Positions 1 through 64,000 of a stretch of DNA of 64,000 nt are shown piece by piece. Location: assembly GCA_024398055.1 (NCBI GenBank), contig CP073749.1, positions 4,154,594-4,218,593 of the forward strand, given 5' to 3'. Source of the DNA: a bacterium SCSIO 12741 (GTDB taxonomy: Bacteria; Bacteroidota; Bacteroidia; Flavobacteriales_G; Salibacteraceae). How positions within the stretch are numbered: position 1 is the stretch's first letter; every line of letters starts with the position of its first letter. Below the pieces are notes generated by a model that saw only the letters and a program-made list of their open reading frames with translations, searched no databases and was not told the DNA's origin. The position numbers and the translations under genes are program-made.

Positions 1-2
1 AA

Positions 3-647
3 AAACTGATTTCCCAGTCACTGGATCAATACTTTTCGGATTTTAAAGAATATCACCTGATTATTTTAATTGGTTTTACCGTGATAATTGCCTTGATTCA
101 AATTATACAATCAATGTATGTATCCAAAAAAATTGAACGTTTTAAAAACGCCCTTAAAAAGTCAGAGATAAAATACTCAAAGTATAGCGAGCTCCAAATC
201 ACGGCATTGAGAAAAATTTACCACCTTTTGGCGAAATTTCAGCTCGCAAATAACCTGATATTCAATTCTGAGCCACATAGTATTGGACATACCAAGTTTA
301 AAGAAAGAATTAACCAATGGATCAAACTCTATGTGGAAACGGCAAGTGAGTTTTCAAGGGAAAAATTACTTCTAACTCCAGAAATAAAAAAGGCATTTTC
401 AGATACTATAGGCGATTTCGACGAGATTAAAAGTATACTTATCTATGAGGCTAATAGACTTGATTACTTTGAAATGGAACATCAGGGTAATTGGAATGCT
501 ATGTATGAATTTGAAGAATTCGAACTTGATGAAATTAATACAAAGATCAGTTCTTTAAAGGAAAAGGATTCAGTAAAGAAATCTAATACTCATATTAGGA
601 ATTTGAGAGAAGAAATAGAGCACCTATTTCACCGGATTAATCAATAA
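3..647 (+). CDS. Hypothetical protein with N-terminal membrane segment (5' end outside window)
   Basis: The frame is open from the left edge, so the gene starts outside the window. A GTG at 81 could be read as a start, but the codons before it encode part of the hydrophobic segment that continues through it (YHLIILIGFTV, then IIALIQIIQ), so the GTG is probably internal. After this single predicted membrane helix comes a Lys/Glu-rich, helical, probably cytoplasmic region of about 170 residues. I recognise no family. The next gene follows after 11 bp on the same strand, so the two are probably co-transcribed. The DNA is AT-rich compared with the rest of the window. Confidence 0.6.
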   Translation, partial: KLISQSLDQYFSDFKEYHLIILIGFTVIIALIQIIQSMYVSKKIERFKNALKKSEIKYSKYSELQITALRKIYHLLAKFQLANNLIFNSEPHSIGHTKFKERINQWIKLYVETASEFSREKLLLTPEIKKAFSDTIGDFDEIKSILIYEANRLDYFEMEHQGNWNAMYEFEEFELDEINTKISSLKEKDSVKKSNTHIRNLREEIEHLFHRINQ

Positions 648-658
648 AATAGGAATGG

Positions 659-1999
659 ATGAAGACTAATCTGATATTTGAACTTCTGGATGAAATGGGA
701 TTAAGTGAGACTTCATTTCCTGATAAAGTGATGGCTTGGAATATTGAAGAATTCAATGATTTTCATATTCGAATTAATGAAGCCATAGCGTATTCTAAAA
801 ATCGAAACACGGTTAATCAATACTCGTTTATCGCCAACACCCAAATGAGCGGAGGACCAGATCCATGCGCAATGATCGATTGTAGGCATAAAAATTTGGA
901 CTTACTTGCTCGAAATACGCTATTATATGCGGATAAAGTTTATCTCCAGAATTGGTTTGAGAGGTCGCATGAAATAGAAAGTATTAATGATGAACAAAAA
1001 ATAAGTGTTGCGAACAGCATCGGGCTTTTGCATTACGTAAGGCCACTATTGGAAAAGGGTTACTTTGAGATTTGTTCATCCGAACATCACTTTTGTCCCT
1101 CATGTTATCAAGAATTGCTCGATTCTGGCTTAGAGGATTTTGAGAAAAAAATTGACCGCCTTGAAAAATATTTAGTCAATAAATATTTAAAAAAGGGAGT
1201 CTATACATTGGAAGAAAAAAATGGCCACGTCTTCATAGTTGCAGATGGACCATCTAATTTATTTGAACATCCAGCGTATGTGCACTACACAGATCAAATT
1301 CCAAAGGGCATTATAGAACTACTTGAATCTGGGAGTAAAGTTGAATTAAAAAAGAAAGAATCTTTGGCTTCAGGAATAATAAACTTTTTTGTTAATCAAA
1401 TAATAGAGGATCTTCAATATCAAGACTATTATGGGAAAGTAGTCAATTCGAATTACCTTACTACTAGAGAAATAGATTTTAAGGCTCTTTCGAAGATAAA
1501 TTCGAATAAGACTAACAATCTCAATGAAAAAGTACTTTCGTCTCTTTCACATAGTGTTCCGTATGTTCTTAATTCGGAGTTATCGAGTTTGGTGGAATTA
1601 AGAGAAAAAGAAGGGGAATCTTTCCAGGTATATAGAAATAGCATGGCCACTTTGTCAAAAGATTTGAGGAAGGAGACGGATGAAAAGGTTCAACAAGCAT
1701 TGAAAGATGTTATCGAACCCGAAATATTGAAGATTAACAGATCAATTAAAAACTCAAAATCCTTATTAAAACAAGATCTTAGTATTGATGTTCTAATTGG
1801 TTCTTGCTTTGTTGGTGTTGGATTGTTCAGTGGTATTGTCCCCGCAAACATAGGTCCAATAATAGCAGGGATTGGTGGGGTGGATTTCCTTAACAAAGTA
1901 ACAAAAAATGTGGTGAAATTAAATCAAGACCCACCTCAAATACGTGAGAATAACTTCTACTTTCTGTGGAAGGCCAGTCAACATGGATCCGAACTATAA
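659..1999 (+). CDS. Hypothetical protein, Cys/His-rich N-terminal half and C-terminal hydrophobic segment
   Basis: A 446-residue protein of unknown family, 11 bp downstream of the previous gene. Near residues 66-100 is a conserved-looking PDPCAMIDCRHKN stretch, and around residues 137-150 a cluster CSSEHHFCPSC that could bind a metal, although I cannot assign a known zinc finger. The middle is charged and helical. Near residues 375-405 is a Gly-rich hydrophobic segment that may be a membrane hairpin. Pairing with an upstream single-pass membrane protein, in an AT-rich accessory stretch next to a RadC gene and a nuclease-like gene, suggests cargo of an accessory region. A defence role is only a guess from context. 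Confidence 0.6.
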   Translation: MKTNLIFELLDEMGLSETSFPDKVMAWNIEEFNDFHIRINEAIAYSKNRNTVNQYSFIANTQMSGGPDPCAMIDCRHKNLDLLARNTLLYADKVYLQNWFERSHEIESINDEQKISVANSIGLLHYVRPLLEKGYFEICSSEHHFCPSCYQELLDSGLEDFEKKIDRLEKYLVNKYLKKGVYTLEEKNGHVFIVADGPSNLFEHPAYVHYTDQIPKGIIELLESGSKVELKKKESLASGIINFFVNQIIEDLQYQDYYGKVVNSNYLTTREIDFKALSKINSNKTNNLNEKVLSSLSHSVPYVLNSELSSLVELREKEGESFQVYRNSMATLSKDLRKETDEKVQQALKDVIEPEILKINRSIKNSKSLLKQDLSIDVLIGSCFVGVGLFSGIVPANIGPIIAGIGGVDFLNKVTKNVVKLNQDPPQIRENNFYFLWKASQHGSEL

Positions 2000-2001
2000 G
2001 C

Positions 2002-2262
2002 TCAACGTAACAACTTCCGAATCTCGCTCAAATACAACCCGGTCATTTCCTTGATTTCCTTCTCATCATAACCTTTCGTTTTCATTTTGACTGCAATATC
2101 ACGAGCTTTCTTCTTCTCAGCCCGTTCGCGCTCAATCTGAATCTTCCATTCCTTCAACTCAGCCTGAGCCGCACCCACAATCTCAAACTTCCCAGACCTC
2201 TGCAAACGCTCAATCTCACCTTCATCAGCCAAACTCAAAAACGCCTTCTCAGCGACCATGGC
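2002..2262 (-). pseudogene. RadC 3'-end remnant (duplicate tail)
   Basis: The frame encodes only the last ~80 residues of a RadC-family protein, from EKAFLSLADEGE to SEIRKLLR. About 62 of 80 residues match the tail of the RadC gene at 3525-4124. No JAMM motif precedes it: upstream of 2262 the frame runs into the end of the membrane-protein gene, so the longer ATG at 2331 is spurious. It is either a decayed second radC or a tail copied during recombination. An ATG at about 2262 (MVAEKAF) is possible, but an expressed 87-residue product seems unlikely. Confidence 0.6.
2011..2252. repeat. Direct repeat copy 1 (radC 3' end)
   Basis: This stretch of about 242 bp aligns with 3508-3750 in the same orientation. 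Both begin with the same CAACTTCCGAATCTC block and end at the codons for EKAF. The two copies flank the membrane-protein gene 2283-3497. One visible indel separates them, ACAACCCGG here against ACAACCCG in copy 2. Confidence 0.65.
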
Positions 2263-2282
2263 TTGACGGTCAAGAATTGAAC

Positions 2283-3497
2283 CTAAAAAACAACTGCCAA
2301 ATAGGAGAAGATAACCGCAAAAAGACCGCAAACCGCAATTGTTAGCTGAAATGGATTGTTTTTAGGAAGATATCCTTTGTGAAAAAACCATTTTAGGCAT
2401 TCTAAAACAATCTTACATATCCAACCGGTCATGATCACTGACAAAAAAAACAGAGTTGGGATAAAAGCAGTATGCATGACCCAAAAATATACTCCAAAGT
2501 GTAGGAGTTTACCTTCAGGAGATTTAGCGATTAGTACGTTAAAAACTTCGAGAATAGTTAGACTTTCTTCAGTATACAATAGTCCAAAAAACAAAGAGAA
2601 TATGGCTAGGATAGTAGCAATGAAAAGATCTAATAATATGAATAACGGAAGTAAAACCTTGCGAAAATTCAGGGACTTTTTAAGTAGGGCATAGGTAAAG
2701 ATTAAAGTTAAACCGTCTGAAAAAAAATTTGATATTAGCATTTGCCAAGTACGGGGTATGTGATCTAATGGGTATAAAATGTGACCTATTAGAAATGACA
2801 AAAAAGTCAAACTAAAACTACCGGCAACAAAAAGCCCTATCATCGGTTTAATAAGGCCCATAAATGAATAATAATTTATCATGCTAGGGCCATCATGAAA
2901 AGTTGGATATATTTCACTTACAAAGAATCTAAAATGCCAAATCCAAATAGGAGGAGCAATTAGAATGATTAATACTGTTGACCAAATGAACGATAGGCTA
3001 ATAGTAAGTTTAATTATCAAAAACGTTGAATACAAGCCTGTTATCATAAATAACATTATAAATATCAGACCCGGAGGTATCTTAAGTAGATATTCTTCTA
3101 TCGGCTTATGGTTTAAATGAAACCAATGATACACAGCAAAAACCAAAACGAATATTAATCCAGCTAAAACAGAATAAAATGAAAATCCCCAGACAACAAA
3201 ATGTAGAATCAACGTGGTAGGGTGTATGAATAGGTAAAACAGTGGAATAAAGTCATTGCTTTCAATAAATCTTGTAAGGCGATTGTTGAAAAGAAACTTC
3301 GGATAAATTAATTGGCGAATTATATTGGTAGGTAAAGATCTAAAGGGACTTTCATCAATTAGTATCCATGACTTTTTGAAAAATAATCTTAAACCTTCAA
3401 AATTCTGAGACGAGCTATTTTCGACAATTTTTAATATGGCTCCAAACAATGCGAACAAAAAAGCCGTAAAGCCAAAAAAGGTACTTATTGATATCAT
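2283..3497 (-). CDS. Multi-pass membrane protein, unknown
   Basis: A 404-residue protein with about nine or ten predicted membrane helices across its whole length, starting with a hydrophobic N-terminus (ISISTFFGFTAFLFALFGAI). No transporter signature or catalytic motif is recognisable. It lies exactly between two copies of the radC 3' end, and its last codons run into the upstream edge of the remnant. AT-rich. It looks like cargo acquired at the radC tail. The start at 3497 is the first ATG after copy 2 of the repeat. Confidence 0.6.
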   Translation of the reverse strand: MISISTFFGFTAFLFALFGAILKIVENSSSQNFEGLRLFFKKSWILIDESPFRSLPTNIIRQLIYPKFLFNNRLTRFIESNDFIPLFYLFIHPTTLILHFVVWGFSFYSVLAGLIFVLVFAVYHWFHLNHKPIEEYLLKIPPGLIFIMLFMITGLYSTFLIIKLTISLSFIWSTVLIILIAPPIWIWHFRFFVSEIYPTFHDGPSMINYYSFMGLIKPMIGLFVAGSFSLTFLSFLIGHILYPLDHIPRTWQMLISNFFSDGLTLIFTYALLKKSLNFRKVLLPLFILLDLFIATILAIFSLFFGLLYTEESLTILEVFNVLIAKSPEGKLLHFGVYFWVMHTAFIPTLFFLSVIMTGWICKIVLECLKWFFHKGYLPKNNPFQLTIAVCGLFAVIFSYLAVVF

Positions 3498-3507
3498 TAT
3501 CTAATTA

Positions 3508-3750
3508 CAACTTCCGAATCTCACTCAAATACAACCCGTCATTTTCTTAATCATCTGCTCATCAAATCCTTCGGCCTTCATTTTCTTACCGACTTCGATA
3601 GCCTTATTTTTCTCACCGCGCTCACGCTCAATTTGAAGTTTCCATTCTTTGAGTTCTGCTTTCGCAGCATCCACAATCTCAAACTTCCCGGATTTCTGCA
3701 ACCGATCAATTTCACCTTCATCAGCCAAACTCAAGAATGCCTTCTCCGAA
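3508..3750. repeat. Direct repeat copy 2 (radC 3' end)
   Basis: Second copy of the radC tail sequence, forming the 3' end of the nearly intact RadC gene. Compared with copy 1 it lacks one base in the CCCG(G) stretch at 3535-3538, which truncates the protein. Confidence 0.65.
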
Positions 3751-4124
3751 ATAATCAAATGATCAATCACCTCCACATTCAACAACCGACCAACCTTGAT
3801 GATCTTATCCGTAAAATCCAAATCCGATCGGGAAGGGGAGACCTCGCCCGAAGGATGATTATGAACCAGAATCAACTTAACCGCCAATTTGTAGATCGCC
3901 ATCCTAAAAATATCAGGTGGATCTGCATTGACACGATTCACCGCACCCAAACCAATTAGCTCGATAAACAAGACCTTGTTCTTGTTATCCAAACCAACCA
4001 CCCAAAAGTGTTCCTGGTTACGCCGGATTTTGTTTTCACGCAACAGGACTTGCTGCATGATTTTGTAGATGTCGTCTGAGTTCAGAATCTTAGTTTTTTG
4101 AGTTAAGGTTAAGCGTACATTCAT
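3525..4124 (-). CDS. radC: RadC-family JAB/MPN-domain protein (C-terminus frameshifted)
   Basis: A 199-residue RadC-type protein. It has the JAMM metal-binding motif HNHPSGEVSPSRSDLD (His-x-His ... Asp) near residues 92-107, and lacks the N-terminal helix-hairpin-helix part of long RadC proteins. Short forms like this are common in Bacteroidota and often sit in mobile or accessory regions; the biochemical role of the family is unsettled. The protein ends MTGCI, whereas the duplicate tail at 2002 reads MTGLYLSEIRKLL. Adding one base at 3535-3538 restores this reading and moves the stop to 3505, so the truncation may be an assembly error. On the minus strand a TATATTTG sequence lies just 3 bases before the ATG. 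Confidence 0.85.
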   Translation of the reverse strand: MNVRLTLTQKTKILNSDDIYKIMQQVLLRENKIRRNQEHFWVVGLDNKNKVLFIELIGLGAVNRVNADPPDIFRMAIYKLAVKLILVHNHPSGEVSPSRSDLDFTDKIIKVGRLLNVEVIDHLIISEKAFLSLADEGEIDRLQKSGKFEIVDAAKAELKEWKLQIERERGEKNKAIEVGKKMKAEGFDEQMIKKMTGCI

Positions 4125-4301
4125 AGCAAATATAGGTTGATTGAATGAAATTAGTTTCGGTTGAAAATATAGTAACTAAAATACGGAAATTCGGCACGAA
4201 ACCCAAGTATATCAAAGGATTGCTACAATGATTGGCAAAGAACTTTCAGATCACATTTCTGTTAAAGAGCAGACCATTACAAAAGGCTTTTTTTATGCTA
4301 A

Positions 4302-6209
4302 TTAAGAGATTCGTTTTTTCTTAGGCTTAACCGCATTTGGCAATCCAACGGTCCTATTATCGTAGTAGTTATCTATGTTTCGTTTATAATTCACAATGCT
4401 TATATGTTGGTTCTCTTTTTCATCACCAAGAGGGAATTTTCCTTCTAAGAAAAATCCGAGCATATCAATTTCATCGGAAAATGTGATGTCATTCCTTTCA
4501 TATAATGCTAACCTATGGGAAAGGTAATCCTTGAAATCCTCTTCACTTTCAATGAGTTCGGCAAAGACCATTAGATCATAAAGTGAAACAATCCAACTCC
4601 ATTTATAAGCAGGGTCAATTAATCCCGCATTAACCAGGTATTTTAGGTTAGCTGATATTGCTGAAAAGTGCTCAAGTGTTACCGAGATTTTATGATAATT
4701 CTTGATCTTGCTTTTGTCTATTGTAAGCTGTTTTCCAACACCGTCTTCAGTATAGCTGAAGTTAGCTGATTGATTTTCTTGAATATATCCTAAAGCTCTA
4801 TGGCATTGATAAGACCCTTCACCAATTGTTTCCGAAATTCGATCCTTTAGACCTTTTAATGCGCCTCTACGCTGCTTGGTGTTAAGTTCTCCAGCTTTTA
4901 CTTCTACGATATAAACGGTGTCATTTGATACGCCGAGAATATCCAATTCTGTTGATTTTAGCTGGCCATTATCAATAAAATCATACTTCAATGAATGATA
5001 GAAATTAGCCGTTGGAGCAATCTTTTCGAATAGTGATTTTACTTTTCTCTCTAAGTAATTATCTCTTGAGTTTTGGTTTGAGTTTCCCTTATAACTATGT
5101 TCATAATAAACTGAATCGGCATCTTTGATCATTCCTTCCACAATTCCAAACAGGTTTCTAAAAGGTAAAGACATAGAGTAATGATAATATCTGCCCTCAT
5201 CCTTTATTAGTGGTTTGAGCTTTATTATTGAGTCATTTAGAGGGAATGCTTTGAATTTAGGGGGGGTAAGAAAGTTCTGGTTCTCATCAAATTCACAAGA
5301 AATTCTATCAAAAATTTTCAACTCGGTGTCGGTTTCAGGGATTACCCAAAATATTGTCTTAAAACTGGCAATTCTATCCAGACTGTGGCTAGTGACTTGA
5401 TTTGGTGATTCAGGATCATAAAGATCTGGATTAGCTTGAGTGAACTGTTGAATGAAATGCATACCCGTTTCGATCATTTTTCTTTGCACTTCGGCTTCAC
5501 CTACATTTTCCATCCATCTTTTAAGTCTTTCATGGGATTGAGTAGCACCAAAAGGGTTTCCAACTTTTGAATAAACGAGATTGTCGAGTTTCAATATGGT
5601 TTGCAATATATCGTTGCTACCAAATCCATAATATTGAATTAGGAATCCGTCATGTGGTGTGAAAACTTCTTTAAAAACCTCCATTATATGGATTTGATAA
5701 CCGTTTCCTCTAACGTTCATTGTATCGGTCATGATACTTGTTCTGAGCCAATGGTCAAATTGATCACCATCTTTAGGTATCTCTGCGGAAATTTCCCAGA
5801 AATTGACGTTAGTTTTGATCTTTGATAGTTGGTTAAATATTGACTCGAGATCAGCCTCGGTAGGAATCAAATTTGCATTGTTGTTGCCAGAAGCAAGGGA
5901 AATGCTCATGGCATATTCGAGAAGTGTTTCAATCTCATCGTCTTCTTCAATACTATCTTCATCAATCCTCTGCGGGGAGCTGTCTGTATTTGCTTGAAGA
6001 AAAGTACTGTATAGGGTAGGAGTCGATTTGATTAGTTTAGACCCTAACGCCCCAAGAACATAATGTTTGTCGTATTGATTTATGAGGGAGATTAGAGTTC
6101 CAATTTCTGCCTGAATCCACTCTAAATATCGGGGTCTGTCTTTACGGGCTTCGTTTATAGCATGTCTATAATTTTCGCGAATTTCTTCAGGAATCTCAAT
6201 GTAGTGCAT
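4302..6209 (-). CDS. Large protein with PD-(D/E)XK nuclease-like motif
   Basis: A 635-residue protein with no family I can name. Around residues 420-440 it has TELDILG, a short spacer, then YIVEVKAGE, which fits the core (E-x-D ... E-x-K) of PD-(D/E)XK nuclease folds seen in restriction-like enzymes. An acidic low-complexity stretch (DEDSIEEDDEIE) lies near residue 90. The long N-terminal part, about 350 residues, has no visible motif. There is no signal peptide or membrane helix, so it should be cytoplasmic. It is single, with no methyltransferase beside it, between RadC and a small hypothetical gene. A DNA-degrading defence role is inference from the motif and the accessory context. Confidence 0.65.
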   Translation of the reverse strand: MHYIEIPEEIRENYRHAINEARKDRPRYLEWIQAEIGTLISLINQYDKHYVLGALGSKLIKSTPTLYSTFLQANTDSSPQRIDEDSIEEDDEIETLLEYAMSISLASGNNNANLIPTEADLESIFNQLSKIKTNVNFWEISAEIPKDGDQFDHWLRTSIMTDTMNVRGNGYQIHIMEVFKEVFTPHDGFLIQYYGFGSNDILQTILKLDNLVYSKVGNPFGATQSHERLKRWMENVGEAEVQRKMIETGMHFIQQFTQANPDLYDPESPNQVTSHSLDRIASFKTIFWVIPETDTELKIFDRISCEFDENQNFLTPPKFKAFPLNDSIIKLKPLIKDEGRYYHYSMSLPFRNLFGIVEGMIKDADSVYYEHSYKGNSNQNSRDNYLERKVKSLFEKIAPTANFYHSLKYDFIDNGQLKSTELDILGVSNDTVYIVEVKAGELNTKQRRGALKGLKDRISETIGEGSYQCHRALGYIQENQSANFSYTEDGVGKQLTIDKSKIKNYHKISVTLEHFSAISANLKYLVNAGLIDPAYKWSWIVSLYDLMVFAELIESEEDFKDYLSHRLALYERNDITFSDEIDMLGFFLEGKFPLGDEKENQHISIVNYKRNIDNYYDNRTVGLPNAVKPKKKRIS

Positions 6210-6347
6210 TTAAAAAGAATTTAAGATTGAAAGAGTTATATAAAACTAATCTGTTTCGCAAATTCTTGCACACTGACTAATAAGGTAATGTGTTAACTTT
6301 TTTAAATTCAAATGCTTATTTTAGAGTGACAACCAACAACACAAAAA

Positions 6348-6782
6348 ATGCCAGAACTAAACACCCATTTCACCGATTTAGTCATTGAAAGATTAGAAGC
6401 TCATTCCATTCCATTTGAGGTAATCGACAAAGAGAGTGGGGGAGTAAACCTCCAAATAAAGGGTAGTGATAATGCAGTGAAATACCTGACTGTCGAACCG
6501 CTTGATTTAACCCAACAACGCTTCCTCAAAATCCACAAAACCAACTTCCCCCATGAACAAGCCCAAAACCTCTGGATTGCGCTGATATTAACAATGGACG
6601 ATATGAAACCCGTCATTTATCTGATTCCAATAACGGTATTTGAAACCGAAACCCAGATCTTCAAAAACCACGACATCGAACCACACACATTCGCCAGCAA
6701 CTGGGAGATTCGGGTATTTACCAACGGAATCCAGGAACTATGTCAATACGCCTTAGAACATCAGATTAAGCACCTAATCTGA
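6348..6782 (+). CDS. Small hypothetical protein
   Basis: A 144-residue soluble protein divergent from the nuclease-like gene, with 138 bp between them. It reads like a compact alpha/beta fold with alternating hydrophobic stretches (KYLTVEPLDL, LWIALILTMD, PVIYLIPITVF), loosely similar in style to small DUF4365-like or nuclease-associated domains, but I see no catalytic motif and make no assignment. The ATG at 6348 follows an AT-rich leader and is the only good start. Confidence 0.55.
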   Translation: MPELNTHFTDLVIERLEAHSIPFEVIDKESGGVNLQIKGSDNAVKYLTVEPLDLTQQRFLKIHKTNFPHEQAQNLWIALILTMDDMKPVIYLIPITVFETETQIFKNHDIEPHTFASNWEIRVFTNGIQELCQYALEHQIKHLI

Positions 6783-6930
6783 ATTTCCAGAGACGAAAAT
6801 ATTATGTTAAGTAGAAATCTAAAAGGAGCGCGTTGGCCCGGGCGAAAATGGCGGGCGTGCGCTGGATAAGGTCGCTGCAAGCGGGCTGCGGGCCGAGCAT
6901 TTTTTCGTCCTTGATTTTTTCTTTGGTTCG

Positions 6931-6956
6931 TTTCTTTTGTATCAAGACAAAAGAAA
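6931..6956. repeat. Perfect 10-bp inverted repeat (hairpin)
   Basis: TTTCTTTTGT, a six-base loop ATCAAG, then ACAAAAGAAA. It follows a G+C-rich stretch and the words CTTTGGTTCG. The combination resembles a dispersed non-coding repeat I associate with Bacteroidota genomes, but only this copy is in the window. Confidence 0.55.
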
Positions 6957-7299
6957 TGCACTTCCACAAGCTTTAGAATAATCAGGCGTGCCGCTAGGCA
7001 GAATCACAAGAGCAGCCAACTTAAACGAACCAAAAACCAACCAACATTAAATAAATCTTTCTGAGAATCGCTCAGAATCATTTAAACCGATCTACCGGCC
7101 ATAACAGCCAAAACCTACGATCTCAAATTTTGAGTATTCTGTACGAATCCCTGAATCAAAACGAAATATCGAATTCTCGTGCAGATATAATTTAGCGCAG
7201 GCCGAGGAGGCTGGATTGGTGCCTTAAAATATTTGGTTATCGCAGCCAAATGATTTTATAAACCAATAGCGTTGGTGTACGGCAATTTAACATAGCGAC

Positions 7300-7564
7300 T
7301 AATTATAGGACAACCATATTGGTTGACGAGATTTTAAAATTCAGATGTGCGGCTGGGAAAATTCTATTTATAGCGAAACGCTATTTAGCATAGTATCCAT
7401 TATAGTTGACAAAAGGCTCCGATTTAAAACCGGATTTGTTTTAACATAAAATCATTGCCGTTATCGAACTAAAGTCCGAGAACTGATTTTATGTTAACCG
7501 CGTGGCGGCCACAAATCCTATATACTGGCAGAGTCAATAATTCAGCCCCTTTGTCCTATAATTA
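7300..7564. repeat. 14-bp inverted repeats bounding ~265 bp
   Basis: TAATTATAGGACAA at 7300-7313 is exactly complementary in reverse to TTGTCCTATAATTA at 7551-7564. The interval has no convincing reading frame and contains a second inverted repeat. The size and ends resemble a small non-autonomous element, but no target duplication was identified. Confidence 0.5.
7441..7497. repeat. Perfect 14-bp inverted repeat with 29-base loop
   Basis: TTAACATAAAATCA at 7441-7454 pairs perfectly with TGATTTTATGTTAA at 7484-7497. It lies inside the larger inverted repeat 7300-7564. It has no T-run after the stem, so it does not look like a terminator. Confidence 0.6.
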
Positions 7565-7824
7565 ATATTATGTTAAATAGAATATTTAATCTTATGCCCT
7601 GGTGTACAGCTGTTTGTGGGTTTTGTGAATTTCTATCAAAACAAAACGATCTACAATCCTCTTCAATTATAACAGGGATAAAATCAGAATTTAACGCCCG
7701 TAATTCATGGATGAAAAAAACAAAACCACATGGCCAGCTTAGAATTAAAACCAGCGAAAAGAATTTCAGAAACCAATTCGCCAACGATCATTTGACTTGG
7801 GAATCGATCAGAGCTGTTTGAGAA

Positions 7825-8601
7825 TTATTTAGAAAGAATCACCTTCAATTCATCCACCTCAAATTGAATGTCATCCTCACCTATCTGGTCAAAGGGATTC
7901 TCCAAATGCTCTTGAAGATTGTCGAGGCTTACCAAAATGGTACTGTACAACACGGCGATGATGTAGGTCATGAACGGATGGGAAAAATCGGAATACGTGC
8001 TGGCCGAGTATGGTCCGTATAGAATGGGGAAAAAATAGATGAAAATTTTACTGTAAGCTCGCAACGTTACCGGTGTACGGTAAAAGAAAATGTTGCGAAC
8101 TATTCCATAACTGATAAGCATCTTGCTCACGTATTGATGCAGTCTGGATAATTCGCTTCCACCCAGGCCTAAGGCTCGATAGCCCTCGATATGAGTGGAT
8201 AGTTGCGACATGGCTTCATAGATGGCAAACTCGGATGATTTGGCCTCTTCGGGCTTTTTCATAAAGTTTCGGCTTATCTCCACAAAAAGTTGGTTGAGCT
8301 CTCCCCTTACTTTTTCCACATCATCTGGCGATTTGTCTCCTAACCAATCTCTTATTCCCAAATAATAGGATATGGCGTGTCCTTTTAAATCTGCGTAAAA
8401 CTGAAGAGCATGTTCCCGACGTTTATAAGCACTATCGATGCTAAATACTATGGGAAATACGATGGCGATACTAATCAGGTAAAACGGAAATTCGGCTTTG
8501 ATTTCATAGTGAACGCAGGCGTATGAGGACAACAGTGAAACCACGACCATTAGTAGGGTTTTGTAATTGATTATGGAGAAAAAACTCTTCGCAATTTTCA
8601 T
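7825..8601 (-). CDS. Bestrophin-like membrane protein
   Basis: A 258-residue membrane protein. Two hydrophobic helices lie at the N-terminus (about residues 12-55) and two near residues 185-235, with a helical cytosolic stretch between. The tail LDNLQEHLENPFDQIGEDDI resembles the bestrophin-type (RFP-TM) anion-channel signature, in which an acidic ENPF segment follows the last helix. A chloride-channel role is inferred from family resemblance only. It is not in an operon: the next gene upstream is divergent at 8789, and downstream is gene-poor DNA. Confidence 0.6.
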   Translation of the reverse strand: MKIAKSFFSIINYKTLLMVVVSLLSSYACVHYEIKAEFPFYLISIAIVFPIVFSIDSAYKRREHALQFYADLKGHAISYYLGIRDWLGDKSPDDVEKVRGELNQLFVEISRNFMKKPEEAKSSEFAIYEAMSQLSTHIEGYRALGLGGSELSRLHQYVSKMLISYGIVRNIFFYRTPVTLRAYSKIFIYFFPILYGPYSASTYSDFSHPFMTYIIAVLYSTILVSLDNLQEHLENPFDQIGEDDIQFEVDELKVILSK

Positions 8602-8788
8602 AAAGGTGATGCTTGTTTTGGGGAATGATCCTTACTAATTTAATCAAAATGCATCTCGGAGTGGGTATGCGGCTTCTCTCCTGCCAAAAATCAAATACCT
8701 TAATTTCAGCCGGTTGATCATTGTTGAGTCGGCCAGGCAATATTTTAACGGGCTCTTGGTTAGTCTCTCCAAAAAAGGCTACCACCCT

Positions 8789-9658
8789 ATGATTCTAAGC
8801 GCTTATAGAGCCCTAATTGGGCGTTTAAATCGAATTCCGACAAAGGTTACCTCGCTCATTTATTTGGTGCTCATCTTGTTTATGATCTGGGCCAATTTCT
8901 GGGATCAACACTTTTGCATTCCGGTTTCTTGGGCAAGTTGGGTACTCCTTGTGGTGACGATTGCTTTTTTGCTCTTTCCCTTTATGGAACACATTCCCTG
9001 GTTTCGAAGAATCGGGTTGCTCCTGCATGGTTGTTTTATCTGGATTTTAATCTACTCCTTGGGCTTTGCAGCCAGCTTTGACGGTATCGCTCCATTTGTT
9101 CTCATTACCTTAGGAATTTTGGTTTGGGGAATTGGCCTTATTCCCTACATGTGGATGCTCTTTATTCACGTTTGCCAATTGCGGTATAAGAAATACAAAC
9201 ACCTCAGGTCGGAGCGTTTCTTCTTTTGGTTAGGGATGGGAATCCCTCCAGCCTTGGCTCTATTCTTTGTTCTCTTGTTGGGTAGCGTTCAATCGGATTT
9301 GCAGTACGCTCGTACTACTAAGGATTTTCAGGAGCTTCATCGGTTTTATCCGCCTCCCAAAAAATATGCTATGGAACGGCTCCTGGGCGCTCATTTCATC
9401 TACCACACTCAGCTGTGTTTGTACGACGGTTGGAGGCCCCCATTGCACGATCCCTGGTTAAATACCTATCTATTTCTCAGCAATTCGAGGTGGCAGGAGT
9501 TGCCGGATACCCTGAATGGTCAGTCGCTTACTCTAATGCTTAGAGCTCAACTCTACCATGAGGTTTTTCCGGATAGCGATATGGCTATCGATTGTGACTG
9601 CTCACGTACTCGATTGCTTAATAAGGAGACCTTTATCAAAAAGGCCATGGACCCGTGA
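8789..9658 (+). CDS. Five-helix membrane protein with soluble C-terminus
   Basis: An unrecognised protein of 289 residues from the ATG at 8789; an in-frame TTG at 8714 would add 25 residues but is less likely. Five predicted membrane helices fill the first two thirds (for example LIYLVLILFMIW, WVLLVVTIAFLLFPF, FVLITLGILVWGIGLI, PPALALFFVLLLGSV). The last ~100 residues are soluble and Trp/Tyr-rich (YHTQLCLYDGWRPPLHDPW). No motif gives a function. Confidence 0.6.
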   Translation: MILSAYRALIGRLNRIPTKVTSLIYLVLILFMIWANFWDQHFCIPVSWASWVLLVVTIAFLLFPFMEHIPWFRRIGLLLHGCFIWILIYSLGFAASFDGIAPFVLITLGILVWGIGLIPYMWMLFIHVCQLRYKKYKHLRSERFFFWLGMGIPPALALFFVLLLGSVQSDLQYARTTKDFQELHRFYPPPKKYAMERLLGAHFIYHTQLCLYDGWRPPLHDPWLNTYLFLSNSRWQELPDTLNGQSLTLMLRAQLYHEVFPDSDMAIDCDCSRTRLLNKETFIKKAMDP

Positions 9659-9666
9659 ATCAAAAA

Positions 9667-9690
9667 AAAATCCCGGGGTTAACCGGGATT
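9667..9690 (-). terminator. Rho-independent terminator for the coiled-coil gene
   Basis: Perfect stem AATCCCGG / CCGGGATT with a six-base loop. On the minus strand it is followed by a run of T (forward AAAAAAAAA at 9662-9670), so it serves the minus-strand gene 9757-10056. Confidence 0.75.
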
Positions 9691-9756
9691 GGATGGGTTC
9701 CTGTGGCAATCGGGGGATCGCGCAGGACCAAACTTCATATGCAGATATATGGGGTA

Positions 9757-10056
9757 TTAAGAGGCTTCCTCCGAGCTTGATTTTAAGTCCTCAAGTTCTT
9801 TTTTAAGCTTTTTGTTTTCTTTTCTTAGTTCGATAACCAAATCTTCTACTCCGTGTAATTCCGAGTTCAGGTCACCTATTTCCTGCTTTTTCTCCACCAA
9901 ACGAGCCATGTATTCGTGCTTTTCTTCGCTGCAATGGGCCAGCAGATTTTTCATGTTGTGATTGCGTTCATCCAACTTGGCAATTTTCGCTTTTAGCTCC
10001 ACTATTTCCTGTAGGGAGTGTATGTGCGATTCTTTGATTTGTTCGATAGGATCCAT
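9757..10056 (-). CDS. Small coiled-coil protein
   Basis: A 99-residue protein rich in Glu, Lys and Leu in heptad spacing over nearly its full length (for example IVELKAKIAKLDERN and LVIELRKENKKLKKELEDL). No signal peptide or other domain. It lies 89 bp downstream of the LysM protein gene on the same strand and ends at a clear terminator. The function is unknown; small coiled coils like this usually act as structural or partner proteins. Confidence 0.65.
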   Translation of the reverse strand: MDPIEQIKESHIHSLQEIVELKAKIAKLDERNHNMKNLLAHCSEEKHEYMARLVEKKQEIGDLNSELHGVEDLVIELRKENKKLKKELEDLKSSSEEAS

Positions 10057-10145
10057 GTTCTAATGGTCAATTTATCATTTTCAAATTCAACCTCCAACGA
10101 AGGGCTAGATCGAAGGCTGAACTTGAAAATGAAAGATTCATAATG

Positions 10146-10685
10146 CTAATGTTTGATAACCACTGTGTCCCCGGGTTTAATGTGGTGGGGATTGTTTACC
10201 TCATTGTGGTCCGCAATGTTGTCATGTTCATGGCCATGCCCGTGGTACATTTCGGAGATACTCCAAAGAGATTCCCCTTCCTTAACCACATGAACGGAGT
10301 AGTTGTTATCTCCCTCCTGCATTTCCAGATCCAAGGCCTGATAGTCGTGAACCACTGTTTCCAAGCGCTCAATTTCCTTTTGCTGCTCGGAGATGGTCGT
10401 TCGTAGTTCCTCGATTTTAGCCTCAAGGATTTCTTCGGAGGTCGGGCCGGTTACCTGAGTTTCCAATTCCTGCCTTTCTGTTCCTTCTGGAATCGTTGAA
10501 CTAACGACCCAACCAGAGAATAACAAAATGGCGATACCGGAAAGGGAAAATAGATACCTCTTTCGAATCCTTCTTTCGCTTTTTGATTGTTTAATAAATT
10601 CAAACCCTGATAGCTCGGAATTGCATTCAGGGCAATGGGTGGCGTCCTCCGCCACATGCTGGTGTTGGCAAACTGGACATTCCAT
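10146..10685 (-). CDS. Zinc-ribbon, transmembrane, LysM-domain protein
   Basis: From the ATG at 10685 (the frame is open back to 10736) this is 179 residues. Residues 1-25 form a zinc ribbon (CPVCQ ... CPECN). A single membrane helix follows (FSLSGIAILLFSGWVV), then a coiled coil (LEAKIEELRTTISEQQKEIE) and a C-terminal LysM domain (VKEGESLWSISEMY ... IKPGDTVVIKH). LysM domains bind peptidoglycan, so the expected topology is a cytosolic ribbon with a periplasmic LysM. The LysM carries an unusual HGHGHEHD insertion. A scaffold role at the cell wall is inference. Confidence 0.75.
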   Translation of the reverse strand: MECPVCQHQHVAEDATHCPECNSELSGFEFIKQSKSERRIRKRYLFSLSGIAILLFSGWVVSSTIPEGTERQELETQVTGPTSEEILEAKIEELRTTISEQQKEIERLETVVHDYQALDLEMQEGDNNYSVHVVKEGESLWSISEMYHGHGHEHDNIADHNEVNNPHHIKPGDTVVIKH

Positions 10686-10810
10686 AACGCTGAGTTTTAG
10701 ACTTACTAAATTTATCATTTTTGAGCAGAAAAGCAAATTTTAGAGCCTGTTTATTTCTCATTTTCAGTCGTTTAATGAAGTTTCATGAAACGGTCGATTT
10801 ACCCCATAAA

Positions 10811-10842
10811 AAAAGCGGGTCCCTTGCTGGAAACCCGCTTTT
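10811..10842 (-). terminator. Rho-independent terminator after the T9SS protein
   Basis: Stem AAAAGCGGGT / ACCCGCTTTT with a 12-base loop. The forward A-run to its left is a T-run on the minus strand, just downstream of the stop at 10864. Confidence 0.75.
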
Positions 10843-10863
10843 CTTGTATCTCGTAAGAATAAC

Positions 10864-13800
10864 TTATCGTTGAAGAATCAACTTCTCCTGATACAGTTGC
10901 TCACTTCCCGTTAACTGAAGGTAATAAACCCCGTTAGGAAGATTCGATACATCGATTTGAGCCTCATTTTTCGACGTTTTAGAAGAAAAGGGCACCTCTA
11001 CCCTTTTTCCTCGGATATCGTATAGAATGGCGTATTCAAATTCACCTGCTTCTTCTGGCCACAACAGCTGAAACTGTCCGGTACCCGGATTCGGATAGAT
11101 CAGCAGCTGACCTTGGGCTTGATTCTCTTGTTCCTCAAGCTCCAAAGCATTCTCTGAAGTCTTTTGGTAACTGCCTGATGTGTTTTGATCGTAAACCCGG
11201 GTGATAAATAGATCTGGTCCACTGGCAAACATCGTACTGTTGCTACCAAACGTGATGCTCTGGGAGAAACGACCAGCAATGAACGACAATCCAGTACTAC
11301 CATCAAAGGCCATACTCACCTTGGGGCTTAAGCGTCCAGGAGAATCGAAATCTGGTGTAGGTGTATTCATGACCCAGCTCAAGCTACCGTTCGTAGCATA
11401 CTTAGCGACAAAGTAGTTAATGTTGGCACTTTGCGTGCTGGTTGCAGTCAATGTAGGTACACCGCTGAAGGTCAGGTTCCAGCTGTATTTACCCGTAATC
11501 ATAGGTTCACCTGAAGCATTTAGTTTGACATCATGACCGGCATGAATTAGGCTGTTTCCTGGAACGGCTGTGGTAGTGGCTGTTGTGGCCCATATTTCGT
11601 TTAGACCTGAACCGAACTTGGCTAGGAATACAGGGCCAAATTGTGCGGTACCATTAAACATAAATCCACTTCCATTGTGCGATCCGGTTACGTAGGTATG
11701 TCCGCTGGCATCACAAGCCAATCCTTCAGGCCAGAAGTTGTTCTTAGCCAAAGTTTGGAACATTCCTCCTGGATCAAGAATGAATACAAACCCTTCGTTG
11801 GAAGTTCCAGATGTAATGTTTACTCCACCAATGTTCAGCGTTCCTGGAGTATACATCCCTCCTGCTATCACCAGGTTGCCGTTGTTGTCCATATCAATGT
11901 CAATGGCACGGCTGGATGGTGCGCCGGGGCCGTTCGGGTCATCTACAGTCCACTGTTGGGCTCCATTTTGATCGTAGGCTTGTACAAAGTATTGATTGTG
12001 GTTAAAACCCATCGAATAGCGATATCCTGCCACGTACACGTTGTTGCCCCCGTAGTCAACCACCACTTCTTCCGGAAACACTTCATAATCCATCAGAATC
12101 ATAGGCTTGGCCCACTGGCAAACCCCAGATGCGCTGTAATGCGCAATGAATCCGTAACCTGGAAAATTGTTTCCCTGGCTGGTTAATGAAACTCCGTTGT
12201 CAAAGTCTATTTTGTCTCCATAGGTTCCGGTTACATAGACGGAGCCATTAGGAGCTATTGCCAGTCCCAAACCGCTGGAAGGACCTGGATCGAGGTTCAC
12301 TTTAACCCACTCTATAGCACAACCATTGAGCTTGGCCAGAAAGAATTGCTTACCCCCGGTTTGACCGTTGTACTCTACCGTGGTGCCCATCAGGTCAAAG
12401 TCGCTGTAGTAGTATCCCGTAATGTAGGCGTTTCCATTAGCGTCCATTTCGATATCGGTGATGGCTTCTGCCTCCCCTCCTATCGATTGTTTAGGCCAGT
12501 AGCCGCTTCCGGTTACATCATCACAGACCAAGGTGGCAGATGTTTGATACTCACAGCCCGCTGGAGACACCACCGAAAGGTAGATGGTAATACTTCCGGA
12601 TGAAGCAAATTGCCAAGGCTCGTCAATGGGCTGATTCATGGCAGCATCGTAAAACCATTGTACTTGTTGGCCCGCACTGGTATACTGTAGGATGATGGAA
12701 TTCAGGTTGTATATCCCTGATCCATCGGCCTGAATGGTAAGTGGACCAAAAGTGGGTACTGGAATCAATTCGAGTGTTACCGTAACCAAGTGGGTACATC
12801 CATCAGGTGTGACCATATGAGCAAAAACTTGGGTGCCGTTGGCGGCAGTATAGGCAGCTGGATTAGTAATGGCCTGTGTCATAGCCGCATCTTGAAACCA
12901 TTGGATGGTATATCCCGAACCGAGCAAATCGGCCATGGAACTAGTGAGGTTAAATACACCATTACCGGTGGCATCTTCGCAGGCCTCCAGGGTAAAGTCG
13001 CCAAAACAAAAATCGCTACATGGGGCGTCGCTGGCCGTTTTGCTCTTCATGGCAAACTTGGAGGCGTTCACCGCAATAGGGTCATTGGTGTAAGGATCGT
13101 TTTTGGTCACAGGAGAAAACTGGTTATTCGGGCTCATAGAGCTGAAGTTCTCACAACCGGTAATCAGTTTTTCATCCAGCTTTAGAAGATTGATACTTGT
13201 ACCCTGACTCTCTTCTCCCGGAATAACGTACATGTACCCTCCGTTCGGACTCACACAAATGTGTTTAGGTACATAAAAGAAGTGATTCTGATTACCCGAG
13301 AAAAATGGTGGATGCGAAGGGAAATCCGGACCGATTACCGATGGATTGTCCAAAGTAACCGAGGTGTATTGACGCATATCAATATCCTGAAGTATGCCGG
13401 TGCCAACGGTACCTAACTGCGGCCAATTGCTCCGCCCTACTTTCATTGCCGTGGGATAAAGGTTGGCGTGTCCAGTGAGTACAAAGTCTTGCCCGTCGGT
13501 ACTTTCAATAAGCTTGGAACCGTAGTACTCGTTTCCATGGTTGAGCAAGTTGGATTCATAGTAATGCGTCAAATCGCCACTTGTAGGATCGATTTTAGCG
13601 ATCATGGTGCCGTGCGAAAACTTGGTAAAGATCTTTTGGTAAACCCGGTTTTCAACAGGATCATAAAACAGATCGGTGCTATAATCATTCGTAGGCGAAG
13701 GTGCGCCCCAAGCGTTGGCTATGGATAAGGTCGTTCTGTAGTTCATATTGTCTTCTACAATCAATCCGGAAGCTCCTTGGAGTTGTGAAACCGTTCGCTT

Positions 13801-14463
13801 GGACTTCGATCCAGCCAGGTAGTAGGCGGATACAAAATTGGATGGATTGCTTGGCGAAGTGTAATTGGTCATTTCCACTACAGAATTGGCGAAGTCGAAA
13901 TCGTTTTGATCGCCAAATTGGGAAAAGTCAAACTCCTCTATCCAGTCCATTTGCAGGTTCCCCTTCAGTTTGATAAGGAGCTGCTTCTTGGAGGAAGCAT
14001 CGTCAAAGTCTATGGCTACGGCTCCCGCAATAGCAAATCCACCGTCCTGGGTATTAATGATTTCAACTCCTACTGCATTTCTTAAAGGAAACCCGGTAAA
14101 AGCATCCGAGGATTGTACTGGTATTTGAACGGTGTTGGGCCCCTGCATACAACTGTTTCCCTGATCTATGATTTCCAGCGCCAGTACTTGCTTGTATCCT
14201 GCTGTACTGTTACAATACCCGGTAATGATGTAGGTATCTCCCTGTCCTTGACGACGAATGATATCAAAGGCACGAGCATTTTTGGTCCCATTGGGATCAT
14301 CAAATCGCCATTGCCATACCATATTCCCCATTAGGTCTACCTTAAACACCACGATGTGCTTTTGAGCTTGAGATAAGTTCTCTGTACCGGCAATAATGTA
14401 TCCATCTCCTTGCCCGGTGCTCACAATGGATAAATCTGAAATGTGGGATCCCGCATATTCCAT
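10864..14463 (-). CDS. C-terminal part of frameshifted M43 protease: beta-propeller-like repeats, Ig-like domains, T9SS sorting domain
   Basis: This frame is open upstream of its first ATG back to about 14610 and reads SYIPGTYTVSLTVNYLENG, the second half of a PKD-like domain whose first half ends the gene at 14565-15995. The two are one gene broken at 14606-14609. The part here has SBBP/YncE-like repeats (GYIIAGTE, GGFAIAGA, YITGYYY, VYVTGTYG), two Ig-like or HYR-like domains near residues 490-650, and a type A T9SS sorting domain at the end (LLIYPNPGTG ... GVYYLQL). It should be exported by T9SS and attached to or released from the outer membrane. Confidence 0.85.
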   Translation of the reverse strand: MEYAGSHISDLSIVSTGQGDGYIIAGTENLSQAQKHIVVFKVDLMGNMVWQWRFDDPNGTKNARAFDIIRRQGQGDTYIITGYCNSTAGYKQVLALEIIDQGNSCMQGPNTVQIPVQSSDAFTGFPLRNAVGVEIINTQDGGFAIAGAVAIDFDDASSKKQLLIKLKGNLQMDWIEEFDFSQFGDQNDFDFANSVVEMTNYTSPSNPSNFVSAYYLAGSKSKRTVSQLQGASGLIVEDNMNYRTTLSIANAWGAPSPTNDYSTDLFYDPVENRVYQKIFTKFSHGTMIAKIDPTSGDLTHYYESNLLNHGNEYYGSKLIESTDGQDFVLTGHANLYPTAMKVGRSNWPQLGTVGTGILQDIDMRQYTSVTLDNPSVIGPDFPSHPPFFSGNQNHFFYVPKHICVSPNGGYMYVIPGEESQGTSINLLKLDEKLITGCENFSSMSPNNQFSPVTKNDPYTNDPIAVNASKFAMKSKTASDAPCSDFCFGDFTLEACEDATGNGVFNLTSSMADLLGSGYTIQWFQDAAMTQAITNPAAYTAANGTQVFAHMVTPDGCTHLVTVTLELIPVPTFGPLTIQADGSGIYNLNSIILQYTSAGQQVQWFYDAAMNQPIDEPWQFASSGSITIYLSVVSPAGCEYQTSATLVCDDVTGSGYWPKQSIGGEAEAITDIEMDANGNAYITGYYYSDFDLMGTTVEYNGQTGGKQFFLAKLNGCAIEWVKVNLDPGPSSGLGLAIAPNGSVYVTGTYGDKIDFDNGVSLTSQGNNFPGYGFIAHYSASGVCQWAKPMILMDYEVFPEEVVVDYGGNNVYVAGYRYSMGFNHNQYFVQAYDQNGAQQWTVDDPNGPGAPSSRAIDIDMDNNGNLVIAGGMYTPGTLNIGGVNITSGTSNEGFVFILDPGGMFQTLAKNNFWPEGLACDASGHTYVTGSHNGSGFMFNGTAQFGPVFLAKFGSGLNEIWATTATTTAVPGNSLIHAGHDVKLNASGEPMITGKYSWNLTFSGVPTLTATSTQSANINYFVAKYATNGSLSWVMNTPTPDFDSPGRLSPKVSMAFDGSTGLSFIAGRFSQSITFGSNSTMFASGPDLFITRVYDQNTSGSYQKTSENALELEEQENQAQGQLLIYPNPGTGQFQLLWPEEAGEFEYAILYDIRGKRVEVPFSSKTSKNEAQIDVSNLPNGVYYLQLTGSEQLYQEKLILQR

Positions 14464-14564
14464 TGCTTTAACAAATCGGACATTGGAAGCCGAACAATCT
14501 TCAATTGTCAGGGTTTGAGGAAGGGTGTAGTTGGTACTTCCGGCGACTCCATTTTCCAGGTAAT

Positions 14565-15995
14565 TTACAGTAAGAGATACCGTGTAGGTACCAGGGATGT
14601 AGCTTCCCCTGTAGACAAGGTAAATGTTACAGGATAGTTTCCACCATAGTTAACCGTTTGGGCACTAGTAGCTCCGCTGGTTTCAGTGAAGGTAAAGGTC
14701 CAACCTGTGATTTGGCTATTTGCTGGTAAATGGTCAATTCCCATTCCAGAGAAGGATACCTCTTCTCCGGCACAAAGGGTTAACCGATCAGCAGTAAACT
14801 CAGCGGTAAAATTCTGAGGCGTGTAATTCGGAATACATCCGGTGGTCTCAATACCTGTTTGAATCCGATTGAGTACGGAAAACCATTGAGTTCGAGCCAC
14901 ACCCGCAAAATTGTTCATCCGGTTGTTTTGATCGGTCACAAAGGACTTTACTCCATTGATGGTAATCTTGTTGATGTCGCTGGTGTAATCCATGTGGTTG
15001 TTAAAGTACAAGGGACTGGAACCGTTGCAACTCGTTATACCGGAGCCTATTCCAGCTGGTGGAGTTCCCGGGTAATTCATGTGAGATTCCTGTTGAGATG
15101 GGGTTCCCGGAAGGTGGTCACCGGTCATGCCCACGGCCGTCGCATTACACTCTTCATCTACTTCGAAAACGTGCTTAAGCAAGAGCCAGTGCCCCACTTC
15201 ATGTACCAAGAGTTTTCCTTGAGTAGCACCAGGTGTTAAGGAATAGGCACCCGGATTGACATCTTCATTTCCAACGCTACCGGAAATAACGGTCACGTCA
15301 TCAAAAGGATAACCTACGCCATAGGAAGACTCTCCTCCAACACTTTGATAAGAAACATTGATAACCTGATCCACCACATAGATGTCCAGGTAATGGTTTT
15401 CTTGAGGTTGGTTAAAAGGCAGTATTGCCTCCATAGCAGCAACCTGAACTGCATCGCTTGCTTGGAAATTACCCAGGGAGTTGTGAACGGTATAGGTTAC
15501 CCCTACCGAGGTAAAAGAAGGGTTAATTCCATCGGAAAGCTCTTGCCAGCTGCCCGGAACACCGGCTACTCCTTGGTAAGATTCTGGAGCTTTTTGAGCC
15601 AGGCAAAACTGAATGTTGCTGCTGGCAAATTCATCGTTCAATCGATCCAATTGGTCTTGAATTCGGCTCCAGCCGTTGTTATACTTAGTATACATTTCGT
15701 ATTCCGGAGAGGAATAATTGCCTGTAAGGTTTATTGGATTGGTGATAATGTGAAACACCACAGGAATTCGGTAAATGCCATTAACTGCACTTCGACTACC
15801 GGTTTGTTGCAGTCGAGCCATTTGCTCTTCAAGTTGGTGAATTTGTTGCCGGAATTCGGCATCATGCAACATTCGAAAACGATGTGCTTCTGACGTTCCA
15901 CAGCTGGTTTGAGCTTGTGAAATTAGAGGAAGTCCGCCCAAAATGAGCAGGACCAAAAAGGAGAGCCATCTCCTCCATGATAATAGATAATACAT
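14565..15995 (-). CDS. N-terminal part of frameshifted secreted M43 (pappalysin-type) metalloprotease
   Basis: Signal peptide at the N-terminus (LSFLVLLILGGLPLISQAQ). The catalytic zinc site HEVGHWLLLKH (HExxHxxxxxH) lies near residue 265, and a Met-turn NHMDY near residue 325, as in peptidase family M43. A PKD-like domain begins near residue 400, but its frame breaks after VTFTLST and ends in an unrelated LVPTRYLLL. One extra C in the CCCC at 14606-14609 gives TFTLSTGGSYIPGTYTVSLTV and joins it to the next frame, for a single protein of about 1,700 residues exported by T9SS. A secreted protease of broad substrate is expected. Confidence 0.85.
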   Translation of the reverse strand: MYYLLSWRRWLSFLVLLILGGLPLISQAQTSCGTSEAHRFRMLHDAEFRQQIHQLEEQMARLQQTGSRSAVNGIYRIPVVFHIITNPINLTGNYSSPEYEMYTKYNNGWSRIQDQLDRLNDEFASSNIQFCLAQKAPESYQGVAGVPGSWQELSDGINPSFTSVGVTYTVHNSLGNFQASDAVQVAAMEAILPFNQPQENHYLDIYVVDQVINVSYQSVGGESSYGVGYPFDDVTVISGSVGNEDVNPGAYSLTPGATQGKLLVHEVGHWLLLKHVFEVDEECNATAVGMTGDHLPGTPSQQESHMNYPGTPPAGIGSGITSCNGSSPLYFNNHMDYTSDINKITINGVKSFVTDQNNRMNNFAGVARTQWFSVLNRIQTGIETTGCIPNYTPQNFTAEFTADRLTLCAGEEVSFSGMGIDHLPANSQITGWTFTFTETSGATSAQTVNYGGNYPVTFTLSTGEATSLVPTRYLLL

Positions 15996-16481
15996 AGGTG
16001 AAAATTTAGTTTAAGCGCCTATTAACCCAGGCACGATAGGGTTTGGATAAAGTCGTTCAGGAAAAATGACTTGAAAGTATAGGGTGCTCCCAAGCCCCGA
16101 GAAATTCGGGTGTAATAATCAGCTGGTTAGCCCGCCACACCCGGGTGGAGCTGGTAACATTTGCCGAGCTACAGCAAATAGCCGATTACTAAGAGAATGG
16201 GTGTGATTGGTGATGAAAAATGAGTGCAAGTCCAAGGCGAATAGGAAAACAAATTTCATAGTCTTTTCAAGGGTTGTCAGTGAGGAAAACAATAATTGGG
16301 TTCTGATTTTGCAGCCACAATGTACGGATTATTCCGGGCCTTTACTACCTACGGATCAGCTGATTGTCACGGGATTTATGACTGGGTCTTCTGAATCAAT
16401 TAGGGGACGATTTCTTTTTATCAAAAGGAGAATTTCCATCGTTTTTCGAACCGGATATTGTGTATTTTCGTTCGAACCAAA
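15996..16481. other. Intergenic region with short hairpins
   Basis: Divergent spacer between the M43 protease and a membrane-protein gene. Short hairpin potential is visible near 16094-16111 (CCCGA ... TCGGG) and at 16137-16152 around the palindrome ACCCGGGT. A frame at 16207-16518 overlaps the next gene and has no protein-like character. TGTATTTTCG just before the ATG at 16482 is close to a -7 box. Nothing else is seen. Confidence 0.4.
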
Positions 16482-16934
16482 ATGCCAAATTTTATCATTA
16501 AAATATTGCAAAAGATAGGTCGATACGAATCGGCTTACCTCTTTATTTGGTTGCTTGTTTGGTATTCTACGGTGGGTGAATGGATACCAGCAGTGGTGCT
16601 TATTCTTTGGTCCTGTAGCCTATCTTCTTATTTCATGCTCACCTCTCAGTACAATTTACGCTCTGAGGATGCTCCCAAGCTTCTCAAAATATTTGACATC
16701 ATTGGAGGTATTTCGACTTCCTTGCTCATGATGGGTCTACTCTTTAGAACGATGCTCTACCCTGGTTATTCAATGATCCTGAATATTGGCATGATAGCTC
16801 TTATCGTTCAGGTTAGCCTACTTGGAGTTCCTCGTATTCGAAACCATGTTATGCCGGACATGGGTAAATTGATGATCCGATACGTCATTCTGGGTGGTGT
16901 TGGTGGTTTTTATTGGTTGGTCTACCTGATCTAA
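16482..16934 (+). CDS. Small membrane protein
   Basis: A 150-residue protein from the ATG at 16482 (a GTG at 16458 would add eight residues). It has four or five predicted helices (YLFIWLLVWYSTVGEW, IPAVVLILWSCSLSSY, SMILNIGMIALIVQVSL, YVILGGVGGFYWLVYL). No family recognised. The TonB-C protein gene follows after 24 bp, so the two may form a pair. Confidence 0.6.
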   Translation: MPNFIIKILQKIGRYESAYLFIWLLVWYSTVGEWIPAVVLILWSCSLSSYFMLTSQYNLRSEDAPKLLKIFDIIGGISTSLLMMGLLFRTMLYPGYSMILNIGMIALIVQVSLLGVPRIRNHVMPDMGKLMIRYVILGGVGGFYWLVYLI

Positions 16935-16958
16935 TTTTTGCCTGGATTTGGAGCTCTT

Positions 16959-17378
16959 ATGAATCGTTTAAATCAAATAACAATCCTCTTTTCGCTGTGC
17001 ATCGTGCTATTGGGTTTTGTTCCGTCTCAAACCTGGGCTCAGTCCAACTCTCCTGAAGATTCTGAGGTTTATCAAACCGTAGATCAGATGCCCGAATTTG
17101 CGCATGGAGCAGACTCCCTCAGCCGCTACCTAATCAATAGCTTAACGGTCAACGCCGAATGCGACACAAATGACTACTTGAACAAAATCTACGTTTCCTT
17201 TATTGTAGACACCTTAGGCCAGGTGGTAAATGTAGATGTGATACGAGGTGCATCCCCTTGCATGGATTCGCTAATGACCCAAACTTTCGAGGATATGCCT
17301 CCATGGAATCCGGGCAAACATGAAGGCAAAAAAGTAGCGGTTAAGTTGGTTACGCCCATCCATATTCGAATTCGCTAG
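16959..17378 (+). CDS. TonB C-terminal-domain protein, exported
   Basis: A 139-residue protein from the ATG at 16959, with a signal peptide (ITILFSLCIVLLGFVPSQTWA). The rest is a TonB-C-like domain: VDQMPEFAHGADSLSRYL, then YVSFIVDTLGQVVNVDVIRG and a C-terminal VKLVTPIHIRI strand. This domain type normally contacts outer-membrane receptors. Without a TonB membrane anchor and proline-rich linker it is probably a free periplasmic or lipid-associated domain, common in Bacteroidota. An in-frame TTG at 16938 is an alternative start. Confidence 0.75.
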   Translation: MNRLNQITILFSLCIVLLGFVPSQTWAQSNSPEDSEVYQTVDQMPEFAHGADSLSRYLINSLTVNAECDTNDYLNKIYVSFIVDTLGQVVNVDVIRGASPCMDSLMTQTFEDMPPWNPGKHEGKKVAVKLVTPIHIRIR

Positions 17379-17548
17379 ACCCGACCGATTTATCGAGCAG
17401 ATTGACCGCTTATCCATCCTTTCCTTTTTTTAACTTCTTTTCCCCAACTCTTTCCAAGATCATCCGTTCTTTTTAATGAGAACCGCCCGAAAATGGACTG
17501 AAATCCGCGGGCAATGAACCGAAAAAACAGACGTTTCTTAGAGTAATC

Positions 17549-18265
17549 ATGGAAGGAAGATTCAATCAAAAGAACTTGGAGAACAAACGCTACTCCGTTT
17601 TGATCGATGAACAAATTGATGCCCGCATTTTGGTTGTCACCTTTGGGGGTAAGGAAACAAACCTGTCATTCCCGATCACTGATTATATGCGCTCTTTGGA
17701 TACTTTTCCGGTAACCAAGGTTTTCATCCGTGACTTCGAGCATAGCTGGTATCTCAATGGTATTCCCGGAGTTAGCAATGGTCCTTCTGAGACTCTTTTT
17801 TACCTAAAAAAACTGATTAGCCGATTCAATCCATCTAAGACGATATTCATTGGAAGTACTTTCGGCGGATATGCGGCTATGCTATATGGCAACATGCTCA
17901 AGGTAGATGAAGTTCATGCTTTCTCTAGCCAGTCTTTTTTGAATGGATGGAATCGTTTGACCCATTTGGATGGTCGCTGGAAAAATTACATTCGTCGGTT
18001 AAATCCTAATGCTTCCGACTTTCTGGATTTGAAAAAGTACTTCCGCGAAAACCGCAGCACCAATACCAACTTTCACATGTATTGGGATTGCACCAATCAC
18101 CTGGATAGCGTTCATGCCTCCCGTATGAACTTTAGCAACTTCTACCTGCATGGTTACCCATTTGGTGGGCCTACCATCATGAAAAGCTTGTTTGAGAATG
18201 GCGAACTACAAAACATTGTTCGCAATTTCGTTCTCGATAGCTACTCCCATAGCATGGCGAGTTAG
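17549..18265 (+). CDS. Alpha/beta-hydrolase-like protein with altered nucleophile elbow
   Basis: A 238-residue cytoplasmic protein. The stretch TIFIGSTFGGYAAMLYG near residue 105 matches the nucleophile elbow of alpha/beta hydrolases (usually GSSMGGYGALLFG), but the serine is threonine here (GSTFG). A final His (HGYPFGG, near residue 200) is plausible for the triad. Related proteins occur with surface polysaccharide genes, but no such neighbours are present. Activity is doubtful because of the Ser-to-Thr change. Confidence 0.6.
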   Translation: MEGRFNQKNLENKRYSVLIDEQIDARILVVTFGGKETNLSFPITDYMRSLDTFPVTKVFIRDFEHSWYLNGIPGVSNGPSETLFYLKKLISRFNPSKTIFIGSTFGGYAAMLYGNMLKVDEVHAFSSQSFLNGWNRLTHLDGRWKNYIRRLNPNASDFLDLKKYFRENRSTNTNFHMYWDCTNHLDSVHASRMNFSNFYLHGYPFGGPTIMKSLFENGELQNIVRNFVLDSYSHSMAS

Positions 18266-18515
18266 AATCTTTTCAGTTACTACCATCCCCAACCCTTTCC
18301 ATTGATCTATTAAGCCTTATTGGACTTAAGGCAACTTTGCTTTTTTGCCGGCAACAAAAATCCTACAACTCACAAACAATTCTCCACAGGCGATAAAAAC
18401 CTCGAAATTATTCTTTCAGTATAGCCCTAAATTCAAGTTTGATAAAGAATTCTTCGGCGTTTACCCAACTCATTAATCGCTTAAGAACCAATTAATAACT
18501 AAATCTTTTGATCTT

Positions 18516-20336
18516 ATGAAAAGGGAAACTACCTTATTCCTGTTAGGGCTATTAATGTCCTATACATCCTTCGGCCAAATGTCACGAACTACTCTGGTCG
18601 AATCCGGTTACAACCTTATGAATCCGAATGTGATTAGGTGCAGTGATAGCACCGGTTATCTTATTTCTGCATCTGCTGTAAAGGACAGCTTAACTTCTCG
18701 TGCCTGGCTCACAAAAATTGACAACCTTGGAGGCGTAGTCTGGTCTCAGTCCTATCAATTGGGCAGCGGAACAGATACCCGTTGCTATGGTCTGGTGGAG
18801 CATCAGGCGAATCAATCTTTTATGCTTACCGGTTACTTTACCGATCAATTTGGGATGCGAGTTCCATACGTATTGGAGGTAACAGATCCTAATGGGGTAA
18901 TTAAAAACATGGCTCAACTGGATTTTTGCAGCAATGTGTATTCAGGAGGCCCATGTCATGGTTATGGTTTGGATCTAATGATCGATGCTGGCAATCATGT
19001 TGTGGTTTCTGGCTTTGCCGATCAAACGCAAACACCTTCTCAGTCAAGTTTAGCTGTATACGGCATTGTGGCACAGCTGGATTGGCAATTGCAGGGAACT
19101 TGGGTTAGCAAGTTCGAATCGTTTATTACCTGCTCACCAAGTGCCAATGTCACCAATCAATATCCTATGGCCAATCGGGCCGTACAAATACCAGGTGATC
19201 GTTACCTGATTACGGGTAGCGTTGGAGACGAACAATTCGAACAAGGCCGGCCCTTTCAAACTCAAGTGGTATTAGCGGCCAATATGGACAATGGCGGTAA
19301 CATTCATTGGACCAACCCATACAGCCTGTTTCCAACCTGTTCTGGTGGTAGTGATGATTTTCATGTAGGTGTAGATGCCTGGGCCGATAATAATAATGTG
19401 TACCTGTTTTCAAACTTTAGTAATGCACACTCCTTTAATATGTCGGTTATGGACGCCACCACGGGAACTATGAAATTCAGTAAAACCATCATCCCAGCCG
19501 ATAACTATTGGGCTCATACGGTATTACAAGATCGAGCCGATACCAATTATTTAATAGTTGCTGGAGTAAGACATGACAATGTAGCTCCTGACATTCCCTT
19601 TACCATTCGCATCAGTAAAGTTACTGGTGAAGTGCATTGGAGTAACGAGTATCTGGTGAACAGTTTCCCTACTTACCTGCAGAATTACGGACAGGGTGAT
19701 GACCGACTCATTGCCTACGAAAAGGTTTACCAGCCCTTTATCGAATATCCGGATATGATCACCTACTCCAACAATGCCGGATACATACTGGTTACCAATC
19801 GGGTGGATGACCCCAGTTTACCCATTGCCATAGAAGTTTTGGAATTGGGGAACGGAGGGGAAGAATTGGTGAGCAATTGCAGCTTTTATGAACGGCAGGT
19901 TGACACTATTAATGATCCGCTTTTCGCTCGTCCGGTTACCTTCTTTACACCGACTCCTAACTCACCCAATCCCGTTATGATTGCCAATAACCCTGAGTCA
20001 CCGGCCTATATTGATTGTATTGATCCGCTGCCTACTTATTCTCCAAAGCGATCTGGTGGGCTATTGGGATTGAACGAACAAAATGGCACTGACCAACTTG
20101 AATTGTATCCGAATCCGGTTAATACAGGTTCTGAATTAACTATTCGAATCAGCACTCCCCTACTTTCAGCTCGCATTCTTGATGTTGCGGGAAAAGAGGT
20201 GCAGGTCTTGTCCGATCTGAACTCAGAACAAGGAGGCTACCTAAAACTTCCCATCGACCTCAAAAGGGGAACCTATTTCTTGGAGGGGAAAACCGAGACC
20301 GAGGTATTCAAAACCCAATTTATTGTGAATCAATAG
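18516..20336 (+). CDS. Secreted T9SS protein, paralogue A
   Basis: A 606-residue protein with a signal peptide (TLFLLGLLMSYTSFGQ). It has a long body of WD/propeller-like repeats (GYLISASAV, SFMLTGYFTDQ, NHVVVSGFADQ, RYLITGSVGDEQF) and a C-terminal T9SS sorting domain (LELYPNPVNTG ... RGTYFLEGK). No catalytic motif. The next gene (20511) encodes a close paralogue throughout, with matching words such as NPNVIRCSDSTGYLISASAV. The repeat type also occurs in the M43 protein at 10864. Probably cell-surface or secreted; the function is unknown. Confidence 0.8.
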   Translation: MKRETTLFLLGLLMSYTSFGQMSRTTLVESGYNLMNPNVIRCSDSTGYLISASAVKDSLTSRAWLTKIDNLGGVVWSQSYQLGSGTDTRCYGLVEHQANQSFMLTGYFTDQFGMRVPYVLEVTDPNGVIKNMAQLDFCSNVYSGGPCHGYGLDLMIDAGNHVVVSGFADQTQTPSQSSLAVYGIVAQLDWQLQGTWVSKFESFITCSPSANVTNQYPMANRAVQIPGDRYLITGSVGDEQFEQGRPFQTQVVLAANMDNGGNIHWTNPYSLFPTCSGGSDDFHVGVDAWADNNNVYLFSNFSNAHSFNMSVMDATTGTMKFSKTIIPADNYWAHTVLQDRADTNYLIVAGVRHDNVAPDIPFTIRISKVTGEVHWSNEYLVNSFPTYLQNYGQGDDRLIAYEKVYQPFIEYPDMITYSNNAGYILVTNRVDDPSLPIAIEVLELGNGGEELVSNCSFYERQVDTINDPLFARPVTFFTPTPNSPNPVMIANNPESPAYIDCIDPLPTYSPKRSGGLLGLNEQNGTDQLELYPNPVNTGSELTIRISTPLLSARILDVAGKEVQVLSDLNSEQGGYLKLPIDLKRGTYFLEGKTETEVFKTQFIVNQ

Positions 20337-20359
20337 AAACAACACATCATGCATTTGAT

Positions 20360-20394
20360 GGCCCAGTCTGGCTTATAGCCGGCTGGGCTTTTTC
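20360..20394 (+). terminator. Rho-independent terminator
   Basis: Imperfect stem GCCCAGTCTGGCT / AGCCGGCTGGGC followed by TTTTTC, 24 bases after the stop of paralogue A. Confidence 0.7.
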
Positions 20395-20510
20395 TTGGGG
20401 GAACAGGACAAGGGTTAATCCTGGGTTAAGGAATTTTCCTGCGGATATACCGCAGAACATACGCTTTACTTTACTCATCAATTCAATTATTAACCTTAAT
20501 TCTCAAAAGC

Positions 20511-22328
20511 ATGATTTTATTAAGAATGATGAGCGTGTTCGCAGCCGTTGCCTTATCGGTTGGAGCACTCGCACAAATTCCCCGGTTGACCCTGTATGAT
20601 GCGCAGGCCAACTTATTGAACCCTAATGTGGTCCGTTGCAGTGATGGTACGGGCTATTTGATCTCAGCGTCGGCGGTGGTTAATCCATCCAATTCTAAGG
20701 CTTGGGTAACCAAGATTGATCCTTCGGGAACGCCGGTATGGACCCAAAGTTATTTACTGGGTGGTGGCCCGGATATGCGCTGCTACGGATTGGTGGAACA
20801 CCGGTCTAATGGAACTTTTATGCTCACCGGTTATTTCACCGATGGCGGCTTTCGATATCCTTACGTATTGGAAATTGATGGCAGTGGCGGAATGGTCAAT
20901 TTTCGCCAGCTGGATGTTTGCAACAACTTCTACCCCAGTGGTACCTGCCACGGTTATGGTCTCGACATAATGGTGGATATGAACGACAATGTAGTAGTCA
21001 CTGGTTTTGCCGATGAAGGACCGCTCAGTCTGACCAGTAATCGGGTAAATGGATACTTGGTGCAACTCGATGCTGGGTTGAATCAAAATTGGACGGTTCA
21101 ATTCAATTCGGTTGACAATTGTCCTTCTGCTGGAAACAACACTTACCACACCTACCCTATGGGTAACCGGGTGATCGAAGTTCCTGGAGATGGCTATTTC
21201 ATTACCGGGAGTGTGGATGACGAGCAGTTCCTTTGGACTACGCCTTATCAAGTACAGGCTGTATTGGGTGCCATGTTGGATTACAATGGAAACTTAAATT
21301 GGAAGAATCCATTTAGCATCTTCCAGAATTGTGGAGGTGGCAACGATGACTTCCATGTGGGTGTGGATGCCGTGCATGACAATGGTCGGGTTTACCTGCT
21401 GTCAAACTTCACCAATACGCACAACTTCCACCTCGCCGATTACAGCACAAGTACAGGACTTATTGGGACCAGCGAATACTACTCACCTACAACCCATCAT
21501 TGGGCACATACCGTTTTGGAAGACCAATTCAATCCCGATAACTTGATTGTTGCTGGTGTTCAGCACAATGGAAGCGGAACGAATTATCCCTTTGTGGCCA
21601 ATATCGACAAGGGATCAGGCAATGTAAACTGGATGTATGACTATCAGGTCAACAGCAACCCGGCATACCTTCAAAATTTCGGTCAAACCGATCCACGATT
21701 AGTGCCCTTTTACGGCGGTTACGAGCCCTTTATTGAATATCCGGACATGATTACCAACACCGACGATGGATACTTCTTTGTGGCCAATCGTGTAGATGGT
21801 CTGGGATCTCCCATTGCCATCGATCTGTTTGAAATTGATGGTTCGGGTAAGTTGATCGGACCATCTCCAGGCTGTGACCAGACTTCGGTTACACTCAATC
21901 ACTTCAGCGTGACTCCTCGTTACAAGAATGTGGATATCAATCCTCCTTTCAACAATCCTGAGTCCACTCCTGGTGATCAGGCCTTTGCTCCCCAGGCATC
22001 TATAGCCAAATGTCAGGAACCTCTACCCGACTTTGAAGGACGAAAAAGAGGCACCTTGTCAACGGAAGAATGGGTTGCCTCCGAGGATGTTCAACTCTTT
22101 CCTAATCCGGTTAGACAGGGAGAAACGCTACAAGTTGAGTTTACCGATGAGTTGCTAAGTGCCCGAGTACTTGATCTTTCTGGTAAGGAATTGATTCAGC
22201 TTCAGGATATCGACTCCTACACCAACGGGACCATCGACTTTCCAGCGGAATTGAATCCAGGAGTTTATTTCTTTGAAGTTCAAACCAAACAGGCTGTGAA
22301 GCGTCACAAGTTTGTGGTGAAGGACTAA
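20511..22328 (+). CDS. Secreted T9SS protein, paralogue B
   Basis: A 605-residue tandem paralogue of the preceding gene, with a signal peptide (MMSVFAAVALSVGALAQ), the same propeller-like repeats (GYLISASAVV, TFMLTGYFTDGGF, DNVVVTGFADEG, GYFITGSVDDEQF) and a T9SS sorting domain (VQLFPNPVRQG ... GVYFFEVQTK). The repeats align in order with paralogue A, so the pair arose by whole-gene duplication. Each copy has its own terminator, and the 174-bp spacer could hold a promoter, so they may be expressed separately. Confidence 0.8.
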   Translation: MILLRMMSVFAAVALSVGALAQIPRLTLYDAQANLLNPNVVRCSDGTGYLISASAVVNPSNSKAWVTKIDPSGTPVWTQSYLLGGGPDMRCYGLVEHRSNGTFMLTGYFTDGGFRYPYVLEIDGSGGMVNFRQLDVCNNFYPSGTCHGYGLDIMVDMNDNVVVTGFADEGPLSLTSNRVNGYLVQLDAGLNQNWTVQFNSVDNCPSAGNNTYHTYPMGNRVIEVPGDGYFITGSVDDEQFLWTTPYQVQAVLGAMLDYNGNLNWKNPFSIFQNCGGGNDDFHVGVDAVHDNGRVYLLSNFTNTHNFHLADYSTSTGLIGTSEYYSPTTHHWAHTVLEDQFNPDNLIVAGVQHNGSGTNYPFVANIDKGSGNVNWMYDYQVNSNPAYLQNFGQTDPRLVPFYGGYEPFIEYPDMITNTDDGYFFVANRVDGLGSPIAIDLFEIDGSGKLIGPSPGCDQTSVTLNHFSVTPRYKNVDINPPFNNPESTPGDQAFAPQASIAKCQEPLPDFEGRKRGTLSTEEWVASEDVQLFPNPVRQGETLQVEFTDELLSARVLDLSGKELIQLQDIDSYTNGTIDFPAELNPGVYFFEVQTKQAVKRHKFVVKD

Positions 22329-22340
22329 AACCTACACTAA

Positions 22341-22386
22341 GAAACCCTGCTGGCTGTTTGCGCTTTTCAGTCAGTGGGGTTTTCTT
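22341..22386 (+). terminator. Terminator overlapping the 3' end of the TPR gene
   Basis: Imperfect stem AAACCCTGCTGGCTG / CAGTCAGTGGGGTTT followed by TTCTTT. The right arm includes the stop codon of the convergent TPR gene at 22367, so the hairpin separates two convergent transcripts. Confidence 0.65.
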
Positions 22387-23533
22387 TGTCCAGTTCTTTG
22401 AGCAATCGTTTTACCTCAGCTACCTTTTCCCAGTTTTGAGTCCTTTGGTAGGCATGCCTCATCGAAACCAAAGTTGCTCTATCCTTTGGCCTAAGAGCAT
22501 GAGCCTTTTCCAGGTAGGGTAAACTAAGTTCCATTTCATCTCTTCCCCGTTTGGTCATTTCCTGATAGGTTTTGTTATCATCAACCGGAACCTCAATTGA
22601 ACCTGAGATAATTTCGGCACCCCGATTAAAGTGTAAGGCTGCTAGATTGAAGTAGGCATCGAAGTAATTGGAATCTATTTCCACAGCAATTAAGTAGTCC
22701 TGCTCCGCCAGATCCGCCTTGCCTAATGCATCATATAAAGATCCACGGGCGAAGTACAATAAAGCGTTGTCCGGATCCCGTTCCATAGTCACGTTGATGG
22801 CTTCAATGGCTTCTTCCCACTTTTGTTCTTTGAGGTAAATATTGACCAATTGGGTGATTAAGGAAAGATTTTCAGGAAAGGATTCCCGGCCTAAGTCCAC
22901 TATTCTTTTGGCTTCTTTGGTATGTCCTTGTTCCACCAGCCAACTCGACCAACCAACATAAGGATCTGCTCCGCGGTAATGGCCTTCCATACATAGCTGG
23001 AAGTAACGGCTAGCGGTAAGGCTATCATTAGCCATTTGAGCCATGGTAGCTATGTTGTAGAGAACTGCACTATCAAGGCCGTCAATAGCTCGTTGTGCTT
23101 GTTCTGCGAGTAAATGAAAGCTTAGGGCTTTAGCAAAGTCTTGAGATGAATATAGTTGAACACCTATCTCAAAAGTGACGCTATCCAAATCCTTTAGTAG
23201 CTGTTCAGCTGAAAGTTGAGTTGAGGAATCTGTCAGTTCTCGGGCTTGAATGGCAGAACGAATGGCTTCTTTTCCCCAGACCAATTTGTTGGAGTCCTGG
23301 TCTTCCATCATCTTTTGGTAAACCAGGGCACGGTAATACCAGGTAGCTAATTGATTCTTGGTGTCCTCATGTTCAATAGCTTGATCGAGTTTCTTTTGGG
23401 CTTTATGGAGAAGCTTAGTTTTGGCGCTGAGCAGGTATTGATTAAGGTGATCCTTAGCCTTAGATACCGCCTTTTCCTGGGCCTGAATGGATAAGCAGGT
23501 CAATAAAGCTAAAATAAGTAGCTGTGTTTTCAT
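22367..23533 (-). CDS. TPR protein, exported, paralogue B
   Basis: A 388-residue protein with a signal peptide (LLILALLTCLSIQAQ) followed by TPR units across the protein (for example WEEAIEAINVTMERDPDNALLYFARGSLYDALGKADLAEQDY). It aligns from end to end with the gene at 23658-24809; both share the NQGANLI/NRGAEII stretch near the C-terminus. Periplasmic TPR scaffolds of this type are common in Bacteroidota. The partner is unknown. Confidence 0.75.
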   Translation of the reverse strand: MKTQLLILALLTCLSIQAQEKAVSKAKDHLNQYLLSAKTKLLHKAQKKLDQAIEHEDTKNQLATWYYRALVYQKMMEDQDSNKLVWGKEAIRSAIQARELTDSSTQLSAEQLLKDLDSVTFEIGVQLYSSQDFAKALSFHLLAEQAQRAIDGLDSAVLYNIATMAQMANDSLTASRYFQLCMEGHYRGADPYVGWSSWLVEQGHTKEAKRIVDLGRESFPENLSLITQLVNIYLKEQKWEEAIEAINVTMERDPDNALLYFARGSLYDALGKADLAEQDYLIAVEIDSNYFDAYFNLAALHFNRGAEIISGSIEVPVDDNKTYQEMTKRGRDEMELSLPYLEKAHALRPKDRATLVSMRHAYQRTQNWEKVAEVKRLLKELDKENPTD

Positions 23534-23588
23534 ACTTGGATGCTATCGGTTTGTTGGTAAACGGTCCGTTTTGTTGGGTAGTATGGAC

Positions 23589-23637
23589 ATAAAAAAAGGG
23601 AGCTTCCGATGGGTATCGGATCAAGCCCCTTTTAGTT
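23589..23637 (-). terminator. Rho-independent terminator between the TPR paralogues
   Basis: Stem built from AAAAGGG-AGCTTCCGAT and ATCGGATCAAGCCCCTTTT around a short GGGT loop. The forward A-run at 23591 is a T-run for the minus-strand gene 23658-24809. Confidence 0.65.
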
Positions 23638-23657
23638 ATCGTTGATGAGGATAAATC

Positions 23658-24809
23658 CTACATGCTGTCAATCTTCTTTTGAATCTCGATGGCCTTCTCC
23701 GTGTTACCTAAGTAAGTGTAGGTAGTTTTCAAAGAAACCATGGTATCTGTGTTTTTTGGATCCAATTGGTGAGCCATTTCTAACGCAGGCATAGCCAATT
23801 TCAATTTGTCCAATCCAGCGTTTTTCAACTCTTCGTATTTCTTCTGATCACTCGGAGGAACGTTGTTTGCCTCAGTAATCAGGTTTGCACCTTGGTTGTA
23901 GTAAAGGGCTCCAATGTTGTAGTAAGAATCGAAGTGCTGAGGATTCAACTCAGTAGCTTTCGTGTAGTCGGCTACTGCTTTTTCTGAATCTCCGTTTTTG
24001 TCATAAATGGTTCCTCTTGCAAAGAAGAACAGGTAGTTAGTAGGATCATTGGCAATAGCAGCGTCCAGGTTGCCCAAGGCTTCTTCCAAACGACCGCTAA
24101 CCAGGTAAATGTTCAATTCCTGAGTAATCAAGCCTTGATCACTTGGAAATTTCTCACGACCCATTTTCAATACTTCCAATGCTCCGGTAGTGTCAGCGTT
24201 ACCCAACAAGATGGTAGCCTTGTTTTGGTAAGGTACAGCTCCTTTGTATCCTTTCTCAATGTTTTTGTCGAGGTATTCCAAAGCCACATCATTTTGACCG
24301 GCTTTCATGGCTACCAATACAATGTTGAAAAGCACTCCGCTATCAACAACACCGCTGGCAGTTCCTACTTTTTCAGAAATTTGGAAATACTTCAATGAGT
24401 TAGCCCAATCCTGAGCATTGTAGCTCTGAATACCTGCATCAAATGCAGTATTGGCCAAACGGGCATATTCACGCTTAATCTCATCCTTGTCCATTTTCTT
24501 GTCTTCATAGGTCAATGCCTTTTCGTAAGCCGAAGCCGACTCTACAACGGCATCACCCTTCATGGATGCATATTTAGGATCTTGAGATGTGGCTATCGCG
24601 AAGTATACTCGTCCGCGGTAGAAATAGGTCTTCCACCAATCTGTAGTGGTAGGATGGGAAGTCGCCGCATCAATTGCTTCTTTAGCATCGTCGAGCTCAT
24701 TGTAATTCAAGTAGTTGTTTGTACTAGTTACTTTGCTCTTTTGCGCGTAAATGGCAGTTGATGACAAAAGCATTACGGCAATTACTAACTTTCTCATACT
24801 GTGCTTCAA
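23658..24809 (-). CDS. TPR protein, exported, paralogue A
   Basis: A 383-residue protein with a signal peptide (LVIAVMLLSSTAIYAQ) and TPR units from about residue 50 to the end (for example ALGNLDAAIANDPTNYLFFFARGTIYDKNGDSEKAVADY). Downstream neighbour of gyrA on the same strand, but a terminator-like hairpin lies between them, so it probably has its own promoter. A tandem paralogue follows at 22367. A structural or scaffold role in the periplasm is inferred. Confidence 0.75.
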   Translation of the reverse strand: MKHSMRKLVIAVMLLSSTAIYAQKSKVTSTNNYLNYNELDDAKEAIDAATSHPTTTDWWKTYFYRGRVYFAIATSQDPKYASMKGDAVVESASAYEKALTYEDKKMDKDEIKREYARLANTAFDAGIQSYNAQDWANSLKYFQISEKVGTASGVVDSGVLFNIVLVAMKAGQNDVALEYLDKNIEKGYKGAVPYQNKATILLGNADTTGALEVLKMGREKFPSDQGLITQELNIYLVSGRLEEALGNLDAAIANDPTNYLFFFARGTIYDKNGDSEKAVADYTKATELNPQHFDSYYNIGALYYNQGANLITEANNVPPSDQKKYEELKNAGLDKLKLAMPALEMAHQLDPKNTDTMVSLKTTYTYLGNTEKAIEIQKKIDSM

Positions 24810-24824
24810 TTTTTTGCAAATAAA

Positions 24825-24857
24825 AAGCGAAGTTACCAGATAGAAGGTAACTCCGCT
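24825..24857 (-). terminator. Terminator downstream of gyrA
   Basis: Stem AGCGAAGTTACC / GGTAACTCCGCT with one mismatch and an eight-base loop. The forward AAAAA to the left becomes a T-run on the minus strand. Confidence 0.7.
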
Positions 24858-24884
24858 TGAAAATTTATGTATTAATAAAGGTAT

Positions 24885-27479
24885 TTATTCTGAGGTCTCA
24901 CTGCCTTCTTCAGGATCAACAGTCGTGCCATCCTCCCCTTCTTCCGATGATTCGGGGATTTCAGCTACAATTTTGTTGCCCTCTTCATCCAGTACAGGAT
25001 TCCCTTCTTCATCCAATACGTAAACCGTATCGTCTTCCTCATGGTCCACTTTGGCTACAGAAGCAATTTCATCCTTTCCTTTCAGGTTAATCAGGCGAAC
25101 ACCTTGAGTGGCACGTCCCATTACCCGTAGATCTTCACAAGCCATCCGAATGGTGATTCCAGACTTGTTAATGATCATTAGGTCATTTTCGTCGCTTACC
25201 AGCTTCAAGGCAATCAGCTTACCGGTTTTGTCGGTAATGTTCAGGGTCTTCACCCCTTTACCACCCCGGTTTGTGATTCGGTAGTCATCTACAGCAGAGC
25301 GCTTACCATATCCTTTCTCAGACACTACAAGAACGGTCTCTTCCGGATTGTTGTTGATAATGATCATACCAATCACCCGGTCGTCGTCGTGTGCCAGGGT
25401 AACCCCTCTTACTCCCATTGAATTTCGACCTACTGATCTTACCTTATCTTCTGGGAAGTGAATAGCGCGACCACTTTCCAGTGCCATCATAATATGGCTC
25501 TTTCCATTGGTCAAACGTGCTTCGATCAACTTATCATCTTCACGAACATTGATGGCGATAATACCGTTGCTTCGTGGACGAGAATAAGCTTCCAAAGAAG
25601 TTTTCTTAATGATACCTTTCTCCGTACACATCACAATGTAGTGATCCTTCACGAAGTCTTCGTCCTTCAGGTTCTCCACATCGTTGTAAGCCAAAATCTT
25701 ATCCTGAGACTCAATGTTGATCAGGTTTTGAATGGCTCTACCTTTCGAGGTTTTGTTTCCTTCCGGAATTTCGAATACCCGCATCCAGAAACACTTACCG
25801 CTATCGGTAAAGATGAGCAAATAGTTATGGGTATTGGAAATGAAAATATGCTCCAGGAAGTCACGGTCACGAGTGGTACTACCTCTCGATCCTACTCCAC
25901 CACGAGCTTGAGTTTGGTATTCACTTAACTTGGTGCGTTTGATGTAACCGGCATGAGAAATGGTTACCACCACACGCTCATTAGGAATCATGTCTTCGAT
26001 GCTCAAGTCAGCAGAAGAGTACTCAATTTCTGAGCGACGGTCATCCGCATACTTCTCTTTTACTTCGATCAATTCATCCTTAATGATCTTCATACGAATA
26101 GCCTCGTCACCCAAAATGTCTTTCAACCATTGGATGTGCTTCATTAACTCTTCGTATTCTTCTCTCAGTTTGTCTCTTTCAAGTCCGGTAAGCTTTTGCA
26201 ACCTCATGTCCAGAATGGCACGAGCCTGAATTTCGCTCAACTCAAACTTCTCCATTAAGCCGGTACGGGCATCTTCTGGAGTTTTGGATCCACGAATAAG
26301 GGCAATTACCTCATCCAGGTTATCCAAAGCAATCATCAAACCTTGCAGAATGTGAGCTCTTTCTTCCGCTTTACGTAGTTCGTATTCCGTGCGGCGTACG
26401 ACTACTTCATGGCGGTGCTCAACAAACAACTCGATCATTTCCTTCAGGTTCAACAACTGAGGTCGACCTTTAACAAGGGCAATGTTATTTACTGAGAATG
26501 AAGATTGTAGCGCGGTGTGCTTGAACAGGTTATTCAATACCACATTTGGAATTGCATCACGTTTTAGTTCGTATACGATACGCATCCCTTTACGGTCAGA
26601 CTCATCGCGAACATCCGAGATGCCTTCAATCTTCTTATCATTAATCAGGTCAGCGGTTTTGGAAATCATTTCCGCCTTGTTCACCATGTAAGGGATCTCA
26701 CTTACTACGATGCGCTCCCGACCTGATTTTGTTTCTTCAAACTCCGCTCTACCGCGAATAACAATACGACCTTTCCCGGTTTCGAAAGCACTTCTTACCC
26801 CTTCGTATCCGTAAATGATCCCGCCTGTAGGAAAGTCAGGAGCTTTTACGTGGGTAATCAATTCTTCAATAGGAATATCGTTGTTGTCGATGTAAGACGT
26901 GATTCCGTCAATACACTCACCCAGGTTATGTGGGGCCATGTTAGTGGCCATACCTACGGCAATACCACTGGCTCCGTTTACCAACAAGTTGGGAATACGG
27001 GTAGGTAGCACTGTAGGCTCTTCCAGGGAGTCATCGAAGTTGAGGGAGAAATCTACCGTTTCTTTATCGATATCAGCGAGCATCTCCTCCGCAATTTTGC
27101 GAAGACGGGCCTCGGTGTATCGCATGGCAGCAGGGCTATCACCATCTACCGAACCAAAGTTACCCTGTCCGTCGACTAAAGGATAACGCAGCGACCAGTC
27201 CTGAGCCATCCGCACCATGGTGTCGTAAACTGAGGTGTCACCGTGTGGGTGATACTTACCCAGTACTTCCCCGACGATACGGGCAGATTTCTTATAAGGT
27301 CTATTGGAGAGAACACCCAGTTCCTGCATTCCAAACAATACCCTGCGGTGTACCGGCTTAAATCCGTCACGCACATCTGGCAGTGCCCGGGAAACAATAA
27401 CCGACATCGAATAGTCGATGTAGGCTGCTTTCATTTCCTCCTCAATATTGACCCGAATTATTTTTTCTCCGTCAGCCAT
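24885..27479 (-). CDS. gyrA: DNA gyrase subunit A
   Basis: An 864-residue type II topoisomerase A subunit, which cuts and rejoins DNA in the GyrA2B2 complex to introduce negative supercoils. The N-terminal region is textbook ([18 protein letters not shown]). The catalytic tyrosine is in MRYTEARL, near residue 121. The quinolone-resistance region reads [11 protein letters not shown], so Thr takes the place of the common Ser83, and Asp87 is retained. The C-terminal domain holds beta-pinwheel blades, including a GyrA-box-like RGGKGVKTL. The last ~45 residues are strongly acidic. It is monocistronic, divergent from clpC, with a small hairpin (CGGGC ... GCCCG, 27511-27525) in its leader. Confidence 0.97.
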
Positions 27480-27652
27480 ATGATTTTCAGCGTTTTAGTA
27501 AATTGTAAAACGGGCGTTAAGCCCGCATTAAATCGGTAATCGAAAATAGACCGTTTACCCCTTATAAATAGTAGGTTTTCAGTCGCTTTTATTAACAAAA
27601 AACGGTGTATAAAAAGGGTTTTATTAACAACCGTTGCCAAAGTGTCAGCAAG

Positions 27653-27660
27653 TAATTTTG
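27653..27660 (+). promoter_or_regulatory. Candidate -7 box for clpC
   Basis: TAATTTTG matches the Bacteroidota -7 consensus TAnnTTTG, 82 bases before the clpC ATG. A TTG about 17 bases upstream is the only candidate -33 element. Confidence 0.35.
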
Positions 27661-27742
27661 GATATGCTGAAATATTGGCTATTTTGCGACTATTGGAACC
27701 ATTCTTGATAATGGTTCTTCCAACACTAGAAAGAACACTTAT

Positions 27743-30355
27743 ATGGATACGAATTTTTCACCCCGCGTCAAAGACGTAATTACCTTCTCCCGAGAAGAAG
27801 CGCTCCGATTGGGTCACGACTACATCGGCACTGAGCATTTTCTCCTGGGTCTGATACGTGAAGGCGAAGGGGTCGCTATACGCATACTTCAAAATCTTAA
27901 TGTGGATCTGATGGAGTTGCGAAAATCGGTGGAAAACAGCATTACACCGTTGGGGAATAAATCGAAACTGCCGAACAACGGCAATATACCGCTGGTAAAA
28001 CAGGCTGAAAAGACTTTAAAGGTAACTTACCTCCAGGCAAAGCTTTTTAAGAGCTCTATCATCGGTACAGAGCATTTGCTCCTCTCTATTCTTAAAGATG
28101 AAAACAACATTGCCTGCCAGGCATTAAGTCAATTTAATGTGGATTACGAAGTAGTACGTGAAGAACTGGAGCTGATGCTCTCAGAAAAGAACAAAGACAT
28201 AAAGGCTGCCGGAGAATTTCCGGGTAGCGCTGAAGAGGATGATGACGAACAAAGATACCGAGGCAGCAGCGGAGGCTCTTCCCGTGGAGCATCTTCGGGT
28301 TCTGTCAAATCAAAAACCCCGGTATTGGACAACTTTGGTCGCGACTTGACCAAAATGGCCGAAGATGGAAAACTTGACCCCATCGTTGGACGTGAAAAAG
28401 AAATTGAGCGTGTTTCTCAAATTCTGAGTCGTCGTAAAAAGAACAACCCGATGCTCATTGGTGAGCCAGGTGTTGGTAAGTCAGCCATTGCGGAAGGTTT
28501 GGCGCTGCGTATTGTTCAGCGTAAAGTATCGCGTGTATTGTTCAATAAACGGGTGGTTACTCTTGACTTGGCTTCTTTGGTAGCTGGAACGAAATACCGT
28601 GGTCAGTTTGAAGAACGTATGAAAGCGGTAATGAATGAATTGGAGAAATCGAGAGATGTAATCCTGTTCATCGATGAGATCCATACTATCGTTGGAGCTG
28701 GCGGTGCCAGTGGTTCTTTGGATGCCTCCAACATGTTTAAGCCTGCATTGGCCCGAGGCGAGATTCAATGTATCGGTGCCACTACTCTGGATGAGTACCG
28801 AACCAATATTGAAAAGGACGGAGCACTTGAAAGACGTTTCCAGAAAGTATTGGTTGAGCCTACTACTATTGATGAAACGATTCAGATTCTAAACAACATT
28901 AAAGAGCGTTACGAGGATCACCATAATGTACATTTTACAGATGATGCCATTAAGGCCTGTGTAACACTTACTGAAAGATACATTTCTGACCGCTTCCTAC
29001 CAGACAAGGCCATTGATGCCCTGGATGAAGCTGGCTCAAGAGTTCACATCACCAACATCAAGGTTCCTAAGGAAATCATTGATTTGGAGAAAAAGGTAGA
29101 AGTAGCCAAAGAAGAGAAAAACCAAGTGGTGCGTTCTCAGAAATACGAAGAGGCTGCTGAACTACGTGATGTGGAGCGTCGCCTGCAAGAAGAATTGGAA
29201 GCGGCTAAGCAGAAGTGGGAAGAAAATTCCCGTAACCACCGCGAAACGGTAAGCGATGAAAACGTGGCTGAAGTGGTCGCTATGATGACTGGAGTTCCGG
29301 TTCAGCGAATTGCTCAGAAAGAAAGTGCTCGCTTGTCTCAGATGTCTGAACAGTTAGAAGGTTCGGTGATTGGCCAAGATGAGGCCATTCGCAAGGTGAC
29401 TCGTGCGATTCAGCGTAACCGCGCCGGATTGAAGGATCCATCCAAGCCGATTGGTTCTTTTATTTTCCTTGGGCCTACCGGGGTTGGTAAAACTCAATTG
29501 GCTAAAGAGTTGGCTAAATTCCTATTTGATAAAGAAGACAACCTCATTCGTATCGATATGAGTGAGTACATGGAGAAATTTGCCGTTTCTCGCTTAGTAG
29601 GAGCGCCTCCTGGATACGTTGGATACGAGGAAGGTGGACAATTGACCGAAAAGGTAAGACGTCGCCCCTACTCTGTTGTATTGCTCGATGAAATTGAAAA
29701 AGCCCACCCCGATGTGTTCAACTTGCTGCTTCAAGTATTGGATGACGGTATTGTTACTGATTCTTTGGGAAGACGGGTGGATTTCCGCAACACCATTGTG
29801 ATCATGACATCCAATATTGGTACTCGTCAGTTGAAAGACTTCGGCCAAGGTGTTGGATTCTCCACCACGGCTAAGCAAGAAGGTGCTGAGGAACACAGCA
29901 GAAGTGTATTGCAAAACGCATTGAAAAAGGCTTTTGCTCCAGAATTCCTAAACCGTATCGACGATGTAGTCTTGTTCAATACATTGAGCAAAGAAGACAT
30001 CTTCAAGATTATTGACATTGAATTGAAGAACTTGTACTCTCGTGTGGAGAACATGGGCTACAAAATCAAGTTGACCGATCCGGCGAAGGAATATATTGCT
30101 GAACGTGGTTATGATCAGCAATTTGGTGCTCGCCCATTGAAGCGTGCCATCCAGAAATACCTGGAAGATCCTATGGCTGAAGAAATTATTAACTCTAACC
30201 TAAATGAAGGTGACACACTTGAGGTTACTTTAAATAAGGATAAAAACGAGTTGGTAGTGAAGGTTAAAAAAGGTCGTAAGCCTGCCGAAGCCAAGGGAAA
30301 TACCAAGAAAAAGGATGAATCCAATGGCGAAGAAAAAGCAGATGATAAATCATAA
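27743..30355 (+). CDS. clpC: ClpC-type AAA+ ATPase, ClpP partner
   Basis: An 870-residue Hsp100 unfoldase that feeds substrates to ClpP. The N-terminal Clp-N repeats ([16 protein letters not shown] and [16 protein letters not shown]) are followed by a low-complexity Ser/Gly linker near residue 180. AAA-1 has Walker [10 protein letters not shown] and Walker [14 protein letters not shown]-like middle region ([20 protein letters not shown]) marks ClpC rather than ClpA or ClpB. AAA-2 has Walker [10 protein letters not shown] and sensor motifs, and the tail is Lys/Glu-rich. It is monocistronic and ends at a strong terminator. Confidence 0.95.
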
Positions 30356-30406
30356 AGATCAAAGCGGTTATTGGTAATTTAACCTGATCAATAAAAATTA
30401 AAAAGG

Positions 30407-30441
30407 ATCCCCGATGATTGAATTCGTCGGGGATTTTTTTT
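30407..30441 (+). terminator. Rho-independent terminator after clpC
   Basis: Perfect stem ATCCCCGA / TCGGGGAT, 12-base loop, then eight T. Confidence 0.85.
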
Positions 30442-30552
30442 GGCTCAATAGGAGCCTATTTAATCGTGTTTAGGATCAACTCTAAGTTTAAAACGCTAGC
30501 CTGATGATTACCTGAACGAGTAGGCTTACTTCCTACAATCCCTATTGTTTGC

Positions 30553-30560
30553 TAACTTTG
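30553..30560 (+). promoter_or_regulatory. Candidate -7 box
   Basis: TAACTTTG fits TAnnTTTG and ends 15 bases before the ATG at 30576. It shows that the lipoprotein starts at 30576 and not at the upstream in-frame codon 30549. Confidence 0.45.
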
Positions 30561-30575
30561 GAGGCAAATCCAATC

Positions 30576-31214
30576 ATGAAAAACCTCACCTACTGCATCT
30601 TATTGATCGTATTAATCTTGTTGGGTTGCAATCCGGAAAGGAAGGATGTGACCGTGGTTAAGGGGGTAGTAAGAAGTGATATCTATGATCTTCCGTTGAA
30701 AAATGCGACGGTGTCCATTGGCTACCTTACCGTACTCGGATCCAATTATAAGGAGGTAGATCGAGCCCAAACGAATGAAAATGGCGAATATGAATTGCAG
30801 TTCAATAAACGGTTGAACCGATCGCAATACTACATTCAGTTTTTCTACAATGGTGAGTGGTGTAAGGATACTGAAAGCGAATTGTTGGACCTGAATTTCC
30901 AAGAGGAGAATCATTTGGATTTTGAAATGATCTGCTCCCCTACCTATTTAACAATGCATATGGAAGCCACCTTAAAGAGTGATGCGTTTAAATACATCGC
31001 CATTCAAGGTGGTGATACCATCGCTCGTGCAGCTCATTTTATTTATCCCCATCATTCGCATGAATCCTTCATCAGAAAAAGATTATTGGTGGCTCCCTAT
31101 GATTCCGTTTGGATCGAAATTCAATACCGTGATTACACTGGAGAAATAACAACAAAAACCTACGATATACTCTGCGATCCAGAAGATGATCTATATGTTT
31201 ATTTCCAGAGTTAA
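30576..31214 (+). CDS. Lipoprotein with carboxypeptidase-regulatory-like fold, copy 1
   Basis: A 212-residue lipoprotein: signal peptide with lipobox LILLGC at residues 15-20, then an Ig-like or CarboxypepD-reg-like domain (VVRSDIYDLPLKNATVSIGY ... TNENGEYELQF), a type found in Bacteroidota surface lipoproteins. The C-terminal half has no named domain. The next gene, 14 bp on, encodes a paralogue with the same order of features, including the shared DLDFQEEN-like motif (DLNFQEENHL here). The substrate or partner is unknown. Confidence 0.7.
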   Translation: MKNLTYCILLIVLILLGCNPERKDVTVVKGVVRSDIYDLPLKNATVSIGYLTVLGSNYKEVDRAQTNENGEYELQFNKRLNRSQYYIQFFYNGEWCKDTESELLDLNFQEENHLDFEMICSPTYLTMHMEATLKSDAFKYIAIQGGDTIARAAHFIYPHHSHESFIRKRLLVAPYDSVWIEIQYRDYTGEITTKTYDILCDPEDDLYVYFQS

Positions 31215-31228
31215 CAGCTGGATGACTG

Positions 31229-31879
31229 ATGGCTAAAAGCTTAAGACCATACCGTTTTGTTTTTTTATCTCTTTGCCTGATAATTCTCGGGGGCTGTATG
31301 GGTAAGCGAAATAAAACCACACGTATTGAGGGTGTTTTGATAGATTCACAGTACGAGCAACCTATTCCCAATACTCAGGTTACGATTGAATATCACGAAT
31401 GGCTATTTGGCAACTGGATTGAAGAAGATGTATCCAGAACTGACGAAAATGGTCGGTTTAAACTGGAGTTTAAGAAGCGCCATGACAAGTACAATTACTA
31501 TATAGGTGTTGGCCCTCACTCCAGGTGTGGTTTTAATCGGGTTCATGTTGATCTCGATTTTCAAGAGGAGAATTACAAAGAGGTATCTGTTAGCTGTGAT
31601 CGCATTTATATGGAACTCAAAATGGAACCATCGGATCCAAAGGATGCCGTAAGACCAGTCATACGATTACAAGGTGACACTTTGCTTGCTTATCAAGAAT
31701 ATGTAAGTCCGGCGAAATTGGGAGAACCTTTAATCAAAGAGATAGTTCATGTCATTCCTTATGAAACGGTTTTTGTTGATGTGTTTCAAATAGATGCCAA
31801 TAGCGGGGATACCACCCATTACTTTTACGAGAAATTCTGCGATCCCAATAAGTCCATTTCCATTCATCATACGAAATGA
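31229..31879 (+). CDS. Lipoprotein with carboxypeptidase-regulatory-like fold, copy 2
   Basis: A 216-residue paralogue of the preceding gene, 14 bp downstream, so the two are co-transcribed. Lipobox LIILGGC near residue 22, the Ig-like stretch VLIDSQYEQPIPNTQVTIEY ... TDENGRFKLEF, then DLDFQEENYKE. The start codon is an ATG that follows the stop of copy 1 directly. The role is unknown. Confidence 0.7.
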   Translation: MAKSLRPYRFVFLSLCLIILGGCMGKRNKTTRIEGVLIDSQYEQPIPNTQVTIEYHEWLFGNWIEEDVSRTDENGRFKLEFKKRHDKYNYYIGVGPHSRCGFNRVHVDLDFQEENYKEVSVSCDRIYMELKMEPSDPKDAVRPVIRLQGDTLLAYQEYVSPAKLGEPLIKEIVHVIPYETVFVDVFQIDANSGDTTHYFYEKFCDPNKSISIHHTK

Positions 31880-31952
31880 TGGCCATTCATACCAAAGTGG
31901 TAAACGGGAAATTCTCAGATTCATATCAGCTTAAATCTATTCGGATATAGAT

Positions 31953-32621
31953 TCAATCTTCCACTTGAACCAAGCTATTTTTAATCGCAAAAATGACCAA
32001 GCCAGCGGTATTCTTCGTTCCGGCTTTACTTAGAAGGTTCTTCTTATGTCCTTCTACGGTTCGTGGACTGATGTAGAGCTTTTCTGCGATTTCGGTAGCT
32101 GTATGTTCCTTGCATATCAGTTTAAGTACATCTAACTCTCTATCCGTAAAGGATACGTTGAATCGGGTGTAGGACTTTTTGCGCTCCCTGTGCATAATAC
32201 CGTTACGCATGATTTCACTGATGTAGTTGTTGTAGTAAAAACCGGTTTCAATGACTGATATAATGGCCTTTTCCACTTCCTGGGGCGATGCATTTTTAAG
32301 CAGGTATCCACTGATTCCGGATTCAATCATTTTCAAAATCAGCCTTTCATTGCTGTACATAGAAAGCATGATAATCTTGACTGATGGGTAACATTTCATG
32401 ATTTCCTGGGCTGCATCCTGTCCATTTATTTCAGGCATCTCAAGATCCAGAAGCACTACATCCGGCGGACGCTCAGTTCGCTCTAACAATTCTAACAGTT
32501 CCCTCCCATTAGAAACACTCTCTATCGATTCCAACCACTGCGATTTTGCCGATAGTAGTGAAACCAGTCCCTTTCTAAATAGCAGGTGATCATCGGCAAT
32601 AACCAAATTGATCTGTTTCAT
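31953..32621 (-). CDS. NarL/LuxR-type response regulator
   Basis: A 222-residue response regulator. The receiver domain (residues 4-125) has the phosphoacceptor Asp in VVLLDLEMPEING and the Lys in YLLKNASP. The C-terminal LuxR-type HTH reads FTDRELDVLKLICKEHTATEIAEKL. It lies 10 bp downstream of the sensor kinase gene on the same strand and is surely its partner. Target genes cannot be read from the sequence. Confidence 0.92.
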   Translation of the reverse strand: MKQINLVIADDHLLFRKGLVSLLSAKSQWLESIESVSNGRELLELLERTERPPDVVLLDLEMPEINGQDAAQEIMKCYPSVKIIMLSMYSNERLILKMIESGISGYLLKNASPQEVEKAIISVIETGFYYNNYISEIMRNGIMHRERKKSYTRFNVSFTDRELDVLKLICKEHTATEIAEKLYISPRTVEGHKKNLLSKAGTKNTAGLVIFAIKNSLVQVED

Positions 32622-32631
32622 GACGTTTAGT

Positions 32632-33426
32632 TTAAGTTTTTAACATGGTGGTGACTACCTCTGTACCATTTCCCAATCCGGATAGAAACTGCACATTAGC
32701 CCCTATCATTCTGGCTCGGTTCTCAATATTTTGGAGTCCAAGACTATGTCCGTTGCGTTGTTCTAGGCTGAATCCCCTACCGTCGTCTTTCACTTTGAGG
32801 GAAAACTTGCCGTCCTGCCCTACCCCCATTTCCACCAGGATCTGGTTGGCTTCAGCATGTTTTACGGCGTTGTTTAAGCTCTCTTGTACAATTCGGTAAA
32901 GAGAAAGCTCCACTCGGTACTCCATTCTTGGAATGAGTCCGACGGTATGGAAGTAAATGTCTAAGTCTTCGGAGCGGTTGAGTTCCTCAATCAAATGGCT
33001 GACAGCTTCACTTAGACCAATTTCTTTAAACTCTGTAGGCAGTAGATTACGAGCGGTTTTCCGGATGTCGGAGATGATCTCATCAATCATGTTGTTGGTG
33101 GAATAAACCGAGTCCCGAATGAATCCCTGATCTTGGGAGTGGTTGAGCAGTTCATACAACCTGAATTTGACCACTGACAAGGACACTCCGAAATTGTCAT
33201 GTAAATCTCTGGCGATACGTTTCCGCTCCTCTTCCTGAACCTGAATGTTACTATGGATGAGGGTTTCTTTGTGGTTGATGTCCTGCTTGTGAAGATCCAA
33301 TTGCTGCCGCATGACCTTCTTTTGATAGATAACCAGAAAAACAATGAGAGAGACTGCCAGCATGAACATTCCGAACATGCCGGTGAAAATCATGAAATAT
33401 ATTCGGTATTCCTCCGCACTTTCCAT
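32632..33426 (-). CDS. NarL-type sensor histidine kinase
   Basis: From the ATG at 33426 (MESAEEYRIYF; the frame extends to 33498) this is 264 residues. One N-terminal membrane helix (FTGMFGMFMLAVSLIVFLVIY), a HisKA_3 box with the phospho-His in RIARDLHDNFG, and an HATPase domain (VQESLNNAVKHAEANQ ... DDGRGF). It has no sensing domain of its own. The upstream gene (33390-34055) encodes a multi-helix membrane protein that overlaps its start by 37 bp and is the likely sensory partner. Confidence 0.88.
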   Translation of the reverse strand: MESAEEYRIYFMIFTGMFGMFMLAVSLIVFLVIYQKKVMRQQLDLHKQDINHKETLIHSNIQVQEEERKRIARDLHDNFGVSLSVVKFRLYELLNHSQDQGFIRDSVYSTNNMIDEIISDIRKTARNLLPTEFKEIGLSEAVSHLIEELNRSEDLDIYFHTVGLIPRMEYRVELSLYRIVQESLNNAVKHAEANQILVEMGVGQDGKFSLKVKDDGRGFSLEQRNGHSLGLQNIENRARMIGANVQFLSGLGNGTEVVTTMLKT

Positions 33427-34055
33427 AGGCCAATTGATATAAGCAACAAATAGATCACATAAAAAATGGCATGGACTCCCCAAAATACGGTGGCCCATTC
33501 ACGCTTCATGTTCACCACATAGTTACTGAAGACAAATAGAAAGAAGCTTCCCGAAAAATAGAGCAACACTGCAGAATTGATCCAGAACTCGGGCGTTTGT
33601 TCAAGCCTTACTATCCGCGCTTCACGGATAAATTTATAAAATAATAGCAGGGAAAAGAATATCAGAAGGATACTTTCGAGTGCACGGGCATTGCTGTTGT
33701 TCTCATAAATGTGCTGAAAGAAGAAACTATTTACCAGGGAATAGCCAAAAAAGAACAGGATAATAAGGATTAAAACCCGGGGTGAAAGCATGGGCTTAAG
33801 TCGCCAGTAGAAATAGAGACTGAGCATCAAAAATTCGAGGTTGGTATAGACGTGAAGTATAGGCAGGTTGTTGATTTTTTCCTTCCATAACAAATGGGCT
33901 ATCAGTGCAGTAACCGCTGATACTACCATTAACCAAGAAAGCCACCTCAAGGGTTTATCCAGGCGTCCGTATAGGACCCAGGACAACCCTAAAGGCAGTA
34001 GTACAAAGAGCGGAGCAATCGATATGACTCCACTAAGCCATTGACTCAATTGCAT
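33390..34055 (-). CDS. Multi-pass membrane protein, likely sensor partner of the kinase
   Basis: A 221-residue protein with about seven predicted membrane helices (APLFVLLPLGLSWVLYG, WLSWLMVVSAVTALIAHLLW, VLILIILFFFGYSLV, SILLIFFSLLLFYKF, SAVLLYFSGSFFLFVF, VHAIFYVIYLLLISIGLW). No catalytic motif. It overlaps the downstream kinase gene, so it is in the same operon. A 7TM-type sensory role is inferred from this linkage. Confidence 0.65.
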   Translation of the reverse strand: MQLSQWLSGVISIAPLFVLLPLGLSWVLYGRLDKPLRWLSWLMVVSAVTALIAHLLWKEKINNLPILHVYTNLEFLMLSLYFYWRLKPMLSPRVLILIILFFFGYSLVNSFFFQHIYENNSNARALESILLIFFSLLLFYKFIREARIVRLEQTPEFWINSAVLLYFSGSFFLFVFSNYVVNMKREWATVFWGVHAIFYVIYLLLISIGLWKVRRNTEYIS

Positions 34056-34089
34056 AAGGTGGTTGAATTTTTAATTGAGCATTAGAAAA

Positions 34090-34428
34090 TCATAAAGACT
34101 GGCAAGGATCTTCATGGTTTAAAACATGATTTGGTGCGCAGGTCGGAGGGCAAGGTTGTGCAAAATCGTAAACCCTGCTATTGGTTTCTGTACCGGTTAG
34201 ATCATAATCGGCCTGATCCACTCCAACGGCAAACACCGATTGTTTCCCCTGATCATCTTCACCAAAGTAGATTCGGATGTAAGCCACATTGGGTTCTGAG
34301 AGTAAATGCTCAAAATCGGACTTGTCGAATCGAAAAGCTTTGGGTTCATTGGGGCGGTTGCACTGCCATTTTTTAGTTTGGCTCACAGCTAACGATAGCG
34401 GTACTTCTCCATTGATAATGCCACTCAT
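34090..34428 (-). CDS. Small hypothetical protein with Cys-rich C-terminus
   Basis: A 112-residue protein without signal peptide. The body is mixed alpha/beta (FEHLLSEPNVAYIRIYFGEDD); the tail holds four Cys (PCPPTCAPNHVLNHEDPC). Lies upstream of the membrane-sensor gene with a 34-bp gap and could belong to the same transcript. No family is recognised. Confidence 0.5.
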   Translation of the reverse strand: MSGIINGEVPLSLAVSQTKKWQCNRPNEPKAFRFDKSDFEHLLSEPNVAYIRIYFGEDDQGKQSVFAVGVDQADYDLTGTETNSRVYDFAQPCPPTCAPNHVLNHEDPCQSL

Positions 34429-34756
34429 AATGTTGTTAAGATTTTAATTGATAATGTTAGAAAAGCTTCTAAAGGTACAACCCGCCTCCGGTGGATTCAA
34501 GGGCTGTTATACAGGCAACTTAATGGCTGAGTTCTAAGGTCTTAAAAATCAACAATCTGAAATCTAAGAAGGGTATACAAACCCGTATAAATACCTGTAT
34601 GATCAAGTATAAATAACAGAGTCTGAATAATTAATCTCCAATCGTGAATCTTCAATTTAGAGCAAAGCGATCACCGTAAGTAATCTCAAGTTCTTAGTAT
34701 TCAGAATTCAAAATTGGAAATTGAAGAAGGTTCAAGAATGAAGATTCAAAAAGCGA
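34429..34756. other. Intergenic region with short internal repeats
   Basis: No gene. The part 34610-34755 is built from related short words: GAATCTTCAATTT and its near-inverse AAATTGAAG, and AGCGATCAC twice (at about 34667 and 34753). Nothing identifies it as a known RNA or operator. Confidence 0.4.
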
Positions 34757-35779
34757 TCACTTCTTCCCTCTCCACTCGTCCACATATCCTTTGGCTACTT
34801 CTACGAAATGTTGTTCGGTTTCTTGTAATCCCATCGGGCTAACGCCTCCTGCGGCATTCAGGTGACCTCCACCGCTGAAATAGCGTCTGGAGAATTGATT
34901 GACATCCAGGTTGCCCTTGCTACGAAAAGACATTTTGACTCCCTCCTCCATTTCTTTCATGATGCAGGCAAAACGAATGCCTGAAACGGACAAAGCATAG
35001 TTCACAAATCCTTCGGTGTCTCCAGGTTTGTAGTGATAGGTGTTCATTTCTTCCAGAGAAAGAGTAATGTAGGCCAGAGAAAAATCCCGGTTTACCTTCA
35101 ACTTTTTGCCCAAAACATAACCCAGTAATCGAATTCTGGAGAGTGAATTGTTATCGTAGATCTTGTTGTATACCTTACTAATGTTGAGTCCGGTGTCAAT
35201 GAGACGCGCAACAATTTCGTGCGTTCTGGCCGATGTAGAAGGAAAACGAAACGATCCCGAATCGGTCAAGATACCTGAGTATAAACATTCGGCGGCCTCT
35301 ACGTTTAAGAGATGGTCGTATTCAGCCGCTTCAATGAGCTCGTAAACCAATTGGGCAGTAGAACAGGATTCGATATCATGAACGGCATAGGTGTAGAAAT
35401 CGGAAGGTTCCCGGTGATGATCCACCAAAATCTTGGGTGCCTTGGCATGTGCCACTTCTGAACCAAACTCTTCTCCAATACGGTGTAAAGCGTTAAAGTC
35501 CAGGGTGAAAATCAAGTCCGCCTTGGTCAGCGCTTCTCGAACATCATTTCCATGTAAATCAAAGCGAAGTATATCCTTTTGCCCTGGCATCCACTGAAGA
35601 AACTGTGGGAAGGCATCAGGAACGGTTACGGTAACCTCTTTATCTAATGCCCTTAGCACATGGGCAAGCCCTAAGGATGAACCAATGGCGTCTCCGTCAG
35701 GAGATTTGTGTGATATAATGACAATCTGCTGGGCTTCTTGAATAGCCTCCTTGATTTCTGCGTATTGAAAAGTGCTCAC
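34757..35779 (-). CDS. DHH/DHHA1 phosphoesterase, NrnA-like nanoRNase / pAp phosphatase
   Basis: A 340-residue protein of the bifunctional oligoribonuclease/pAp phosphatase group, which degrades very short RNA and recycles 3'-phosphoadenosine 5'-phosphate. Motifs in order: HKSPDGDAIGSS near residue 24, LDFNALHRIGE near 97, the VDHHREP motif near 120, and the DHHA1 substrate motif GGGHLNAAGG near 307. Cytoplasmic and single. The pAp link to sulfur assimilation is tempting, but the sulfur cluster lies more than 4 kb away on separate transcripts. Confidence 0.85.
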   Translation of the reverse strand: MSTFQYAEIKEAIQEAQQIVIISHKSPDGDAIGSSLGLAHVLRALDKEVTVTVPDAFPQFLQWMPGQKDILRFDLHGNDVREALTKADLIFTLDFNALHRIGEEFGSEVAHAKAPKILVDHHREPSDFYTYAVHDIESCSTAQLVYELIEAAEYDHLLNVEAAECLYSGILTDSGSFRFPSTSARTHEIVARLIDTGLNISKVYNKIYDNNSLSRIRLLGYVLGKKLKVNRDFSLAYITLSLEEMNTYHYKPGDTEGFVNYALSVSGIRFACIMKEMEEGVKMSFRSKGNLDVNQFSRRYFSGGGHLNAAGGVSPMGLQETEQHFVEVAKGYVDEWRGKK

Positions 35780-35972
35780 TTACTGGTAATCGTTATTAGC
35801 CGTCAAAGATAGGCCAATAAACGCCGTTATTCCAGATATAGTGCCCGTTTAACAGCTTTGGTTTTAGTGGATAAGGATCATCCAATTGATAAAGTACTTG
35901 GTTTTTAGTTGAGTCGGGTGTGAAAATAAACTTAAGATTAAAGTTTGTTAGCGTAAGATTGACGGATTAAGC

Positions 35973-35980
35973 TAATTTTG
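35973..35980 (+). promoter_or_regulatory. Candidate -7 box for ndk
   Basis: TAATTTTG matches TAnnTTTG, 37 bases before the ndk start codon. No well-spaced -33 TTTG is visible. Confidence 0.45.
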
Positions 35981-36017
35981 CAGCCAAATTTTGAAAACGA
36001 ATTAAACGATATCTATC

Positions 36018-36437
36018 ATGTCAGGAAACAGAACCTTCACCATGATTAAGCCTGAGGCTGTAGCCAAAGGAAATACTGGAGCCATTTTAGAAAGAATCAA
36101 CGCAGCTGGTTTTCGCATCGTAGCGATGAAAAAGACTCAACTTTCTAAAGCAGAGGCTGGAGAATTTTATGCTGTACACAGCGAGCGTCCATTCTACGGC
36201 GAGTTGGTAGACTACATGTCTTCTTCTCCAATCGTTGCAGCTATCCTTGAGAAAGACAACGCTGTACTTTCTTTCCGCGAACTAATTGGTGCTACTGATC
36301 CAGCTGAGGCTGCTGAAGGAACCATCCGTAAAGAGTTTGCTGAAAGCAAGGCTCAAAACGCTGTTCACGGCTCTGACTCTGACGAAAACGCGCAAATCGA
36401 AGGTGGCTTCTTCTTCTCTAAAAGAGAGCAGTTTTAA
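36018..36437 (+). CDS. ndk: Nucleoside diphosphate kinase
   Basis: A 139-residue enzyme that transfers the terminal phosphate between nucleoside triphosphates and diphosphates through a phospho-histidine. It has the N-terminal FTMIKPEAV and the catalytic His in [12 protein letters not shown], residues about 113-124, as in all Ndk proteins. Normal length. Monocistronic, with its own candidate promoter and terminator. Confidence 0.97.
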
Positions 36438-36461
36438 GTTTACTTTAAGATAACATTGAAC

Positions 36462-36504
36462 AAACCTCCATCCCATTTGTATTGGGCTTTGGAGGTTTTT
36501 TTTT
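36462..36504 (+). terminator. Rho-independent terminator after ndk
   Basis: Stem AAACCTCCA / TGGAGGTTT with an inner CCCATT/ATTGGG pairing, followed by a long T-run. Confidence 0.85.
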
Positions 36505-36612
36505 GCGAATTTGCCTCCTTTTATTCTATTTTAGCCCTTTAAAACACAACTATTCCCCCGCATTTACATGACTGGGATTACGGAGATTAGATTAACAACA
36601 AAAACTTAATGT

Positions 36613-37100
36613 ATGAAGAAATTACTATTTGCTTTAGCGATCGGAGCCATCTTTACCTTGGTTTCATGTGGAAAATGTAAAGATGTTGATTGTCAAAACG
36701 GGGAACCTGTAACTCAGCCGACGGAAACTGCGAGTGTACTGATTTCTATACTGGAGATCGCTGCGCTGACGAACTAAGATCTACTTATATCGGAACCTAT
36801 GCAGGCTCCATTACTCTTGCCATTGCTGGTAGCTCGAACACAGAGAGCAGAGACTTTGCAGTAGAGAAAAACGGAAGCAGTGTTCAAAATCTTAAAATTG
36901 AAATTGACACATCTGCTAACACTTACATCTACATCCGTTTGGATGATGCTACTTCTCGTTATACCGTAACGGGTGATAACGATCCAGCATTTGACTGGAC
37001 TGGTTCTGGAACTATTAACTCTACTTCCATGACCGCTAACCTGGCTACAACAAGCTTTTTGGGAGCTATTTCAGTTTCCGTAACAGGTACGAAAAAATAG
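36613..37100 (+). CDS. EGF-like-domain lipoprotein, frameshifted in a G-run
   Basis: The ATG at 36613 opens a lipoprotein signal peptide (LLFALAIGAIFTLVSC) followed by GKCKDVDCQNG. The frame then shifts: after the G4 run at 36700-36703 the expected continuation GTCNSADGNCECTDFYTGDRC lies in the next frame, open from about 36690 to 37100. Adding one G gives DCQNGGTCNSADGNCEC, a classic EGF-like pattern. The C-terminal ~100 residues look like a small beta-sandwich (GTYAGSITLAIAG). Without correction the first frame stops after about 40 further bases. The intact product would be a small cell-surface lipoprotein of about 162 residues. Confidence 0.75.
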
Positions 37101-37121
37101 GACTAAGTCCTCATTCATAGT

Positions 37122-37156
37122 AATCCGGCTTCCTCCAAAGGGGCCGGATTTTTTTT
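37122..37156 (+). terminator. Rho-independent terminator
   Basis: Perfect stem AATCCGGC / GCCGGATT followed by eight T, just after the EGF-like lipoprotein. Confidence 0.85.
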
Positions 37157-37159
37157 GCC

Positions 37160-38530
37160 CTAATTTGAGGTGGATTCCGTTTGCGGAAGTTGCTTTTTGA
37201 CTGCTTGGCGAACATACCACCAAGTAACTGAAGCCGACAGCACATCGGCTACTGGAAAGGAATACCAGATTCCATCAATTCCCCAAATCAAGGGAAAGAT
37301 ACTGACCAATGGAATGAGAAAGAAGCCTTGTTTAGTTAGCGTAAGCAGCAAGGCTGGCACCGCTTTGCCAATGGCCTGAAAATAGGCCGACCCTATTAAT
37401 TGAACAGCTACCAAAGGCACGGCCAGGAAAACCATTCTCATGGCAAAGGGGGCCGAATTTAAAAGTTCTTCGTCTTGTGTAAACGCGGCTGTTATCCAGG
37501 GAGCAAATGCCAGAATGAGCAAGAAGATTAGAAAACATACTCCCGTTCCATAGCGGTATGCCACAGAAATGGCCTCCTTTACTCTATCCCAGTTTTTGGC
37601 CCCATAATTATACCCCGCAATGGGAAGAAATCCCTGTACTACACCAATAACTGGAAAGAGAGCAAACAAAGAAATCCGATTGATTACTCCATAGATGGCT
37701 ATGCCCATTTCACCGCCATAGGAAAACAGCGAATGATTTAAAACCACGGTGAGTAAACTAACCGACCCCTGCCTGGCCAGGGTGATGGAACCAATAGAAA
37801 AAAGCTCTTTTAAGATGGATAAATCCGGAATAAGGGATTTCCAATAGAACTTCATTTCGGTCCATTTACTGAAAAAGAACAAACAGGTGTAGCCGGCAGA
37901 AAATAGATAAGATATCAAGGTAGCCCAGGCGGCTCCTTTTAAGCCCATGTCTAACCAGATGATAAAAATGGGATCTAAAATGATATTGATAATCGCTGGA
38001 ATGATCAGTGTATACATGGCCCAGCGAGCTTTTCCTTCCGCCCGAATAACGTTGTTGGCCATCATGGCCCAAGCCAGAAAGGGTATGCCAGGAACTAATA
38101 TTTCGAAATAGTCTTGGGCATAGGGCAAAATTTCTCCATGGCCTCCAAACAGTTGGAGAATGGGGGCATCGTACCAGGAGCTAATAAACACCACCACCAA
38201 GGACAGGGAAAGGGTGAATCCAATTTGATTGCCAAAGGTGTGGTAGGCTTTCTCCCGATTGCCCGAACCCAGGGCCCTTGAAATAATGGAGGCCCCTCCT
38301 ACTCCAACGGCCATACCTATGGATGAAATTAGAAAGGTTAGCGGCATAACTACCGTAATGGCAGCAATACCCAAAGAACCCACCCAATGCCCCACGTAAA
38401 TGGTGTCTACGATGGAGTAAATCGACATGACCAGAAATCCGACGGATGCTGGTACAGCCTGCTTAAGAAGTAAACGTCCGATATCGAGTTGACCGAGCTC
38501 CCCTGAAGTGTCTTTCATACGAGGGGGCAA
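37160..38530 (-). CDS. MATE-family efflux transporter
   Basis: A 456-residue multidrug and toxin extrusion transporter with twelve predicted helices, exchanging organic compounds for H+ or Na+ across the inner membrane. The start of the first lobe (LLKQAVPASVGFLVMSIYSIVDTIYVGHWVG) and the loop after helix 2 (VGGASIISRALGSGNREKA) are typical, and the second lobe repeats them (ARQGSVSLLTVVLN). Substrate unknown. Single gene, convergent to the lipoprotein. Confidence 0.9.
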   Translation of the reverse strand: MPPRMKDTSGELGQLDIGRLLLKQAVPASVGFLVMSIYSIVDTIYVGHWVGSLGIAAITVVMPLTFLISSIGMAVGVGGASIISRALGSGNREKAYHTFGNQIGFTLSLSLVVVFISSWYDAPILQLFGGHGEILPYAQDYFEILVPGIPFLAWAMMANNVIRAEGKARWAMYTLIIPAIINIILDPIFIIWLDMGLKGAAWATLISYLFSAGYTCLFFFSKWTEMKFYWKSLIPDLSILKELFSIGSITLARQGSVSLLTVVLNHSLFSYGGEMGIAIYGVINRISLFALFPVIGVVQGFLPIAGYNYGAKNWDRVKEAISVAYRYGTGVCFLIFLLILAFAPWITAAFTQDEELLNSAPFAMRMVFLAVPLVAVQLIGSAYFQAIGKAVPALLLTLTKQGFFLIPLVSIFPLIWGIDGIWYSFPVADVLSASVTWWYVRQAVKKQLPQTESTSN

Positions 38531-38594
38531 TGTTACAACTAATTTGAATCAAGTGAGAGAGGCGCACGGATGCTCAGGAAGGGCTATAAAAATG

Positions 38595-38627
38595 AAAAGC
38601 GGAAATTCACAAGGAACTTCCGCTTTA
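38595..38627 (-). terminator. Possible terminator of the barrel gene
   Basis: Stem AAAGCGGAA / TTCCGCTTT with a 13-base loop; the run of T on the minus side is short and broken, so this is weaker than the others. Confidence 0.4.
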
Positions 38628-38726
38628 TCACGTGCGATTCGGATTAATAATTCTGTTTCTCTATTGGGCTGTACCTAAGAAATTGGAAGAGGTTGGGATA
38701 AAAATGAAAAAAAGGGAAAAGAAAAA

Positions 38727-39233
38727 TTAGAAGCCGAACAAATATCCAATCGTAACTACATGATCGTCAGCCCCTCCAAGGATGTAATGGTATTCCAAAA
38801 AAAAGGTACTTGGTCCTGTTTCCAGAAACCCGCCTGCTCCAAGTTTGGCTCCATGCCAGGTTTGATTGGAAGACTCGCCGGTTTGTTGTTTGGTAATTCT
38901 CTCAGAAAAAAAGCTGTATCCTCCCGATCCATATACTCCGGCAAAATCTGAAGTGTACAACATTCCATGCACCACAAAATTGATTTCGAAGGCATCATGA
39001 TCCTCGTTTTGGAAACTGCCAGAATGGGTTCTTTTTAAAAACTTGGTAAACTCAGGTCCGGCTCTCAGGTGATCACCCAAGCGAAGGTAGGCTCGTCCAT
39101 TAATGCCCGAAGTGTTTAGCTTTAAAGCATAGTTTAATCCGCCGCCAATCTGAATTTTAGGTGAATTTTGAGCCATGCCGGAAACACCAATAAAGAGAAG
39201 TAAACCAACCAGGAGTCGCGATATTGGGTTCAT
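38727..39233 (-). CDS. Outer-membrane beta-barrel protein, small
   Basis: From the ATG at 39233 this is 168 residues (the frame is open to 39320, but the first 29 residues lack a signal). Signal peptide LLVGLLLFIGVSGMAQ, then alternating strands with aromatic ends (IQIGGGLNYALKL, GGYSFFSE, TFFLEYHYIL, TIGYLFGF), ending in an aromatic residue as do BamA-assembled barrels. Probably an 8-strand OmpA/OmpX-like barrel. Divergent from another barrel gene at 39324 with a 90-bp gap. Confidence 0.65.
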   Translation of the reverse strand: MNPISRLLVGLLLFIGVSGMAQNSPKIQIGGGLNYALKLNTSGINGRAYLRLGDHLRAGPEFTKFLKRTHSGSFQNEDHDAFEINFVVHGMLYTSDFAGVYGSGGYSFFSERITKQQTGESSNQTWHGAKLGAGGFLETGPSTFFLEYHYILGGADDHVVTIGYLFGF

Positions 39234-39323
39234 CCTGGCAAGGTAGTGTTTTTCCAGACCACAAATTGCCTCTTGCACCGAGGGTGTCAAATAATCTATT
39301 TTTAACCCCGTTAATTCCAAACT

Positions 39324-39950
39324 ATGCGAATCTCTCAGTTCTTATTTGTTGTTATTCTCCTTTCTGGAATGCAGGCCTTTGCCCAAAAGGGTCAGTGGTC
39401 TTTGGGATTGGATCTGTCCAGCACTTTTGCCAATGGATTAAGCAGTGAAACTGAGGATACGGAGAATGGAACAACCTACCACTCCAGCCTTTTGGGTGGT
39501 GTATACTTAAGTGACCGATTGTTTATTCAGTTTGGTGGTCGTTATAAATACACGGAATTCCTCAAGCAAAACACCAGCGGGAAACGGGTACTGCAACAAA
39601 CGGATTTGGAGGTACCTCTTCTACTCACCTATTACATTGTAGATCCCGAGGTTTCCTTTCGCCCTTATTTTCAAACGGGTCTTGGCTGGACCGTGCACAC
39701 CAATGAAAAATGGATATTAAACAGCTTGACAACGGATAGCTTGATATCCGAAAAGTTTGCCTCGGATAATGGATTTGGTCCGGAGGATTTTGACTGGACT
39801 CTTTACTTTGGATTCGGAGCTGCCCATACCTTCGAAGAAATGCATGAAGTAAGGATGCTTATATTCGGTTCCTACGAGTTTGATCGTGCCTTTCGGGCAG
39901 GTTTGGCCTTCGAATACAACTTCCTTTTTCCCAGAAGGCGTAAGAAGTAA
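39324..39950 (+). CDS. Outer-membrane beta-barrel protein
   Basis: A 208-residue protein with a signal peptide (QFLFVVILLSGMQAFAQ) and strands typical of a small outer-membrane barrel (WSLGLDLSST, LFIQFGGRYKYTEF, FRPYFQTGLGWTVH, GLAFEYNFLF). It ends in basic residues, not aromatic ones, unlike its divergent neighbour. Function unknown; probable porin-like or structural protein. Confidence 0.65.
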   Translation: MRISQFLFVVILLSGMQAFAQKGQWSLGLDLSSTFANGLSSETEDTENGTTYHSSLLGGVYLSDRLFIQFGGRYKYTEFLKQNTSGKRVLQQTDLEVPLLLTYYIVDPEVSFRPYFQTGLGWTVHTNEKWILNSLTTDSLISEKFASDNGFGPEDFDWTLYFGFGAAHTFEEMHEVRMLIFGSYEFDRAFRAGLAFEYNFLFPRRRKK

Positions 39951-40012
39951 AGGGCAGGCAACCAGGATCGACAGTTCGCTCAACTTCTAATTTTCCAACA
40001 GAAATAAATGAA

Positions 40013-40045
40013 AAGAGCGCCCTCCGGTGAGAAAGGCGCTCTTGC
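40013..40045. terminator. Terminator between convergent barrel and rhodanese genes
   Basis: Stem AGAGCGCC / GGCGCTCT with a 13-base loop and A/T-rich flanks. It marks the 3' end of the sulfur cluster. Confidence 0.65.
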
Positions 40046-40070
40046 TCTTAAACGTGATAACCCGATGAAC

Positions 40071-40382
40071 TTAGGGGGCTACTACTTCGCCGTCCCAAGT
40101 CATCATACCACCTAACAGGTTAAAGGTGGTAAATCCTTTGCCCGACAGATACTGGCAGGCTTGTCCACTGCGATTCCCACTTCGGCAGTAAACGTAGTAG
40201 TTCTTGTTTCGGTCCCACTTTTCGGTTTCTTCCATAAAGCGTTGACCGTTCATGATATCGAGTTGAATGGCTCCAGGCTGAATTCCCTCAGAGCACTCTC
40301 CAGGAGTTCTAACATCTACGATTACCGCTTGGGAATCGTTGCTCAATTTCTCCTTCCATTCAACAGGTGTAATGTTTTCCAT
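40071..40382 (-). CDS. Rhodanese-domain protein (single domain)
   Basis: From the ATG at 40382 this is 103 residues; the longer frame to 40496 overlaps the previous gene. Rhodanese fold with VIVDVRTPGE and the active-site loop YCRSGNRSGQA carrying the persulfide cysteine. Single-domain rhodaneses move sulfane sulfur between donor and acceptor. It lies 11 bp after the previous rhodanese, and both follow the CstB-like gene, so they probably take up sulfur from persulfides or thiosulfate. Last gene of the cluster. Confidence 0.85.
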   Translation of the reverse strand: MENITPVEWKEKLSNDSQAVIVDVRTPGECSEGIQPGAIQLDIMNGQRFMEETEKWDRNKNYYVYCRSGNRSGQACQYLSGKGFTTFNLLGGMMTWDGEVVAP

Positions 40383-40393
40383 TTCAAACAGTT

Positions 40394-40699
40394 TTAGAGG
40401 TTTCTCAAGGTTTGCCAAGGTCCGGCATTGTAAGCCGTAATTCCTTTCGAAGTCAACATCGATTTCGCTTGTGCAGCTCTGGCTCCCGATCGACATACGA
40501 GGATGACTTCCTTGTTTTTAACCTTTTTCAAATTGGACAGTAGGGTTTGCAAGGGAATGTTGATACTCCCTTTTACATGTCCGGATTTATATTCTTGTGG
40601 CGTTCTAACGTCGACTATAAGGGCCCCATTCTCTACTAGGCCCTTATAGTCAACTCTTCCACCCAATAACAGATCTTTCAGTGTTCCAAATAATCCCAT
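40394..40699 (-). CDS. Rhodanese-domain protein (single domain)
   Basis: A 101-residue rhodanese with LIVDVRTPQEYKSGHV and the catalytic loop VCRSGARAAQ. The cysteine carries the persulfide. 10 bp downstream of the CstB-like gene and 11 bp upstream of a second rhodanese, so the three are co-transcribed. No signal peptide, so it acts in the cytoplasm. The reaction partner is not visible from the sequence. Confidence 0.88.
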   Translation of the reverse strand: MGLFGTLKDLLLGGRVDYKGLVENGALIVDVRTPQEYKSGHVKGSINIPLQTLLSNLKKVKNKEVILVCRSGARAAQAKSMLTSKGITAYNAGPWQTLRNL

Positions 40700-40709
40700 G
40701 GTAGTGAGT

Positions 40710-42122
40710 TTAAAGTGTGCTTGGACAAACGTATTCGCTTACCGGTGCATCGGTGTTTTTGATGGCCGAAAAACCGCCCAATACATCAATGATTCCGTGA
40801 ATTCCTCGTGACTTAAGTAAGGAGTTGGCAATCATCGAACGATATCCTCCGGCGCAGTACAGGTAGCGCTTTCCTTCTACTCCTTGGTATTCGGAGAGGT
40901 AATCGTTCAAGTAATCCAAGGGTGTGTTATTCGCATCGATGACGTGTTCAGACTGGTACTCCCCTGTTTTGCGAACATCATAAATCACGGGTTTTTCGTC
41001 TTTGAGTAGGGCTGCAAATTCCTCCGCACTAATTCCTTCCACTGAATCCACTTCTTTTCCTGCATCTTGCCAGGCGTCCAATCCTCCATCCAGGTATCCA
41101 ATCACGTTGTCGAAACCAACTCTGGATAACCGGATGATAGTTTCATTGAGACGGTTTTCTGGCGTGATAAGTAGAATAGGCTGTTCCACATCCCGAATCA
41201 TAGCTCCCACCCATGGAGCAAAATTCCCGTCAATTCCAATGAAAATGGAGTTTGGCACATGAACCTGAGCAAAATCATTCTGGTGTCTAACATCCAGAAC
41301 TACAGCTCCTGTTTCATTTGCAGCCAACTCAAAGGCTTCTGGTGACAAGGCTTGATTTCCAGTCTCGATTACTTCATCCACATCGGCATAACCCTCTTTA
41401 TTCAGCTTAACGTTAAAGGGGAAGTAAGCGGGAGGTGGTAACAAACCATCGGTCACTTCTTTTATAAATTCATCTCGGGTCATGTCGGCACGTAGAGCGT
41501 AATTCGTCTCTTTTTGTTCGCCTAACAATCCCACCGTTTCTTTACTCATGTTTTTTCCACAGGCAGATCCTGCACCATGACCTGGATAAACGATTACTTC
41601 ATCCGGAAGGGTCATAATTTTGTTTCTCAAACTGTCGAATAAAATTCCTGCCAGTTCTTCCTGAGTCATGCTCGCGGCCTTTTGAGCCAAATCTGGTCTT
41701 CCTACATCTCCAAGAAACAAGGTGTCGCCACTAAACATGGAGTGAGGATTACCATTTTCATCCTGCAGCAAGAAAGTGGTACTTTCCATGGTATGCCCGG
41801 GCGTGTGAATAACCTTAATGGATACATTCCCAAGTTCAAATACCTGACCATCTTCAGCTACCAGGCTTTCAAATTTAGGAGCAGCCAAAGGTCCATATAC
41901 TACGGGTGCTCCGGTTTTCTCGGCCAAGGTTACGTGTCCACTTACAAAGTCAGCGTGGAAGTGAGTTTCAAAAATGTATTTGATCTTAGCTCCCCTTGAT
42001 TCGGCCAAGTCCATATAAGGTTGTACCTCTCGCAAGGGATCAACGATAGCTGCTTCTCCATTGCTTTCGATGTAATAAGCACCTTGTGCTAAACATCCGG
42101 TATATATCTGTTCTACTTTCAT
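40710..42122 (-). CDS. MBL-fold persulfide dioxygenase with two rhodanese domains (CstB-like)
   Basis: A 470-residue protein. Residues 1-235 are a metallo-beta-lactamase persulfide dioxygenase (ETHFHADFVSGH near residue 51, GHTMEST, FSGDTLFLGDVGRPD). A first rhodanese (VLDVRHQNDFAQVHV) lacks the active-site Cys, and a second (VIYDVRKTGEY) has it in YLYCAGGYRS. This layout matches CstB, which oxidises persulfides to sulfite and thiosulfate during sulfide detoxification. Two rhodaneses follow within 11 bp. Its own promoter, with a -7 box and a shared 21-bp motif, lies in the 95-bp gap upstream. Confidence 0.88.
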   Translation of the reverse strand: MKVEQIYTGCLAQGAYYIESNGEAAIVDPLREVQPYMDLAESRGAKIKYIFETHFHADFVSGHVTLAEKTGAPVVYGPLAAPKFESLVAEDGQVFELGNVSIKVIHTPGHTMESTTFLLQDENGNPHSMFSGDTLFLGDVGRPDLAQKAASMTQEELAGILFDSLRNKIMTLPDEVIVYPGHGAGSACGKNMSKETVGLLGEQKETNYALRADMTRDEFIKEVTDGLLPPPAYFPFNVKLNKEGYADVDEVIETGNQALSPEAFELAANETGAVVLDVRHQNDFAQVHVPNSIFIGIDGNFAPWVGAMIRDVEQPILLITPENRLNETIIRLSRVGFDNVIGYLDGGLDAWQDAGKEVDSVEGISAEEFAALLKDEKPVIYDVRKTGEYQSEHVIDANNTPLDYLNDYLSEYQGVEGKRYLYCAGGYRSMIANSLLKSRGIHGIIDVLGGFSAIKNTDAPVSEYVCPSTL

Positions 42123-42144
42123 GTGTTATTTTCAAATTACAAGG

Positions 42145-42193
42145 CAAATGTATCGTGGCTCTGTTTCCTGCACAGCGACAAATGTTACACAAG
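42145..42193 (-). promoter_or_regulatory. CstB-like gene promoter: -7 box plus upstream activator-type motif
   Basis: On the minus strand, TACATTTG (42152-42145) fits TAnnTTTG and lies 22 bases before the ATG. The motif CTTGTGTAACATTTGTCGCTG (42193-42173) ends with its core 31 bases upstream of the -7 box. No -33 TTTG is present, so activation by a bound regulator is likely. The same arrangement precedes the stress-protein gene at 49479. Confidence 0.6.
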
Positions 42194-42217
42194 CACTTAG
42201 CAGATGTTAAAACCCGC

Positions 42218-43432
42218 CTATTTTCGGCTTGCGGGCATTCGAAAACGAATGATCAGGGAGGAAATGAGGGTGAGCACACCAATGCTCATGATAGCAAAGC
42301 TAAGGCCAAAGGCATCTGCTATAATTCCGGAAAGCAAAGCACCGATGGCATAGCCCAAATCACGCCAAAGTCTGAATACACCAATGCTCTCCGCTCGTTG
42401 CTGCGCTGAAGTGTATTGAGCTATTGCCGCCAAAAAAGTGGGATAAACCAATGCGGTACCCAAACCCAATAAAACGGAAACAGTGATCAAGGTGGCCATA
42501 GATTGCAAGGATGGAATCAGTAGTATGGCCAAACCTTGCACCAGCATGCCCCAAAAGAGTAAGCTCTTTTTATTAAAGAGGTCGGCCATTTTTCCGGTAA
42601 ACAGCTGCCCTATTCCCCACACGGCTGGATATATGGCCGTAATCAAGCCTACATCATCGGTGGAATAGCTCATAGAAAGCAACCAAATTGGAAGGAGACC
42701 CCAAATCATACCATCGTTTAGGTTATTAACCATTCCAGCCTGGGTAATGGAACTCAAGGCTTTGTCAGAAAAGGTGGTATTGATAAAGACATGATCCAGT
42801 TCTTCCTTGTCGTCTTGGGTGGTTTCGAGCTTTACGTGGTGATGGGTGTCTTTAACCCAAAGAATAGCCAGTAAGAAACCTATTACTGCGATGGCCAATC
42901 CCAGGTAAAAAGGATAGGGAGTTACTCCATATTCATGGGCGATATAGGCAGAAAGAAAAGCAACGAGTCCTACTGCGAGGTAACCAGCAAATTCATTGAG
43001 TCCCATGGCCAAGCCGCGATCCTTCTCTCCTACCAGGTCAATTTTCATCACCACCGTGCTGCTCCAGGCCAATCCTTGACTGGCTCCTAATAGAATGTTG
43101 GCCATAATGATCAGGTACCAATAAGGAGCGCTCATGAGAATGAGCGGTACAGGAATAGCCAAGGCCATACCTATAATTAGGAGGTTTCTTCTCCCCCATT
43201 TATTAGCCAGTTTTCCGGTAAAATAGTTGGCTAATGCCTTGGTTACCCCGAAAGCTATAATGAAGGTAAGAATTGCTGTATGGGACTTAATTCCAAACTC
43301 TGATTCGGCAAATTCCGGAAAGATCGATCGTTCAAGCCCTACCATTCCACCTACAAAGGCATTGACGATAACAAGTAAAGTAAACTGCTTCCAGTTCTCC
43401 TTTAGACCAAGTACAATTTCCGATTTTGTCAT
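42218..43432 (-). CDS. MFS transporter
   Basis: A 404-residue major-facilitator transporter from the ATG at 43432, with about twelve helices. The loop NKWGRRNLLIIGMALA between helices 2 and 3 is the diagnostic MFS motif A, here partly altered. A His/Asp-rich cytosolic loop (VKDTHHHVKLETTQDDKEE) divides the two halves. It lies 34 bp downstream of the porin gene. Position in the sulfur cluster suggests import or export of a sulfur compound, but the sequence gives no substrate. Confidence 0.85.
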   Translation of the reverse strand: MTKSEIVLGLKENWKQFTLLVIVNAFVGGMVGLERSIFPEFAESEFGIKSHTAILTFIIAFGVTKALANYFTGKLANKWGRRNLLIIGMALAIPVPLILMSAPYWYLIIMANILLGASQGLAWSSTVVMKIDLVGEKDRGLAMGLNEFAGYLAVGLVAFLSAYIAHEYGVTPYPFYLGLAIAVIGFLLAILWVKDTHHHVKLETTQDDKEELDHVFINTTFSDKALSSITQAGMVNNLNDGMIWGLLPIWLLSMSYSTDDVGLITAIYPAVWGIGQLFTGKMADLFNKKSLLFWGMLVQGLAILLIPSLQSMATLITVSVLLGLGTALVYPTFLAAIAQYTSAQQRAESIGVFRLWRDLGYAIGALLSGIIADAFGLSFAIMSIGVLTLISSLIIRFRMPASRK

Positions 43433-43466
43433 AGAATTACAGCGAAGCAAAGAAAGGTAATGCCTC

Positions 43467-44837
43467 TTAAAAACGGTAGTTCACCACCAAGTTGTGATTG
43501 AACATATTCACCTTGTTTAATACAAGCTTTGGATTGTCATAGGTATCGCCCAGAGCCCGTTTCCAGGTAGTAAGCCATTCGATGACCAATCCTTTTTTAT
43601 CCGATCGGGTAAAGTAAAATAGATCCAGGTTGAGTTGGTCGTTGGCGGGAAAGGCGTACTTGTTGTTATCGAAGTTCAACGCATCAGGACGGTAATACTG
43701 CCCATATCCGATTTTAGCCACCAGGGCCCCTGCTTTTTTGAAGGTTAATGTTCGTTGTACATCCACCATCCAGGCATGGGTATTGGATACGCCTTCTAAG
43801 CGTTCTCTTTTTTGAAACACAAACAAGAACTCTCTACCCCATTCTCTAGGAAAAAGGAACCGGCCATCATTGGTTACGTAATTGTAATTACCCGAGACTC
43901 TCCATTTTTTGTTCCATTTCAATTCATATTGGGCTCCAATCACGTTGGCTTGGGCATCGTGAACATAGGCCTTAGCCGGATCAGAATTACCGCCCTGATT
44001 CATTTTGGATTGATTCAGGTACTGTGCCGAAACGGTGTGTTTCACTTTAGCCACTTCCTTGGACACATAAGCCTGGATAAATGCGGTGTTGTAAATATTA
44101 TCGACGTAGTAATTCCAGAATTTGGCGCCCACTTTTTTGCCTTTGTATTCGATAGAAGCGATACCCAGACCCATGGACGACAGGGAATTTCGGTACTGAG
44201 CCAAACTGCCATCCGGGTTTCTTCCTTGCGGGTAACTTCCTATGCTTTGCCCTACAGGCATAAAATCTGAAGTGCTTCGGGCTCCGATATGGGTAATCCA
44301 GGCCAGCCGAGCGAAAAGTGTTTTCTTTTTGGATTGGTAATCATACCAAATCCCCTGTTCAAGCGTAGGAATCATTCGACCATCTTCTGGATTTAGAAAA
44401 GGCGTTTTTAATTGAAATCGCCCCACCTGAACAAAATGTCCTTTGAGGCGATAGGATAAATAGGCCTCTCCCAGTAAGGTGATTTCCGTCCGGCTTAAAT
44501 CGTTCACATCAAACAAGCCCGATTCATACCTGCTGTAGCGCCCTGTTGTTGGATCCGTGGCTGTGATGTCGCTAATTTTAAGGTTGGAACTGTGATGCAC
44601 GGCAGCACCAATTTTGAATCCATAAAATGAAGACGTTTCATATTTGAGCTTACCACCTGTGGCCAAGGCATTCCAATCCTTTAAGTCTCCCTCATTGTCG
44701 GTAGCCATAAAGAAGGTTCTCCAATAGCCTGAGGCTTTACCCCCGATCACCGAATGGTATAAAGAGTCCTTTTGCGACCAAGCAGTAAAACCATTGATTA
44801 GGAAAACAAACAGAATGAGATGGCGGAATCGTGTCAT
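43467..44837 (-). CDS. OprD-type outer-membrane porin
   Basis: A 456-residue outer-membrane protein with a signal peptide (LILFVFLINGFTAWSQ) and many amphipathic strands, ending VNMFNHNLVVNYRF with the usual C-terminal aromatic residue. Similar in style to the OprD family of substrate-specific porins. The ATG overlaps the TGA of the TsdA-like gene (ATGA), so translation is coupled. It may admit thiosulfate or another sulfur anion; this is inferred from linkage. Confidence 0.75.
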   Translation of the reverse strand: MTRFRHLILFVFLINGFTAWSQKDSLYHSVIGGKASGYWRTFFMATDNEGDLKDWNALATGGKLKYETSSFYGFKIGAAVHHSSNLKISDITATDPTTGRYSRYESGLFDVNDLSRTEITLLGEAYLSYRLKGHFVQVGRFQLKTPFLNPEDGRMIPTLEQGIWYDYQSKKKTLFARLAWITHIGARSTSDFMPVGQSIGSYPQGRNPDGSLAQYRNSLSSMGLGIASIEYKGKKVGAKFWNYYVDNIYNTAFIQAYVSKEVAKVKHTVSAQYLNQSKMNQGGNSDPAKAYVHDAQANVIGAQYELKWNKKWRVSGNYNYVTNDGRFLFPREWGREFLFVFQKRERLEGVSNTHAWMVDVQRTLTFKKAGALVAKIGYGQYYRPDALNFDNNKYAFPANDQLNLDLFYFTRSDKKGLVIEWLTTWKRALGDTYDNPKLVLNKVNMFNHNLVVNYRF

Positions 44838-45931
44838 TTGGATTTCTTCAGGTTAAAGTTCTTTTCATGGTAGGCCATGATTTCTGGAAAAGGACCATAT
44901 TGGTGCTGCTCCTGGCTAAAATGATCCGGAAATGGGCCATAGGGCGTGGATACCGGCTTTTGCTTCAAATCAGGAAAGTCTTTTTCAAGTCCACTCTTTT
45001 TGGGGTGCTTTAAGCTGTTGATATAACCCGCTAAGTCATAAGCTTCTTCATCCGATAAGATGGGATTCTCTGAAGTAGCCCCGAGTGGCATGTTAGCCTT
45101 TAGGAACCGAGCTGCCGTTAGCACCCGATGCATTCCTGCCCCATTGTTGTAGGTGTCATCACCGGCAAGAGGTGGAAAACTGTATTGGTTCTCACCGGAG
45201 GAAACTCCCTGGCCCTCTGAACCATGGCAAGAAGCACACTTCTGGGCAAATAGATCCTTACCCTTATGAAGGTCCACTTTACGGTTGGGAATTTTTACTT
45301 CGGCAAATCCACGGCCCTGGACCGAAACAGTGGAAGGAACATCCTTGCTCAGCCACTCCATATAGGCTACTATGGCTTTTAACTCTTTACTTTCAGGCGG
45401 AAATTTCCGTCCATTCATACTCCGCTCCATACAGCCATTAACTCGCTGATGCAAGTCAGCCACCTGGTCTTCTCGACTCATGTATTTGGGATAGCGATTG
45501 GCTATTCCCACAAAAGGAGCGGCATGTGGTTTTGTTCCTCCATCCAAATGGCAGTTTTTGCAAGACAGATTGTTGCCTGCATAAACCTTCGTTGGATCGG
45601 GATTTGCTGGACCAATGAATGAACTCGTATTCATTACGATATCGTGTCCATATCGGATTAATGCATCTGCTCCGTTATGCCCCAAGCCATCAATCGAAAA
45701 ATTGGCATCAAAAGCAGGAAACGGACTTTCTTTTTTATTAGGAGTTTGGCTCGTCATTTTCTTATCAGACCCTGGTTCCGGTTCTGATTCCAGTGTAACT
45801 TGCTGACTGAAATAGGCGAGCAAAGCCAGGTTTCCGGCCGCCAGAATAACGATAATCTTGACCAAGGCAATCACCTTGCCGGTCATTTTCAGAACGAGCT
45901 TCTCCTCTGTTGTTTGTGTGTTATTTTCCAT
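44834..45931 (-). CDS. TsdA-like dihaem cytochrome c (thiosulfate dehydrogenase type)
   Basis: A 365-residue protein with an N-terminal membrane anchor (IVILAAGNLALLAYF) and two haem sites, CKNCH near residue 124 and CASCH near 232. Between them, NGCMERSMNG supplies the cysteine that serves as axial haem ligand in TsdA. TsdA interconverts thiosulfate and tetrathionate in the periplasm. The start lies 10 bp after the SulP stop; the stop overlaps the porin start. Function as a thiosulfate dehydrogenase is likely, though the direction of the reaction cannot be read. Confidence 0.85.
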   Translation of the reverse strand: MENNTQTTEEKLVLKMTGKVIALVKIIVILAAGNLALLAYFSQQVTLESEPEPGSDKKMTSQTPNKKESPFPAFDANFSIDGLGHNGADALIRYGHDIVMNTSSFIGPANPDPTKVYAGNNLSCKNCHLDGGTKPHAAPFVGIANRYPKYMSREDQVADLHQRVNGCMERSMNGRKFPPESKELKAIVAYMEWLSKDVPSTVSVQGRGFAEVKIPNRKVDLHKGKDLFAQKCASCHGSEGQGVSSGENQYSFPPLAGDDTYNNGAGMHRVLTAARFLKANMPLGATSENPILSDEEAYDLAGYINSLKHPKKSGLEKDFPDLKQKPVSTPYGPFPDHFSQEQHQYGPFPEIMAYHEKNFNLKKSK

Positions 45932-45941
45932 TTCATGGGGT

Positions 45942-47105
45942 TTATGCGGTTTCTAATGAAATGGGTGGAAGATCAGAATGCTTTAGATTTTCCAGGGCCT
46001 CTGGAAGATTCCTAAAGGTTTGGAATCCGTCTAAGTCATACATTCCGGAATGGGCGAATATATCTCTCACCGGGCCAATGGCTCCGGTCATGATCAACCT
46101 TTGGTTTTGTGCTCTAAGGTCTTTGACCAACTGCTTCAGCATTTCTAAAGAGGTAGAATCAATGTAGTTAATGGTACCAGCATCAATTAATACCGCTTGA
46201 AGATCATCTCCTTTATGTCGGGCTTTTTCGAGCAGATTTTCTTTGAAGTAGTTGGCATTGGCGAAATAGAGTTGCGAATCGAATCGCATGATAAGGAAAC
46301 GAGGGTCCTGCTCTACTTCTTCAAAACGATCAATGTTTTTGTAAAGTGGACTTCCAGGCATTTTCCCCAATACCGCAAAGTGAGGCTTTACGGTGCGATA
46401 GACCAATAAAACCAGAGACACCAGCACACCTAATAAGATCCCTTCTTTAATGCCCACGGTAAGGGTGATCAGAAAGGTAAAAATCAAAAGACCGAATTCA
46501 TCCTTTCGGGTTTTCCAGAGAGATACTGGATACTTAAAATCAATCAATCCAAAAACAGCCACCATAATAATGGAAGCGAGAATCGCCTTAGGCAAGTAGT
46601 AAAATAAGGGGGTAAAGAATAACAAAGTCAATCCTACCACCACCGCACTAATAACAGCCGCAACTCCTGTTTTAGCACCAGCTTGGTCATTGACCGCAGT
46701 TCGCGAAAAACCACCAGTGGTAGGATAGGATTGAAAAAAGGATCCTACAATATTGGATGTGCCTAAGGCAATGAGCTCTTGGTTTGCATCCACTTTGTAT
46801 TCGGTATGTTTTTGTTCCACCGCTTTAGCCACTGAAATGGCCTCCATAAAGGCGATAAGCGCTAAAGTCATGGCAATGGGAATGAGCTCGGATAAATGCT
46901 CGGTGTCGAGCAAAGGCATGCTAAAAACGGGAAAGCCTGTAGGAATCTCCCCTACAATCCCCACTCCTACTTCGGTAAGATTCAAGAAACTAACGGACAC
47001 GGTTCCCAGAATAACGACCAATAAAGCTGCTGGGACTTTTGGTGCATATTTTTTGGTGAGCTTAATCACAGCGATGCCCCCAATCCGATAACCAGGGTTA
47101 GCCAA
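45942..47105 (-). CDS. SulP-family anion permease, C-terminal part (frameshifted)
   Basis: This frame begins in the middle of a SulP protein and is open from 47105, although its first codons (NPGYRIGG) are a frameshift artefact. It contains the later membrane helices and a C-terminal cytoplasmic STAS domain (VLIDAGTINYIDSTSLEMLKQLV). It joins the frame at 47066-47638: adding one base to the C5 run at 47077-47081 gives IHWLTLVIGLGGIAVIKLTKKY. SulP proteins move sulfate and other anions across the inner membrane. Confidence 0.85.
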   Translation of the reverse strand: MANPGYRIGGIAVIKLTKKYAPKVPAALLVVILGTVSVSFLNLTEVGVGIVGEIPTGFPVFSMPLLDTEHLSELIPIAMTLALIAFMEAISVAKAVEQKHTEYKVDANQELIALGTSNIVGSFFQSYPTTGGFSRTAVNDQAGAKTGVAAVISAVVVGLTLLFFTPLFYYLPKAILASIIMVAVFGLIDFKYPVSLWKTRKDEFGLLIFTFLITLTVGIKEGILLGVLVSLVLLVYRTVKPHFAVLGKMPGSPLYKNIDRFEEVEQDPRFLIMRFDSQLYFANANYFKENLLEKARHKGDDLQAVLIDAGTINYIDSTSLEMLKQLVKDLRAQNQRLIMTGAIGPVRDIFAHSGMYDLDGFQTFRNLPEALENLKHSDLPPISLETA

Positions 47106-47638
47106 TGGATCTGGTCCAATTTCAGAATCGCGTCATATAGTAAGAGATGAATCTGGTTGTTTCGTTCAATATCGGCTCCCAACAGGTGCTTCAATTGATT
47201 TAAACCAATTATGAGGGCAGCCGCAGAAGTAAATCCGCTAATCACAGGCTTGGATAGAAAATTAACCAGGAAGCCGAGCTTAAACAATCCCATGGCCAAT
47301 TGAAGGACTCCCATCATAAAAGCCAGAGTAATGGCCAAGAGAATGTAGTTTTCAGAACCTGCTGCGGCAATAACGGTCAATCCGCTCGCCACCAAAAGAG
47401 AATCCATAGCCACAGGTCCCACGGCCAGCTGGCGAGAAGTACCCAGTATGGCGTAGATAATTTGAGGAATCAATGCGGCATACAGTCCGTAAACGGGCGG
47501 TAATCCGGCAATCATAGCATAGGCCATCCCTTGTGGGATGAGCATGATACCTACGGTTAACCCCGCCGGTAAATCGCCCTGAAACTGGGCCTTTCCGTAA
47601 CCCTTGATCCAGGATAGTATGGGAAGAAATCGATTCAT
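47066..47638 (-). CDS. SulP-family anion permease, N-terminal part (frameshifted)
   Basis: The first 190 residues of a SulP transporter: the signature PQGMAYAMIAGLPPVYGLYAALIP near residue 34 and helices up to IHWLTLVIGLG, after which the frame stops (ASL). The rest is encoded by 45942-47105. The ATG at 47638 is one base after the stop of the YeeE-like gene 47640. With the extra base the full protein is about 565 residues, a normal SulP length. Confidence 0.88.
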   Translation of the reverse strand: MNRFLPILSWIKGYGKAQFQGDLPAGLTVGIMLIPQGMAYAMIAGLPPVYGLYAALIPQIIYAILGTSRQLAVGPVAMDSLLVASGLTVIAAAGSENYILLAITLAFMMGVLQLAMGLFKLGFLVNFLSKPVISGFTSAAALIIGLNQLKHLLGADIERNNQIHLLLYDAILKLDQIHWLTLVIGLGASL

Positions 47639-47639
47639 C

Positions 47640-48053
47640 TTAATGGGGTAATCGGTTTTTGATTATGCCATAAAGAAGGGTCCCCAATAAGGCAAAGGCG
47701 ATAACAATCAAAATGCTTAATGCTCCAGCCCCAACCAAAACATACATCGGCCCTGGACAAGCTCCTGCCAGAGCCCAACCCAGTCCAAAGATGATTCCTC
47801 CAAAAAGGTAACGTGGGATGCTTTTGTTTTTAGGAGCAAAAGAGATCGGAATGCCCGATACGCTCTTGAGGTTCGATTTTTTGATCAGAAACACAATCAG
47901 CATTCCCAAGCTGACTGCCGTGCCGATAATACCGTACATGTGAAACGATTCGAAACGGAACATCTCATAGATTCGAAACCAGGACACGGCCTGAGATTTA
48001 AACATGATCACTCCGAAAAGAACGCCTATTAGTGTATATCTTAAATATCTCAT
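47640..48053 (-). CDS. YeeE/YedE-type membrane transporter, shorter half
   Basis: A 137-residue membrane protein with the conserved motif FGLGWALAGACPGP, the cysteine-bearing signature of the YeeE/YedE (TsuA, thiosulfate uptake) family. It has about four helices and matches the second half of the larger family members; the gene just upstream (48078) encodes the other half with its own cysteine, GGCTSGHA. The two probably form one transporter. 24 bp separate them. Confidence 0.85.
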   Translation of the reverse strand: MRYLRYTLIGVLFGVIMFKSQAVSWFRIYEMFRFESFHMYGIIGTAVSLGMLIVFLIKKSNLKSVSGIPISFAPKNKSIPRYLFGGIIFGLGWALAGACPGPMYVLVGAGALSILIVIAFALLGTLLYGIIKNRLPH

Positions 48054-48077
48054 TGTGATGCGATAAGAGTTCTTTGA

Positions 48078-48635
48078 TTAAAGGATTACAGGTAACAATA
48101 AATGGGTCATTATAAGGCCGCCTACGAAGAAGCCAATAACAGCTACCAACGAAGGCCACTGGAGGTTACTCAGTCCGCTAATGGCGTGTCCTGAAGTACA
48201 TCCACCAGCGTAGCGAGCACCAAAACCAACCAATAGTCCACCGATGGCCAAAATCAAAAAGCCTTTTAAGCTCAATACGGCGTCCCATCCGTAAAGCTCA
48301 GCTGGCACATATTGACTGCCTGGTGTATTGAATCCGAGTTCCCGCAGGGATTCAATGGTGGTAGGATTTAGATCGATGGTTTGATCAGGAGTTAAGAAAG
48401 TGTGGGCCAGAAAGCCTCCAACCATGGCTCCCAAAACAACCATAAGGTTCCAGCGCTGAGACTTCCAGTCAAACTTGAAAAAATCGGCGACGGCCCCTGC
48501 TCCACCCATCGAACATACCGTTCGAAGATTGGATGACATACCAAAGTTTTTTCCCTCGTAGATCAAAAGAAACATGACCAGCGTGATCAATGGGCCCGAG
48601 ACATACCAGGGCCAGGGATTCAAAATAAAATCCAT
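48078..48635 (-). CDS. YeeE/YedE-type membrane transporter, longer half
   Basis: From the ATG at 48635 this is 185 residues. Membrane helices and the family motif GFGARYAGGCTSGHAISGLS near residue 140. The family moves thiosulfate or related sulfur species through a cysteine relay. It lies 13 bp after the stress-protein gene. Together with the following short YeeE gene this is the usual two-gene Bacteroidota arrangement. Confidence 0.85.
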   Translation of the reverse strand: MDFILNPWPWYVSGPLITLVMFLLIYEGKNFGMSSNLRTVCSMGGAGAVADFFKFDWKSQRWNLMVVLGAMVGGFLAHTFLTPDQTIDLNPTTIESLRELGFNTPGSQYVPAELYGWDAVLSLKGFLILAIGGLLVGFGARYAGGCTSGHAISGLSNLQWPSLVAVIGFFVGGLIMTHLLLPVIL

Positions 48636-48648
48636 GTGATGCGAATAA

Positions 48649-49479
48649 TTAGTAAATAAAGAGTGGCGCAAAAACGTGATTAGCCACTGCGGTTTTTAAA
48701 TCTTTGGGGTAAATCCAGGAAAGGGAATCACGGTGCAGCTCAGAAACCACAATCATCTGAAGGTTATCCTCCAAAAGATGCTGGGTCAATTTGCTTTCGT
48801 CACTTCCACTCTCGTTGAGCACATGAAGCACTACTCGTTTGAGTTCATTATCCTGGGCAAACTTTTCCATCCGCTTCCGATAGGTTTCAGCATCCGCTCC
48901 ACCAGAACCATGCATAATCTTGTAAAGATGAACCTCCGCTCCGAAGGCATCGGCCATTATTCGAACCTGGCGCACATTCTTGGAATGGTCTTCTTCGAAA
49001 TCATCAAATAGGCCTATTCGCTCAATGGTATGATCACCCGAACGATCACATTTCAGGCTCAATACTGGAATGTCAACCGATTTAATCATCCTTTCCAAAG
49101 TGGTATTGATGAAGAAGTCCTCATAGAACTTAGTTGGATGAGCACCCATAAATAGAGCGTCAAAGTTTTCGTTTCGGAGCTTGTAAGCCACAATCTTATC
49201 CAACTGACCGATCAGCACAGAAACCTTCTTTATCACCGGGCTCTTAGAATAGGCTTGAGACTTTTCTCGAGCCTTCGCCTGTTGGGCGTATAGCTGGGAT
49301 AAATCGATATCAGAACAATAATCGGTAATGGAGCCGTCGTCCTTTAAAGGCACTTCGGAATAGGAACTAACCACGTGGAGTAATTCTACTTCCAGGGGTT
49401 CTTTTTCATGGATACGCTCTGCAAACTGATTCACGTACGAATCGGTCTCAGAGAACTTAGTAAGCATAAGTACTTTCAT
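48649..49479 (-). CDS. Universal stress protein (two UspA-like halves)
   Basis: A 276-residue cytoplasmic protein with tandem UspA-like domains. The first starts MKVLMLTKFSETDSYVNQFAERI and ends near LSLKCDRS; the second starts with HTIERIGLFDDFEEDHSKNV and ends near VFAPLFIY. UspA proteins respond to stress and often bind ATP; a clear glycine-rich ATP loop is not visible here. First gene of the block of transporters after the regulator, with its own promoter in the 111-bp gap upstream. Confidence 0.8.
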   Translation of the reverse strand: MKVLMLTKFSETDSYVNQFAERIHEKEPLEVELLHVVSSYSEVPLKDDGSITDYCSDIDLSQLYAQQAKAREKSQAYSKSPVIKKVSVLIGQLDKIVAYKLRNENFDALFMGAHPTKFYEDFFINTTLERMIKSVDIPVLSLKCDRSGDHTIERIGLFDDFEEDHSKNVRQVRIMADAFGAEVHLYKIMHGSGGADAETYRKRMEKFAQDNELKRVVLHVLNESGSDESKLTQHLLEDNLQMIVVSELHRDSLSWIYPKDLKTAVANHVFAPLFIY

Positions 49480-49519
49480 CTGATCTGAAATAAATGGAGA
49501 ATGTTCCCGAATTCAGATG

Positions 49520-49568
49520 CAAATGGACAAAACTCAGCTGGCTTTATCAGCTACTTAGGTTACACAAG
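49520..49568 (-). promoter_or_regulatory. Stress-protein gene promoter: -7 box plus upstream activator-type motif
   Basis: On the minus strand the motif CTTGTGTAACCTAAGTAGCTG (49568-49548) shares 17 of 21 positions with the one upstream of the CstB-like gene. Its CTTGTGTAAC core lies 31 bases upstream of TCCATTTG (49527-49520), a one-mismatch -7 box; the CstB-like promoter has the same 31-base spacing. Confidence 0.55.
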
Positions 49569-49590
49569 TGGCCGGAGGGCCCAGTATTAC

Positions 49591-50226
49591 TTAGAAATGC
49601 AATACCTCTACCTTGTTGCGGTGAAGTTTGATTTCACCTTCTTTTTCCAGTTTTTTAAGTAATCTGGATACGACAACCCGACTGGTGTTTAGCTCGTAAG
49701 CAATTTTCTGATGGGTTAATGATAACTCGGCTGTAGAGTTGATCATTACACTATTCTTCAGGTATTTGGTCAGGCGCTCTTGAAGGTTTAGAAAGGCCAG
49801 GTCGTCGATGGCTTCGAGCATTTCGTTTAAACGGTTGTTGTAGCTTTCAAATACAAAATCGCGCCAAGATTTATACGTCAACCACTCCTCCATTTTGCTG
49901 GTAGGTACCACGAGCAATTTAACCTCCGTTTCAGCCACGGCCTTGATGTTGCTCTTCTTGTGATTTACGCAGCAAGTGAGGGTCATCGCACAAGTGTCTC
50001 CCGGTTCTAAATAATACAACAACACCTCATTACCATCATCATCTGCCTTGAGGATTTTGATGGCTCCTTCTAGCATGATGGGCATATTTTTGAGGTAATC
50101 TCCTATGTCGATTAATACTTCATCGCGTTTTACCTCTTTATAGGTGCCACAGGCATCCATATCATTGAGCAGCTCTTGCTCGAAAAGGTAACTAAAACGC
50201 TGTTGGAGTATTTCTTTCATGCTCAT
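49591..50226 (-). CDS. Crp/Fnr-family transcriptional regulator
   Basis: About 211 residues from the ATG at 50226 (or 50220; the frame extends to 50253). An N-terminal cyclic-nucleotide-binding-type barrel (VLIDIGDYLKNMPIMLEGAIKIL) and a C-terminal HTH (LTHQKIAYELNTSRVVVSRLLKKLEKEG). Cysteines in MTLTCCVNHKKSN and at the N-terminal CGTYKEV could sense redox or sulfur species, but no classic Fnr Fe-S pattern is visible. As the upstream gene of the sulfur cluster it is the candidate regulator of the two matching promoters. Confidence 0.88.
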   Translation of the reverse strand: MSMKEILQQRFSYLFEQELLNDMDACGTYKEVKRDEVLIDIGDYLKNMPIMLEGAIKILKADDDGNEVLLYYLEPGDTCAMTLTCCVNHKKSNIKAVAETEVKLLVVPTSKMEEWLTYKSWRDFVFESYNNRLNEMLEAIDDLAFLNLQERLTKYLKNSVMINSTAELSLTHQKIAYELNTSRVVVSRLLKKLEKEGEIKLHRNKVEVLHF

Positions 50227-50412
50227 AGGAAAAATGTTTGAATGCTTCGGCAAAATTAGGAAATAACGGCTGGTATGGAATGAATGGATTCACAGTAAAC
50301 CTCCACAACGGAGTAGAAAAGGAAGAGTCGTTTAACTCCAAATTTTAACTACTTGAGAATCAAAAATAATCCTCCGATATGGAGGGTAAAAAAGAAATAT
50401 CGTTTGTTAGGC

Positions 50413-50961
50413 TTAATTCGCAGCAGGCTGTTGTTGCTGCTGCATCTTGTCTTTGTTGGCCAAAATTTGATTAGCCGTTTGAATGAACTTCACCTCTTCT
50501 TGACCGGGTTGACTGCCGCTTGGATAACCCAAGTTGCCAAAAGGAGTAATTTGGTAAGACTTCGCTTCTTCGTTGTAGCTCATATCAAAAATCCAGATGG
50601 TAGGAAAACCACGTGGCTGAAAAAAGTTTTTGAGCTCTCTGTTTTGAGCGGCCAATTCTGGCGGAAGCTGCTTTCTTCTTGGGTAATCCAATTCGAGTAG
50701 AATCACATTTTCGTTGGCCCATGCAACAAAGGCAGGTTTTCTAAACACATTTGCCTGCAGCTTCATGCACCATCCGCACCAGTCACTTCCAGTGAAGAAA
50801 GCAAAAATGGGCTTATCCGTCTTTTTAGATTCAGCCTGGGCCTCTTCAAGCTTCACATACCAATGCAAGGATTCTTCATTATTAGGAGCGGCCTGCGATG
50901 AGGCAGTCAAACTTCCAAAGGTTAACGTGAGGGTGGTAAGAATAAGGATAAACGGTTTCAT
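50413..50961 (-). CDS. Exported thioredoxin-like protein
   Basis: A 182-residue protein with a signal peptide (LILTTLTLTFGSLTASSQA) and a thioredoxin fold carrying the redox motif DWCGWCMKL near residue 60, then the cis-Pro strand RGFPTIWIFD. Gln-rich C-terminus (KMQQQQQPAAN). Periplasmic disulfide or thiol chemistry is expected. It lies 160 bp upstream of the Crp/Fnr gene on the same strand, so it could be part of the sulfur locus or independent. Confidence 0.8.
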   Translation of the reverse strand: MKPFILILTTLTLTFGSLTASSQAAPNNEESLHWYVKLEEAQAESKKTDKPIFAFFTGSDWCGWCMKLQANVFRKPAFVAWANENVILLELDYPRRKQLPPELAAQNRELKNFFQPRGFPTIWIFDMSYNEEAKSYQITPFGNLGYPSGSQPGQEEVKFIQTANQILANKDKMQQQQQPAAN

Positions 50962-51103
50962 GCTCTACAATCTTTTTTCAAACCTATAAAAGTACCGAAT
51001 GTTTTAACGCGCTACCGCATTTTAACACTGCAATAACAAAGTTGTTTGGCTGACTTGTAAAATGAAAAGCCTTTTACTTCTGTGGTTTTGCCTTCTTTCG
51101 GCT

Positions 51104-51403
51104 TTAACACAGACCGTTGTCTATTGCAAACCGGACTAGGCCGGTGGCGTTGTTTACGGGGAGCTTGGCGATTAGTTTTTTTCGATGTGTTTTAACGGTA
51201 TGTTCGGATATGAAAAGTGATTCTGCAATTTCAGCGGTTGTTTTGCCCTTGCATATTTCTTGAAGAACATCCAGTTCCCTTTCGGTTAGTGAGTAGCGGG
51301 AAGATTGTTCCGTTTCGGAAGGAGTGTTAAGCCTATGAAGCAGTGATTCGGCAGCCTCTGGCGACATGAATACTTTTCCTTCTGCCACTTCTCTTACGGC
51401 CAA
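51104..51403 (-). CDS. LuxR-type response regulator, C-terminal half (frameshifted)
   Basis: This frame contains the end of the receiver domain and the LuxR-type HTH (LTERELDVLQEICKGKTTAEIAESL). It is the downstream half of the gene starting at 51747. Adding one base at the C3 run 51448-51450 gives NSGAHGYVLKTAAGSKILKLAVREVAEGKV, a perfect receiver C-terminus. With it, the full protein is about 214 residues. Confidence 0.88.
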   Translation of the reverse strand: MAVREVAEGKVFMSPEAAESLLHRLNTPSETEQSSRYSLTERELDVLQEICKGKTTAEIAESLFISEHTVKTHRKKLIAKLPVNNATGLVRFAIDNGLC

Positions 51404-51405
51404 TT

Positions 51406-51747
51406 TTAGGATTTTGCTGCCAGCAGTTTTGAGGACATAGCCATGTGCCCAGAGTTTAAGGCGGTTTGAATAAACTCACTTTCGGGATGAGTAGACAAGA
51501 TGAGAATTCGGATATGAGGATGCTTTTCTTTCAATTTGCGAGCGATTTCCAGCCCATTTTCACCGGGTAACTGAATATCAAGAAGTATCAAATTCGGACT
51601 CACCCGATTGAGTAACCTAAAAAGGGATTTGGAATCTGAGGCCTCACCGATGCAGTTTAGATCCTTCTCTTCCTCCAGCAGTGCCTTAAGGCCTTCCCTA
51701 AAAACCTGGTGATCGTCCACCAGGACTATTTGAATCCTATCATTCAT
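51406..51747 (-). CDS. LuxR-type response regulator, N-terminal half (frameshifted)
   Basis: The receiver domain up to ALNSG, with the phosphoacceptor Asp in LILLDIQLPGENG; after that the frame is wrong (HMAMSSKLLAAKS). The ATG overlaps the stop of the sensor kinase gene by 8 bp, so the two are one operon. The DNA-binding half continues in 51104-51403. Confidence 0.88.
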   Translation of the reverse strand: MNDRIQIVLVDDHQVFREGLKALLEEEKDLNCIGEASDSKSLFRLLNRVSPNLILLDIQLPGENGLEIARKLKEKHPHIRILILSTHPESEFIQTALNSGHMAMSSKLLAAKS

Positions 51748-53713
51748 CGTTTTTCACTTGTTTTAGGGGAATTCTAAGGCGTACCTCTACCCCATTTCCA
51801 GGTTCACTTTTAAGGGTTAGTGTTCCATTTAACACTTGTGTTCTTGAGCGAATATTGGTTAATCCGATTCCACTTTCCGGATCGTCTTGGTCAAATCCTT
51901 TTCCATTGTCCTTGATCTCCAGAATCACTTCCTTCTCTTTTTGAATCAAGGTAAGCTTGATGAAACTGGCCTGGGCATGTTTGATCACATTGGTAGTCAA
52001 TTCTTGAATAATTCGAAACAGCGAAGTCTCCAAGTTTTTTTCCAGCGGTTTTTCCCAACCCGCAGTGATCAATTGAACCTTAATTTTCCCCGATGATTCT
52101 AAAGCATCACAGAGGTTTTCAACCGCTTTAACAAATCCAAATTGATTGAGCACTCCCGATTGCATATTGTGAGAGATGCGCCTCACCTCGGAGGTAGTTT
52201 CATCGAGGAGGTAATCCATTTTGGTCAATACTTCATCCGGCATTTGAGGATGTTTTTCCAATCGGTCATGCAATCGGTCGTATTGGAGGCGCAGTGTCGC
52301 CAGCAAGTTTCCCAAACTATCGTGGAGTTCAGAAGCCATTCGTTTACGTTCCTTTTCTTGCCCATTGAGCATGGCCCGGGCCCCATTGAGTGAAATCTCC
52401 TGATCTTTTTTGAGGAGTCGTTCTTCATCCAATCGGATACGGGTTTGTTGCCTTTGATAAAACAGCCAAAATGCTATTCCTGAAATTAGGAGCAAAAGCC
52501 CCAAGGATGCACCAATAAGCGCCATGAGGTGGTTTTCCTTCCTCTGTTGGGCATTTCTTTGAGCAGCCAATTCGAGGTCCTTCCTGCTCTTTTGCAATTC
52601 AAACTCCGATTCTAATTCGGCCTTTTGTTGATTTTTTTCTAACGTAAATAGAGAATCGCGTACCTCGGTATAGCGCCTCATAAGCTCAAAGGCATATTCA
52701 GATTCATTTTGTTGGTGATAGAATTCGGCAATTTGAGGCAACAATTCCCGAATGAGCCAGGCCAGGTTATTGGCTTCGGCCAGTTCTATCGCTTGCTCAA
52801 AACAAGATTTTGCGGAATCCATTTGCTTCTTTAGTTCATAATTGCGGCCAAGATTGAACCAGGTTTCCATTTGAGCTCCGGGTAATTCAAGCTTTTGGTA
52901 ATTGCTCAATGCGATCCGAAATTGACGTTCTGCGTTTCCCAAATCGCCAAGTTCCTGATATACATTCCCCTTATTGATCGCATGCATAGCTTCCTTTTGA
53001 AGGCTGCCTTCCTCATGCCAGTATGCACTTGCCAATTCCAGAAAGTAAATGGCACTGTCTAATTGATTGCGGTAATAGTAGTAATTAGACATGTTGGTTT
53101 GCAGTTCAGCTAAATGCGGTTGAAATTTTCCACGTTCGGCTATCTCAAGGCCCTTTTGGAAATAGTTTTTCGCCATTTCCCATTCTTTAGCTTCAAGCTG
53201 AAACAATCCATATCCATTATAGGCCCGGGCCAGGTGCAAACTATCTCCGTGATTTTCCAAATAAGTAAGCACGGCTACCCACTCCTTCATGCCTTCTGAA
53301 AACTCTCGCAACATCCGGTAGCACAGGGCTATTTGCTGTCGCACATTGGTTGCTCCCAAACTATCACCTTGTTGGTAGCGTAGGTTCGCACAATGGCGAA
53401 AGTGATTCAAGGCCTCCTCCACTCGGTCAAACCGTAAGGAAAGTGTCCCCAACCGGGATTCAGCATCAGCCAATCCTTTGGTGTATTTGTGTTTTTCGGA
53501 TAAGACCAAGGCCCAATTCGCATAGTCGAGCCCTTTTTGTGGTTCATCATTGCGGCTCTTCCACGCCCATTCGTTTAAGGTATCTACACGTTGATCAATT
53601 TGTGAGGGGAAGTGCTGGAGCGAAAGGACACTATCTCGAATATCCTTCTGCAAGGCATAAGCCTGAAGAAAAACCAAGAGTATAATAAGGGTGGCTGACA
53701 GCTTTCGCTTCAT
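51740..53713 (-). CDS. TPR-containing sensor histidine kinase
   Basis: A 657-residue kinase. A signal peptide (LSATLIILLVFLQAYALQ) leads to TPR units from residues 70 to 345 in the periplasm. A membrane helix follows near residue 395 (LMALIGASLGLLLLISGIAFWLF), then a HisKA_3 box (ASELHDSLGNLLATL) and an HATPase domain (IQELTTNVIKHAQASF ... DNGKGFDQ). The TPR segment likely senses a periplasmic protein. The cognate regulator overlaps at the 3' end. Confidence 0.9.
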   Translation of the reverse strand: MKRKLSATLIILLVFLQAYALQKDIRDSVLSLQHFPSQIDQRVDTLNEWAWKSRNDEPQKGLDYANWALVLSEKHKYTKGLADAESRLGTLSLRFDRVEEALNHFRHCANLRYQQGDSLGATNVRQQIALCYRMLREFSEGMKEWVAVLTYLENHGDSLHLARAYNGYGLFQLEAKEWEMAKNYFQKGLEIAERGKFQPHLAELQTNMSNYYYYRNQLDSAIYFLELASAYWHEEGSLQKEAMHAINKGNVYQELGDLGNAERQFRIALSNYQKLELPGAQMETWFNLGRNYELKKQMDSAKSCFEQAIELAEANNLAWLIRELLPQIAEFYHQQNESEYAFELMRRYTEVRDSLFTLEKNQQKAELESEFELQKSRKDLELAAQRNAQQRKENHLMALIGASLGLLLLISGIAFWLFYQRQQTRIRLDEERLLKKDQEISLNGARAMLNGQEKERKRMASELHDSLGNLLATLRLQYDRLHDRLEKHPQMPDEVLTKMDYLLDETTSEVRRISHNMQSGVLNQFGFVKAVENLCDALESSGKIKVQLITAGWEKPLEKNLETSLFRIIQELTTNVIKHAQASFIKLTLIQKEKEVILEIKDNGKGFDQDDPESGIGLTNIRSRTQVLNGTLTLKSEPGNGVEVRLRIPLKQVKNDE

Positions 53714-53740
53714 CCACCCAAATTATAAAAATCGGATCAA

Positions 53741-54490
53741 TCAGTGAGTAGCGCAGCCCTTAAAGGGTAAGGATGATTTCCAATCGGATTCTTCCATAAA
53801 AAACCAGGAAGTGGGTTTAACGTCGGAGTTTGCTTCTCTTAGTTTTCCCTTACCCTTGGGATTGCCATCATGAATACTGGTAATAACCACTTTATCATCT
53901 TCTTCTGAATCATTGGTTCCAATGGTCTCCTCCAATTGATCATGGGCATAGTCTCCTGAACTTCCTGGGGTGCTTAAGGTAATGTCTGCGTCGTATTCAT
54001 AGAGATCTTCAGAGGTATTAGCCAAGGTCAATTGAACCGATTCCTGCTTGGTGTCATCCCAAATCATCACACTGATGTGATGGTGAGTTTCGGATTGAAT
54101 TTTGGTCAGGTAGCAATGAGGAGACAAAGAACTGATCGGCTGGTCATCCATGTCATCGTAGTTTAAGATCACATAATGCTGATCCTCCCATTCAGAATTG
54201 CCCGCTTCTTTTGTACGGACGATGATTTGAACTTCCAATTCATGGGAAGAGTTTTTGGAGTAATCGTCTGAGAAAACCACTCTGTTTTCAGTGAGTCCCT
54301 GGGGATCCTCTACCAATTCCAAGTAAATGATTCTTCGGATTTCCGGAGAGGTCGGAAAAACAATTTTAGCGTCATAATTGTACTTCTTAGCCGGATCTAA
54401 TGGTACTATGACCTGCAAATTCATCAAAGCTGAAGAAGATTCCTGGGTAATGTACCCATGTGGTCGAAGATATTTTTCAAAACTTGCCAT
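53741..54490 (-). CDS. Hypothetical protein, third gene of the protease operon
   Basis: A 249-residue protein without signal peptide or membrane segments. It appears beta-rich (MNLQVIVPLDPAKKYNYDAKIVF, LEVQIIVRTKEAG, HHISVMIWDD), with an acidic, Ser/Gly-rich stretch near residues 170-205 and the ending FKGCATH. No known domain. The ATG lies 2 bp after the stop of the serine protease gene, so the two are translated together; it may be a chaperone, inhibitor or partner of the two proteases. Confidence 0.6.
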   Translation of the reverse strand: MASFEKYLRPHGYITQESSSALMNLQVIVPLDPAKKYNYDAKIVFPTSPEIRRIIYLELVEDPQGLTENRVVFSDDYSKNSSHELEVQIIVRTKEAGNSEWEDQHYVILNYDDMDDQPISSLSPHCYLTKIQSETHHHISVMIWDDTKQESVQLTLANTSEDLYEYDADITLSTPGSSGDYAHDQLEETIGTNDSEEDDKVVITSIHDGNPKGKGKLREANSDVKPTSWFFMEESDWKSSLPFKGCATH

Positions 54491-54492
54491 AA

Positions 54493-55656
54493 CTAATTAA
54501 TTTCGATCTTCAATTTTTTGATTTCTTCATTTATCGCATCCATGCGCTGAACCTTTTCAATGGCCTTTTTTCTAAAGCTATTAGCAGGGTTGTTAGGGTC
54601 TCTGGAAATCACGCACCCCACTTCGGTATATTGCGTAAAGTCGCGCTGCCCACCAACCAGAATTCCAGTTAAATGAAAGTTTCTGGCTGAAAATACGGGC
54701 GCACCGGAATCTCCTTGAAATGCATCGAGGTTCGATTCGTATAAGTCTTTAGTAAGCATGCGCTGAACCTTGGCTTCGTCGGAGTATTTCATGGGCAGGC
54801 CCAATCCATGACCAAGCATGTACAAGGGTTGTCCTTTTTGGGCGGCTGGAGCGTGTCGATTGATGGTTTTGAGATCATACCAAGGTACATCTTTGTATAA
54901 TTCAATCAGGGCAAAGTCCTGGGTAAAGTTGTAACGGATAAGTCGAACTTCCTTGGCCCAAAAAACTTCCTCTGCCTTATGGTAGCGAGTTTTAGCCTCT
55001 GTGTGCAAACTTCTATTTTCGTTTGTATGCCGGTAGTTGAATACAAACCGATAATCATTCAGAATATCCTTATCCTTCAGCCGTTTTCCATTATTATAAA
55101 ATAGATGGCCAGCCGTTAGAATGGTTCTTTTTCCAATTAGCACCCCAGTAGCGCATTTAAAACTGGGTTGATCGGCAAAGCGTTCCTGACGGCAAATAAC
55201 TCGTTTGCCACCACCCTGTCGATCATAACGTTGTTCGAGATTAGTGGAGGGAAGCATCAAATGAGACTGGCCGTTTCTGTCATGTTTGGGTGCACGCATA
55301 ACGGCACAAACCTGTAAGGATTGTTTCATAATCTTTTGGATGACCTCTCTGGGTTTGCGCCTGAAAGTATAGTTGCCCATTTGGTATTTATTGTCCCAGA
55401 AGGCAAGATCTTCTATAGAATGAATATCTACGCGATTGTCTTTTTTGTTCAGGCTTTGAACCAGCTGTCGACTGGCTATACTTCCCAATAAGGCAGTGTA
55501 TTGGTGCAGAATCGCTGGATTGGTCGTTTGAAATAACCTTAACATATCCTCTGCCGCATTTTTACCTCGCGGCCGATCAGAGGACACAGCTTTACTTAAG
55601 TTTTCCACCTTGTCTTGAAAACTTTGGTGAAATGACATTAAATCAGAATTTCCCAT
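54493..55656 (-). CDS. Trypsin-like serine protease
   Basis: A 387-residue protein from the ATG at 55656. The protease triad is visible: His in RTILTAGHLFYN, Asp in DFALIELYKD, Ser in FQGDSGAPVFS. The N-terminal ~100 residues are helical without known domain. No signal peptide. Middle gene of a three-gene operon: a papain-like protease gene 78 bp upstream and a gene of unknown function 2 bp downstream. Confidence 0.8.
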   Translation of the reverse strand: MGNSDLMSFHQSFQDKVENLSKAVSSDRPRGKNAAEDMLRLFQTTNPAILHQYTALLGSIASRQLVQSLNKKDNRVDIHSIEDLAFWDNKYQMGNYTFRRKPREVIQKIMKQSLQVCAVMRAPKHDRNGQSHLMLPSTNLEQRYDRQGGGKRVICRQERFADQPSFKCATGVLIGKRTILTAGHLFYNNGKRLKDKDILNDYRFVFNYRHTNENRSLHTEAKTRYHKAEEVFWAKEVRLIRYNFTQDFALIELYKDVPWYDLKTINRHAPAAQKGQPLYMLGHGLGLPMKYSDEAKVQRMLTKDLYESNLDAFQGDSGAPVFSARNFHLTGILVGGQRDFTQYTEVGCVISRDPNNPANSFRKKAIEKVQRMDAINEEIKKLKIEIN

Positions 55657-55734
55657 GTTACAGTTCTTTTGAATAAAGATCAAGGAAATCAACAAGCCTT
55701 AGACTTCTTGCTGATTTCCTCTTTCATTTATGGT

Positions 55735-56652
55735 TTAAACACGAGCCCCAATGGTTCTGAGGTCCATATATTCCATTTGGTACATGGTCCACCAATCTCG
55801 GGTAAGCCCCTTGAGAACATAGTCGTATGGCAACCAGCCAAAACCGTCATCTCCCCAACCGGTTCCCCAGGAGTTTTGAAACAAAATGGCTCCTTTGGAA
55901 ATCATGCCATGCCCGTTGTCGATCTCGATGTTGTCATCGTAACCTACGGCAAGAACCGCATGTCCACCTCGACGACGATCTCGAGCGTGTGGAAATGGAA
56001 CCTTCCCAGTTGTTCTCGAGCGACTAATAGAACGATAAACAGAAAAGCCAAATACCATTGGAATCTTAAAGTTAACCATGGTTTTAACGGCACTGAGTAG
56101 TCGAGCTCCCTGGCGGTTGGAGTGATCGATACGAGCATAGCGCAACGCTTGAAAACTCTGTCCGAAAGAATAACAAAACGCAGAGGGTTCCACATCAAAC
56201 TGACCAATTCGATAGGGCCAATAAGTCTCGGGAGGCATGCCAAAAATGGCCAGGGCTCCAATAGTACTGCGATTGGTAGCACCCGTATCTCCGGTAAGTC
56301 CCATAAGGTTCCGAGTGGTTTTGTAGACAAACAGACGGGAGCCGTCGACAAACTCTCCATGTTTTTTGTTTTCCATGAACTCATAAAGACTCACAGCTGC
56401 CTGTGCCGTACAAGATCCCAGTGAACCTTGATTCATAACGGGTGAACAAAACGCTTTCATGTGAGACGCGCTCGGCAGGGTTAACTGAGAAAAGAAGCCA
56501 TCGTTATCCAAAACATCGGCATCTTGGTAGTGTTTGACCATTTCAGTATAACGGTCATCTTTAATTTGTTGCTCATCAGGATCTCCTAAAATGAAATCTC
56601 TAATGTCCGGTGCTTCTGGCGTCCAGCCAGAAAGATTGAATTCAGTTTCCAT
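55735..56652 (-). CDS. Papain-family (C1) cysteine protease
   Basis: A 305-residue protein. Catalytic Cys with its preceding Gln in VMNQGSLGSCTAQAA near residue 83, His in RGGHAVLAVGYDD near residue 230, Asn in FQNSWGTGWGDDGF near residue 262, the full set for C1A enzymes. No signal peptide, and only a short N-terminal stretch (residues 1-70) in place of a normal propeptide. It is the first gene of the protease operon. The absence of a signal suggests an intracellular function or export by an unconventional route. Confidence 0.85.
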   Translation of the reverse strand: METEFNLSGWTPEAPDIRDFILGDPDEQQIKDDRYTEMVKHYQDADVLDNDGFFSQLTLPSASHMKAFCSPVMNQGSLGSCTAQAAVSLYEFMENKKHGEFVDGSRLFVYKTTRNLMGLTGDTGATNRSTIGALAIFGMPPETYWPYRIGQFDVEPSAFCYSFGQSFQALRYARIDHSNRQGARLLSAVKTMVNFKIPMVFGFSVYRSISRSRTTGKVPFPHARDRRRGGHAVLAVGYDDNIEIDNGHGMISKGAILFQNSWGTGWGDDGFGWLPYDYVLKGLTRDWWTMYQMEYMDLRTIGARV

Positions 56653-56938
56653 GTTCTATTTTTTATAGGGTTTACAATAAGTTTCATATCCCGCCTTGAT
56701 GGCAACGGCGTTTAATTCAAAAGGGTAATGCATAGAAATAAGTTTAAATGTTTGCCCAAAATTCCTAATAGACAGCTCTTTAAGACTCACTCTTAGAACG
56801 TATATCGGTCCTCTTTTAGGGGTAAATGCCATCCCCTAAAGAGGGAGGTCGTCTAATGGATGAGTGCTTGAGAATGGCAACCAGGTCAGAGTAAAGGATT
56901 TGTTTATATTTATAAAGATCAACCCATTACCTAAACGA

Positions 56939-59353
56939 ATGGATCAGAAAAAAGCCATATCCTCACCGTCTATTCCATCTGAAAATGCCCTTGTTTATGG
57001 CTTCTTGACTCTCTATCTGCTGTTATCGCTGATTTGGCATTTTACCACTCATGCTCCATGGGATGATGACTGTGTGTCTCGCTACTACAACGTCGTTCAG
57101 GCAGCTGAAGACCCGGTTCATTTTGTAGAAGTTTGGAATCGGCCGCTATTTGTGTTGCTCTTTTTTATTCCTATGATGATTTCCAGGCATGGAGTATTAC
57201 TCATGGCCATTATTTCAGCCGGAGGGGCGTTTGCACTCTATAAAGCTGCTCGAAAACTGGAACTCAGACAGGCCTGGTTGGTGGTGCCTTTTTTACTTTT
57301 TGAAGCCTTTTTCTTTACCATTTCCAGAAGTGCGTTGGCGGAACCCCTGGCCACGGCTATTTTATGTTTTAGTCTTTGGTTCTATTATGAAAAGAGGTTC
57401 TTTTGGTTTGCTCTTGTGGGCTCTTTAATTCCCCTGGCCCGGTTGGAGATGTCGATTCTTTGGGTATTCTGGGCCTATGTACTCATTCGTGAGCGCCAAT
57501 GGAAATTCTTGTTTATGATGGGAATACCCATTGCTTGTTGGAGTTTGGCTGGAAGTCTTATTGAAGGCGGTGCATTTTGGTTGTATGATGAAACTTTGGG
57601 AAAGGAGAATTCTTCCAACCGATATGGACATACCACATTGGGTCACTATTTTCAGCGCTATATCTATGTTATTGGACCAGTCGTTTTCTATTTCCTATTC
57701 ATCGGAATGTTTCAACGAATTCGTAAGAAAACGGCCTCTTTTGCACTGGAAGGCCTGTTTATTCTTGGCTTTTGTGTTTACGTCCTCTTTTCGTGGAAAC
57801 TAAATCTTGGTCAGGCTGCGGGCTTTGTCCGGCATCTTGTCGTACTCTCCCCTATGGCAACACTTCTGGCCCTCTATGGCTTTGATTTTTGGTATACGGC
57901 CGCAACGGAGAAAAGAGGTTCTGTTGAGGACGAATCTGAATTCCAATGGGATGAAGAAAACGAACGTCAAAATCTGGCGAATAGGATTGAAGAAATTCAA
58001 TTGGAGGGAACAAGACGGAAAAGAAAAAGCAAGGCCATTCGCTACGAGATTCGAAAGGTGGAAAAAGAATTTGAAAAAAGGAAGCTGAAGCTAACCCAGC
58101 CTGCCAATGCCACCTCAAAAACTCGTTTTGTTCTTTCAGATCAAGCTTTTATACTTCTTATCACTTGCCTTATTCTATTGGTAACCTTGGCCTTCCATTC
58201 CCAGGAAATGCTCATTCACCACAACCTTACGGATGACAAAGATTACTTGCGGGCCATTTATTTGGGTGTTATTCTTCTGGTATTCCTATTTCTGATGTTC
58301 TATTCCAGAAAGCGAAGTATTTCGTCTAATTGGAGAAATGGAATGGCCTTATTTATGGGTGCAGTGGCTATTTCCTATACCCTGTTTACCGAACCACCCA
58401 ACAGCCACAATTCCGATGAGCGGGAAATGGTTCGAGCCTTTTCCGACTTGTATACTGATGGCTTTTTTGGAGACGAGAACATTTATACCAATCACTTCTA
58501 CTTCTTTTGGGCCAATGACATCTATCCCTATCAGGATCGTTTTCCAAGGTTGACTCAACAAAACATCGACGAGGCGCCCGATTCATCCTACATCATTTGG
58601 GAAAATCATTACAGCAACCGACTTATGGGCGATGTACCGGTTAGCCATTTTGAGGACAATCCGGATTACGTGGTCATTTTATTGGAAGACCTCCCCACTA
58701 CCCAATTCAGGATTTCGGCCTTTCAGAAGTTACCCAATGCTACTCCTTACCAAAAAATAGATATCTACAATCGCTTTTTGTCCATTAACCCTAATTTCAA
58801 AAGCCCTTACATCAACAGAGCTCGTGTGCTTCAGGAGGAGTATAACAAATATGAATTGGCCATTCAAGATTATGAAAGAGCCCTAGCTATCGATCCTGAT
58901 ATAGTATTCGTGCACTACAACATCGGTATGTGTTATTTTCACATGAATCAACTGCAAAAGGCCTACAAAAGCTTTTACCACAGTTATCAGCTCGACCCTG
59001 AATATGCCGATGCCTATTTCAACGCCGGTTTGATGAGTAATCGAATTGGTGATCATGGATTGGCCCTCGAAAACTACAACAAGGCCATTCGGTTAAACCC
59101 CAATTTGAACATAGCTCACTACAGCAGAGCTTATACCTTAGTTTCCATGGGCAGGCACCAAGAGGCCATTCCCGATTATGACTGGCTCATTGAACAAAAA
59201 ACGAGTTACATGAGAGACGCCTACTATTCCAGGGGGACCATTAAATGTTACTTAGGTCAAATAGATCAAGGGTGTGCCGATCTTCAAAAAGCGCTGCAAA
59301 TGAATCATGCTGAAGCGGCCTCTAAACTTAGCCAATACTGCGGCACTCCGTAA
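56939..59353 (+). CDS. Polytopic membrane protein (glycosyltransferase-like) with C-terminal TPR
   Basis: From the ATG at 56939 this is 804 residues. Residues 15-320 hold about nine membrane helices, with an early WDDDCVSRYYN acidic motif after helix 1, as in GT-C glycosyltransferases of the PMT/GT39 type. A strongly charged cytoplasmic coiled segment follows (about 340-410), then two more helices, a soluble part, and TPR units in the last ~200 residues (AIQDYERALAIDPDIVFVHYN). The donor and acceptor are unknown. Convergent with, and directly abutting, the next gene. Confidence 0.65.
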   Translation: MDQKKAISSPSIPSENALVYGFLTLYLLLSLIWHFTTHAPWDDDCVSRYYNVVQAAEDPVHFVEVWNRPLFVLLFFIPMMISRHGVLLMAIISAGGAFALYKAARKLELRQAWLVVPFLLFEAFFFTISRSALAEPLATAILCFSLWFYYEKRFFWFALVGSLIPLARLEMSILWVFWAYVLIRERQWKFLFMMGIPIACWSLAGSLIEGGAFWLYDETLGKENSSNRYGHTTLGHYFQRYIYVIGPVVFYFLFIGMFQRIRKKTASFALEGLFILGFCVYVLFSWKLNLGQAAGFVRHLVVLSPMATLLALYGFDFWYTAATEKRGSVEDESEFQWDEENERQNLANRIEEIQLEGTRRKRKSKAIRYEIRKVEKEFEKRKLKLTQPANATSKTRFVLSDQAFILLITCLILLVTLAFHSQEMLIHHNLTDDKDYLRAIYLGVILLVFLFLMFYSRKRSISSNWRNGMALFMGAVAISYTLFTEPPNSHNSDEREMVRAFSDLYTDGFFGDENIYTNHFYFFWANDIYPYQDRFPRLTQQNIDEAPDSSYIIWENHYSNRLMGDVPVSHFEDNPDYVVILLEDLPTTQFRISAFQKLPNATPYQKIDIYNRFLSINPNFKSPYINRARVLQEEYNKYELAIQDYERALAIDPDIVFVHYNIGMCYFHMNQLQKAYKSFYHSYQLDPEYADAYFNAGLMSNRIGDHGLALENYNKAIRLNPNLNIAHYSRAYTLVSMGRHQEAIPDYDWLIEQKTSYMRDAYYSRGTIKCYLGQIDQGCADLQKALQMNHAEAASKLSQYCGTP

Positions 59354-60007
59354 TCACTTAACCACTTCGTCGGGTAGAAATTTACCCCCAGATCGAGCAA
59401 AACGTTCATACCAGGGTTTGCGTTTTTTGTAATCTACCCAGCCAGGTTGAAAACATACACTGTCGTTAATGGCTACTTGAAAGCGAAAATCCAAATTGAT
59501 GGAATCCTTTTGCATGGGCACCATGTTGTATTGAATATTGGTTTGCCGTTCAAATCGGGAATAGCGTAAAGACTGAAAAGCATCTGTGGCTACAAGCAGG
59601 TCTTTGAGTTCGTTTTTACGGGCCAAAAGATTGGAATAATACAAGTTGTCTACCGAGTTTTCGGCTTGTGGCTCCACAATGATCTTGTCCGCAGGAATGC
59701 CCAGAAGCAAGGCATATTCCTTCATAATGCATCCCTCTACGTAGGGAGTATATACCGCATTTCCTGAAAAAATGATGTAGTCCGCAAAACCACGATCATA
59801 CAGATGCTTGGCCCATAGAAGTCTATAGAGCATTATTTCAGTCATTCCCTCTTGGTAATAGGGCGTTCCGGGAACTACCAGTACGTCGAAGGGTTTAACG
59901 GTTTGAGCATATTGATATCGGTTTACCGCGATCTTGTCATAATTCAGGGTTTTGCAGGATTGCAGCAAGATGAATATGGATAGGAAAAAGGCCCCATGCA
60001 GTCTCAT
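59354..60007 (-). CDS. YdcF/ElyC-type (DUF218) lipoprotein
   Basis: About 217 residues from the ATG at 60007, with a lipobox IFILLQSC at residues 11-18. DUF218-like core: DVLVVPGTPYYQEGMTEIM ... RLLWAKHLYDRGFADYIIFSG, then EYALLLGIPADKIIVEPQAENSVDN. Family members of this type act in envelope metabolism, for example in undecaprenyl phosphate carrier turnover in E. coli ElyC. The substrate here is unknown. Its stop codon abuts the stop of the convergent gene upstream. Confidence 0.75.
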   Translation of the reverse strand: MRLHGAFFLSIFILLQSCKTLNYDKIAVNRYQYAQTVKPFDVLVVPGTPYYQEGMTEIMLYRLLWAKHLYDRGFADYIIFSGNAVYTPYVEGCIMKEYALLLGIPADKIIVEPQAENSVDNLYYSNLLARKNELKDLLVATDAFQSLRYSRFERQTNIQYNMVPMQKDSINLDFRFQVAINDSVCFQPGWVDYKKRKPWYERFARSGGKFLPDEVVK

Positions 60008-60110
60008 AGAAAATCTGTTGAAGTTTAAGGTGTTTCTCAAATTTAGGGAAAGCCATGAAAAAAGGATACTAAGTCATAGACTATCTTAGTAGCCCAACAC
60101 CTAACCCATC

Positions 60111-60491
60111 ATGGATCTGATGACCTGCCTAAAATTCGCTCAATACCTAACTCACGAATGCGATCGCTGTTTGAGAGAAAGCGATATAGATGATGACCAA
60201 ATCAGCCGCTTAGCTATGGAGACCGAACGATTTCAAACCGATTGTTCACTATCTGACCTTCCTGCCGAATTGAAAGAACGGATTGCTTCCATTCACTTGG
60301 AATATGATCCGGACCAATTTTCTTGGGATACGGTTTGGATAATAATTGCCGTGTTTACAGTTGGAATTTGGGGGATCGCCTTGTTTTACCTAAGACAGGA
60401 AAGACGCAAATCTGCCATTCTCTCTCTTCGAGGGCAATTTGAAGGCATTCCTATGTTTATTCGACTCAACTATCCTGAAGTGGACAATTAA
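60111..60491 (+). CDS. Small membrane protein, unknown
   Basis: A 126-residue protein with one predicted membrane helix (FSWDTVWIIIAVFTVGIWGIALFYL) near residues 75-98, an acidic N-terminal half with two Cys pairs (MTCLKFAQYL, ECDRCLRESDID) and a basic tail after the helix. The ends of this gene and of the PycTM-like gene overlap by three bases in convergent orientation. No family recognised. Confidence 0.5.
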   Translation: MDLMTCLKFAQYLTHECDRCLRESDIDDDQISRLAMETERFQTDCSLSDLPAELKERIASIHLEYDPDQFSWDTVWIIIAVFTVGIWGIALFYLRQERRKSAILSLRGQFEGIPMFIRLNYPEVDN

Positions 60492-61111
60492 TACGGATAG
60501 AGCGGCTTGAGATATAATTCAGAAAGAATAAAAGCAAATCCTGAAAGCACAATGCCGATCATAAAAACCGTGTAGGCGATTCTTAGGTAACGGTATTTTT
60601 TTCCCAGAACTACTCCTAAGTAATAGATGTCTCGAATAAGGCTATCATAAAGATAATTGGCATCAGCCATCACTTCCCTCATGGCCCATTCGTAATCCTC
60701 TACCGGCATTTGGTGAAAGTTGCCAAAGAAGAGCAAGTTGTTCTTTTTCTGAATAACGTCTTCCTTGGAGAAAATCCCTTGGTTTACATGAGGCCGAGTG
60801 GCCAAAATGGCAATTACAATGGTAATTAAGCAGAATACCGTAAGCAGAACCGTAGCAATAACCAAGTAAGGATACTCCTCCAATTTTCGGAACATAACCG
60901 TGAACAAAATGGAGAGAATAATGGAATTAATCGAGATCAGAATGTTGGCCTTGTTATCGGCAATAGCACTGAGCTGCAAGTGATTTCTCGAGGTAGTACG
61001 AAACATGGTTTCAATCCCCCGGTCGGGTCTTAACTCCTTGTTCTTTTTGGCTTTAGCTTTAAGTTTTTCAACTTGTAGCTTCAGCTGTTCTATTTCTTCG
61101 TTTTCCGTCAT
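60488..61111 (-). CDS. PycTM-type membrane effector (Pycsar-family), without adjacent cyclase
   Basis: A 207-residue protein. After a short N-terminal coiled coil (EEIEQLKLQVEKLKAKAKKN) it has the characteristic stretch FRTTSRNHLQLSAIADNKANI near residue 37, two membrane helices (SIILSILFTVMFR and YLVIATVLLTVFCLITIVIAIL), a loop, and two more helices near the C-terminus. This layout matches the PycTM family, membrane effectors of Pycsar anti-phage systems, which are activated by cCMP or cUMP. No pyrimidine cyclase gene is next to it, so an anti-phage function here is unproven; standalone family members also occur. Confidence 0.8.
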   Translation of the reverse strand: MTENEEIEQLKLQVEKLKAKAKKNKELRPDRGIETMFRTTSRNHLQLSAIADNKANILISINSIILSILFTVMFRKLEEYPYLVIATVLLTVFCLITIVIAILATRPHVNQGIFSKEDVIQKKNNLLFFGNFHQMPVEDYEWAMREVMADANYLYDSLIRDIYYLGVVLGKKYRYLRIAYTVFMIGIVLSGFAFILSELYLKPLYPY

Positions 61112-61189
61112 TTTCTATTTATCGGGCAGCAATGCTGTTTTTTTGATAGTTTTTAAACTAATTTGGTGCAGGTACTCGTCTTTCAAGAA

Positions 61190-61197
61190 TACTTTTG
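61190..61197 (+). promoter_or_regulatory. Candidate -7 box
   Basis: TACTTTTG fits TAnnTTTG, about 45 bases before the start of the lipoprotein at 61243. Confidence 0.4.
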
Positions 61198-61242
61198 CGC
61201 TACAAATTAATGCACTTTCTTCTTTAAATACTCCTGCAGACT

Positions 61243-62280
61243 TTGAAATTGAAAAATAACAATTCCTATTCTATTGCTAATTGGGCCCTTTTTCTGGTTT
61301 GGTTTCCGGCTATTTTGATGGGAGCTTGTTCTACCCCTGCTCCGGCCGAAAATGAAGAGGAAAAGGTTAAACACGATACCGTTTACCTCGATACCAATAA
61401 GGTGGTTAAGGAACCCACGACACCACCACCTCCTCCTCCCAGAGAAACTACCCGAGCCGAAAAATATTATCTGATCACGGATAGTGCGAAATACATCTAC
61501 GATCTATATACCTACGATGTCAAAATTCGCCTTCCATACGTACTCGAAACGGTAAGCGGGCTTACCTGGATTGGAGACAATCATGTAGCTATGGTGGAAG
61601 ATGAAGGAGGCAAGGTTTATGAATATGATCTCCAGAAAAAGAAGATCACCCATAGTGTTGCTTTTAGTGCACCCGGAGACTTTGAAGGAATTGCCTGGAC
61701 CGGAGAGCACTACTACGCTGTGAAGAGTAATGGGGACTTATACCGGCTTCCCAAAACCGAGGAAAGTCGCGTTAAGCCCAAGAAAACAGAAACTCCCCTA
61801 TCTTCTCGCAACAACATTGAAGGGATCTGCTACGATGGAGATAAAAACAGATTGCTCATTATCACCAAGCAGACGGGTGATTTGAAAAAACAAAAGGTAA
61901 AAGGAAAAGCTGTGTTTGCCTTCAACCTGAAGAAGGAAAAATTCAAGCAAAAACCCGTACTAACGATTAATCAGGATAAGTTACTCGAGTTTTTTACGAC
62001 ACACCGGGATTTGGTTTATGATCCGGGAAGGGTAAAAATCAAACCTTCTGGTATTGCTATTCATCCGTTAAGCGGTCATTTCTACGTGTTGGCCTCTACG
62101 GGTAAAATCATGGTGGAAATGGATCGCAAAGGCGAAGTTGTTGCCACCTACCCTATTTCTCCCAATCTATTAATCCAACCTGAAGGAATATGCTTTGCTC
62201 CAAACGGTGACCTCTACATTGCCAGTGAAGGTCAAGGTGAACGAGGATACATTTTAAAATTCAAGGTCAAAGAAAAATGA
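61243..62280 (+). CDS. Lipoprotein with SdiA-regulated-type beta-propeller
   Basis: A 345-residue lipoprotein (lipobox ILMGAC near residue 28), with a proline-rich linker (TTPPPPPPRE), followed by a six-blade propeller of the SdiA-regulated type: SGLTWIGDNHVAMVEDEGG, DFEGIAWTGEHYYAV, EGICYDGDKNRLLII, SGIAIHPLSGHFYVL, EGICFAPNGDLYIASEG. These proteins are periplasmic or surface binders, in some cases phosphatase-like. The start is a TTG (no ATG lies in frame nearby). Its TGA overlaps the ATG of the next gene, so the two are coupled. Confidence 0.75.
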   Translation: MKLKNNNSYSIANWALFLVWFPAILMGACSTPAPAENEEEKVKHDTVYLDTNKVVKEPTTPPPPPPRETTRAEKYYLITDSAKYIYDLYTYDVKIRLPYVLETVSGLTWIGDNHVAMVEDEGGKVYEYDLQKKKITHSVAFSAPGDFEGIAWTGEHYYAVKSNGDLYRLPKTEESRVKPKKTETPLSSRNNIEGICYDGDKNRLLIITKQTGDLKKQKVKGKAVFAFNLKKEKFKQKPVLTINQDKLLEFFTTHRDLVYDPGRVKIKPSGIAIHPLSGHFYVLASTGKIMVEMDRKGEVVATYPISPNLLIQPEGICFAPNGDLYIASEGQGERGYILKFKVKEK

Positions 62281-64000
62281 GGAGATTAACATTCCTCCTT
62301 CTGCTTCTCCTGCCAACATTGCTTTTTGGGCAGGAAACCCGCCTTTTTTTTGTGGGCAACTTGGCAGTAGGTGATAGCAATACGACATCCACCTTAAATC
62401 ATCTTCAACAGCAAATTCAACGAGCGGGTGAACAAGACATTCTTGTTTTTCTGGGAAACAACTACTTCTCCAATGACGAGTTGTACTCCCCCAACACCAA
62501 TCCTCAATTACAACTCATTCGCGATTTTCCTGGAAGATCGGTAGTTCTTTCTGGCTACAATGATTGGGGCAAGGGTAAAAAGAAAGGTTGGGAACGCATT
62601 CTGGATCAGGAAAGCTACTTCAACCAAATGGTGGACACGCCTGCCATATTCCTCCCTCCTTCTGGCTGCGGTGATCCAGTAGAGATTCTGTTGAATCAGG
62701 AATTGGTTTTAATTGTGATCAACACGCAGTTTTTTCTGCATTCCTGGAATAAGCCCGGTGAAAAATACGGCTGTACAAGCGACAATGTAGAAATGGCTCT
62801 TGACAACCTGGCTGAGCTCGTGCGCAAGAATTCATCCAAAAGAATCATTGTTGCCGGCTATCATCCGATATTGAGTTACGGACGACATCGCAAAGGCATT
62901 GGAGTTCAAAACCTTTCGAATCCTCGCTATGCCTATTTCCGAAAAGAGCTTAATGACATTTTTGAATCCTCCGATCAACTGGTGTATGTATCAGCACATG
63001 ATGATGGTCTACAATACCTCACCAATGGATTAAACCATCAAATTGTGGTAGGCGCCGGTTCTGATTTTGGCAAATTGGATTCAGGCGACTTGAGTGTGTT
63101 TCACGCTGCGGTTCCAGGATTTGCAGAAATAGAATTTAAAGGCAAACGTCCTACCAATCTAACTTTATGGGATGGCCTTGAAAACAAGTCCGTTTATCAA
63201 ACCCAGCTGTACGAGCCTACGGTGCTGTATGATCCAGAGGAATTGGCATCAAGACCGGTATATAACGGCACCACCATGCTGCTGGCGGCCGATACTTCCC
63301 TGGCCAGTACAGGAACAACGGGCGAACGTCTCTTTTTAGGTAATGTCTACCGGTCGGAATGGAGCACCTTTATGGAGTTTCCAACCTTCGATTTAAAAAC
63401 CGAGCATGGCGGACTGGAAGTCAAGAAAGTAGGTGGCGGTGGTCAAACCCGAACTTTACGATTGGAAGCTGCTAATGGCCGTCAATATGTACTGAGATCT
63501 TTGAAGAAATGGCCGGTAAAAGCTGTGCCCGATATTTTCAAACCCACTTTTGCCGCGCAGTTGGCTACTGACCAAATGTCGGACGCGCATCCTTATGGCG
63601 CTTTGGTGGTGCCCAGACTGGCGGATGCCGTTAAAATTCTACATACCAATCCTACCATTGTGGCACTTCCAGATGACCCTCTATTGGGAAAATACCGCAA
63701 CGATTTCAAGGGACTTTTGGCTCTATATGAAGAACGGCCCAATGATGAAGCGGCTGGAGAGCCCCATTTCGGATCGGGAGAGGAAATCAAGAGTACCTTC
63801 GATGTGCTCGACAAATTGCGCAAAAACAACAACCACCGTATCGATGATAAGTTCTTGATCCGAAACCGCATGTTTGATATGTGGATGGGCGATTGGGATC
63901 GTCACGAAGATCAATGGAGATGGGTGGAAACGAAGAACAAAAAAGGTGGAGGAAACCTCTACCGCCCTATTCCACGTGATCGTGATCAAGTGTTCTTTAC
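62277..64000 (+). CDS. Metallophosphoesterase-like outer-membrane-linked protein, catalytic motifs degenerate (3' end outside window)
   Basis: The ATG overlaps the stop of the propeller lipoprotein (ATGA). The frame is open to the edge, 574 codons. Signal peptide LTFLLLLLLPTLLFGQ. The family's calcineurin-like phosphoesterase domain is present, but every metal or active-site word is altered: FVGNLAVG in place of VGDAG, FLGNNYF in place of GDN, SGYNDWGKG in place of GNHDW, VAGYHPI in place of GHHP, SAHDDGLQYL in place of GHEHNLQYL. Residues 420 on hold the second conserved unit of this family (WMGDWDRHEDQWRWV, RPIPRDRDQVF), which in full-length relatives precedes a BamA-like barrel that should lie beyond the window. 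Confidence 0.8.
   Translation, partial: MRRLTFLLLLLLPTLLFGQETRLFFVGNLAVGDSNTTSTLNHLQQQIQRAGEQDILVFLGNNYFSNDELYSPNTNPQLQLIRDFPGRSVVLSGYNDWGKGKKKGWERILDQESYFNQMVDTPAIFLPPSGCGDPVEILLNQELVLIVINTQFFLHSWNKPGEKYGCTSDNVEMALDNLAELVRKNSSKRIIVAGYHPILSYGRHRKGIGVQNLSNPRYAYFRKELNDIFESSDQLVYVSAHDDGLQYLTNGLNHQIVVGAGSDFGKLDSGDLSVFHAAVPGFAEIEFKGKRPTNLTLWDGLENKSVYQTQLYEPTVLYDPEELASRPVYNGTTMLLAADTSLASTGTTGERLFLGNVYRSEWSTFMEFPTFDLKTEHGGLEVKKVGGGGQTRTLRLEAANGRQYVLRSLKKWPVKAVPDIFKPTFAAQLATDQMSDAHPYGALVVPRLADAVKILHTNPTIVALPDDPLLGKYRNDFKGLLALYEERPNDEAAGEPHFGSGEEIKSTFDVLDKLRKNNNHRIDDKFLIRNRMFDMWMGDWDRHEDQWRWVETKNKKGGGNLYRPIPRDRDQVFF

Follow-up and report, generated by a model that had tools for sequence, protein, structure and literature searches.

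The window analysed here is a stretch of 64,000 nucleotides from contig CP073749.1 of the Bacteroidota bacterium SCSIO 12741. Within it the genes for a papain-like cysteine protease, a trypsin-like serine protease and a small orphan protein follow one another on the minus strand with gaps of 78 and 2 bp (Table 1). The original prediction placed the small protein directly downstream of the proteases, which is correct, but the operon extends past this trio. After 27 bp the small-protein gene is followed, on the same strand, by genes for a TPR sensor histidine kinase and a LuxR-type response regulator. The kinase has an N-terminal hydrophobic signal, TPRs, a transmembrane segment and HisKA_3 and HATPase_c domains (from Pfam and hydrophobicity, with the transmembrane segment placed by eye), and its end is overlapped by 8 bp by the receiver-domain ORF. 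The reading frame of the regulator is broken between the receiver domain and the DNA-binding part, either truly or through an assembly error. The divergent region upstream of the operon contains an inverted repeat, CCTCTTTTAGGG/CCCCTAAAGAGG, which occurs as a single copy in this genome; that it acts as an operator is only a guess.

Table 1. Genes and features of the operon in the window
Feature	Positions	Strand	Basis
Papain-family (C1A, xylellain-like) cysteine protease, 305 aa	55735..56652	-	Pfam, PDB, N-terminal hydrophobicity
Trypsin-like serine protease, 387 aa from ATG	54493..55656	-	Pfam; relatives in the same slot beside TPR kinases
Small protein, 249 aa, orphan	53741..54490	-	BLASTP; without family match
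TPR sensor histidine kinase, 657 aa	51740..53713	-	Pfam; hydrophobicity; transmembrane segment by eye
Receiver domain of response regulator	51406..51747	-	Pfam Response_reg 5.2e-22
LuxR/GerE DNA-binding part of the same regulator, other frame	51104..51403	-	Pfam GerE 1.3e-20
Inverted repeat CCTCTTTTAGGG/CCCCTAAAGAGG	56810..56844		Divergent region upstream of the operon

The proteases and the small protein of the window

The papain-like product matches Peptidase_C1 in Pfam (E 9.8e-11) and PDB entry 3ois (E 2.8e-29), which we take to be xylellain, and retains Cys81, the histidine of GGHAVLAVGYDD and the asparagine of QNSWGTGWG. It is thus predicted to be a C1A peptidase of the xylellain type, with a papain fold and a Cys-His-Asn active site. 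In the eight neighbourhoods of its relatives that were read, neither the trypsin nor a TPR kinase adjoins, unlike in the window. The trypsin-like ORF matches Trypsin (E 2.2e-10) and Trypsin_2 (E 1.3e-9) and contains TAGH, the aspartate of QDFALIEL and GDSGAP, the His-Asp-Ser triad of a PA clan enzyme; its N-terminal 165 residues or so have no Pfam match, and the protein has no PDB relative at E 0.01. These motifs bear out the claim that two proteases of different catalytic classes, each with a complete active site, are encoded side by side.

None of the three proteins has an N-terminal signal by our hydrophobicity rule, as had been proposed for the two proteases, and this holds for an alternative start of the trypsin as well: initiation at TTG 55695 would give 400 residues but contribute only LLISLIFI ahead of QKN, which we do not take as a signal peptide. 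The further claim that there is no obvious propeptide is doubtful for the papain-like protein, which carries an N-terminal extension of approximately 56 residues ahead of the papain core, because the active-site cysteine, number 25 in papain, is here Cys81, a shift of 56 residues, and because 3ois has an extension of similar length (window residues 72-290 match 3ois 69-286).

The 249-residue protein gives a best Pfam E of 0.04 and finds nothing at E 1 in NCBIfam, PADLOC or the PDB; for neither this protein nor the papain-like one was a viral relative confirmed. BLASTP aligns its first half with the C-terminal half of a small protein from another genome (28% over 116 residues, E 8e-6 for that single comparison), and both of its halves end in similar acidic tails (NYDDMDDQP and REANSDVKP), so that it probably comprises two similar domains. 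The AF2 model contains only strands besides short helical turns and is poor (pLDDT 41), too poor for a fold search, and a gasdermin fold finds no match in Pfam or PADLOC. Named defence systems also receive no support from the trio in Pfam, NCBIfam or PADLOC, where the only matches of the three proteins to defence models are weak ones of the trypsin to LmuA (8e-5) and PDC-M35A (0.002). A VMAP/Trypco conflict system was considered and set aside, as the seven window proteins scanned show no Trypco or vWA/MoxR/iSTAND match in Pfam, which presumably contains Trypco models.

Recurrence of the gene order in other genomes

The trio as such was found in no other genome searched, and the small protein matched only its own genome among 35 genomes of the family. 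What recurs is the order protease, small protein, TPR kinase and regulator, at two loci of genome G004, in G030 (where the trypsin is a lipoprotein by eye), in G242 and, with a caspase-like protein recognised by eye but matching neither Pfam nor PADLOC, at a second locus of the window genome. The original interpretation is partly supported: it was right to treat the signal-less proteases, of unrelated kinds, and their small partner as a unit, and protease and small-protein pairs do occur elsewhere, but it overlooked the kinase and regulator, which are the constant part at other loci. Secreted trypsins lie beside caspases in G227 and G324 (L012 and L013); the stretch read there contains no TPR kinase, and these loci were left out.

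The survey took the best 80 of 306 kinase matches to a pattern alignment built from four cassette-bearing kinases, and both choices bias it; three rows of the alignment come from L088, L093 and L096, which are also among the 80. Peptidase motifs (trypsin, subtilisin, caspase and metallo) are found in 15 of the 103 genes at positions -1 and -2 of these kinases against 7 of 849 other ORFs (p 1.1e-10). Of those seven, five lie downstream of the kinase-regulator pair (L144 directly next to it, and four caspases 0.6-3 kb on) and one overlaps a kinase start. The enrichment counts regular-expression matches only, leaving out proteases seen by Pfam or by eye (L088, L099, L157 and L158), after a gap (L096) or by PADLOC (the L118 caspase). 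The metalloprotease calls at L098, L104, L112, L139 and L143 rest on an HExxH-type motif, with no Pfam match at L098, and the L108 trypsin matches Trypsin_2 only at 0.0038, below the family cut-off.

At most of the 80 loci no protease was recognised, and at many loci without one a small protein still adjoins the kinase. The small proteins are mostly of 100-280 residues. At most 10 of 62 genes at -1 have any Pfam match, on our reading of the family list. The hydrophobicity rule finds no N-terminal signal in 44 of the 53 small proteins or in 16 of the 19 upstream proteases (the L112 and L143 metalloproteases look secreted by eye, against the rule), and 72 of 80 kinases have two segments that place the TPRs outside. 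One small-protein family pairs with subtilisins, a caspase, a papain-like enzyme or no upstream protease at all. The papain-like enzyme, at L158, is so called by eye, with no Pfam or PADLOC match and no BLAST similarity to the window enzyme, and the small protein there is unlike that of L163 directly (Z 1.5-1.7) but like the other six of the family. The last 13 residues of one small-protein type contain 7 of its 11 invariant columns and are predicted to form a strand following a low-confidence stretch. The model of the Polaribacter small protein L132 (pLDDT 74.6) has no significant Foldseek match (best E 0.21), and its VIA-align hits to Bacteroides NigD-like and other putative lipoproteins are weak (Z 4.6 and below) and were not read as kinship.

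Exchange of cassette and sensor half on conserved kinases

The data on exchange come from Flavobacteriaceae relatives, the window kinase being without an available close relative. At orthologous flavobacterial loci the kinase domains are 80-91% identical, the proteases are different or absent, the small proteins differ, and the sensor halves are mostly 14-33% identical; where the small-protein type is shared the sensor halves reach 50-72%, for several types but not all. Three Dokdonia kinases of 87-91% identity stand beside a subtilisin (L163), a trypsin (L119) and a caspase (L164), with sensor halves only 15-22% identical in two alignments. The identity jumps along the kinase: between L163 and L119, for instance, it runs 18-16-12-20-16-20-66-98-92-90-90-85 per 50 residues, and the regulators are 83% identical. 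With blastn the flanks and the kinase-regulator part of L102/L133, L128/L145 and L138/L127 align at about 80-90% but the cassette and sensor half do not, while for L132/L138, which share a small-protein type, the alignment runs through the sensor half.

Across 21 Polaribacter and Tenacibaculum loci (210 pairs) the mean identity is 75.5% for the kinase and 26.8% for the TPR part, with a correlation between the two of r 0.05. Small proteins are similar (Z 5 or more) in 31 pairs, 14 of which reach a TPR identity of at least 40%, compared with 7 of the 179 others, and small-protein similarity correlates with TPR identity given kinase identity (partial r 0.63, p 2e-4). The other 17 of the 31 pairs fall below 40% and include all six pairs of the subtilisin-associated family in this clade (22-27%) and the pairs with L102. 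Small proteins of same-type sensors share a short C-terminal tail motif even where their bodies are unlike. Conversely, the sensors of L110/L147 are 55% identical, with small proteins alike in the tail only.

Two pairs without a recognisable cassette keep their sensors (kinase/sensor 80/79% in Parapedobacter and 74/62% in L148/L154), a control in which L154 has a 205-residue gene of another look at -1. At L136/L161 the values are 87/18% with no co-directional upstream gene found, only about 1 kb upstream being available for L136. Roseivirga gives 94/56% (L106/L126) and 62/55% (L130/L135), with small proteins at -1 on each side in both pairs; elsewhere the values are 84/24% (L113/L117) and 48-57/21-23% (L116/L123/L149).

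A palindromic operator lies upstream of all 20 cassettes measured: TACCTAYTTRTAGGTA is present within two mismatches in 19 of 19 (12 exact; 0.01 expected from shuffles) and with one mismatch at L120. Exact copies number 0-3 per genome in 12 genomes, and a reversed control gave 0. In three of these 12 genomes an exact copy stands at the start of a secreted-protein gene beside yebC-like or acetate-kinase-like genes (names by eye), a candidate further target of the regulator.

A proposed signalling operon and its alternatives

The gene order and its recurrence, the protease enrichment, the way in which near-identical kinases differ in protease and sensor half and the conserved operator are direct observations on the loci compared. 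The reading that we favour, though we stop short of calling it probable, is that the window contains one version of a polymorphic signalling operon, in which the small protein would be the cognate ligand of the TPR sensor domain, or its precursor, and the protease would mature or release it. The LuxR regulator could then switch on its own operon through the palindromic operator. In the relatives the kinase, regulator and operator stay fixed while protease, small protein and TPR half appear to be replaced as a set. Every such set would then specify a signalling type of its own, as do comQ-comX-comP(N-terminus) and agrB-agrD-agrC(N-terminus) in Firmicutes. We infer that the window version works like those of the Flavobacteriaceae; its frame-broken regulator counts against this. 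Other points against the reading are the many loci without a recognised protease, the 17 pairs in which similar small proteins go with unlike sensors, the contrary cases L110/L147 and L136/L161, and the size of the small proteins. It is also not evident that ligand and receptor share a compartment, since most small proteins and proteases are signal-less and the TPRs are placed outside; the ligand might reach a periplasmic TPR domain when kin lyse, on contact or by way of an unknown exporter.

The agrBDCA locus of staphylococci likewise encodes a protease, precursor, kinase and regulator, with B, D and the sensor part of C variable and the kinase and A conserved. AgrB is a membrane peptidase and AgrD a short peptide, and known ligands of comparable loci are short peptides; the proteases of the present loci belong to several unrelated classes and for the most part look soluble, and in place of an isoprenyl transferase or AgrB with a short precursor the window has a papain, a trypsin and a 249-residue protein. 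In comQXPA of Bacillus an enzyme, signal precursor, kinase and regulator also lie on one strand, an arrangement the window would share if its small protein is a precursor (the protease being optional in relatives), and the kinase has HisKA_3 (PF07730) and HATPase_c and the regulator GerE (PF00196), as in the window. ComQ is, by contrast, an isoprenyl transferase, ComX a pre-peptide and the ComP sensor multi-transmembrane, where the loci here have proteases and TPRs. In a census of comQXPA loci the precursor is the most variable part, the sensor half variable and the cytoplasmic kinase part conserved, and no locus is reported outside Firmicutes (PMC4008528). Co-inheritance of a hypervariable sensor half with the putative precursor, shared with comQXPA and agr, is seen in the Flavobacteriaceae relatives with the 17 exceptions among 31 pairs.

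The main rival, which we consider rather unlikely, is a conflict module in which attack or damage would be detected by the TPR kinase, which would then turn on proteolytic effectors acting in the cytoplasm, with the small protein as partner, adaptor or target and an arms race with phages, predators or competitors driving diversification. The mostly signal-less proteases and small proteins would fit action inside the cell. The window genome also contains a small protein, TPR kinase and regulator followed by a caspase, a CD-NTase (PADLOC 4e-136) and a SAVED-peptidase effector (1e-101); at L087 the regulator is followed by a caspase and a TIR protein (SpbK 7.6e-34), and genes of this kind were recognised by eye at L090, L095 and L097. 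With relatives near caspase and CBASS-like or caspase and TIR genes, the module may have a role in defence. The peptidase-centred conflict systems described by Kaur et al. in 2020 and 2021 use interchangeable trypsin and caspase peptidases beside small partners such as Trypco1/2, but are built around vWA-MoxR/iSTAND and similar components, and the 2020 paper reports no histidine kinase domains among vWA-associated effectors (PMC7159879, PMC8195603). It is the protease, however, that is dispensable and the small protein that remains, an effector arms race alone does not explain why the sensor half is exchanged along, and the window trio resembles defence models only weakly, through the protease domain.

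Co-variation of small protein and sensor is also to be expected from linkage alone if the segment is swapped as a block. On this basis a recombination-prone segment between operator and kinase might take up linked cargo while the TPRs sense an unrelated environmental signal, sensor and cargo co-varying merely as neighbours, and it agrees with this that 17 of the 31 pairs alike in small protein have unlike sensors. We nevertheless regard it as unlikely, as the cargo is non-random, with peptidases enriched and few Pfam matches at -1, and same-type sensors go with a common tail motif on unlike bodies. Very improbable in our view is the original suggestion that the proteases are secreted or toxic and that the third protein inhibits, chaperones or targets them. 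The 2 bp spacing and the absence of signal peptides favour it, but an inhibitor is disfavoured because small proteins stand at many loci without a recognised protease and a single family of them accompanies subtilisins, a caspase and an enzyme that looks papain-like by eye.

Extended beyond the window, the signalling reading leads to a more speculative possibility, a system of self-recognition widespread in Bacteroidota in which a folded, mostly signal-less small protein would be the ligand of a periplasmic TPR kinase and would be cleaved by a protease of whatever class. Complete types of ligand, protease and receptor would be recombined before a fixed kinase, regulator and operator, the signal reporting kin and possibly lysed kin. 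Such a system was not met in the open-licence PubMed Central literature searched. To our knowledge, loci that define a signalling type and exchange precursor, enzyme and receptor half together have been described for Gram-positive bacteria. A Bacteroidota equivalent, if true, would explain why TPR kinases are found next to orphan small proteins and to proteases of unrelated kinds, and would be a system whose one protease position can be taken by any of several unrelated classes. It would also open a way to study how cells recognise one another in a phylum that is prominent in the sea and the gut.

The window operon and its relatives

The original prediction described a papain-like and a trypsin-like protease, both without signal peptides, encoded with a small third protein. 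This was borne out: the genes lie on one strand, and by a hydrophobicity rule none of the three products has an N-terminal signal. The three genes are a real unit but not the whole set, since the operon runs on into a TPR sensor kinase, which has an N-terminal signal by the same rule, and a LuxR-type regulator. The genes are separated by 78 bp (papain-trypsin), 2 bp (trypsin-small protein) and 27 bp (small protein-kinase), and the kinase and regulator ORFs share 8 bp. The papain-like protease matches Peptidase_C1 in Pfam (9.8e-11) and 3ois in the PDB (2.8e-29); its catalytic residue, Cys81, is preceded by an N-terminal extension, which on papain numbering we take to be about 56 residues and which may be a prosegment. 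No family match was found for the small protein in Pfam, NCBIfam, PADLOC or the PDB. The split regulator (51104-51747) and a split kinase of the same genome (L043:8840-10652) are either pseudogenes or assembly indel errors. The earlier view that export is the norm for such enzymes goes too far, because a paper on the papain family mentions in passing intracellular prokaryotic C1A peptidases without signal peptides (PMC10380794).

Genes of the window operon, and recognised proteases upstream of TPR kinases at the surveyed loci
Feature	Position or loci	Strand	Remark
Papain-like protease	56652-55735	minus	first gene in transcription order
Trypsin-like protease	55656-54493	minus	second gene; from ATG
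249-aa small protein	54490-53741	minus	third gene
TPR sensor kinase	53713-51740	minus	fourth gene
Regulator, receiver piece	51747-51406	minus	fifth gene; LuxR-type, frame broken
Regulator, DNA-binding piece	51403-51104	minus	same regulator, other frame
Upstream trypsin	L088, L093, L099, L108, L119, L120, L127, L155
Upstream subtilisin	L089, L105, L122, L157, L163
Upstream caspase	L164
Upstream HExxH-type metalloprotease	L098, L104, L112, L143		motif
Upstream papain-like	L158		by eye

An inverted repeat (56810-56844) lies upstream of the operon, in the divergent region, and is present as a single genomic copy allowing 3 mismatches. Elsewhere in the window, one strand of 40071-50253 carries, by eye, rhodanese, MBL-fold, MFS, porin-like, SulP-like, YeeE-like, cytochrome-like, UspA-like and Crp/Fnr-like genes in a run resembling a sulfur or persulfide cluster.

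The three genes are not conserved as a set. With the own genome counted throughout, the small protein has a match in one of 35 family genomes, the trypsin in 3/35 family genomes (1e-3), 2/42 genomes of the order (1e-8) and 5/395 class genomes (1e-9), and the papain in 47/395 class genomes (1e-8). Neither the trypsin nor a TPR kinase lay beside papain relatives in the eight neighbourhoods inspected; in one of them (L080) there is a nearby two-component set that lacks TPRs. Trypsin relatives in three genomes, G004 (two loci), G030 and G242, stand in the order protease, small protein(s), TPR kinase(s), regulator. It is the gene architecture that is conserved, not the trio. In the own genome the three-ORF kinase at L043 has ahead of it a caspase-like protein (by eye) and then a 137-aa small protein, a third TPR kinase is preceded by a 110-aa small protein, and at L045:611-7768 a 132-aa small protein, TPR kinase and regulator lead into a CBASS-like set of caspase, CD-NTase and SAVED-peptidase genes. 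Two further kinase paralogues (L041, L042) lack neighbours of this kind.

By eye, the window also holds a second two-component set without TPRs (31953-34428), comprising a 112-aa protein containing ...DFAQPCPPTC..., a 221-aa membrane protein, a kinase and a LuxR-like regulator; similar sets adjoin papain-like genes in L080:7680-10063 and L011:12147-15019. By eye, L084:1677-8703 is another multi-hydrolase operon, a single run that encodes a papain-like protease without a signal, a membrane protein, a subtilisin-like protein also without a signal, and a lipase-like protein.

Proteases and small proteins upstream of TPR kinases

Contigs were scanned with four kinases of cassette-type loci, having protease(s) and a small protein ahead of the kinase, and the best 80 of 306 relatives were kept, so the sample is biased towards such loci. 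A co-directional gene lies within 300 bp upstream of the kinase in 62 of the 80, and no more than 10 of the 62 match anything in Pfam (0.01), the assignment of family to protein being our reading. Peptidase motifs were present in 15 of the 103 genes of 100 aa or more at the first or second upstream position, compared with 7 of the 849 remaining ORFs at these loci (odds ratio 20.5, p 1.1e-10). Four of these seven are caspases of Aquimarina-like genomes, lying downstream of the regulator at a distance of 0.6 to 3 kb. Of the rest, one is unrelated (L160), a metalloprotease-motif gene overlaps the kinase start behind a 152-aa protein (L139), and a trypsin-motif gene lies directly 3' of the regulator at L144:6353-10662, where the upstream small protein is of the subtilisin-associated family. 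Adding four assigned by Pfam or eye (L088, L099, L157, L158) to the motif set gives recognised upstream proteases at 19/80 loci. Pfam at 0.001 finds Trypsin_2 in 5, S8 in 4 and C14 in 1 of 48 genes at the second position. By the hydrophobicity rule an N-terminal signal is missing from 16/19 upstream proteases and 44/53 small proteins at the first position, and 72/80 kinases have an N-terminal hydrophobic segment and a TM ahead of the kinase domain.

Downstream of the TPR kinase and regulator, four Aquimarina-like loci (L087:10048-15148, L090, L095, L097) carry a caspase and a TIR/SpbK-like protein, the latter assigned by profile match for L087 alone; three of the four have a 267-287 aa protein ahead of the caspase, and in L097 a minus-strand ORF intervenes. 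L118:4750-12677 is a tandem of small protein, TPR kinase, regulator and caspase (PADLOC 4.5e-18), then a second small protein, TPR kinase and regulator.

One small-protein family has eight members, with pairwise Z of 4.6 to 30 (L158/L163 excepted); against four members drawn from other types Z does not exceed 4.1. Its members accompany subtilisin (L122, L157, L163), caspase (L164) or a by-eye papain-like protease (L158), and three (L113, L145, L150) have no upstream protease. The suggestion that the third protein is an inhibitor is unlikely, as small proteins are also retained at loci lacking a protease and a single family is found beside proteases of different classes. In seven GGGVI-tailed proteins the last 13 residues hold 7 of 11 invariant columns; one of them was modelled (pLDDT 74.6), and its tail forms a good-confidence strand following a low-confidence stretch. 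Four small proteins with TPR halves 45-64% identical have in common a TDPI close to the C-terminus with a Pro four positions further along, although some of their bodies show hardly any similarity.

Fixed operator and kinase, variable sensor half

All 19 Polaribacter/Tenacibaculum intergenic regions, measured from the conserved upstream neighbour to the cassette, contain TACCTAYTTRTAGGTA with no more than two mismatches (12 have it exactly and 17 with at most one; shuffles expect 0.01), as does L120 with one mismatch. Exact copies number 0-3 per genome in 12 whole genomes, with none for the reversed control. In form the motif is similar to the inverted heptamers (7-2-7) bound by NarL-type regulators.

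A maximum-likelihood tree was built from the kinase part (86 rows), with long branches flagged and bootstrap values that had not settled. In this tree, Dokdonia loci with subtilisin (L163), trypsin (L119) and caspase (L164) form a well-supported group with short branches, which the papain-like locus L158 adjoins with weak support; Polaribacter/Tenacibaculum kinases are mixed regardless of trypsin, subtilisin or no protease. The three Dokdonia kinase domains are 87-91% identical and their regulators 83-91%, compared with 15-22% for the TPR (sensor) halves, identity shifting abruptly near the TM. Across both groups, kinases at least 80% identical with unlike small proteins have TPR identities mostly of 14-33%, with L110/L147 (55%, different small proteins) an exception.

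For 21 Polaribacter/Tenacibaculum loci (210 pairs), mean identity is 75.5% (62-90) for kinases and 26.8% (14-72) for TPR halves, and the two are uncorrelated (r 0.05). TPR identity reaches at least 40% in 14/31 pairs with similar small proteins against 7/179 others, and small-protein and TPR similarity have a partial correlation of 0.63 once kinase identity is taken into account (p 2e-4, 5000 permutations). The link is therefore strong for the GGGVIVxGP-tailed, trypsin-associated and TDPI-tailed types and absent in the subtilisin-associated family. Nucleotide alignments of L102/L133, L128/L145 and L138/L127 match at about 80-90% in both flanks, are lost across cassette and sensor half and resume inside the kinase gene; for L132/L138, of one small-protein type, alignment continues through the sensor half. 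Kinases of the metalloprotease-locus group are 82-87% identical with sensors at 15-27%, two of the loci (L136, L161) having no visible cassette. Sensors are kept in two pairs with no recognisable cassette (Parapedobacter, 80% kinase and 79% sensor; L148/L154, 74% and 62%). Where caspases lie downstream, in the Aquimarina group, divergence of the sensor keeps pace with that of the kinase (r 0.81, 6 pairs, sensors 35-60%).

Signalling or conflict

By analogy the pattern is that of comQXPA, with fixed operator, kinase and regulator and block-exchanged sensor half, enzyme and small protein. The kinase and regulator classes given for comQXPA, PF07730 and PF00196 (PMC4008528), are common to the present loci. 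In the simplest functional reading the small protein would be a ligand, the protease, whatever its class, would mature it, and the TPR half would be its receptor. This is weak on several points: the small protein has no signal peptide, leaving the compartment a difficulty, linkage alone would suffice for co-variation, sensors are swapped in L136/L161 although neither shows a cassette, 17/31 pairs with similar small proteins have unlike sensors, and the window kinase has no near relatives. A conflict module in place of signalling is the main alternative and somewhat less likely; we retain it because CBASS-like and TIR genes adjoin related loci and such peptidases are used in published conflict systems (PMC7159879, PMC8195603).

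Under the ligand reading, we file the window locus as working like the pherotype loci, the comQXPA and agr self-recognition operons, and not as a member of either, because their defining enzyme and peptide, tested for in the window operon, were not found there. The locus class looks undescribed in the openly licensed literature searched, and it yields strong, simple predictions.
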